Assembly: GCA_945883625.1 (NCBI GenBank)
Contig: CAMCXW010000027.1
Location: 1-32,413, forward strand
Reading direction: 5' to 3'
DNA length: 32,413 nucleotides
Source of the DNA: Spirosoma fluviale
GTDB lineage: Bacteria; Bacteroidota; Bacteroidia; Cytophagales; Spirosomataceae
Below, in pieces: positions 1 to 32,413 of the stretch; the first letter of the stretch is position 1, and every line of letters begins with the position of its first letter. The notes under the pieces are model-generated. The model did not search any database and was not told the DNA's origin. It was given only the letters and a program-made list of their open reading frames with translations. The translations under genes were made by a program, and so were the position numbers.

Positions 1-438
1 CCATACCGTGTCCATTCCGTACACTTCTTTTAATTGGCTTACCTGATAAAAACCACCCAACTGCTCTTTGAATTTTAAAATGCGTTTGGCGAAACCTGGT
101 CCAATGCCGGGTAAAGCTACCCAAGCCAACGAGTCTGCCCCATTCATATCAATCTTCCAATCATCCTGCTTTCGAGGTGCCCAAGTTGCTTTGAAATAAT
201 AAGGCTTTGGATATTTTTTTGCCAAACGGCTTTTTTGAGCAACCTCCATACGGCTGTACTTCACCTCTAATTGAATCGGGTCCAAAAAAGCAATAACTTT
301 TTGGCGAGCGCGAAAACGCACAATCGCATCAAGCCCCATCCCAAAAACGATTAACGCAACCAATACCATCGCACCCCTCAATTCATTGCGTGTCATTCCA
401 AGGGTAAAGCGGAAGTAGTATTTTAGGCGAGCGAGCAT
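1..438 (-). CDS. Helix-hairpin-helix (ComEA-like) protein, 5' part only
   Basis: The reading frame runs from an ATG at 436-438 to the window edge without a stop, giving the first 146 residues; the C-terminus lies outside. The N-terminus is basic (MLARLKYYFRF), followed by one hydrophobic segment at about residues 22-40, so the protein is probably anchored in the inner membrane. Residues about 92-140 (WVALPGIGPGFAKRI, then LGGFYQVSQLKEVYGM) carry the helix-hairpin-helix signature seen in ComEA and in Bacteroidota HhH proteins; the GIGPG loop is the expected phosphate-backbone contact. Such proteins often carry several HhH motifs, so more may follow. A role in binding DNA, perhaps during uptake, is inferred only from the family. 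The start codon sits five bases from a heptamer repeat array, which therefore forms its 5' flank. It is divergent from rpoB. Confidence 0.8.
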   Translation of the reverse strand, partial: MLARLKYYFRFTLGMTRNELRGAMVLVALIVFGMGLDAIVRFRARQKVIAFLDPIQLEVKYSRMEVAQKSRLAKKYPKPYYFKATWAPRKQDDWKIDMNGADSLAWVALPGIGPGFAKRILKFKEQLGGFYQVSQLKEVYGMDTVW

Positions 439-443
439 GTGGG

Positions 444-569
444 CAGTAGTCAGTGGTTAGTAGTCAGTGGTCAGTAGTCAGTGGTCAGTAGTCAGTGGTC
501 AGTGGGCAGTGGGCAGTGGGCAGTAGTCAGTGGTCAGTAGTCAGTGGTCAGTGGGCAGTGGGCAGTCCG
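444..569. repeat. Heptanucleotide tandem repeat array (CAGTRGK)
   Basis: From 444 to 562 there are exactly seventeen consecutive 7-bp units without a phase break. Units are CAGTAGT, CAGTGGT, CAGTGGG or, once, TAGTAGT. An eighteenth, divergent unit CAGTCCG at 563-569 leads into the inverted repeat. The array fills the space just upstream of the minus-strand HhH start codon. A 7-bp period rules out coding use and there are no spacers, so this is not a CRISPR. Copy number is likely to vary between strains by slippage. Confidence 0.95.
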
Positions 570-729
570 AAGGGAAAGAGTCCGGAGGTAAATTCAGTTG
601 CTAAACGAGTGGTGCATAAAATCATTGTATCAGTTTACTTATAAAGAGGGGAGAGATAAGAGATAAGAAGTAAGAGATACGGACTGACTACTGTCTACTA
701 ACCACTCCGGACTCTTTCCCTTCGGACTG
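563..729. repeat. 24-bp perfect inverted repeat with 119-bp loop
   Basis: Bases 563-586 and 706-729 are exact reverse complements over 24 bp (core CCGAAGGGAAAGAGTCCGG). The 119 bases between them hold a purine-rich heptamer run (653-680) and degenerate heptamers GGACTGA, CTACTGT, CTACTAA and CCACTCC (681-708), which are the complement of the array at 444-562. Further complementary heptamers follow at 724-740. The element could form a large hairpin, act as a transcription terminator or barrier between the divergent HhH and rpoB genes, or be a small non-autonomous mobile repeat. No target-site duplication was recognised. Confidence 0.85.
653..680. repeat. Purine heptamer repeat (GAGATAA x4)
   Basis: Four consecutive 7-bp units, GAGATAA, GAGATAA, GAAGTAA and GAGATAC, lie in the loop of the inverted repeat. 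They share the period but not the sequence of the CAGTRGK array. They run without a break in phase into the degenerate units at 681-708. Confidence 0.8.
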
Positions 730-759
730 ACTACTGACTAAAAAAATCCTCCTCCCCTA

Positions 760-790
760 TTTGTACTTTAAAAAACTTTCCCTACTTTTG
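760..790 (+). promoter_or_regulatory. rpoBC promoter, Bacteroidota sigma-ABfr type
   Basis: TTTG at 760-763 and TACTTTTG at 783-790 are separated by 19 bp. This matches the Bacteroidota housekeeping consensus TTTG-N19-TAnnTTTG exactly. Transcription should start near 795-798, leaving an untranslated leader of about 190 nt before the rpoB start codon. Confidence 0.85.
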
Positions 791-796
791 CAGGCT

Positions 797-987
797 ATTT
801 TAGGATTAAAGCCTACGGGCGAATCCGAAAAATGTTTTTCTGAAACACAAATCTCTTATCGTAGGGGAGGCGCAAAGGGGAAATCATTTTATCATCTACG
901 AGGCATTCAGCTTTTAATTTTCGTCGAAAACGGCGAGAAATTGTGCCTAAGGGCCATTTTTCATTTTAATTTAAAACGTATAAAGCC
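797..987 (+). other. rpoB 5' leader
   Basis: This long leader has no convincing reading frame; the frame open through here starts inside the promoter. It holds a compact hairpin, TCGTCG (921-926), loop AAAA, CGGCGA (931-936), with one G-U pair. Next comes TTGTGCCTAAGGGCC then ATTTTTCA (941-963), which resembles a stretch in the spacer ahead of the HlyD gene. CCTACG and CGTAGG (about 811-816 and 869-874) could also pair. It may carry post-transcriptional control of RNA polymerase synthesis, but no known leader motif was recognised. Confidence 0.5.
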
Positions 988-3900
988 TTGAGTAACATCA
1001 CTGCCACAGGAAGACACAGCTTTGCGAAAACGCAGTCTGTGATCAATTATCCAGATTTTCTGGATATCCAAGTCCAATCCTTCCAGGATTTTTTCCAGCT
1101 AGAGACAGCTGCGGAAAACCGTACGGACGAAGGTTTATTTAAAGTATTTGCTGAAAATTTTCCAATCGCGGATTCGCGGGAAAATTTCGTTTTGTCGTTT
1201 GTCGACTACTCAGTAGATCCACCGAAATATTCGGTAGATGAGTGTATCGATCGCGGTTTGACGTATTCAGTACCTTTAAAAGCGAAATTGCGTTTGATCT
1301 GTAATGACACAGACAACGAGGATTTCCAAACCATCGAACAAGAGGTTTTCTTAGGAAACATTCCTTACATGACCGAGCGTGGATCATTCGTGATCAACGG
1401 TGCGGAGCGTGTAATCGTTTCTCAGCTACACCGTTCACCTGGTGTTTTCTTCGCGCAATCGAAGCACACAAACGGAACGAAATTGTATTCTGCACGTATC
1501 ATTCCATTCAAGGGATCTTGGATTGAATTTGCTACCGACGTTAACAATGTGATGTATGCGTACATCGACCGTAAGAAAAAGTTTCCAGTTACTGTATTGC
1601 TTCGTGCAATCGGTTACGGAAATGACAAGGATATCTTGGATTTATTTGGCTTAGCTGAAGAAATCAAAGTAGACAAAAAAGCTGTGAAAGGCATCGTTGG
1701 TCGTCGTTTGGCGGCACGTGTTTTGAAAACATGGCAAGAAGACTTCGTAGATGAAGATACAGGTGAGGTAGTTTCTATCGACCGTAACGAGATCTTAATC
1801 GAGCGTGATACCGTTATCACAGAAAACGAAGTTGAGACAATCTTAGAATCAGGTTCGGCCACAGTGATCTTGCACAAAGATGACGTGAACGTTTCTGACT
1901 TCAATATCATTTACAATACCTTGCAAAAAGATACATCGAACTCAGAGAAAGAGGCCGTTGAAGTTATCTACAAGCAATTACGTAATACAGACGCACCAGA
2001 TGAGCAAACTGCTCGTGATATCATCCAAAACTTGTTCTTCTCGGACAAGCGTTACGATTTGGGTGAAGTAGGTCGTTACCGTATCAATAAAAAATTAGGT
2101 CATGATATCCCAATGGATGTCAAAGTATTGACTAAAGAAGATATCATTTCTATCGTGAAGTACTTGATCGGTTTGATCAACTCACGTGCGGTAGTTGATG
2201 ATATTGACCACTTATCTAACCGTCGTGTTCGTACCGTAGGTGAGCAATTATATGCTCAGTTCGGTGTAGGTCTTGCACGTATGGCGCGTACGATCAAAGA
2301 ACGTATGAATGTTCGTGACAACGAAGATTTCAAACCGGTTGACTTGATCAATGCCCGTACCTTATCGTCGGTGATTAACTCATTCTTTGGAACGAACCAA
2401 TTATCTCAATTCATGGATCAAACGAATCCATTGGCTGAGATAACGCACAAGCGTCGTATGTCGGCACTAGGGCCAGGTGGTCTTTCACGTGAAAGAGCTG
2501 GTTTCGAGGTTCGTGACGTTCACTATACGCACTACGGTCGTTTGTGTACGATTGAAACTCCAGAGGGACCAAACATTGGTTTGATTTCATCTCTTTGTGT
2601 TCACGCGAAAGTGAACTCGATGGGATTCATTGAAACACCTTATCGTTTGATTGATGGAGGTAAAGTAGATACGTCAAGCAATGTTCAATATTTGACAGCT
2701 GAAGAAGAAGATGGTAAAAATATCGTTCAGGCGAATGCAACCATCGATATTAAAACAGGTAAATTCTTAACGGATCGCGTTAAGGCTCGTTTTGAAGGTG
2801 ACTTCCCATTGGTTAACCCAGCGGATGCACAATATATGGACGTAGCTCCTAACCAAATTGTTTCGGTTGCAGCTTCATTGATTCCTTTCTTGGAGCATGA
2901 TGATGCGAACCGTGCGTTGATGGGATCCAACATGCAACGTCAAGCGGTACCGCTTTTACGTCCAGAAGCTCCTATCGTAGGAACTGGTCTTGAGCACCGT
3001 GTAGCGATTGATTCGCGTACGTTGGTTGTTGCTGAAGGTGACGGGGTGATTGAATATGTAGACGCATTGAAAATTGTTGTCAACTACGATCAAACTGAAT
3101 CAGAGGCGTTAATTAGCTTCGACGGATCAATGAAGACATATGAATTAATCAAATTCCGTAGAACGAACCAGGATACAACGATCAACTTAAAGCCGATTGT
3201 TTTCAAAGGGGAGAAAATAAAGAAGGGTCAAGCGCTTTGTCAAGGTTATGCAACTGAGGCGGGAGAATTAGCGTTGGGTCGTAACATGAAAGTGGCGTTC
3301 ATGCCATGGCAAGGTTACAACTTTGAGGATGCGATCGTAATCTCAGAAAAAGTTGTTCGTGACGACATCTTTACGTCAATCCACATTGAAGAATTCGAAT
3401 TAGAAGTTCGTGATACAAAACGTGGTGAAGAGGAATTGACATCTGAAATTCCAAACGTTTCCGAAGAAACAGTTCGTAACCTAGACGAGAACGGTGTTGT
3501 TCGCGTAGGTGCTGAAGTGAAAGAAGGAGATATCTTGATTGGCAAGATTACACCTAAAGGTGAGTCGGATCCAACGCCAGAAGAAAAATTATTACGTGCC
3601 ATCTTTGGTGACAAAGCGGGTGATGTAAAAGATGCTTCGAAGAAAGCGCCACCATCATTAAAAGGTGTGGTTATCGATACGAAATTGTTCGCACGTCCTA
3701 AGAAGGATAAGGAAGAGCGTGACAAATCGAAAGCAGAATTGAAGAAGTTAATGAAGGAATACAGTAAGGACCTTTTGGAGATTCGTCGCCAAATGATCGA
3801 GAAGACTGTAGCCATATTAGCGGGTAAAACTTGCGCGGGCATCAAGCACAAATTCGGCACGGTAATCGTGGAGAAGGGTGTTAAATTCTCAGCGAAGAAC

Positions 3901-4863
3901 ATCGAAGAATTATTATTCCCAGATAAAAACATGTATCGTGATGAGTCTACGTACGCGGTTCAAGAAGAAGCCAATTTGCTTTCTGACTTGATCGTAGAAG
4001 AGGCAACTTCAGATGCAACATTGAACAAATTGTTCATGAACTTAATTAAGAACTTCAACGTGAAGCGTAACGAAATCGCTGGTCGATTTAAGCGTGAGCG
4101 TTTCGTTCTTGAAGTAGGTGATGAATTACCTGCGGGAATCGTGAAGTTGGCGAAAGTCTACATCGCGAAGAAACGTAAGTTGAAAGTAGGAGATAAGATG
4201 GCAGGTCGTCACGGTAACAAGGGTGTTGTAGCTCGTATCGTACGTGAGGAAGATATGCCATTCTTAGAAGATGGAACACCGGTAGATATCGTATTGAATC
4301 CACTTGGAGTACCATCTCGTATGAACTTAGGTCAAATCTACGAGACTGTATTAGGTTGGGCTGGACAAAAATTAGGTAAGCGTTATGCAACACCTATTTT
4401 CGACGGTGGAACTGAGGCGGAAGTAGCAGCTGAATTAACGTTAGCTGGATTACCTGACTGGGGTCGTACTTACTTATATAATGGTTTAACGGGAGATATG
4501 TTTGATCAACCGGTAACTGTGGGTATCATTTACATGTTGAAACTTGGTCACTTGGTAGATGATAAAATGCACGCACGTTCAATTGGACCATATTCATTGA
4601 TTACACAACAACCATTGGGTGGTAAAGCTCAGTTTGGTGGTCAGCGTTTCGGTGAGATGGAGGTTTGGGCACTTGAGGCCTTTGGAGCAGCGAATATCTT
4701 GCAAGAGATCTTAACTGTGAAGTCGGATGACGTGATCGGCCGTGCCAAAGCGTACGAAGCAATTGTGAAAGGCGAGAATATGCCTAAGCCAAACATTCCA
4801 GAATCATTCAACGTATTGATTCACGAATTGAGAGGCTTAGCTCTTGAAATCACACTTGAGTAA
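988..4863 (+). CDS. rpoB: DNA-directed RNA polymerase subunit beta
   Basis: RpoB forms the core RNA polymerase with RpoC and two alpha subunits, and carries part of the active-site channel and the rifampicin pocket. The 1291-residue product is collinear with Bacteroidota RpoB from [15 protein letters not shown] near the N-terminus to the C-terminal clamp contact [19 protein letters not shown]. The rifampicin cluster spans about residues 468-495 ([15 protein letters not shown], then [13 protein letters not shown]). The equivalents of E. coli D516, H526 and S531 are D477, H487 and S492, all wild type, so sensitivity is expected. The start is TTG at 988. An in-frame TAA at 967-969 rules out any upstream ATG, and the next in-frame ATG is past residue 120, beyond conserved sequence. 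Codon use is strongly biased (CGT for Arg, AAC for Asn), as expected for high expression. The ribosomal genes rplJL that usually precede rpoB are not here. Confidence 0.98.
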
Positions 4864-4872
4864 TCATTTATC

Positions 4873-4891
4873 GGGCCGCTAACCCCGGCCC
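4873..4891 (+). other. rpoB-rpoC intergenic hairpin
   Basis: GGGCCG (4873-4878) pairs perfectly with CGGCCC (4886-4891) around a 7-nt loop, in a 65-bp spacer that is otherwise AT-rich. A-rich sequence follows rather than a T run, so it should not terminate transcription. An RNA processing or stability element that sets the rpoB to rpoC ratio is possible. Confidence 0.6.
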
Positions 4892-4928
4892 TTAAAAAGA
4901 AATCATTTTCCAATTAAATACATCGAAA

Positions 4929-7900
4929 ATGTCATTTAAAAAGACGAGAAAACTGAACAGCGATTTCCAAAAAGTGACCATCTCATTGGCATCACCGGAG
5001 TCGATTCTTGAAAGTTCAAACGGTGAGGTAACTCAACCGGAGACTATTAATTACCGTACCTACAAACCTGAAATGGGTGGTTTGTTCTGCGAACGTATTT
5101 TCGGTCCAACTAAGGACTGGGAGTGTCATTGCGGAAAATATAAGCGTATTCGTTACAAAGGCATTATCTGCGACCGTTGCGGTGTGGAGGTGACTGAGAA
5201 AAAAGTACGTCGTGAGCGTATGGGCCACATTGAATTAGTGGTTCCCGTAGCACACATCTGGTACTTCCGTAGCTTACCGAACAAAATCGGTTACATGCTT
5301 GGATTATCTACTAAGAAATTAGATCAAATAATCTACTACGAGCGGTATTGCGTCGTTCAAGCAGGTATGTACGCGGAAGAAGGAAAGATTGGTAGCCAAT
5401 ACCTTGATTTCTTAACGGAAGACGAGTACTTAGATATCCTAGATAAATTACCACGCGAGAACCAACACCTTCCTGATGAAGATCCACAGAAATTCATCGC
5501 GAAAATGGGTGCTGACGCGTTAAATATGTTATTAACGCGCATCGACTTGAACAGCTTATCAGCTGAACTTCGTCATGCAGCGGATACGGAATCTTCTCAA
5601 CAACGTAAAGCTGAGGCTTTAAAGCGTTTGAAAGTAGTGGAGGCATTCCGTGAGTCAATCGGCCGTATCGATAACCGTCCTGAGTGGATGATCATCAAAA
5701 TGGTTCCTGTAATTCCACCAGAATTACGTCCATTGGTGCCATTAGATGGAGGCCGTTTTGCTACATCTGATTTGAACGATTTATACCGTCGTGTGATTAT
5801 CCGTAACAACCGTTTGAAGCGTTTGATCGAAATCAAAGCGCCAGAGGTAATCTTACGTAACGAAAAACGTATGTTGCAAGAGGCTGTTGACAGTTTATTT
5901 GACAACTCACGTAAAGTAAATGCGGTTCGTTCAGAAGGTAACCGTGCCTTGAAATCTCTTTCAGATATGTTGAAAGGTAAGCAAGGTCGTTTCCGTCAAA
6001 ACTTATTAGGTAAGCGTGTCGATTATTCAGGTCGTTCGGTTATCGTCGTAGGTCCAGAATTGAAAATGCACGAATGTGGTCTTCCAAAAGATATGGCGGC
6101 CGAATTATTCAAGCCGTTTGTTATCCGTAAGTTGATCGAGCGTGGAATTGTAAAAACAGTTAAGTCGGCAAAGAAAATTGTTGACCGTAAGGATCCTGTG
6201 GTTTGGGATATTTTGGAAAACGTCATGAAAGGACACCCAGTTCTTTTAAACCGTGCTCCTACGTTACACCGTTTGGGTATTCAAGCGTTCCAACCGAAAT
6301 TAATTGAAGGAAAAGCAATCCAATTGCACCCATTGACTTGTACGGCATTTAACGCCGATTTCGATGGTGACCAGATGGCGGTTCACGTTCCACTGGGACA
6401 TGAAGCGATTTTGGAAGCCTCTTTGTTAATGCTTGCATCGCATAACATCTTGAACCCAGCGAATGGTGCCCCTATTACGGTACCATCTCAGGACATGGTG
6501 TTAGGTTTATATTATGTAACTAAAGGACGTAAGTCGACACCAGACCACAAAGTGGCAGGTGAAGCATCACGTTTCTATGGATTTGAGGAGGTTGTTATCG
6601 CCTTGAACGAGAAGAAATTATCGAAGCACGCGAACATCGTTGTGAAAGCTACGGTACGTAAGGATGATGGTACATTGGTAGAAGAAATGGTGGAAACTGT
6701 TGCTGGTCGTGTATTATTCAACTTATGTGTTCCGGAGGCAGTAGGTTACATCAATGAGTTATTGACAAAGAAGAAGTTGCAACAAATCATCTCACAAGTT
6801 CACAAAATTTGTGGTATGGCACGTACAGCTCAATTCTTGGATGATATCAAAGAATTAGGTTTCCAACAAGCCTTCCACGGTGGTTTATCGATGGGTATTG
6901 GCGATGTTCAAATTCCTGCTGAGAAAGCTTCATTAGTGAAGAAAGCACAGGAAGATGTTCAAGCGGTTTGGGACAACTACTTAATGGGTCTAATCACAGA
7001 TAACGAGCGTTACAACGCAGTTATTGATATCTGGACAAAAGTGAACTCGAAAATTACCGAGACATTGATGAAGCAGATGGAAGAGGACAACCAAGGATTT
7101 AACGCCATCTACATGATGATGCACTCGGGAGCCCGTGGTTCTCGTGAGCAGATTCGCCAACTAGGTGGTATGCGTGGATTGATGGCTAAGCCTCAGAAGA
7201 ACTTGCAAGGTTCGGTAGGTGAAATCATCGAAAACCCAATCCTTTCTAACTTTAAAGAAGGTCTTGACGTATTGGAGTACTTTATCTCGACACACGGTGC
7301 GCGTAAAGGTTTGGCAGATACTGCCTTGAAAACAGCCGATGCGGGTTACTTAACACGTCGTTTACATGACGTTGCTCAAGATGTTATCGTGAATGAAGAA
7401 GATTGCGGTACCCTTCGTGGTATTGAAGTATTCCCATTGAAAGATAATGACGAGATTATCGAGCCATTATCTGAGCGTATCTTAGGTCGGGTTTCTGTAC
7501 ATGATGTAATTGATCCAGTTTCTGGCGAGTTAATCGTTGAGTCTGGTGAGGAAATCACAGAAATTGCAGCTCAAAAAATCGACGAAACTGCTATCGATTC
7601 GGTAGAAATTCGTTCGGTATTAACATGCGAAACGCGCAGTGGTGTTTGTGCGAAATGTTACGGACGTAACCTTTCTACGGCACGCATGGTGAACATCGGT
7701 GAGGCAGTAGGTGTAATAGCATCGCAGTCTATTGGTGAGCCAGGAACGCAGTTGACATTACGTACCTTCCACGTGGGTGGTACAGCCCAAAACGTTTCCT
7801 TAGATGCGAGCGTTAAAGCGAAGTTTGATGGCGTTGTGAACTTTGAAGAAGTTCGTACCGTAAACTCGACGGATGCTGATGGTAACTTGACGGAAATCGT

Positions 7901-9251
7901 CATGGGTCGTTCAGGTGAAGTTCAGATTATCAACCCGGCTAATAAGCAGGTGTTGATCTCGAATAACGTCCCTTACGGTTCGTTCTTACGTGTTAAAGAA
8001 GGTCAAGCGATCAAAAAAGGAGATGAAATTTGCGTTTGGGATCCATACAATGCGGTTATCCTTTCTGAAGCTGAAGGTAAAATTGAATTCGAGGCAATCG
8101 AAGAAAACAATACCTATAAAGAAGAGGCGGATGAGCAAACAGGTATGCGCGAGAAGGTGATTATCGAGTCGAAAGACAAGACGAAAAACCCATCTGTTCT
8201 TATTACAGCAAAAGGCAAGGAGAATTTGGTATACAACGTTCCAGTAGGAGCTCGTTTAACTATAAGCGACGGGGAGAAAATCAAAGCGGGTCAAATTATC
8301 GCTAAGATTCCTCGTGCAGCAGGTAAAACGCGTGACATTACCGGAGGTCTACCACGTGTAACTGAATTATTCGAAGCACGTAACCCTTCTAACCCAGCAG
8401 TCGTTTCTGAAATTGACGGAGTAATTTCATATGGTATCATCAAACGTGGTAACCGTGAGATTATCGTAACGCCAAAAGAAGGAACAGAACGCCGTTACTT
8501 AGTGCCATTGACTCGTTTTATCTTGGTACAAAATAATGACTTCGTACGTGCTGGAATGCCATTATCTGATGGTGCGATTACGCCATCTGATATCTTGAAA
8601 ATTAAAGGGCCAACTGCGGTTCAAGAATACTTAGTAAATGAGATCCAAGATGTATACCGCCTTCAAGGGGTAAAAATCAACGATAAGCACATCGAGTGTA
8701 TTGTACGCCAAATGATGCAAAAAGTTGAAATCCTTGAGCCAGGTGATACGCAATTCTTGCAAAATCAAAACGTAGATCGTTTTGTTTTCCGTCAAGAAAA
8801 TGACTTGATCCTAGACAAGAAAGTAATCTTAGACGCAGGTGATTCTGAGAAATATAAAGCAGGTATGATCCTTACCGCACGCGCTTTACGTGATGAGAAC
8901 TCATCATTGAAACGCCGTGACTTGAAATTGATGAAAGTACGTGATGCACAAGCAGCCGTTTCTTCATCTAACTTACAAGGAATCACACAGGCTTCGTTAG
9001 CTACAGATTCATTTATCTCGGCTGCATCCTTCCAGGAAACAACGAAAGTTCTTTCTGAAGCTTCAATCCGTGCCAAAGTAGATACCCTAGACGGCTTGAA
9101 AGAGAACGTAATTGTAGGGCATTTAATTCCTGCAGGAACGGGTGTTCGTCGCTACCTTGATATTTTAGTTACTTCAGCTGAAGAAGTAAAGCAACTAGAA
9201 AAATCAACAGCGATAGAAGTAGAAGAGGTGAAAGAAAGCGTAGCAAATTAG
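4929..9251 (+). CDS. rpoC: DNA-directed RNA polymerase subunit beta'
   Basis: RpoC is the catalytic, Mg-binding subunit of RNA polymerase. At 1440 residues it is a typical Bacteroidota length. Visible in order are the N-terminal zinc ribbon with C66, C68, C81 and C84 (CHCGKYKR then CDRCGVEVT); the lid/rudder region [17 protein letters not shown]; the universal catalytic loop NADFDGDQM with D477, D479 and D481; the bridge-helix region containing [17 protein letters not shown]; and a second zinc site at C826, C900, C907 and C910 ([11 protein letters not shown]). ATG at 4929 follows rpoB by 65 bp and the two are almost surely co-transcribed. The stop codon TAG (9249-9251) is the second to fourth base of the first unit of a heptamer repeat, so the last residues may have been altered by repeat growth; the C-terminal tail ([11 protein letters not shown]) is acidic and unlikely to matter for activity. 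Confidence 0.98.
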
Positions 9252-9296
9252 ACGCTAGGCTTTAGACGTTGGACGTTAGACTTTAGACGTTAGTCC
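9248..9296. repeat. Heptanucleotide repeat overlapping rpoC stop (TTAGACG)
   Basis: Seven successive 7-bp units, TTAGACG, CTAGGCT, TTAGACG, TTGGACG, TTAGACT, TTAGACG and TTAGTCC, run from 9248 to 9296. The first unit contains the rpoC stop codon TAG. The period equals that of the array upstream of rpoB but the unit differs. The repeat ends about 10 bp before the rpoC terminator. Confidence 0.9.
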
Positions 9297-9306
9297 TATT
9301 GAAATT

Positions 9307-9340
9307 AGCCCTGAGCAATCATTTGTTCAGGGCTTTTTTT
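9307..9340 (+). terminator. Rho-independent terminator of rpoBC
   Basis: AGCCCTGAGCAA (9307-9318) pairs with TTGTTCAGGGCT (9323-9334), with one G-U pair and a TCAT loop. A run of seven T follows (9334-9340). This is a strong intrinsic terminator and should separate rpoBC from the exporter genes downstream. Confidence 0.93.
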
Positions 9341-9545
9341 ATGGGGCCTGGGGCTCATTTTACGCTGTCGATATATTTTGCCAAGTAGTTGGAATTTGTG
9401 CCTCTAAAGGCCCTAAAAGGCCTATTTTTCAGGCTACACCCTTTGTTTTTATCCAAGTTGCCATTTGACTCATTTCGCATTCTCACGCTTATGTCGCAAT
9501 TTCATGGAAACAATCTAATCGATTGTCTACCTAACCCACTAAGCA
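9341..9545 (+). other. Upstream region of exporter operon
   Basis: This is a 205-bp noncoding spacer. No exact TTTG-N19-TAnnTTTG promoter was found; TATATTTTG (9372-9380) is a near miss. AGGCC and GGCCT flank CTAAAA at about 9408-9423, followed by ATTTTT, giving a weak terminator-like hairpin. The stretch from TTTGTGCCTCTAAAGGCC to ATTTTTCAGG (about 9395-9432) resembles 941-963 in the rpoB leader. ACAATC (9510-9515) and GATTGT (9521-9526) form a short inverted repeat just before the HlyD start. Confidence 0.4.
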
Positions 9546-10691
9546 ATGAATTCAGTAGAAGCAAACGTCACCTATACGGTTGAAAATCTATGGGCCAAAA
9601 CCCATGTCAATACGCGCTCAATCTACATCGTATTAGTCATACTGATAATCAGTTTTCTCTTCGCACTCCCCTATATTTTTGTTGACATCAGCTCTCAAAG
9701 TCGGGGCATCGTGCGGAGCTCGTATGAAAATGTTCCGATTACGAATATGGTGGCGAGCAAAATCCTTTCGGTACATTTTAAAGCAAACCAACAAGTCGCC
9801 AAGGGTGATACCTTGTTCATTTTGGATCCTGACATTCTGAACACAGAGATGCAGTTGACGACAGGGAAACTCCTCCAAAATCAACAGGAGTTAGCGGATC
9901 TTAGTCGCGCGTTGCGTGGTTCGGATTTGTCCTTTGGGCAGCTGGCTATGCAGGCCGACTACGCCCAATACCAAGCGCAATTAAAAGAACTAGGCGGGAA
10001 GGTACATCAGGCAGAAAATACCTTGAAACGTAATCAGATATTATTCGACGCGCGGGTGATTCCCCCGCTCGAATATGAACAACATGTACATGCTTTGGAT
10101 GACCTTACGAATCAACTTAACATGGCCACTAAGAAGCAACAAAGTCATTGGGAACGTCAGCGAACTGAGCTAAAAACAAGCCATCAAACCCAAACAGCCA
10201 ATTTGAAAAAGCTAAGGCTTGAACAGAAACAGTATGTCATTATAGCACCGATTTCAGGGACAATTGTCAACTACAAAGGATATGCCGCAGGAACCTTTAT
10301 AAATAATGCACATGTAATTGCTGAAATTTCACCTGATCAAAAATTGGTCGTCGAGTGTTTAGTTGCCACACAAGATATTGGATTAGTCCATGCAACACAA
10401 CGGGTCAGATTTCAAATGGATGCCTACAACTATAATTATTGGGGATTAGTAGAAGGAGAGGTCGTTGACATCGACCAACACGTCAGCCAGCAAAATGACC
10501 AACTTTTCGTCAAAGTGCGTTGTCGGCTCAATCGCATGCACCTCAAACTCAAGAATGGCTATCAAGCGGGCATTCGAAAGGGGATGACGCTTTCAGCGCA
10601 TTTTATCGTAACACGCAGAAGCTTGTATCAATTATTGTTTGATCACGTGGATGCTTGGTTGAATCCGATCACAAACGGACAAAAATCATAA
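9546..10691 (+). CDS. HlyD-family membrane fusion protein
   Basis: This is the periplasmic adaptor of a type I-like export system, predicted to link the ABC exporter encoded next to an outer-membrane channel. The 381-residue product has a short cytoplasmic N-terminus and one membrane anchor at about residues 26-46. A lipoyl-like half motif follows (about residues 66-95, KILSVHFKANQQVAKGDTLF). Next is a Gln- and Lys-rich alpha-helical hairpin region (about 100-225), then the second lipoyl half with APISGTIVNYKGYAAGTFI, and a beta-barrel part near DQLFVKVRCRLN. This is the usual HlyD/bacteriocin-secretion order. Its stop is one base from the ATG of the exporter, so the two are an operon. No TolC-type gene is present, so an outer-membrane partner must be shared or encoded elsewhere. 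Confidence 0.9.
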   Translation: MNSVEANVTYTVENLWAKTHVNTRSIYIVLVILIISFLFALPYIFVDISSQSRGIVRSSYENVPITNMVASKILSVHFKANQQVAKGDTLFILDPDILNTEMQLTTGKLLQNQQELADLSRALRGSDLSFGQLAMQADYAQYQAQLKELGGKVHQAENTLKRNQILFDARVIPPLEYEQHVHALDDLTNQLNMATKKQQSHWERQRTELKTSHQTQTANLKKLRLEQKQYVIIAPISGTIVNYKGYAAGTFINNAHVIAEISPDQKLVVECLVATQDIGLVHATQRVRFQMDAYNYNYWGLVEGEVVDIDQHVSQQNDQLFVKVRCRLNRMHLKLKNGYQAGIRKGMTLSAHFIVTRRSLYQLLFDHVDAWLNPITNGQKS

Positions 10692-10692
10692 C

Positions 10693-12858
10693 ATGGCCTC
10701 TATCCGGGTAAAACAGCACGATATTAAGGATTGTGGTGCTGCTTGTTTGGCATCGATTGGAAATCATTATAAAATTCAAATTCCGATTGCACGAATTCGT
10801 CAATTGGCAAGTACAGATTTGCGAGGGACAACAATTTTAGGCCTACGCCAAGCGGCCGAAAAAATGGGGTTTAAGTCAAAGGGCATCCGCGGCAAATGGG
10901 AAGTCATGACTGAAATGCCTTTACCTGCCATAGCACATCTCCACCTAAAAAATGGCTTGCAGCATTACGTGGTAATCTACCGCGTAAATTCGCGCCACGT
11001 AAAAGTTATGGATCCAATCACCGGCGAGATGGAAAAGTATACACAGGACCGATGGATGGATATGTGGACCGGAGTAGTTTTGTTGGCCATTCCAGGGGAC
11101 GCATTTAAGCCTTTCTCTACTGGAAATACACCCCTTTTTCGCCTATGGAAATTAATGGAGCCCCATCGGACAGTCTGGATACAAGCAATACTTGGTGCAC
11201 TTTTATATACAATGCTCGGCTTAGGGATGTCCATTTACATCCAAAAAATCACGGATTACGTCCTCGTTGACGGAAACCGCAACCTTTTGAATTTATTGAG
11301 TGTCGGGATGTTAGGCATCGTTCTACTTCAAGTTTTTATAGGCGCAAACAAGTCCTTAATGGTTATGAAAACGGGTATGCAAATGGATGCGCGATTGCTT
11401 TTAGGATACTACCAAAATGTCTTGCATTTACCTCAGGCGTTTTTTGATACGATGCGCGTAGGAGAGATAACGTCCCGATTAAATGATGCGATTAAAATAC
11501 GCCATTTTATCAATGACGTTGCCATGGATTTATTGGTGAATTGCTTTGTCCTGGTATTTACGTTGGCCTTAATGTTTCGAACCTATGGCCCATTAGCGAT
11601 GCTTCTGATATGGGCGATCCCAGCGTATGGACTAGTATACTGGTTGGCAAATTGGCAAAACAAACGCATGGAGCGTCGGCTCATGGAAGATGCGGCCCAA
11701 GTTGAAATTCACGTGGTGGAATCTTTACAGCACAATCGATCGATAAAAGAATTTGGCATTGCCTCCTTTATTCAACAAAAAGCGGAGAATAGATTTGTTA
11801 AACTTTTGCTTACAGCTTATCAGGGAGGCAAAAACGCACTGTTTACGGCCAACAGTACCCTCTTGATTTCCCAGGTAGTGACAATTGCCGTCTTGTGGCA
11901 AGGGGCGGGATATGTGCTAGATCGCTCTATAACGCCGGGGGAATTATTCTCATTTTATGCGTTAGTGGGTTTTGTTACGAATCCGATGCTTGCGTTAATG
12001 GGGGCGAACAAAGCGGCCCAACACGCGATTATTGCCTCCGAGCGATTATTTGATATCATGGATTTAGAGGTGGAGAAAAGTGATGGGCTTATAACGCTTG
12101 AGACAGACGACATCGGTGATATTCAATTAATAAATGTTGGATTTATGTACGGAACGCGCACACACGTTTTAGAATCATGTTCATTGCGTTTTAAACATAA
12201 TCAGTGGACGGCTATCGTAGGGGAAAGTGGCTGTGGGAAAAGCACCTTGTTTGCGCTGATTCACAAACTATATCCAATTTCAAATGGCCAAATTCGAATT
12301 GGGGCACATGATATTCAATTGGTCCATCCTCAAAGTTTACGGAAAATAATACGGCTTGTGCCTCAACAAGTGGAATTATTTGCAGGAAATGTCATTGAAA
12401 ATATTGCGTTGGGGGAAGAGTATCCGGATATAAAACATGTGGTGCAGTTATGCCAACAAGTTGGCATTGCTCCATTCATAGAGCGACTCCCAAGTACGTC
12501 CCTTAGTTTGTTAGGCGAAAATGGAGCCATGCTTTCAGGTGGTCAAAAACAACGCATTGCAATTGCGCGCGCGTTGTACCATGATCCTGCGATTTTGTTA
12601 TTGGATGAGGCCACGTCGGCGCTCGATGCGTATGCGGAGGCAGAAATGCAGGTATTGTTTAGGAAATTTATGGCAGGGGGTAAAACGATTGTTTCGATTG
12701 CGCATCGTTTATCTAGTGTAGTAGATGCGCATCAGATTGTATTTCTCCATGAGGGAAATGTGTCTGAAGCAGGAACGCATGAGGCACTGATTGCAAAACG
12801 AGGAGACTATTGGCGACTTTGGCAAAAACAACATGGGATTCTCCAAGTAGATTCGTAA
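10693..12858 (+). CDS. C39-peptidase-containing ABC exporter (bacteriocin type)
   Basis: The 721-residue protein has all three domains of a peptidase-containing ABC transporter. The N-terminal C39 peptidase (about 1-135) has Q8, catalytic C14 in the motif KDCGAACL, H91 in QHYVVI and D107 in MDPITGE, so the catalytic triad is intact. A six-helix transmembrane domain follows (about 160-450), then an ATPase with Walker A GESGCGKST (K516), signature LSGGQKQRIAIA (614 on), Walker B ILLLDEATSALD (D638, E639) and H-loop H671. Proteins of this family cleave a leader after a double glycine and export the mature peptide. No cargo gene with such a leader was recognised on either side, so the substrate is unknown. 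The gene follows the HlyD adaptor by one base. Confidence 0.94.
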   Translation: MASIRVKQHDIKDCGAACLASIGNHYKIQIPIARIRQLASTDLRGTTILGLRQAAEKMGFKSKGIRGKWEVMTEMPLPAIAHLHLKNGLQHYVVIYRVNSRHVKVMDPITGEMEKYTQDRWMDMWTGVVLLAIPGDAFKPFSTGNTPLFRLWKLMEPHRTVWIQAILGALLYTMLGLGMSIYIQKITDYVLVDGNRNLLNLLSVGMLGIVLLQVFIGANKSLMVMKTGMQMDARLLLGYYQNVLHLPQAFFDTMRVGEITSRLNDAIKIRHFINDVAMDLLVNCFVLVFTLALMFRTYGPLAMLLIWAIPAYGLVYWLANWQNKRMERRLMEDAAQVEIHVVESLQHNRSIKEFGIASFIQQKAENRFVKLLLTAYQGGKNALFTANSTLLISQVVTIAVLWQGAGYVLDRSITPGELFSFYALVGFVTNPMLALMGANKAAQHAIIASERLFDIMDLEVEKSDGLITLETDDIGDIQLINVGFMYGTRTHVLESCSLRFKHNQWTAIVGESGCGKSTLFALIHKLYPISNGQIRIGAHDIQLVHPQSLRKIIRLVPQQVELFAGNVIENIALGEEYPDIKHVVQLCQQVGIAPFIERLPSTSLSLLGENGAMLSGGQKQRIAIARALYHDPAILLLDEATSALDAYAEAEMQVLFRKFMAGGKTIVSIAHRLSSVVDAHQIVFLHEGNVSEAGTHEALIAKRGDYWRLWQKQHGILQVDS

Positions 12859-12881
12859 TTTGAGAACTTATTCGAGAAATT

Positions 12882-13202
12882 ATGGAAAACCAATCAGAAG
12901 AAAACCAGCTTAACATTGAATTACCGGAAGAATTGGCAGAAGGCGCCTATGTGAATTTAGCCTTGATCGCCCACTCGCCATCCGAATTTGTGATGGATTT
13001 TATCCGCATTTTACCGGGATTACCCAAAGGAAAAGTAAAGTCTCGTGTGGTAATGACACCTGACCATGCCTACCGACTGATGCTTGCATTGCAAGAAAAT
13101 ATGCAAAAATATGAGGAAAGTTTTGGCCCCATTAATAAAGATGGAAGTGAGGGTGGATTCGATTTTCCCATGAATTACAATGGCCCGATAGGCGAAGCGT
13201 AA
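12882..13202 (+). CDS. DUF3467 family protein
   Basis: This small acidic protein of 106 residues begins MENQSEENQLNIELPEELAE. It contains the family's conserved core: GAYVNLALIAHSPSEFVMDF, then RILPGLPKGKVKSRVVMTP and HAYRLMLALQENMQKYEE. DUF3467 proteins have no settled function. From memory, in many Bacteroidota the gene follows rpoC directly, which suggests a link to transcription; here the exporter pair intervenes. There is no signal peptide or membrane segment. It starts 23 bp after the ABC exporter and could be transcribed with it. Confidence 0.88.
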   Translation: MENQSEENQLNIELPEELAEGAYVNLALIAHSPSEFVMDFIRILPGLPKGKVKSRVVMTPDHAYRLMLALQENMQKYEESFGPINKDGSEGGFDFPMNYNGPIGEA

Positions 13203-13305
13203 ACGTTTTAGATAATTTTATTGCCCAAAAGCCCGATTTTTCCTGACCTTTTTCGGGTAAAAAAAGCGCCTTTATTGCTTTTAAATCAAAACACAAGCAT
13301 AGCGT

Positions 13306-14757
13306 ATGCCCATCTTATCGAAACAAAATTTAGCCGCCGGATTTACATCTACGATTCCGGTTCAATTACCCAAACAAGAAGTTTTTTCCTATCCAGAAAA
13401 AGTGCTGCAATTTGGCACGGGCGTCTTGCTGCGTGGTCTATGTGATTATTACATCGACAAAGCGAATCGCCAAGGGATTTTTAAAGGACGTGTAGTTCTT
13501 GTCAAATCTACAGATCGTCCAGGCGCGGATGCGTTTACGGAACAAGATGGCTTATTTACACATTGCATAAAAGGTATAGAGAATGGCGTTGCCATCGAAG
13601 AAACCGTTGTTAATGCGTCCATTTCACGCACACTGACGGCGGCGACGGAATGGAACGCTATTTTGGAATTGGCACAAAGTGCCGACATGCAGTTGATTAT
13701 TTCCAATACGACTGAAGTGGGTATTCAATACGTAGCTAATGACCCGATTTCGGGAGGAAGCCCAAAATCATTCCCCGCTAAATTACTCGCGTTTCTAGTT
13801 GCCCGTTTCGACCACTTCAATGGGTCAGCAGAATCGGGTATGGTGATTGTTCCTACGGAGTTGATTATCAACAATGGTGATGCTTTAAAAGACATCGTCT
13901 TGAAATTAGCCGCGGATCACCACTTGCCAGCCGCGTTTATTACGTGGCTAAACACACACAACCATTTCTGTAATTCATTAGTGGACCGTATCGTTCCTGG
14001 CGCGCCTGATGCGCAAACGAACGCTGCCATTTGTGCTGATTTAGGCTATACAGACAAGAATTTGATTATCTCCGAGGTATATAGTTTGTGGGCGATCCAA
14101 GGTGGTAGCCGTGTTAGAGACGTCTTGAGTTTTGCCAAAGTTGACGCGGGAGTTGTCATCGCAGAGGACATTGAAATATACCGCGAATTAAAACTTCGCT
14201 TATTGAACGGGACACATACACTGATGTGCGGCATGTCCTATTTACTCGGTTTTCGCCTCGTTAAAGATGTGATGGCCAATGGCTACTTAAGCAAACTTGT
14301 GATGAATTTAATGTTGAGCGAACTCGCGCTGGCCATTCCATATAAAATGGATTTCAAAGTGGCGGATCGTTTTGGCCGTTCGGTATTAGATCGATTCCGT
14401 AATCCATTTATTAATCACAAATTGATTGATATCACGGTTCAATACACGACCAAAATGCGGATGCGCAATGTGCCCTTATTGGTTAATTACTACAAGGAAT
14501 TTGGCAAAGCGCCGGAATTATTTGCCATGGGATTTGCTGCATATTTGCAGTTTATGCATGCAGTGAAAGAAGAAAATGGCAAGTACTTTGGCGATTCAAA
14601 TGGTGAGCTATATCCGATCAATTGCGATTATGCTAGCTATTTTTACGAAGCTTGGAAAGATTTTGATTTGAAAAAAATATTGGCAGATACAAGCCTTTGG
14701 GGTGCTGACTTATGTGCATTACCTGGCTTTGAGCAAGCCGTACAGAAATACGTATAG
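13306..14757 (+). CDS. uxaB: Tagaturonate reductase (altronate oxidoreductase)
   Basis: UxaB reduces D-tagaturonate to D-altronate with NADH in galacturonate breakdown. The 483-residue length equals that of E. coli UxaB. Family landmarks are QFGTGVLLRGLCDYYID near the N-terminus (dinucleotide fold), ISNTTEVGIQY, FPAKLLAFLVARFDHFNG, VPTELIINNGDAL, NSLVDRIVPGAP, the substrate-binding LLNGTHTLMCG and GRSVLDRFRNPFINHKL. It belongs to the mannitol dehydrogenase superfamily; the related fructuronate reductase UxuB is less likely given the collinear match to UxaB. It is the first gene of a five-gene operon. The 103-bp upstream spacer has no clear consensus promoter and a weak hairpin (CCCGA 13233-13237 with TCGGG 13254-13258). 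Confidence 0.9.
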   Translation: MPILSKQNLAAGFTSTIPVQLPKQEVFSYPEKVLQFGTGVLLRGLCDYYIDKANRQGIFKGRVVLVKSTDRPGADAFTEQDGLFTHCIKGIENGVAIEETVVNASISRTLTAATEWNAILELAQSADMQLIISNTTEVGIQYVANDPISGGSPKSFPAKLLAFLVARFDHFNGSAESGMVIVPTELIINNGDALKDIVLKLAADHHLPAAFITWLNTHNHFCNSLVDRIVPGAPDAQTNAAICADLGYTDKNLIISEVYSLWAIQGGSRVRDVLSFAKVDAGVVIAEDIEIYRELKLRLLNGTHTLMCGMSYLLGFRLVKDVMANGYLSKLVMNLMLSELALAIPYKMDFKVADRFGRSVLDRFRNPFINHKLIDITVQYTTKMRMRNVPLLVNYYKEFGKAPELFAMGFAAYLQFMHAVKEENGKYFGDSNGELYPINCDYASYFYEAWKDFDLKKILADTSLWGADLCALPGFEQAVQKYV

Positions 14758-14762
14758 AAACT

Positions 14763-16166
14763 ATGAAAGCATTTTTAAACGCAGATTTTATTTTACAAAC
14801 GGCTACGGCACAGCAACTATACCATGATTTTGCGGCCGATATGCCCATTATTGATTACCACAATCACCTAGTGCCCCAACAAATCGCGGAGGACAAACAG
14901 TTTGATAACATCACGCAAATCTGGTTGGCCGGCGATCACTACAAATGGCGTGCAATGCGTGCCCATGGCGTGGATGAAAAATACATTACGGGTAATGCGA
15001 GTGACGAGGAGAAATTCATGAAATGGGCTGAAACGGTTCCGTATACTATGCGTAATCCGTTGTACCATTGGACACATTTGGAGTTGCAACGGTATTTCGG
15101 TGTGACGGAATTATTGAATGCGGAATCAGGTAAACGTATTTACGACCATTGCTCTGCCCTGCTACGAACGAAGGAATACTCGGTCAAAAATATATTATTG
15201 AAAATGAACGTGAAGGCGCTCTGCACGACGGATGATCCGATCGACGATTTGGCATACCACAAACAAATTGCGGCGAGTGGATTTAGCGTCAAAGTCTTGC
15301 CCACTTTTCGCCCCGATAAAGCGATGGGTGTCGACGATGAAATCGTGTTTATTGAGTATGTCAATGCGCTCGCGGCTGCGGCTGGCGTGAGCATTCGGTC
15401 GCTTGCCGACTATAAATCAGCGATTAAATCGCGCCATGATTTTTTCCATGCGGCGGGATGCCGACTGAGTGATCATGGGCTAGAACATATCTATGCGGAA
15501 GATTTTACGGAGGAAGAAATCGAACATATTTTTGAGCGATTAATCACGGGTAAATTTTTGAATAAAAAAGAAAAATGGCAGTTTAAATCGGCCATGTTAA
15601 TCTATTTTGCGCATTTAGATCATGCTCGTGGGTGGACCCAACAGTTCCACTTAGGCGCACTTCGCAATAACAATGCGCGCTTATTGGGCGCCTTGGGACC
15701 TGACACCGGGTTCGATTCAATTGGTGATTTCGAACAAGCAAAGCCGTTATCAGCTTTCTTAAATCGCCTGGATTCGACGAACCAACTAGCCAAAACAATT
15801 TTGTATAATTTAAACCCGCGGGACAATGAATTATTCGCCACGATGACGGGGAATTTTCAAGATGGAACGCTGGTAGGTAAAATACAATTTGGTTCAGGCT
15901 GGTGGTTTTTGGACCAAAAAGATGGGATGGAAAAGCAGATTAATGCGCTTTCTAACATGGGTATGTTGAGTCACTTTGTGGGGATGTTGACCGACTCACG
16001 CAGTTTCCTTTCTTTCCCGCGTCATGAGTATTTCCGCCGAATCTTGTGTAATTTGATCGGCAATGATGTAGAAAATGGCGAATTGCCAGCCGACATGCCT
16101 TGGTTAGGGAAGTTGGTGCAAGACATTTCGTACACCAACGCATCTGAATTTTTTAATTTCGAATAA
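14763..16166 (+). CDS. uxaC: Glucuronate (uronate) isomerase
   Basis: UxaC interconverts D-glucuronate with D-fructuronate and D-galacturonate with D-tagaturonate, feeding UxaB. The 467-residue protein is close to the 470 of E. coli UxaC and matches throughout. Landmarks are IIDYHNHLVPQQIAED with the metal-binding His pair, WLAGDHYKWRAMRAHGV, NPLYHWTHLELQRYFGV, LCTTDDPIDDL, LPTFRPDKAM, QFHLGALRNNN, FGSGWWFLDQKDGM and the C-terminal DSRSFLSFPRHEYFRRILCNLIG. The enzyme has an amidohydrolase-like fold and is cytoplasmic. The ATG lies five bases after the uxaB stop, indicating translational coupling. Confidence 0.96.
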   Translation: MKAFLNADFILQTATAQQLYHDFAADMPIIDYHNHLVPQQIAEDKQFDNITQIWLAGDHYKWRAMRAHGVDEKYITGNASDEEKFMKWAETVPYTMRNPLYHWTHLELQRYFGVTELLNAESGKRIYDHCSALLRTKEYSVKNILLKMNVKALCTTDDPIDDLAYHKQIAASGFSVKVLPTFRPDKAMGVDDEIVFIEYVNALAAAAGVSIRSLADYKSAIKSRHDFFHAAGCRLSDHGLEHIYAEDFTEEEIEHIFERLITGKFLNKKEKWQFKSAMLIYFAHLDHARGWTQQFHLGALRNNNARLLGALGPDTGFDSIGDFEQAKPLSAFLNRLDSTNQLAKTILYNLNPRDNELFATMTGNFQDGTLVGKIQFGSGWWFLDQKDGMEKQINALSNMGMLSHFVGMLTDSRSFLSFPRHEYFRRILCNLIGNDVENGELPADMPWLGKLVQDISYTNASEFFNFE

Positions 16167-16168
16167 GC

Positions 16169-17179
16169 ATGAAAAAAGTAGTCACATTTGGGGAAATTAT
16201 GGGGCGCTTAAGTCCTCCGGGGTATAGCCGCATTGTTCAGGCGCAGTCGCTCAATATAACTTTTGGTGGTGGCGAGGCGAATGTGGCAGGCGGATTAGCT
16301 CATTTAGGAATTCCTACAAAACACGTTACGCGCTTTCCAAATAATGAATTGGGAAGAGCTGCAGCTGGATATTATGCGCAGGTTGGCGTAGATACGTCGG
16401 ACATGATTTATGGTGAAGGGCGTTTGGGATTATATTTTGTGGAGTTTGGTGCGGCGATGCGTCCAAGTAAAGTGACTTATGACAGAGCAGATTCAGCTTT
16501 TGCAAATTTAGTTCCTGCTGAATTTAATTGGACCGAAATCTTCAAAGAAGCGTGTTGGTTCCATTGGACGGGCATTTCACCCGCCATTTCGGAATCTGCT
16601 GCGCAAGCCTTACGTGATGCGATTGCTACGGCTAATGCGATGGGGATCACGGTTTCAGCGGATGTGAATTACCGCAAGAACCTTTGGCAGTATGGAAAAA
16701 CTGTCCAAGAAGTGATGCCTGAATTAATCGACGGATGCGACATCATCGTGTGTGGCAAAGGGGATGCCGAAGATATCTTAGGTATCGTTCCCGATGGAAG
16801 CACGAAAAGCGGTTGGCATTCCATATCCCAGCAAATCATGGCGCGATTCCCGCGCTTGAAAAAAATCATTAATACGAAACGCGGACAAATTTCCGCTTCG
16901 CAAAATACACTTTCGGCTGTTTCCTTTGATGGCGAAAAAGTTATAAAATCGGATACAGTTGAGATTAGCCAAATTGTAGACCGCATCGGTGGTGGAGATG
17001 CTTTCATGGCAGGCTATATTTATGGCCAATTAATATATGGAGATGAGGCTCAATCCTTGTCATTTGGGGTGGCGGCCTCCGCGTTAAAGCATACCATAGA
17101 AGGTGATATCAATCGGGCGAATTTGGATGAAATAGAATTAGTAATGAAAGGCGACCTAAGTGGTCGTTTAAATCGATAA
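16169..17179 (+). CDS. kdgK: 2-keto-3-deoxygluconate kinase (PfkB family)
   Basis: KdgK phosphorylates 2-keto-3-deoxygluconate to KDPG with ATP. The 336-residue product shows PfkB-family hallmarks: N-terminal VTFGEIMGRLSPPG, the glycine-rich FGGGEANVAGGLAHLG sugar-binding segment, SADVNYRKNLW, and the C-terminal anion-hole motif DRIGGGDAFMAGY with D277 as catalytic base. The first Gly of the usual GAGD motif is kept and the Ala is replaced by Gly (GGGD). The gene sits two bases after uxaC and two before the aldolase, which makes KDG the most likely substrate rather than another sugar. Confidence 0.92.
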   Translation: MKKVVTFGEIMGRLSPPGYSRIVQAQSLNITFGGGEANVAGGLAHLGIPTKHVTRFPNNELGRAAAGYYAQVGVDTSDMIYGEGRLGLYFVEFGAAMRPSKVTYDRADSAFANLVPAEFNWTEIFKEACWFHWTGISPAISESAAQALRDAIATANAMGITVSADVNYRKNLWQYGKTVQEVMPELIDGCDIIVCGKGDAEDILGIVPDGSTKSGWHSISQQIMARFPRLKKIINTKRGQISASQNTLSAVSFDGEKVIKSDTVEISQIVDRIGGGDAFMAGYIYGQLIYGDEAQSLSFGVAASALKHTIEGDINRANLDEIELVMKGDLSGRLNR

Positions 17180-17181
17180 AT

Positions 17182-17844
17182 ATGGCCAGAAATAGTTCCG
17201 CGGTGGTATACCAGCGCTTCTCAGAAACTCCGATTATCCCTTTATTTTTTAATGCAGATTTGGGCGTTGCCCAGTCGGTGCTAAAAGCGTGCTATGATGG
17301 GGGTATTCGCGTATTTGAATTTACAAATCGCGGAGCAGAAGCGCCTGCAATTTTTGCCAAATTAATCCATTATTGCGAGAAGGAATGCCCTGATTTGGTA
17401 TTAGGTATAGGTACAATTTATGATGCGAAACAGGCGAATGAATTCATTCAAATGGGAGCTGATTTCATGCTACAGCCATTTACGACTCCTGAAGTAGGTG
17501 AAGTTTGTGCGAAACATGATGTGCCTTGGATGCCTGGCACGATGACCTTAACGGAGATTCGTAATGCAGAAGTTTTGGGTGCGAAGATTGTAAAAATTTT
17601 CCCAGGCAACGTGGTAGGACCTGGATTTGTAAAGGCACTCAAAGGACCGATGCCTCATTCGAAAATTATGGTGACTGGTGGCGTGGAACCTACGCATGAA
17701 AGCATGAAAACTTGGTTTGAAGCAGGTGCCGCCGTCGTAGGTATGGGGTCACAATTATTCCCTCCTGCGTTAATCGCCAAACAAGATTACCAAGGCATTT
17801 CGAATACTATAAGTGATTTAATACAAATTTATCGGAGCTTATAA
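17182..17844 (+). CDS. eda: KDPG/KHG aldolase
   Basis: This class I aldolase splits 2-keto-3-deoxy-6-phosphogluconate to pyruvate and glyceraldehyde-3-phosphate, the last step of the hexuronate route. In the 220-residue protein the catalytic Glu is E46 (VFEFTNRG) and the Schiff-base Lys is K138 (KIVKIFPGN). GIGTIYDAKQA, DFMLQPF, MPGTMTLTEI and MVTGGVEPT mark the phosphate- and substrate-binding loops of the TIM barrel. The motifs differ slightly from the enterobacterial form (EFTNRG for EVTLRT), a common variant in Bacteroidota. The start ATG is two bases beyond the kinase stop. Confidence 0.93.
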   Translation: MARNSSAVVYQRFSETPIIPLFFNADLGVAQSVLKACYDGGIRVFEFTNRGAEAPAIFAKLIHYCEKECPDLVLGIGTIYDAKQANEFIQMGADFMLQPFTTPEVGEVCAKHDVPWMPGTMTLTEIRNAEVLGAKIVKIFPGNVVGPGFVKALKGPMPHSKIMVTGGVEPTHESMKTWFEAGAAVVGMGSQLFPPALIAKQDYQGISNTISDLIQIYRSL

Positions 17845-17865
17845 TGCTCCAAAAACCTCTAAACC

Positions 17866-19146
17866 ATGAATAAAATAGGAACGTACCGCTGGCGAATTTG
17901 CGCTTTGCTCTTTTTCGCTACGACGATTAATTACTTGGATCGCCAGGTGATTGGTCTGTTGAAACCAGTCTTAGAAGATCAGTTCAACTGGTCAGAGACT
18001 GATTATTCGAATATTGTCATCACTTTTCAGGCGGCGTATGCCATCGGTTTATTGGGGTTTGGTGGGATCATTGATCGCATTGGAACTAAGCTTGGTTATT
18101 CAATTTCGATTATTGTTTGGAGTATTGCAGCGATGTTACATGCCATGGCAACAGGTACCTTAAGTTTTGCATTTATGCGTGGGTTGTTGGGCTTAGGCGA
18201 GGCGGGTAATTTCCCGGCGGCGATTAAGACAACGGCTGAATGGTTTCCTAAAAATGAACGCGCGTTAGCGACGGGAATATTTAATTCGGGAGCGAATATT
18301 GGGGCCGTGGCTGCTCCTATTTTAGTGCCTTGGATTTTAGGTATTTACGGCTGGGAAATGGCTTTTATTGTCACTGGGGCCATTGGATTTATTTGGTTGA
18401 TTTTCTGGTGGTTTTACTATGAGGTTCCTTTGAAACACAAGATGCTTTCTAAGGAAGAGTTCGATTACATACATGCCGACAAAGAGGAGAAAGATGAAAA
18501 TCAGGATCCGATTAAATGGGGACGGTTATTTGGGTTTAAACAAACGTATGCATTTGTATTTGGAAAGATGTTAACGGATCCTATTTGGTGGTTTTTCTTG
18601 TTCTGGTTGCCTTCGTATTTCAGTGAGCGCTTCCAATTAGATTTGAAAAAGCCGAGTTTGGAACTAATTATTGTATACACAGCAACGACCATTGGAAGTA
18701 TCGGTGGAGGATGGATGTCTGGCTATTTGATTAACAAGGGATGGCCATCATTCAAGGCGCGTAAGTATTCGATGCTGGGATTTGCCTTGGCAGTTGTGCC
18801 GATTATGTTGGCGCGTTACTGTGAAAACATCTGGCAAGCTGTTGCCTTAATTTCCTTGGCAGCGGCCGCGCATCAGGCTTGGAGTGCGAATATTTATTCG
18901 ATTGCGACAGACATGTTCCCGAAGAAGGCCGTTAGTTCGGTGATTGGTATTGGAGGGATGGCTGGATCTGTGGGTGGTATTTTCTTTCCTATGATCGTAG
19001 GGGCACTACTTGATAAATATAAGTTATTAGGTAATATCAATGATGGCTATAATATCATCTTCTTACTGTGTGGAAGCGCCTATATATTGGCTTGGGCGAT
19101 CATTTACACCATAGCTCCGAAACTGGAGACGGCGAATATCGATTAA
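17866..19146 (+). CDS. exuT: Hexuronate transporter, MFS (ExuT-like)
   Basis: This 426-residue major facilitator of the anion:cation symporter family has about twelve membrane segments. Family marks are INYLDRQVIGLLKPVL in the first helix, the loop motif GGIIDRIGTKLGY, and GLLGLGEAGNFPAAIKTTAE followed by WFPKNERALATGIFNSGANI. These match ExuT-type galacturonate/glucuronate transporters. It ends the uxaB-uxaC-kdgK-eda operon, 21 bp downstream of the aldolase, and supplies the substrate. No outer-membrane SusCD pair or polysaccharide lyase is linked, so it probably handles free uronates or products of a locus elsewhere. Confidence 0.9.
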   Translation: MNKIGTYRWRICALLFFATTINYLDRQVIGLLKPVLEDQFNWSETDYSNIVITFQAAYAIGLLGFGGIIDRIGTKLGYSISIIVWSIAAMLHAMATGTLSFAFMRGLLGLGEAGNFPAAIKTTAEWFPKNERALATGIFNSGANIGAVAAPILVPWILGIYGWEMAFIVTGAIGFIWLIFWWFYYEVPLKHKMLSKEEFDYIHADKEEKDENQDPIKWGRLFGFKQTYAFVFGKMLTDPIWWFFLFWLPSYFSERFQLDLKKPSLELIIVYTATTIGSIGGGWMSGYLINKGWPSFKARKYSMLGFALAVVPIMLARYCENIWQAVALISLAAAAHQAWSANIYSIATDMFPKKAVSSVIGIGGMAGSVGGIFFPMIVGALLDKYKLLGNINDGYNIIFLLCGSAYILAWAIIYTIAPKLETANID

Positions 19147-19176
19147 TTGATATACTATTTTTTGTATGGGTACGTT

Positions 19177-19209
19177 AGCTTTGGCACACCTTAAAGGTGT
19201 GCCAAAGCT
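19177..19209. other. Perfect 15-bp hairpin after exuT
   Basis: AGCTTTGGCACACCT (19177-19191) and its exact complement (19195-19209) flank a 3-nt loop, 30 bp after the exuT stop. No T run follows on either strand, so it is not a canonical intrinsic terminator. It may stabilise or end the hexuronate mRNA, or be a palindromic protein-binding site for the next gene. Confidence 0.8.
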
Positions 19210-19263
19210 TAAGAGTTTACGATTTCATAATGCTCTGTTAATTCAGGCCTTACATACGGCGTG

Positions 19264-19271
19264 TATTTTTG
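19264..19271 (+). promoter_or_regulatory. Candidate -7 box for metallophosphatase gene
   Basis: TATTTTTG matches the TAnnTTTG element. No TTTG lies 19 bp upstream, so support is partial. Transcription would start near 19276, downstream of a possible TTG start (19269) and just before the ATG at 19290, which favours the ATG. Confidence 0.35.
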
Positions 19272-19289
19272 TTAAACGAAATACATGCC

Positions 19290-20105
19290 ATGCGGCCAAC
19301 TTACAAGACAATCGTCATCTCCGACTTACACTTAGGGAGTAAAGGAGCAAAAGCCAAAGAAGTAAATGATTTCCTACGCGCAAATTCTTGTCATCAACTG
19401 ATTCTCAATGGAGACATCATCGATGGCTGGCAATTGAAAAAGGGAGGTTCTTGGAAAAAGAAACATACCGGATTCTTTCGCGCCGTCCTTAAAATGATGG
19501 ACCGTTTTGATACGGAAGTTATTTATCTGCGCGGTAACCACGATGACTTTTTAGATCAGATTCTGCCTTTGAAAATTGGGAAGCAATTTTCGATCCGACA
19601 AGATTACATGCTATCTACGCATGGCAAAAAGTACTTTATCACCCACGGCGATATTTTCGATAGCATCACAAGCCAAATGAAATGGCTAGCTTATCTAGGG
19701 GATATCGGCTACACGTTTTTATTGTGGCTGAACAAGTGGTATAACCAATACCGCACTTGGCAAGGCAAACCCTATTATTCTTTATCTCAAGTTATCAAGC
19801 AAAAGGTTAAGGCAGCCGTGAATTTTATCTCCGATTTCGAGGAGAAATTAGCGGAACTAGCGAAAGCAAAAGGTGCCGATGGCATTATTTGTGGACATAT
19901 TCACAAAGCAGAAATCAAACAAATAGACGGAATCACCTACATGAACTCAGGGGATTGGGTAGAGTCTTTAACCGCACTAGTGGAAACACATGAAGGTGAA
20001 TGGCAATTAATTGATTACCCAGCTATTGACATATCTAATGATTTAATAGAAATTTTATGGGAAGGTTCATCTTTACCGTCCAAGGCGAAGGTCGCGGCCA
20101 TTTAA
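19290..20105 (+). CDS. UDP-2,3-diacylglucosamine diphosphatase-like metallophosphatase (COG2908)
   Basis: This calcineurin-like phosphoesterase is 271 residues from the ATG at 19290; the frame extends to a TTG at 19269 but that lies within the candidate promoter. All five metal motifs are visible: SDLHLGS (D12, H14), NGDIIDGW (D42), LRGNHDDF (N83, H84), ITHGD, and CGHIHKAEI. COG2908 includes LpxH, which cleaves UDP-diacylglucosamine in lipid A synthesis, and this is the usual annotation. The Bacteroidota group paired with a glycosyltransferase may have a different envelope-lipid substrate. Its last 49 bases overlap the next gene, implying tight coupling. Confidence 0.82.
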   Translation: MRPTYKTIVISDLHLGSKGAKAKEVNDFLRANSCHQLILNGDIIDGWQLKKGGSWKKKHTGFFRAVLKMMDRFDTEVIYLRGNHDDFLDQILPLKIGKQFSIRQDYMLSTHGKKYFITHGDIFDSITSQMKWLAYLGDIGYTFLLWLNKWYNQYRTWQGKPYYSLSQVIKQKVKAAVNFISDFEEKLAELAKAKGADGIICGHIHKAEIKQIDGITYMNSGDWVESLTALVETHEGEWQLIDYPAIDISNDLIEILWEGSSLPSKAKVAAI

Positions 20106-21199
20106 CGCAAGCGATCTCCTTAACTCAGATTGCCCAGGAAGCTGGGCATGAAATAGTCGGTTATGCCGTTGGTTCATTCCAAGGAAGGAAGATTCCACCC
20201 TTTTTTGCCCAATTTATAGGCAACACCCCCCTCATTCAATACGAAAGTCCATCCATCAATTACGGCAAAGGGAAGTCGGTGCAACTCGGGAAAACTGCCC
20301 TTCAGGCCTTTACGAAATTTGGTACCTACTGGAAAAGCGCGGCCCAATTAGGTGATTTCATTAACGCATTACAACCCGATGGAATCGTTAACTTCTATGA
20401 ATCTATCACCGGATTATATAATCTAAAATCAGGTTCTAAGGTCCCCTGCATGTCGGTAGGTCATCAATACCTATTGCTGAGTGACCATTTTGAAACGATT
20501 CCAGAAAAAGCGGTAGATCGATTTTTACTGAATATCAATACCAAAATTACGGCGATTGGTTCCAGCAAATTATTGGGATTGTCCTTCCGTTCTATGCCGA
20601 ATGACCTCAAACGCAATATCATTACCGTTCCCCCTTTATTACGCCAAGAAGTTAAAGCAATCCAACCGCAATCAGGAGAAAGGTGGTTGGCCTATTTAAC
20701 ACATTACCGACTAGCGGATGAAATCATGGCTTGGTCGTCACTAAATCCTGAGGTGAAATTGGATTGTTTTTGGGATAATCCTACGCGCAAAACAGCATAC
20801 CAATTTTCAGATTCGTTGACCTTCCATCCCATAGATGCCGAAAAATACCTAATCAAAATGACACACTGTGCGGGGTTAATTTCAACTGCAGGGTTTGAGT
20901 CGGTAGCTGAGGCGATGTACTTGGGCAAACCTGTCATGATGGTTCCTGTACCGAATCACATTGAACAAATGATTAATGCGCATGATGGGGAATTATCTGG
21001 TGCCGGGGTTCAGGCGCGTAGCTTTGACCTAACTATTTTTAAAGACTATTTACCGAAGCATACCTCGGTCCAAGATACCTTCCAGCACTGGGTGACGCAG
21101 GCAAATTTTGCCTATCACATGACAGATTTAATTCGTAAACCAGCAGCAGATGCTACATTCAGTCCCCGCAATGAAGAGGGCTTATCCACAAGCTGGTAA
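20057..21199 (+). CDS. GT-B glycosyltransferase (MurG/GT28-like)
   Basis: The 380-residue protein starts MGRFIFTVQGEGRGHLTQAI. Its glycine-rich GEGRGH loop is typical of the N-terminal domain of MurG/UDP-glycosyltransferase-type GT-B enzymes. The C-terminal half carries the donor-site signature GLISTAGFESVAEAMYLGKPVMMVP, followed by HIEQMINA. There is no signal peptide or clear membrane helix, so it probably works at the inner face of the membrane on a lipid or lipid-linked sugar. The ATG at 20057 lies 49 bp inside the preceding phosphatase gene; the GEGRGH loop next to it supports this start. Donor and acceptor are unknown. Confidence 0.82.
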   Translation: MGRFIFTVQGEGRGHLTQAISLTQIAQEAGHEIVGYAVGSFQGRKIPPFFAQFIGNTPLIQYESPSINYGKGKSVQLGKTALQAFTKFGTYWKSAAQLGDFINALQPDGIVNFYESITGLYNLKSGSKVPCMSVGHQYLLLSDHFETIPEKAVDRFLLNINTKITAIGSSKLLGLSFRSMPNDLKRNIITVPPLLRQEVKAIQPQSGERWLAYLTHYRLADEIMAWSSLNPEVKLDCFWDNPTRKTAYQFSDSLTFHPIDAEKYLIKMTHCAGLISTAGFESVAEAMYLGKPVMMVPVPNHIEQMINAHDGELSGAGVQARSFDLTIFKDYLPKHTSVQDTFQHWVTQANFAYHMTDLIRKPAADATFSPRNEEGLSTSW

Positions 21200-21232
21200 A
21201 AGAGCGTTTAATTTAATGATGAAGTAAAAACA

Positions 21233-21261
21233 AAAGCCGAAGGAATATTTCCCTCGGCTTT
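21233..21261. terminator. Bidirectional terminator between convergent genes
   Basis: AAAGCCGA (21233-21240) pairs with TCGGCTTT (21254-21261). After one mismatch the stem continues GGAAT/ATTCC-like inward to a tiny loop. On the minus strand the hairpin is followed by TGTTTTTAC, on the plus strand by CTTGATTT. It lies between the plus-strand glycosyltransferase and the minus-strand phosphate transporter. Confidence 0.8.
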
Positions 21262-21283
21262 CTTGATTTATGAACTGTTTTAC

Positions 21284-22741
21284 TTACCCCGAAATCCAGC
21301 GGAAGAAAACAAATAGGGCTGCGGAAAGTATAATGGTAACAGGAAGCGTTAAGATCCAAGCCATCACAATATTTTTAACCGTACCTCCTTGCAAATTCTT
21401 AATGCCGCGATTGGCAACCATCGTACCTGCGATACCTGATGATAATACGTGTGTTGTACTTACTGGCCATTTATAGGCCGTCGCTAAACCAATAGTTAAG
21501 GATGCGATTAATTCAGCAGAAGCTCCTTGGGCATATGTCAAATGGTTTTTACCAATCTTTTCTCCGATAGTCACTACAATTCGTTTCCAGCCAACCATCG
21601 TGCCAAGACCAAGTGATAACGCAACAATCCACATCACCCAAGCGGGAGCGAAATCGGTAACGCCAGCCATTCCACTTGATGAGCTAGAACCGAAGCTAAA
21701 GAAAGGAGCTTTTTTACCGGCAGTCGCTTTTTGGAAAGCATTCAAATCAGAGGGAGATAGCGCAACAGATTCACTTTCAATCAACTTCTTCGAATTTTTA
21801 TTGATGGTCAAAGCTGCTTTACGGATATCAAATTTTTGTGCAGTCGTCATATTAGCTGCCGTCAAGCCATCCGCTAATATAAGTTTCAATTCAGCACTCG
21901 ATTGGAGCACTTTATGGTAACTCTCAACTTCCTTTTCTGACAAGGGAAGCGTATCAATTTTAGCCACAATTTGCTGAACCTGAACTAAGCTAGCTTTCAC
22001 TTCAGGAATATTCAAATTTGTATTCACCGCAAAATACCCGGGTAAAAAAGCAATCAAAATAACCATGACTAAACCAATCCCTTTTTGGCCATCATTCCGT
22101 CCATGGAAAAAAGAAACCAAGGTACATGTAGCAACTAAAATAGCGCGAATCCACATCGGTGGCGGTGTGTCTTTTTTAGGCTCTTTGAATATATCCTTAT
22201 TTTTAACCGTTTTTTTCAAAATGTACATCAGGATAATGGCTAAAGCAAAACCAAAAATTGGAGATAATAGCAACGCCTGACCAATCTCAATAGCCTTATC
22301 CCAGTTGATGGCCGAAATACCTTTATTCGAATTTTCGGGCAACAAGGCATGCCCTACCCCAATACCAATAATAGACCCGATTAACGTATGTGAACTAGAC
22401 GCTGGAATACCTAAATACCAGGTACCTAGATTCCATAAAATGGCGGAGAATAAAAGCGCGAGTGCCATCGCCATGGAATGATACACATTGGAATCAATGA
22501 GCAGTTCGGTGGGGAGGAGCCCAATAATACTCATGGTGACACCAACACCCCCCGTTAAAAGTCCCAAGAAGTTCATAAAACCTGACCAAACAACGGCTTG
22601 CGACGGCTTTAAGGAATGCGTGTAAATAACAGTTGCTACCGCATTGGCTGTATCATGAAAACCGTTTACAAATTCGAATGCACATGCCGCTAACAAGCAG
22701 AAAAATAGCAAAAATAAAAGGGTGGGATCTAATCCAAACAT
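21284..22741 (-). CDS. pit: Inorganic phosphate transporter, PiT family
   Basis: This 485-residue membrane protein of the PiT/SLC20 family carries out low-affinity phosphate uptake driven by an ion gradient. The two inverted family repeats are visible: FVNGFHDTANAVAT (about 25-37) with GIPASSSHTLIGSIIGIGVG in the N-terminal half, and AQGASAELIASL with WPVSTTHVLSSGIAGTMVANRG in the C-terminal half. A variant phosphate motif, FFHGRNDGQKGIG, lies in the middle. About residues 240-350 form a long, mostly polar, probably helical insertion between the two membrane halves. No DUF47/PhoU-like partner gene is adjacent. Confidence 0.93.
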   Translation of the reverse strand: MFGLDPTLLFLLFFCLLAACAFEFVNGFHDTANAVATVIYTHSLKPSQAVVWSGFMNFLGLLTGGVGVTMSIIGLLPTELLIDSNVYHSMAMALALLFSAILWNLGTWYLGIPASSSHTLIGSIIGIGVGHALLPENSNKGISAINWDKAIEIGQALLLSPIFGFALAIILMYILKKTVKNKDIFKEPKKDTPPPMWIRAILVATCTLVSFFHGRNDGQKGIGLVMVILIAFLPGYFAVNTNLNIPEVKASLVQVQQIVAKIDTLPLSEKEVESYHKVLQSSAELKLILADGLTAANMTTAQKFDIRKAALTINKNSKKLIESESVALSPSDLNAFQKATAGKKAPFFSFGSSSSSGMAGVTDFAPAWVMWIVALSLGLGTMVGWKRIVVTIGEKIGKNHLTYAQGASAELIASLTIGLATAYKWPVSTTHVLSSGIAGTMVANRGIKNLQGGTVKNIVMAWILTLPVTIILSAALFVFFRWISG

Positions 22742-22776
22742 ATGCTTTCGATGAAGGTAATTCTAAAAATTAAAAA

Positions 22777-22784
22777 CAAAAATA
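22777..22784 (-). promoter_or_regulatory. Candidate -7 box for pit
   Basis: Read on the minus strand this is TATTTTTG, matching TAnnTTTG, 36 bp before the pit start codon. No exact TTTG lies 19 bp further upstream. The rest of the 229-bp divergent spacer is AT-rich and shows no other recognised element apart from the hairpin at 22950-22968. Confidence 0.4.
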
Positions 22785-22949
22785 TAATAATCTTTACACT
22801 TTGGCATTAAGGAATTGTTAAATGCCTCATTTTAGCAGATCCTGCCCTCAATATGACCAAATTATTACTCACTAGTCTTTAATTATAACAAATCCATAAA
22901 ATTCAAGAAATACCCCAATAATGCAAATTGCCGACTTTTGCATTGCACT

Positions 22950-22968
22950 AAGAACTTAAACAGTTCTT
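22950..22968 (+). other. Hairpin abutting metallophosphoesterase start
   Basis: AAGAACT (22950-22956) and AGTTCTT (22962-22968) are perfect complements around a 5-nt loop and end two bases before the ATG at 22971. A GACTTTTG box (22933-22940), one mismatch from TAnnTTTG, lies just upstream and could drive this operon. The hairpin could then form in the very short leader and affect translation. Confidence 0.5.
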
Positions 22969-22970
22969 TA

Positions 22971-23891
22971 ATGAATAGAAGAACTTTATTACATCAATTT
23001 AGCTTTTTAGCAGGAGCATTAAGCTTACCTCAACTGGGTCAAGCCAAATCAACAACCCCTCAAAAACCCTTTCGCATTGCTCACATCACTGATGTGCATA
23101 TCATGCCGTTGATTGGTGCAGCCAAGGGATTTTCAAAATGTTTGGAACATATCCAAAATTTGCCTGTAAAACCTGATTTAATATTTAATAGCGGAGACGC
23201 CATTATGGATGCCCATCGCGGCGGACGCTCTGTAGCTGAAAAACAATGGAAGCTTTGGAATGAAGTTGTAAGTAAAGAACTATCAACGCCTATAATTCAA
23301 TCGTTAGGCAATCATGATATTTGGGTTAAAAACGAATCCCCCCAGGCAATTTTAGATGGTAAGAAGTGGGCGCTAGATGAGTTAAAAGAACCTAAAAGCT
23401 ACTTTTCCAAAGATCTTGGGTTATGGCATTTGATAAGCCTCGACAGCATTAGCCCGAATAATAAAGGAAAATGGTATACAGGAAAATTAGATGAAGAACA
23501 AATGGATTGGCTAGAAAAGGAGCTGGATTCCATTTCTACTCTTAAGCCAATCATGATCGTATCGCATATTCCTATTTTGGCTGCATGTATATTTTTTGAT
23601 GGAAATCGTTTTGAAAAAAATCAATGGAATATTCCTGGTCGGTGGATGCATGAAGATGCGAGTCAATTAAAAGACTTATTTCTAAAATACCCCAATGTAA
23701 AACTGGCAGTAAGCGGTCATATTCATTTACTTGATCGTGTTGAATACAACGGCATAACCTACTGTTGCAATGGTGCAGTCAGTGGCGCCTGGTGGGCTGG
23801 GAATTACCAACAAACCCAACCGGGATATGCCGTTATTGATTTATACCCCAACGGACATTTTACAAACACATATATAAATTATCAATCTTAA
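22971..23891 (+). CDS. Exported calcineurin-like metallophosphoesterase
   Basis: From the ATG at 22971 the product is 306 residues. The start MNRRTLLHQFSFLAGALSLP resembles a twin-arginine or Sec signal peptide with cleavage near GQA-KS, so the enzyme is probably periplasmic or cell-surface. An in-frame TTG at 22938 would bury that signal and is disfavoured. The metal motifs are HITDVHI, NSGDAIMD, LGNHDIWV, VSHIPIL and VSGHIHLLD, as in the Icc/CpdA 3',5'-cyclic nucleotide phosphodiesterase branch; however, exported members of this group need not act on cyclic nucleotides. It heads a four-gene plus-strand operon, 12 bp before the NeuB-like gene. Confidence 0.85.
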   Translation: MNRRTLLHQFSFLAGALSLPQLGQAKSTTPQKPFRIAHITDVHIMPLIGAAKGFSKCLEHIQNLPVKPDLIFNSGDAIMDAHRGGRSVAEKQWKLWNEVVSKELSTPIIQSLGNHDIWVKNESPQAILDGKKWALDELKEPKSYFSKDLGLWHLISLDSISPNNKGKWYTGKLDEEQMDWLEKELDSISTLKPIMIVSHIPILAACIFFDGNRFEKNQWNIPGRWMHEDASQLKDLFLKYPNVKLAVSGHIHLLDRVEYNGITYCCNGAVSGAWWAGNYQQTQPGYAVIDLYPNGHFTNTYINYQS

Positions 23892-23903
23892 TCAACATCG
23901 TTT

Positions 23904-24815
23904 ATGAAAACAATAACCCTAAATTCCGGAAAACAACTCGGTTTTGGAAAACCATGTTATGTGATAGCAGAAATCGGTATCAACCACAATGGATCCTTGG
24001 AAACTACAAAACAATTAATTGATGCGGCTGTTGAAGCAAAAGTAGATGCCGTGAAATTTCAAAAACGTACCCCTGAAATTTGTGTGCCAAAAGATCAATG
24101 GGAAATTATTCGTGAAACTCCATGGGGGAAAATGACCTACATAGATTATAAAAGAAAAACAGAATTTGGTATTTTAGAATATTCCGAAATTGACAATTAC
24201 TGCAAATCAAAAGGGATTGATTGGTTTGCATCTGCTTGGGATGAACCATCTGTCGATTTCATGGAACAATTTGAACCTGTTATGTACAAATTAGCTTCCG
24301 CATCTTTAACAGATGACTCGCTTATTCGTAAAATTTGTGCAACAGGTCGCCCAATCATGATTTCAACGGGTATGTCACGTATAGATGAAATCACTTTTGC
24401 CGTTGAATTAATTCGCGAATATGGAGATTATCCATTAATGATTGCTCATGCGACTTCAGCCTATCCTTGTAAACCCGAAGAATTAAATCTGCGCATGATT
24501 CATACCTTACAACACATGTATCCTGATTACATCATAGGTTATTCTGGTCATGAAACAGGCTTGAGTACGACCGTTTCTGCCGTGGCTATAGGTGCACAGT
24601 TTGTAGAACGTCACTTTACACTTGATCGTGCGATGTGGGGATCTGATCATGCAGCGTCGGTAGAACCACAAGGATTTGTGCGTTTAGTCAAAGACATCCG
24701 TGATACTGAATTAGCACTAGGTGATGGCGTTAAAGTTGTTTACGAAAGTGAAATCGGACCAATGAAAAAACTTCGCGTTAACATCACCGAAAATCGCTTA
24801 GTCGATACACTGTAA
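23904..24815 (+). CDS. NeuB-family ulosonic acid synthase without SAF domain
   Basis: This family condenses phosphoenolpyruvate with an aldose to give a 3-deoxy-2-ulosonic acid. The 303 residues cover the TIM-barrel part only: AEIGINHNGS (22-31), VDAVKFQKRTP (47-57), KLASASLTDDSL, ISTGMSRIDEI, AHATSAYPC, GYSGHETG (H215), VERHFTLD (H237) and WGSDHAASVEP (H249). Known sialic, legionaminic and pseudaminic synthases are about 340-350 residues with a C-terminal antifreeze-like SAF domain that reaches over the partner's active site; here it is absent and the protein stops soon after the barrel. The motifs GYSGHE and WGSDHAA also differ from the usual GYSDHT and PGPDHKAS. A non-standard substrate is therefore likely. 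The hydroxylase gene follows five bases on. Confidence 0.87.
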   Translation: MKTITLNSGKQLGFGKPCYVIAEIGINHNGSLETTKQLIDAAVEAKVDAVKFQKRTPEICVPKDQWEIIRETPWGKMTYIDYKRKTEFGILEYSEIDNYCKSKGIDWFASAWDEPSVDFMEQFEPVMYKLASASLTDDSLIRKICATGRPIMISTGMSRIDEITFAVELIREYGDYPLMIAHATSAYPCKPEELNLRMIHTLQHMYPDYIIGYSGHETGLSTTVSAVAIGAQFVERHFTLDRAMWGSDHAASVEPQGFVRLVKDIRDTELALGDGVKVVYESEIGPMKKLRVNITENRLVDTL

Positions 24816-24820
24816 TCCAT

Positions 24821-25621
24821 ATGACGTTTAGCGTAACACAAATTTGTTCGCTTTTACTCGTAGCGGGAACTATCACACTTATTTACTTGGAAAGGAAATT
24901 CCCCTACCGTAGGGGAATTCCTTTTTTTAGAGATGGTTTTTGGACAGACGTAATAGGCTATACAATTATCCAAAGCTTCCTATTAAAAATTGTCATTTTT
25001 GACTACATCATTTTACCCATGCAAGGTAGAATGACTTGGGACGGATTGCCTCAAATTTCCACTTGGCCAGTATTACTGCAAGTATTATTCTTTTTAATTA
25101 CGCATGACTTCTATATCTATTGGTTTCATCGGTGGCAGCATGCCAACAAGTTTTTATGGCGTACCCATGAGGCGCATCATTCAAATGAACAAGTAGACTG
25201 GATAGCAGGCATGCGATCACATACTGTCGAAATTATTATCAATCAAACGGTTGAATTTTTACCAATTATTATTTTGGGGGCTGACCCTGTAGTTATTCCT
25301 ATAAAGGGGTTAATCGATGGGCTTTGGGGGATGTTGATTCATGCGAATATCAATTTCAGTTTTGGAAAACTTAAATATATTCTGAACGGCCCTGAATACC
25401 ATTTATGGCATCATGCGGATCATCAAGATGTTTTTCACGCGAATTTTGCAACGAAATTTAGTATTTGGGATACGATTTTTGGAACTTTATACGAAACTTC
25501 AAAGAAGCCAATTCATTGGGGATTGTACTATGAGTTTCCTAAAAATTATTTTGCCCAACACCTATACGCCTTTTACAGATGGACTTTTCAAGCCAAAGAA
25601 AAAATAAAAAATGATGACTAA
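24821..25621 (+). CDS. Sterol desaturase / fatty acid hydroxylase family protein
   Basis: The 266-residue integral membrane protein has the full set of di-iron histidine motifs of the superfamily: HDFYIYWFHRWQH (H95, H103, H107), THEAHHS (H116, H119, H120), H174 in LIHANI, and HLWHHADH with VFHANF (H194, H197, H198, H201, H206). Hydrophobic helices flank these at about 5-22, 43-66, 82-102 and 140-175. Members hydroxylate or desaturate lipids, sphingolipid bases, carotenoids or ether lipids; the substrate cannot be read from sequence. It sits between the NeuB-like gene and an SMR gene that it overlaps by 11 bp. Confidence 0.88.
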   Translation: MTFSVTQICSLLLVAGTITLIYLERKFPYRRGIPFFRDGFWTDVIGYTIIQSFLLKIVIFDYIILPMQGRMTWDGLPQISTWPVLLQVLFFLITHDFYIYWFHRWQHANKFLWRTHEAHHSNEQVDWIAGMRSHTVEIIINQTVEFLPIIILGADPVVIPIKGLIDGLWGMLIHANINFSFGKLKYILNGPEYHLWHHADHQDVFHANFATKFSIWDTIFGTLYETSKKPIHWGLYYEFPKNYFAQHLYAFYRWTFQAKEKIKNDD

Positions 25622-25979
25622 AGCTTGGGTATTTCTATATGCTGCGGCAATCTTTGAAACAGGCTGGACATACGCCTTAAAATTTTTGAGTTTTTCAGAC
25701 TTGAAAACCGCGTGGAGTTTGCAAGAAAATTTAGGCAAAGCCAGCCTTCCATTTATAGCCTATGTATTATTCGGAGGGGCCAATATTTATTGCCTATCTG
25801 AAGCGCTAAAGGAAATTCCCACGGCAACGGCCATCGCAATTTGGACAGCGGTTTCTTTAGTATTAATAAAAATTTGTGATGTGTACTATTTCAAAATACC
25901 TACTAACTACCCAGAGTTAGTTTTCATGGCACTGATTGTCATCGGTATTATTGGCATGAAGCAATATTCCGCTAGTTAA
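25611..25979 (+). CDS. Small multidrug resistance-family membrane protein
   Basis: At 122 residues with four predicted helices, this matches the EmrE/SugE-type SMR family. E16 in AIFETGWTYALKF corresponds to the essential E14 of EmrE, and PTATAIAIWTAVSLVLIKICD matches the conserved helix 3. The C-terminal helix carries ALIVIGIIGMK. Two successive ATG codons (25611 and 25614) could start it. SMR-fold proteins export cations or guanidinium; relatives ArnE/ArnF flip undecaprenyl-linked aminoarabinose. Given the surface-sugar genes around it, a lipid-sugar flippase role is possible but unproven. The 3' end overlaps the convergent HAD gene by 8 bp. Confidence 0.82.
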   Translation: MMTKAWVFLYAAAIFETGWTYALKFLSFSDLKTAWSLQENLGKASLPFIAYVLFGGANIYCLSEALKEIPTATAIAIWTAVSLVLIKICDVYYFKIPTNYPELVFMALIVIGIIGMKQYSAS

Positions 25980-26469
25980 TCCCTTTCGCTTCTAAAATCA
26001 TTTCCGCCATTTCGCGAAAACAGCCCGCACCACCAGGTAAAGACAAGACCACATCAGCTTGTTTTTTCACTTGGGCTAACGCGTCAGATGGGCAAAAAAA
26101 TACGCCCACAAACGGACGAACAACTAGGTCATTCACATCATCTCCGATATAAGCAATTTCATTTGGCTTTATTTGTAAGCGTTCAATAATTTCCGCCAAA
26201 ACACGTTCTTTATCCTTAATGCCTAAATGCAATTCCGTGATCGCCAATTTCGAGGCACGCTGTTTCACAGATGGAGACATTTCCCCTGTTATTATACCAG
26301 TAGGAACTTGAGCAAACTTTCGCAAACGCTCCACACCCATTCCATCCCGAATATTGAATTTTTTTAAAACCTCCCCTGTTTCTCCGTAGTAAACACCCCC
26401 ATCAGTCAAAACCCCATCGCAATCGGTCAATACCAATTTAATCGCAGCTAATCGCTCTTGCATATTCAT
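25972..26469 (-). CDS. KdsC-type HAD phosphatase (ulosonic acid phosphatase)
   Basis: The 165-residue protein is a cap-less C0 HAD hydrolase like KdsC, which removes the phosphate from Kdo-8-phosphate after condensation. It shows the nucleophile loop LVLTDCDGVLTDGGVYY (D16, D18), the family FNIRDGMGVERLR segment, a Thr in motif II (TGIITGEMS), Lys-containing LHLGIKDK and motif III GDDVNDL (D110, D111). Related enzymes serve Kdo, KDN and N-acylneuraminate-9-phosphate. In this cluster the likely substrate is the phosphorylated product of the NeuB-like enzyme. It is the last gene of the minus-strand operon, 3 bp after the SDR stop. It may instead be the cell's ordinary KdsC, since kdsA and kdsB are not here. 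Confidence 0.88.
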   Translation of the reverse strand: MNMQERLAAIKLVLTDCDGVLTDGGVYYGETGEVLKKFNIRDGMGVERLRKFAQVPTGIITGEMSPSVKQRASKLAITELHLGIKDKERVLAEIIERLQIKPNEIAYIGDDVNDLVVRPFVGVFFCPSDALAQVKKQADVVLSLPGGAGCFREMAEMILEAKGIN

Positions 26470-26472
26470 CAG

Positions 26473-27273
26473 TTATATACTTGTAAATCCTCCATCCACA
26501 ACCAAATTCGCTCCCGTCATATAAGCGGAAGCATCACTCGCCAAAAACACCAAAGCACCCGCATAATCCGTTATTTTCGCCATCCTCCCCAAAGGCGTTT
26601 TTTTTGCATATTGTTGTTGGAAAAAATCCGCCTGCCCATTCTCCACGCCACCCGGCGAAAGCGTATTTACGCGAATTCCTTTATCTCCCCAATACGCAGC
26701 CAAATAGCGTGTAAAATTAATCACCGCCCCTTTTGTCGTTGGATATGCAGGGGTCTTAAAAAACAATTGCTCCCCAGCTTCATTCCGATATAGCTGCTGA
26801 TCTGGACCTACCATCCCGTACGTCGACGCAATATTAATGATGCTGCCTCCAGAAGCAAGCATCAATTTGCCGAATTTTTGGGATACCAAAAATAACCCCA
26901 TCACATTCACCTCCCAAGATTTTTGAAATAATTCAACCGGGTAATTTTCAAAAGATGACATGGCTAGTACATCTGCCGACTCCTGGAAATGGTCATTGAT
27001 CGCAGCATTATTTACTAAAATATCGATGCGACCCAAGCTACTTTGGATTTTAGCGGCGGCAGATTCTACGGATGGTTCACTGCGGATATCCATCGCCAAA
27101 GCGATTGCATCATGGCTAAGAAAAGCCGCATATTCAGCACAAGCTTGGGCGTTCAAATCCGCAACAATGACGCGTGCTCCCGCATCACGAAGCGCCACAC
27201 AATGTGCCTTTCCAATGAGGCCTAATGCGCCAGTTACCAAAGCAATCTTACCCGTTAAATCAAAAAGCTCCAT
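26473..27273 (-). CDS. Short-chain dehydrogenase/reductase
   Basis: This is a classical SDR of 266 residues with the NAD(P)-binding TGALGLIG (14-21), acidic VADLNA after strand 2 (favouring NAD), NNAA, the catalytic S150 and YxxxK (Y177, K181), and a C-terminal GANLVVDGG. An insertion between the catalytic Ser and Tyr (VGPDQQLYRNEAGEQLFFKT) is longer than usual and may shape a sugar pocket. Its start codon overlaps the aminotransferase stop by one base (TAATG). In context it probably oxidises or reduces a sugar hydroxyl/keto group, for example making the ketone that the aminotransferase uses; the exact reaction is not known. Confidence 0.88.
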   Translation of the reverse strand: MELFDLTGKIALVTGALGLIGKAHCVALRDAGARVIVADLNAQACAEYAAFLSHDAIALAMDIRSEPSVESAAAKIQSSLGRIDILVNNAAINDHFQESADVLAMSSFENYPVELFQKSWEVNVMGLFLVSQKFGKLMLASGGSIINIASTYGMVGPDQQLYRNEAGEQLFFKTPAYPTTKGAVINFTRYLAAYWGDKGIRVNTLSPGGVENGQADFFQQQYAKKTPLGRMAKITDYAGALVFLASDASAYMTGANLVVDGGFTSI

Positions 27274-28607
27274 TAGATTCTTGGCTTAATATTATGATCC
27301 GTTACTTTACGAAATACTGCTTCCAATACCTCCCCTTTCAACAAAATCTGAACATTGTCCGCTTCGATTGCCTCTTTCAACCGCGGTAAAATTTCAGCAT
27401 ATGCGCTCAACGTATATTCCATGTCCTCCTGCGTATGACTGTAACACATGTTGTGAAAACCGCCCCACAAAATTCCTTTTTGCAAAAGCTCCTGTTGCAT
27501 AAATGTTTTCAATATCAAAGCATCTTGACCAGGTGCTTGATAGGTGAGCATGCTCCGACAAGGATAACCAACACAAGACGTGATGTGATGCATTCCTAAA
27601 TCTTTGGCTAACTGGTTATAAGAATCTTGCATAAAAGCACCTTTGATCGCCAAGACTTCTGGAACTTGATGTGTTTCCATAAATTCAATCGTTGCCATGG
27701 AAGCGGCTAACGAAAGTGCTTCACCACCAAAAGTCGTAAAAGAGAAAACTTCGTTGTCAAATAAAGACATAACATCCGTTCGCCCTGTCAAAATCGCTAA
27801 TGGCATTCCATTCGCACACGCTTTCGAATACGTTGCCAAATCTGGCTTTACACCAAAATATTCTTGAGCTCCACCCATAGCAATTCGAAACCCCGACCAC
27901 ATCTCATCGAAGATTAATAAAGTCCCGTTCGCTTGACAAATTTCAGCCAATTCTTGCAAGAATCCTTCTTGTGGTTTTTCAAAAATAAATGGCTCCAAAA
28001 TGACGCAAGCAACCGTTTCGTCAAGCGCATTTTTGATTGATTCGATGTCATTAAATGCAAACGTAAAGCTCAAGTTTTTCAATGCTTCTGGGATCCCTTT
28101 ACCTCTTGATGTGATACCGATGTACCAATCATGCCACCCGTGATATCCGCAGCAAAATACTTTATCTCGGCCTGTAAATGCGCGCGCGACACGAACTGCC
28201 GCAGAGGTGACATCTGCTCCCGTTTTGCTGAATTTCACAGCCTCCGCATTAGGAATTATTTGTTTGATTTTCTCGGCTAGTTCTACTTCCAATGGATGCA
28301 TTAATGAAAACGTAATGCCATCTTTTAATTGCTCTTGAATTGCGTTGTCAATTTCTGGGATACAATAACCCAAAGACAAGGGTCCAATGCCCATGTTAAA
28401 ATCGATGTACTCATTTCCATCCACATCCCAAACACGTGCACCTTTCCCTTTTTTCAGGTAGACGGGCGCTACTCCTTTTGAGAATTGGCCAGGGCCTTTC
28501 GCCAACGTTTGCGTGATCGGGTGCTGTACCTGCAAACCTCGTTGGTACAAAGCCTGGGACTTTTCAATCTGAGGTAATTGGGTATTAAATTCAACATGAT
28601 TTGCCAT
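27273..28607 (-). CDS. Class III aminotransferase (glutamate-1-semialdehyde aminomutase-like)
   Basis: The 444-residue PLP enzyme is of the acetylornithine/GSA branch. It shows GNEYIDFNMGIGPLSLGY, FSKTGADVTSAAVRVARAFT, CGYHGWHDWYIG, the PLP-ring Asp in LLIFDEMWSGFR, and the Schiff-base Lys K262 in TYSKACANGMPLA. Housekeeping HemL has SKTIGGGLPVGA-type residues around the lysine, while SKACANGMPLA is typical of paralogues in polysaccharide clusters. It probably transaminates a keto- or aldehyde-sugar intermediate for the cluster product rather than making 5-aminolevulinate. It lies 16 bp downstream of the transketolase C-terminal subunit. Confidence 0.9.
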   Translation of the reverse strand: MANHVEFNTQLPQIEKSQALYQRGLQVQHPITQTLAKGPGQFSKGVAPVYLKKGKGARVWDVDGNEYIDFNMGIGPLSLGYCIPEIDNAIQEQLKDGITFSLMHPLEVELAEKIKQIIPNAEAVKFSKTGADVTSAAVRVARAFTGRDKVFCCGYHGWHDWYIGITSRGKGIPEALKNLSFTFAFNDIESIKNALDETVACVILEPFIFEKPQEGFLQELAEICQANGTLLIFDEMWSGFRIAMGGAQEYFGVKPDLATYSKACANGMPLAILTGRTDVMSLFDNEVFSFTTFGGEALSLAASMATIEFMETHQVPEVLAIKGAFMQDSYNQLAKDLGMHHITSCVGYPCRSMLTYQAPGQDALILKTFMQQELLQKGILWGGFHNMCYSHTQEDMEYTLSAYAEILPRLKEAIEADNVQILLKGEVLEAVFRKVTDHNIKPRI

Positions 28608-28623
28608 GGATTCTCTAGTTTAA

Positions 28624-29517
28624 TTACAAGGATTTTATTTGTTCAACCAATCCTGCCGGATCTAATTTTTCATACGCTAATACTTCGTTGAGTCTACCTG
28701 GCTTAAACCATTTAGCGTCAAAGCCAATCGGTGAAACAGGAATTTGTAAGCCTGCCCGCACTAAAAATTCAGCTACAATACTGAATAAACCACCTGTAAT
28801 AAAGTGATCTTCAATCGTGATTAACTGATTCGTATTTCCAATCAAGTCGCGTATCGCCTGCTCATCCAAAGGCTTAAGGCTTCGCATATTAATCAAGCCT
28901 ACTTCCAATCCTTCCGCTTCCAATAGTGCTTTGGCATGAAAGCATTGTTCAAACATAAACCCATACGTTAAGATGGTTAAATCTTTTCCCTTTGAAATAA
29001 CTTCGGCTTTACCCGCTTCGTAAGGTGCGTGTTTGTAAACGGCGGGAAGTGTAGAAATTCGCACATAACTTGGATGAGGGCTTGCCCAAATACTCGGTAA
29101 CATTTGAACCAAATCTTCCGCATCCGCTGGTGCAAAAACTTCCATACCCGGAATGCCGCGCATGATGGAAACATCCTCGATAGCTTGATGAGTAGGACCG
29201 TTACCATCAGACAAAACACCGGGAATGAAACTGCTCATTTTAACAGGCAGATTTGCGATGCCTACGGATGTACGTGTGAATTCAAATGCACGCATAGTTA
29301 AGAATGCCGACAGCGCATGAACGACCGGGATTCTTCCGCGTAATGCCAAACCCGCGGCAGCACCTAACATCGTTTGTTCGGTAATACCAGTATCGATAAA
29401 ACGATCGCCTAGGGCTTGTGGTAGATTGCGAACCAACGCGCGGTTTTCAGCTGTCATGACGACAAAGCGTTCATCCGCAAGGGCAGTCTCTTTTAATAAT
29501 TCTTCGTATGTTATCAT
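28624..29517 (-). CDS. Transketolase-like C-terminal subunit
   Basis: The 297-residue protein equals the pyrimidine-binding and C-terminal domains of transketolase. It has the cofactor-activating Glu in DTGITEQTMLGAAAGLALRG (E47), SDGNGPTHQAIEDVSIMR, VFAPADAEDLVQML, and the C-terminal domain from LTILTYGFMFEQC to TIEDHFITGGL. It must pair with the N-terminal subunit encoded immediately upstream (5 bp gap) to form the active thiamine diphosphate site. Split transketolases of this kind transfer two-carbon units and recur in secondary and glycan gene clusters. Confidence 0.92.
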   Translation of the reverse strand: MITYEELLKETALADERFVVMTAENRALVRNLPQALGDRFIDTGITEQTMLGAAAGLALRGRIPVVHALSAFLTMRAFEFTRTSVGIANLPVKMSSFIPGVLSDGNGPTHQAIEDVSIMRGIPGMEVFAPADAEDLVQMLPSIWASPHPSYVRISTLPAVYKHAPYEAGKAEVISKGKDLTILTYGFMFEQCFHAKALLEAEGLEVGLINMRSLKPLDEQAIRDLIGNTNQLITIEDHFITGGLFSIVAEFLVRAGLQIPVSPIGFDAKWFKPGRLNEVLAYEKLDPAGLVEQIKSL

Positions 29518-29522
29518 AACTA

Positions 29523-30377
29523 TTATCTTACTACAAGCGTCTCCGCCGTTAATGTCGCTTGACTAATTTGATGTAATTCATCCATTAATGATTGAATTTC
29601 TGCCGATGAGAAATTACAGAACCAGCGATCTGAACGCGCTTCGATAGAAGGTAAACCTTTCCCGCGAACGGTATCGCAAATTATGACATGAGGTCCTGGA
29701 ACCGTATTTGTCATTTCAAATGCCTGTTCAAGTTGGGTGAAATCATGCCCATTCACCCGCTGCGTTTGCATTCCAAAAGCTTTAAATTTATCAACCAAAG
29801 GTTCCAACGGAATTAAATCCTCCGTAGCCATGTTGGCCTGAAATTGATTCCGATCAATCACAAAAATCAAATTAGTTAGCTTATGTGCGTTCGCTACCAA
29901 AAAAGCTTCCCAACAAGAACCTTCGTTTAATTCACCATCGCCCATGACGCAAACCACGCGATTAGCGGTCTTGGAAATTTTCATATCCATCGCAACGCCA
30001 ATGGAAACTGCAGGCAACTGCCCCAAGGACCCTGAATGAAATTCGACACCAGGAATTTGACGGTTCGGATGCCAATAAATATGATCGGTGGTAGATAGAT
30101 GATTTGCGAGTCTATCAGATTCTATCCAGCCTAACTCAGCAAAAATGCCGTAAAGCGCCGGGACATCATGGCCTTTGGAAAGAAAAAGATAATCCCTTTT
30201 CGGATCAGTTAAATTCGATTTATCAATATTTAAAAAAGATGTGTACAAGTAGGTCAACACATCCACTGCTGAAAGTGAAGCACCTAAAAAACATCCTCCC
30301 TCCGTAGCCATCGGAATAATGCGTTCACGGACTTTTAAAGCAAATGCTTGTAATTCAGTTTGCGAGTCTTGGTTCAT
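29523..30377 (-). CDS. Transketolase-like N-terminal subunit
   Basis: The 284-residue protein equals the diphosphate-binding domain of transketolase: FLSKGHDVPALYGIFAELG, HPNRQIPGVEFHSGSLGQ, then the thiamine diphosphate/Mg motif GDGELNEGSCWEA (146 on), ending at N177 in VIDRNQFQ. Housekeeping transketolase is one chain of about 660 residues, so this pair is a dedicated, split version. Its ATG overlaps the stop of the SpsF-like gene by 4 bp (ATGA), the tightest form of coupling. A role in building or shortening the carbon chain of the cluster's sugar is inferred. Confidence 0.92.
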   Translation of the reverse strand: MNQDSQTELQAFALKVRERIIPMATEGGCFLGASLSAVDVLTYLYTSFLNIDKSNLTDPKRDYLFLSKGHDVPALYGIFAELGWIESDRLANHLSTTDHIYWHPNRQIPGVEFHSGSLGQLPAVSIGVAMDMKISKTANRVVCVMGDGELNEGSCWEAFLVANAHKLTNLIFVIDRNQFQANMATEDLIPLEPLVDKFKAFGMQTQRVNGHDFTQLEQAFEMTNTVPGPHVIICDTVRGKGLPSIEARSDRWFCNFSSAEIQSLMDELHQISQATLTAETLVVR

Positions 30378-31180
30378 AATACTTGCTTGGTTTGTTCGGG
30401 AGTAATTGTTTTCAACTCCGCTAGGTGATTACGATACCAATTTACTCCCGCTAAGGAGCGATTAATTCGTAAAATTGAAGGTTCAAAAGTGAGTAAATCC
30501 AATATATCCCGTAAATTAAAATGAGGATTAAGTGGGTATAGTCGGTTGTAAACAGCTTCGATAAATGTTAAATCTTCTGGATAATCTAAGGTAAAGCGAT
30601 GACTCATTTCGTAGTTTAGCCCCGTTTCCCATAACACATTTCCAATACGAAATTGGTCAAGATTCTCCCAAAAATAGGGGGTTGTATGTTCTCTTTCTAA
30701 CGGCTTTTTTGCTTCCTTCCAAGCTGTTTCTAAGGCACAGAAAGACATCACTTCTACGTCGTTCCCATCCGGATATGATTGTGGATGCAAATTGCTTACA
30801 TAATCAAATTGAGCTTGATTTTTGATGTAATATCCGATAACACGGTCAATGACAGCAGGATCAATCAACGGGCAATCTGACGGTATTTTAACAATGTGCT
30901 TCGCATTAAAATGTTTGGCGGCCTGATAATGCCTATCTAATAAATCCGTTAGTGAACCGCGAAAAACCGTGTACCCCTCAAGCTCACAAATCTCAGTTAG
31001 GACATCATCCTCAGGTTGATCAGATGTAATAACCACCAGATTAAATTGCCATTTGCTTTGCTTGATCCGTTCAAGTTGATGAAAAAGAATGGGCTTATCT
31101 TGAACCCATTTCAATACCTTGCCAGGCAGCCGAGTAGAACTCATGCGTGCTTGAACAAATATGGATAAATCAGTTTGCAT
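30374..31180 (-). CDS. SpsF/NeuA-type cytidylyltransferase
   Basis: Taken from the ATG at 31178-31180, the protein is 268 residues and begins MQTDLSIFVQARMSSTRLPGK. The frame also offers an ATG at 31199-31201 (275 residues), but family members normally have the QARMSSTRLPGKVL nucleotide loop within about ten residues of the start. Other marks are VITSDQPEDDVL, FRGSLTDLLDRHYQA, KIPSDCPLIDPAVID and DGNDVEVMSFCALE. This is the PF02348 group that includes CMP-Kdo and CMP-sialate synthetases and SpsF, so it should activate the ulosonic acid with CTP. It overlaps the upstream transferase gene by 11 bp. Confidence 0.86.
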   Translation of the reverse strand: MQTDLSIFVQARMSSTRLPGKVLKWVQDKPILFHQLERIKQSKWQFNLVVITSDQPEDDVLTEICELEGYTVFRGSLTDLLDRHYQAAKHFNAKHIVKIPSDCPLIDPAVIDRVIGYYIKNQAQFDYVSNLHPQSYPDGNDVEVMSFCALETAWKEAKKPLEREHTTPYFWENLDQFRIGNVLWETGLNYEMSHRFTLDYPEDLTFIEAVYNRLYPLNPHFNLRDILDLLTFEPSILRINRSLAGVNWYRNHLAELKTITPEQTKQVL

Positions 31181-32207
31181 AATTCGATTCGAAATTGGCA
31201 TAAAGACTCAACCGATTTATAAACATTTCTTTGGGGCCTGTATGCAACAAATAATCCCGGCAAATGGTCGCAATGTGTTCGGCTGAATTTCCCCCATTTT
31301 GAATTGGAAGTAAAGATTTCAACTCCTCTATATCAAAATACGAGTGTACCGGTTTTCCTAATGCAATGCCCGCATAAACCACCGTTGAATACTGTGTAAT
31401 TAATTCCGAACAGTTGGCAATCATTTCATTCGTTACGCCATCAGAATAAATTAAAGTATCATCCGGACAAACCGATTTGATCTCACGAACGGCACGCGAT
31501 ATTTGTTCATTCGGATGCAACTTGATCAGTAATCGTCTGCCTGCTGCGATGTCAACACACGATTGTAAAAATGCCAAACGATCCTCATTTCGATAGGTTT
31601 CGCGCATGTCAGAGGTCGCAACCATCACATAGTCTTGGTATGGGAAATCATTTTGCCGAAATTGCTCTAGATTATCATAATTAGGAATCCCCGTGACGAC
31701 AACTTTGGAGGCATCCGTACCATGCTGAATAATATAATCGCGATAACCCGTGGAGGCAGCACAATAGATATCACATAAGTTAGAAGTACCATTTAACGAA
31801 GTTCCTATACTTAAATACCTAGGTAGCTTTAATCGTTTTATCAACTTACTAATATTCGTAAATGGATCAATCATTCCTTCTTGTACCCAAATAGTTTTTA
31901 TTCCCTTAAACTTGCTAGGGAATAATAAATCTGAGCAAAAAACAATCAAATCATAGGAGTTTTTAAGTGCTTGATAATCCAAACGCATTCCTTGGGATTT
32001 CATATACTCCTCAGCTTTATTTCGTAAGGGCAAACCCATCACTGTATTATCTAATATCCCTTTCTTAATTGCATAGGAGATAATTGGATTATCTGAAAAG
32101 TACTGGCTAAACAAACAATCAAATTCAGTCAAATGCGAAGCAATTTGCTGCATTTGGGTTGTTTGATTCATAGAACCTGTCAAAAATAAAATACGTTGAG
32201 ATTTCAT
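31170..32207 (-). CDS. GT-B-like transferase, CDP-glycerol transferase / capsule type
   Basis: The 345-residue cytoplasmic protein starts MKSQRILFLTGSMNQTTQM. Its C-terminal half has the fold signatures of CDP-glycerophosphotransferase-like and capsule GT-B enzymes: VVVTGIPNYDNL, DYVMVATSDMRETYR, LLIKLHPNEQI and SELITQYSTVVYAGIALGKPV. The N-terminal half is divergent and not recognised in detail. As first gene of the minus-strand operon that makes and CMP-activates an acidic sugar, it is a good candidate for the enzyme that transfers that sugar, but the donor is inferred from position only. A phosphotransferase role is also open. Confidence 0.68.
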   Translation of the reverse strand: MKSQRILFLTGSMNQTTQMQQIASHLTEFDCLFSQYFSDNPIISYAIKKGILDNTVMGLPLRNKAEEYMKSQGMRLDYQALKNSYDLIVFCSDLLFPSKFKGIKTIWVQEGMIDPFTNISKLIKRLKLPRYLSIGTSLNGTSNLCDIYCAASTGYRDYIIQHGTDASKVVVTGIPNYDNLEQFRQNDFPYQDYVMVATSDMRETYRNEDRLAFLQSCVDIAAGRRLLIKLHPNEQISRAVREIKSVCPDDTLIYSDGVTNEMIANCSELITQYSTVVYAGIALGKPVHSYFDIEELKSLLPIQNGGNSAEHIATICRDYLLHTGPKEMFINRLSLYANFESNYAN

Positions 32208-32226
32208 GATTCTATTAACAATTAGG

Positions 32227-32234
32227 TAAAAGTA
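32227..32234 (-). promoter_or_regulatory. Candidate -7 box of minus-strand glycan operon
   Basis: On the minus strand this reads TACTTTTA, one mismatch from TAnnTTTG, 19 bases before the first ATG of the operon. No good TTTG is found 19 bp upstream. The remaining spacer (32235-32322) is AT-rich with nothing else recognised. Confidence 0.25.
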
Positions 32235-32322
32235 AGTTAGCCATATCTTAATTTGAAGTCACTTACCAGGATTTAACACTTAGTTAATAAGTAGATAATA
32301 TTTCAATTACCTAAACCGTCTT

Positions 32323-32354
32323 AAAAAAAGTGGCGGAACAAAGTCCCGCCACTT
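32323..32354 (-). terminator. Intrinsic terminator of the right-edge gene
   Basis: On the minus strand AAGTGGCGG (32354-32346) pairs with CCGCCACTT (32336-32328) around a 9-nt loop, followed directly by a T run (plus-strand A run at 32323-32329). It lies 38 bp after the stop of the gene entering from the right edge and separates it from the glycan operon. Confidence 0.85.
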
Positions 32355-32392
32355 ATTAAAAACCCTTAATCAACGTTTGAAAAACCTAAACC

Positions 32393-32413
32393 TTATTTAA
32401 TCAACCACATTTG
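32393..32413 (-). CDS. 3' end of a minus-strand gene, edge-truncated
   Basis: Only six codons and a stop are inside the window (QMWLIK then TAA at 32395-32393). The frame choice rests on the terminator that follows it on the same strand. Nothing can be said about function. Confidence 0.35.
   Translation of the reverse strand, partial: QMWLIK

Follow-up and report, generated by a model that had tools for sequence, protein, structure and literature searches.

A conserved ten-gene cassette for a variant of ulosonic acid biosynthesis, with a putative lipid acceptor

A discrete cassette of ten genes, in the order GT-CYT-TKN-TKC-AT3-SDR-HAD-NeuB-FAH-SMR, represents a genuine variation on ulosonic acid biosynthesis. 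It is carried, in a genome listed as Spirosoma fluviale and treated here as Aquirufa, on the 32,413-nucleotide stretch analysed (the window), and is found in many other bacteria. We favour, at a probability of roughly 0.6, the reading that it encodes a self-sufficient route to a 3-deoxy-ulosonic acid, with a lipid as the probable acceptor. A more specific version is put forward only tentatively: an undescribed amino-ulosonic acid, its aldose precursor made by transketolase, SDR and aminotransferase and not from UDP-GlcNAc, might be placed on a membrane lipid. Such a lipid would parallel sialylated sphingolipids, and its genes would have spread together, as a single unit, through several phyla.

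Bacterial surfaces are shaped by ulosonic acids, and NeuB is often the sole basis for predicting their type. Where NeuB belongs to a clade that lacks the SAF domain and keeps company with transketolase, aminotransferase and genes of lipid type, it is prone to annotation as N-acetylneuraminate synthase, with misleading type predictions; the Methylomagnum member is annotated ‘N-acetylneuraminate synthase family protein’. The product would be a sialic-acid-like acidic sugar of the cell surface, apparently built, activated and attached by a route unlike the known ones and perhaps tied to lipid. A compact build, a stable gene order, natural fusions and presence in named strains (Aquirufa, Taibaiella, Mucilaginibacter and Hymenobacter) make the product of the cassette directly testable. 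In the text available from open-licence PMC literature we found no description of this gene set, a limited negative.

Gene content and conservation

A sequence-only reading of the window had described two operons at 23904-32207. Its gene calls and families were borne out, with open reading frames at those positions and agreement between Pfam and NCBIfam, and all the genes it named are present, but it overlooked FAH and SMR, which lie in line with NeuB. The cassette genes, and the gene preceding NeuB, are:

22938..23891, plus strand: metallophosphoesterase, 317 aa (PF00149, 4.7e-14), stopping 12 bases ahead of NeuB
23904..24815, plus strand: NeuB, NeuB-family PEP-condensing synthase without SAF, 303 aa (PF03102, 3e-77)
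24821..25621, plus strand: FAH, membrane fatty-acid-hydroxylase family, 266 aa (PF04116, 2.4e-29)
25611..25979, plus strand: SMR, SMR-family small membrane protein, 122 aa (PF00893, 1.3e-12)
25972..26469, minus strand: HAD, phosphatase of the KdsC/Kdn-9-phosphatase type, 165 aa (TIGR01670, 145.5 bits, cut-off 106.95)
26473..27273, minus strand: SDR, oxidoreductase, 266 aa (PF13561, 1.9e-50)
27273..28607, minus strand: AT3, class III (glutamate-1-semialdehyde-like) aminotransferase, 444 aa (PF00202, 5.4e-49)
28624..29517, minus strand: TKC, transketolase C-terminal half, 297 aa (PF02779 and PF02780 above cut-off)
29523..30377, minus strand: TKN, transketolase N-terminal ThDP-binding half, 284 aa (PF00456, 1.3e-23)
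30374..31201, minus strand: CYT, SpsF-type cytidylyltransferase (CTP_transf_3), 275 aa (PF02348, 3.9e-28)
31170..32207, minus strand: GT, reads as a GT-B fold transferase, 345 aa (AlphaFold2 model, pLDDT 93.1, and Foldseek)

Promoter and terminator scans gave no excess over shuffled sequence (23 sites against a shuffle mean of 29.7, and 9 against 9.5).

Eighty related loci were fetched, of which the 57 with long flanks were counted and the 23 with short flanks excluded; two locus counts were used, one at query coverage of at least 50%, the other, which gives the figures for these 57, at coverage of at least 40% with identity of at least 30%. A five-gene core of GT, CYT, AT3, SDR and NeuB is kept together in 54 of the 57 long-flank loci, so that the linkage the sequence-only reading proposed to look for in other genomes is strong. 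The exact ten-gene order recurs in 29/57, and in 53/57 all the cassette genes found are on one strand. Outside the eleven query genes the commonest ORF cluster reaches just 9 of the 80 loci, marking the block as discrete. Flank ORF lengths and absences are rough, because greedy ORF calling drops some genes or puts them on the wrong strand (as at L115, L138 and L139). Cassette genes are fused in frame as HAD-NeuB (13 loci), CYT-TKN (two, L048 and L049) and TKC-AT3 (one, L084). Hosts include Bacteroidota, Ignavibacteriota, Chloroflexota, Chlorobiota, Myxococcota and Methylococcaceae. Among 36 remoter plasmid aminotransferase matches (32-41% identity), the four checked (a haloarchaeal pair and an alphaproteobacterial pair) lie outside such cassettes.

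Because the 80 loci were chosen by aminotransferase similarity, linkage among them is biased toward AT3, and 296 genomes sampled from the phylum provide a less biased test. The aminotransferase (E up to 1e-140) occurs in 44 of these and cassette-type NeuB (E up to 1e-80) in 111, including all 44 (hypergeometric 2.6e-22, relatedness ignored); the two genes lie at most 5 kb apart in 37 of the 44, representing 12 families. AT3-NeuB linkage is far from chance. In a further 67 of the 296 genomes the thresholds applied find NeuB but no aminotransferase, which suggests that the NeuB substrate may not need AT3.

The metallophosphoesterase, with a homologue in 5/80 loci, is accessory and lineage-limited. 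Ignavibacteriota (cluster c11, with the domain shown for L066), Chloroflexota (L081) and locus L093 have other Metallophos genes next to the cassette.

Condensation, activation and the case for Kdn

The window NeuB belongs to its family by a wide score (PF03102, 259.8 bits against a cut-off of 22.1), and E23, K51, H216, H237 and D248 are invariant over 36 rows, the first four being what we take to be the catalytic residues. Pfam finds no match in it to the C-terminal SAF domain of classical NulO synthases, and it has 303 aa against 336-351 aa in 12 TIGR03569/TIGR03586 rows; the 56 cassette NeuB rows span 236-326 aa, having been pre-selected as shorter than 330 aa and including some trimmed matches. 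It scores 253.9 bits with TIGR03569 (N-acetylneuraminate/legionaminate synthase, the model that covers legionaminate synthases) and 210.3 bits with TIGR03586 (pseudaminic acid synthase), under the curated cut-offs of 399.65 and 340.25. The phylogeny that the sequence-only reading had called for places the cassette NeuBs in their own clade (100/100), outside the known clades tested and separate from the TIGR03569 and TIGR03586 rows; this tree used a chosen subset of cassette rows, excluded L169 (a 3.3 kb contig with no NeuB found) and had a bootstrap that was not settled. Its nearest side holds synthases linked to Kdn-9-phosphatases (98/82 and 100/96). Another tree excluded ORFs of at least 330 aa (fused, some with early starts) and had its reference rows on very long branches.

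The phosphatase leans the same way. With the Kdn-9-phosphatase model NF058599 the window HAD scores 157.1 bits, nine further HADs 139-169 bits, and the cassette HAD of genome G076, the highest, 173.6 bits; none of those examined reaches the 180-bit cut-off. This is the best-scoring model for 8 of 10 HADs tested, an affinity that fits a phosphorylated intermediate. NeuBs beside proteins over that cut-off match the window NeuB at 31-38% identity and form a neighbouring, separate clade, from rows that do not include the Bacteroides thetaiotaomicron enzyme. Six of nine are full length (about 337-353 residues); the three short ones (287-297 aa) are those nearest to the cassette NeuBs, so the missing SAF is not special to the cassette.

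These likenesses, with a HAD-NeuB pair standing alone in family f30 (L140), could be explained by plain Kdn synthesis, in which NeuB and HAD would make Kdn from mannose-6-phosphate and PEP, CYT would make CMP-Kdn, and TK, AT3 and SDR would serve another purpose, for example making the acceptor or modifying Kdn afterwards. We consider this unlikely, though worth keeping in view, and have lowered a pure Kdn role, since the loci with over-cut-off Kdn phosphatases carry a different NeuB, even if their three short members come nearest, and since the cassette HADs stay below the cut-off. Two genomes (G051, G056) moreover carry a Kdn-type locus as well as the cassette, and PseI is over its cut-off in five cassette genomes (G035, G064, G080, G092 and G123); such coexistence suggests a different cassette product.

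CYT has as best PDB match 6oew, ‘Cytidylyltransferase’, and with TIGR00466 (kdsB) scores 33.4 bits, under the cut-off of 155.2. Elsewhere in the window genome are another, strong CTP_transf_3 gene (C46; such a gene occurs in 24 of 24 genomes searched), which we read as KdsB, and a gene with a Kdo-transferase domain (C20); these make a Kdo role for the cassette unlikely, and it was set aside.

The Foldseek matches of GT are GT-B enzymes, with UDP-GlcNAc 2-epimerases on top and including a CMP-bound capsule polymerase and a polysialyltransferase; a profile comparison adds a TagF-like match (8qoy, E 6e-4). The His of the HRREN motif is catalytic in UDP-GlcNAc 2-epimerase; in a profile alignment of GT to 3ot5 this motif position reads sDiREt, and GT scores 22.4 bits with PF02350, under the cut-off of 30.6, so an epimerase identity was lowered. 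The same likeness makes the transfer step less than certain. For the earlier scheme of condensation, dephosphorylation, CMP activation and transfer, the first three steps are well supported by family, whereas transfer is putative. In our favoured pathway NeuB would condense PEP with a phosphorylated aldose lacking an N-acetyl group, HAD would remove the phosphate, CYT would convert the ulosonic acid to its CMP-sugar and the GT-B protein would transfer it. Sequence directly shows the gene families, their linkage and fusions, the distinct NeuB clade and its missing SAF; the substrates, the sequence of the TK, SDR and AT3 steps, the transfer, the lipid acceptor and its flipping are inferred.

Precursor and acceptor

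Both the ThDP-binding and the pyrimidine-binding halves of a transketolase are encoded (PF00456, PF02779 and PF02780 over cut-off), and the best PDB match of TKN is 6yak, the N-component of a split-chain transketolase. A second split-type TKN-like frame lies elsewhere in the window genome (C13, 302 aa, 36% identity), so a split form is no peculiarity of the cassette. AT3 scores 352 bits with NF004856, under the cut-off of 486; its K262 and D234, presumably residues with PLP roles, are invariant in 26 rows. Together with SDR these enzymes would reshape and aminate the sugar before or around condensation. A precursor route by two-carbon transfer, oxidation and amination had been suggested and is putative. 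Dedicated TK is missing in seven relatives that keep AT3, in whose genomes only long frames (at least 600 aa) match TKN, and HAD was not found in 13/57 long-flank loci, so neither is strictly required in the cassette; and in two loci (L146, L167) SDR accompanies NeuB and HAD with no AT3 or TK found in the stretch, making oxidation followed by amination one option among several.

The acceptor is probably a membrane lipid that FAH would modify and that SMR, a candidate lipid or glycolipid flippase, would move across the membrane (LplT in Methylomagnum). FAH is present in 58/80 loci and missing from 10/57 with long flanks; for SMR the counts are 43/80 and 17/57. The best NCBIfam model of FAH is OlsE (NF052566; 101.2 bits, under the cut-off of 475). 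Five Ignavibacteriota loci have OlsF-type genes (cluster c15; PF19576 and PF13444 domains shown in two of the five) close to the downstream end, and in Methylomagnum HAD is followed by LplT and two acyltransferases, one of PF13444 and one of PF01553. Together these are suggestive of a lipid acceptor. Ornithine lipid is an improbable general acceptor, since PF13444 has no match in the window genome and only weak ones in 7/24 genus relatives (about 21-25 bits, frames of 141-161 aa, four barely above the cut-off of 22.4); as an Aquirufa acceptor it was set aside, with no good OlsB or OlsF. Genomes that carry the cassette (G004, G009, G010 and G016) account for four of these seven weak matches.

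It is also conceivable, at rather long odds, that TK and AT3 build the acceptor itself, an amino-alcohol or aminosugar base that would be N-acylated by OlsF/OlsB-like enzymes to a sphingoid-like lipid and capped by GT with an ulosonic acid. Two f28 genomes, in which GT-CYT-TKN-TKC-AT3 and SDR-HAD-NeuB-FAH stand as separate blocks, would suit this, as would the PF13444-type acyltransferases just described and a Kdn-linked sphingolipid reported from Emiliania huxleyi (PMC6200933). It is harder to square with an OlsF-type cluster in just 5/80 loci and none found in the window, and with the retention of AT3 where TK is missing.

The usual precursor genes had been called absent. Neither the conserved cassette genes nor the flank-shared ORF clusters examined include a UDP-GlcNAc-type precursor gene, and Epimerase_2 has no match at E 0.001 in a cassette genome given as 100% complete (G035), but one gene of the window genome (C1), unlinked to the cassette, scores above cut-off as a UDP-GlcNAc 2-epimerase-family member. 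A divergent neuraminic, legionaminic or pseudaminic pathway with its precursor genes elsewhere, for which this gene and the shared kit of NeuB, CYT and HAD would speak, is very improbable given the Epimerase_2 result in G035, the flank clusters, and a SAF-less NeuB in a separate clade and below both synthase cut-offs.

Comparison with known systems

The favoured 3-deoxy-ulosonic acid pathway touches four known systems. Of the ornithine lipid genes (OlsA/OlsB/OlsF/OlsE), FAH comes nearest to OlsE and OlsF-type and OlsB/OlsA-type acyltransferases adjoin some cassettes, although FAH is far below the OlsE cut-off. The Kdo pathway (KdsA/KdsC/KdsB/WaaA) has in common a KdsC-like phosphatase and a CTP_transf_3 enzyme, whereas the cassette condensing enzyme is of NeuB type and CYT falls under the kdsB cut-off. 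With Kdn biosynthesis in B. thetaiotaomicron the cassette shares condensation by a NeuB-family enzyme, a phosphatase resembling KdsC and a CMP-transferase, but its HAD lies below the NF058599 cut-off, and to our knowledge that pathway has no split TK, AT3 or SDR. The Kdn-9-P synthase there is AAO76821 (PMC10483923). From the Neu/Leg (TIGR03569) and Pse (TIGR03586) pathways the cassette differs in having no epimerase, dehydratase or conserved N-acetyltransferase gene and in its SAF-less NeuB of a separate clade, while PEP condensation and CMP activation are common to all.

The cassette and its conservation

The cassette lies on a contig (C27), taken in its entire 32,413 bases, of a 2.31 Mb draft genome with a completeness of 88.8%. 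Its ten genes, all uninterrupted open frames in the ORF calling of the window, encode a GT-B-like transferase (GT), an SpsF-type cytidylyltransferase (CYT), the N- and C-terminal halves of a transketolase (TKN and TKC), a class III aminotransferase (AT3), an SDR, a KdsC/Kdn-9-phosphatase-type phosphatase (HAD), a NeuB, a PF04116 membrane hydroxylase-family protein (FAH) and a small membrane protein of the SMR family (SMR). Domain searches (Pfam, NCBIfam) bear out the gene families named by the sequence-only reading, whose list lacked the last two genes. At E 0.001 the cassette NeuB is the only NeuB-family match in this genome.

Relatives were collected by searching genome contigs with the window aminotransferase, giving at least 80 loci at ≥57% identity; hosts among those listed are Bacteroidota, Ignavibacteriota, Chloroflexota, Chlorobiota, Myxococcota and Methylococcaceae. 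The window proteins were mapped on the 57 loci whose flanks extend ≥4.2 kb ahead of the aminotransferase and ≥5.2 kb beyond it (Table).

Table. Cassette genes detected in the 57 long-flank loci
GT 55; CYT 56; TKN 54; TKC 54; SDR 55; HAD 44; NeuB 55; FAH 47; SMR 40

The exact order GT-CYT-TKN-TKC-AT3-SDR-HAD-NeuB-FAH-SMR is kept in 29 of these loci, and all detected cassette genes share one strand in 53. The four mixed-strand loci are L036 and L022-L024; in the latter three, which come from two strains of Aquirufa and one Cytophagaceae MAG, NeuB-FAH-SMR is inverted as in the window. The cassette genes of Aquirufa nivalisilvae 59G-WUEMPEL and A. beregesia 50C-KIRBA show 60-92% identity. The cassette is a discrete unit, since the commonest ORF cluster besides the eleven query genes occurs in only 9/80 loci. 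Within the genus it is patchy, with an aminotransferase match at ≥75% identity in 7/24 relatives. In-frame fusions tie HAD to NeuB (a single open frame in 13 loci, from Taibaiella, Mucilaginibacter and two Bacteroidetes MAGs) and the transketolase both to the cytidylyltransferase (CYT-TKN in L048 and L049) and to the aminotransferase (TKC-AT3 in L084).

A less biased test of linkage used 296 genomes from the phylum, with thresholds of E up to 1e-140 for the aminotransferase and 1e-80 for NeuB. The aminotransferase was found in 44 genomes of 14 families and cassette-type NeuB in 111; all 44 aminotransferase genomes also had NeuB, with the two genes no more than 5 kb apart in 37, from 12 families. 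The other seven belong to families f28 and f41; in f28 (G131, G050) GT-CYT-TKN-TKC-AT3 and SDR-HAD-NeuB-FAH form two detached blocks. At these thresholds NeuB occurred without the aminotransferase in 67 genomes, 64 of them of family f30. In the one f30 locus inspected (L140:9020-10498), HAD and a NeuB of the cassette clade form a standalone pair adjoining an HSP90 gene. The observation made in the sequence-only reading is confirmed.

Two other stretches of the window were noted:
13306-19146, apparent hexuronate utilisation operon; from their translations the genes look like tagaturonate reductase, glucuronate isomerase, KDG kinase, aldolase and an MFS transporter
19269-21199, upstream of the cassette, metallophosphoesterase and Glyco_trans_1_3 gene pair

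In L022, L023 and L036 the cassette has a gene pair in its vicinity (clusters c23 and c16) with sizes similar to those of the second of these.

Proposed core pathway and accessory enzymes

None of the open-licence PMC papers listed by our searches describes this gene set, and the cassette is a conserved and apparently undescribed variant of ulosonic acid biosynthesis. The core pathway proposed by the sequence-only reading stands in outline; its product, and the roles and order of the transketolase, SDR and aminotransferase steps, are tentative.

In a tree of 56 NeuB rows, whose bootstrap had not settled so that support values are rough, the NeuBs of the cassettes group with three standalone ones from f30 and with that of L146 in one clade (100/100), separate from the TIGR03569 (Neu/Leg synthase) and TIGR03586 (Pse synthase) rows and from four PDB references. 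The nearest groups (98/82 and 100/96, likewise rough) are NeuBs linked to Kdn-9-phosphatases scoring over the model cut-off; they are 31-38% identical to the window NeuB, and six of nine have about 337-353 residues, the nearest three being short (287-297). The HADs score 139-169 bits against the Kdn-9-phosphatase model (NF058599), the best-scoring model in 8/10 tested; the highest cassette-adjacent score was 173.6 bits (G076), and no cassette HAD scored reached the 180-bit cut-off. From the tree position and these scores we read the NeuB substrate as a phosphorylated aldose outside the classical N-acetylated hexoses, and the product is probably other than plain Kdn. In Neisseria meningitidis NeuB the SAF domain supplies an arginine that touches the N-acetyl group of ManNAc; Pfam found no SAF domain in the window NeuB, which would fit a substrate lacking N-acetyl.

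Some genomes carry the cassette alongside other systems: a Kdn-type phosphatase locus on a separate contig (G051, G056) or PseI over cut-off (G035, G064, G080, G092, G123). G035, with completeness given as 100%, has no Epimerase_2 (PF02350) match.

The likeliest reading of GT, from its model and sequence, is a CMP-sugar transferase. The AlphaFold2 model (45 rows) has pLDDT 93.1 and pTM 0.90, and Foldseek matched it to GT-B enzymes, UDP-GlcNAc 2-epimerases ranking first and a capsule polymerase (one entry CMP-bound) and a bacterial polysialyltransferase following later; TM-scores to the query were 0.41-0.61 among the best 50 rows. A profile search matched a TagF-like polymerase (E 6e-4), and Pfam at E 0.01 matched Epimerase_2 in 37/45 rows (best 5.5e-7) and Glyphos_transf in 16/45 (best 7e-7). 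The conserved stretches QEGM and KxHPNE may correspond to two motifs found in bacterial sialyltransferases, (D/E)-(D/E)-G and HP.

The transketolase halves, SDR and aminotransferase each carry the domains of their own family (Pfam). The aminotransferase is closest in the PDB to glutamate-1-semialdehyde aminomutases and falls below the cut-off of each of the best 25 NCBIfam models listed. The split transketolase is missing from seven loci (L060, L066, L072, L074, L092, L096, L098), in whose whole draft genomes all TKN-matching frames have at least 600 aa. An ordinary transketolase may substitute there, which favours ketol transfer of the conventional type. Another TKN-like frame of the split type (302 aa, 36% identity), perhaps a housekeeping enzyme, lies outside the cassette in the window's genome (C13:13077-13856). 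The SDR may act on the NeuB branch, since L146 and L167 pair an SDR with NeuB-type genes and neither stretch yielded AT3 or transketolase. At L146:6288-9214 an SDR, a CTP_transf_3-HAD fusion (407 aa) and the cassette-clade NeuB are consecutive.

Related clusters were seen elsewhere. Marine virus AG-345-L05 (Kyanoviridae; L121:6358-9816) has clustered SDR-like, cytidylyltransferase-like and NeuB-like genes, which match the proteins of the window at 38%, 30% and 47% identity. In two genomes of the same genus (G015:C8:249499-251539 and G010:C4:137164-139899) a more distant aminotransferase (36%) adjoins a cytidylyltransferase-family gene, perhaps as part of a further, broadly similar pathway.

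A possible lipid link

The main addition to the earlier interpretation is a plausible link to lipid, which may serve as the ulosonic acid acceptor. Two results count against it: FAH is missing from 10/57 long-flank loci, and PF13444 had no match in the window's genome and only weak matches in 7/24 genus relatives. Several neighbours nonetheless make a lipid acceptor plausible. An OlsF-type gene lies close to the downstream end of the cassette in five Ignavibacteriota loci (L067, L068, L079, L088, L099; domains shown for L068 and L079), and a Methylomagnum plasmid cassette is followed by genes annotated LplT, GNAT N-acyltransferase and lysophospholipid acyltransferase. A gene of the GDSL-lipase family lies upstream in nine loci, most of which have titles placing them in Chitinophagales; the domain was shown in L045 and L046. 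Comparison with known systems points the same way: the nearest model to FAH is the ornithine lipid hydroxylase OlsE, although the score is far under cut-off, and a Kdn-linked sphingolipid is reported from Emiliania huxleyi (PMC6200933).
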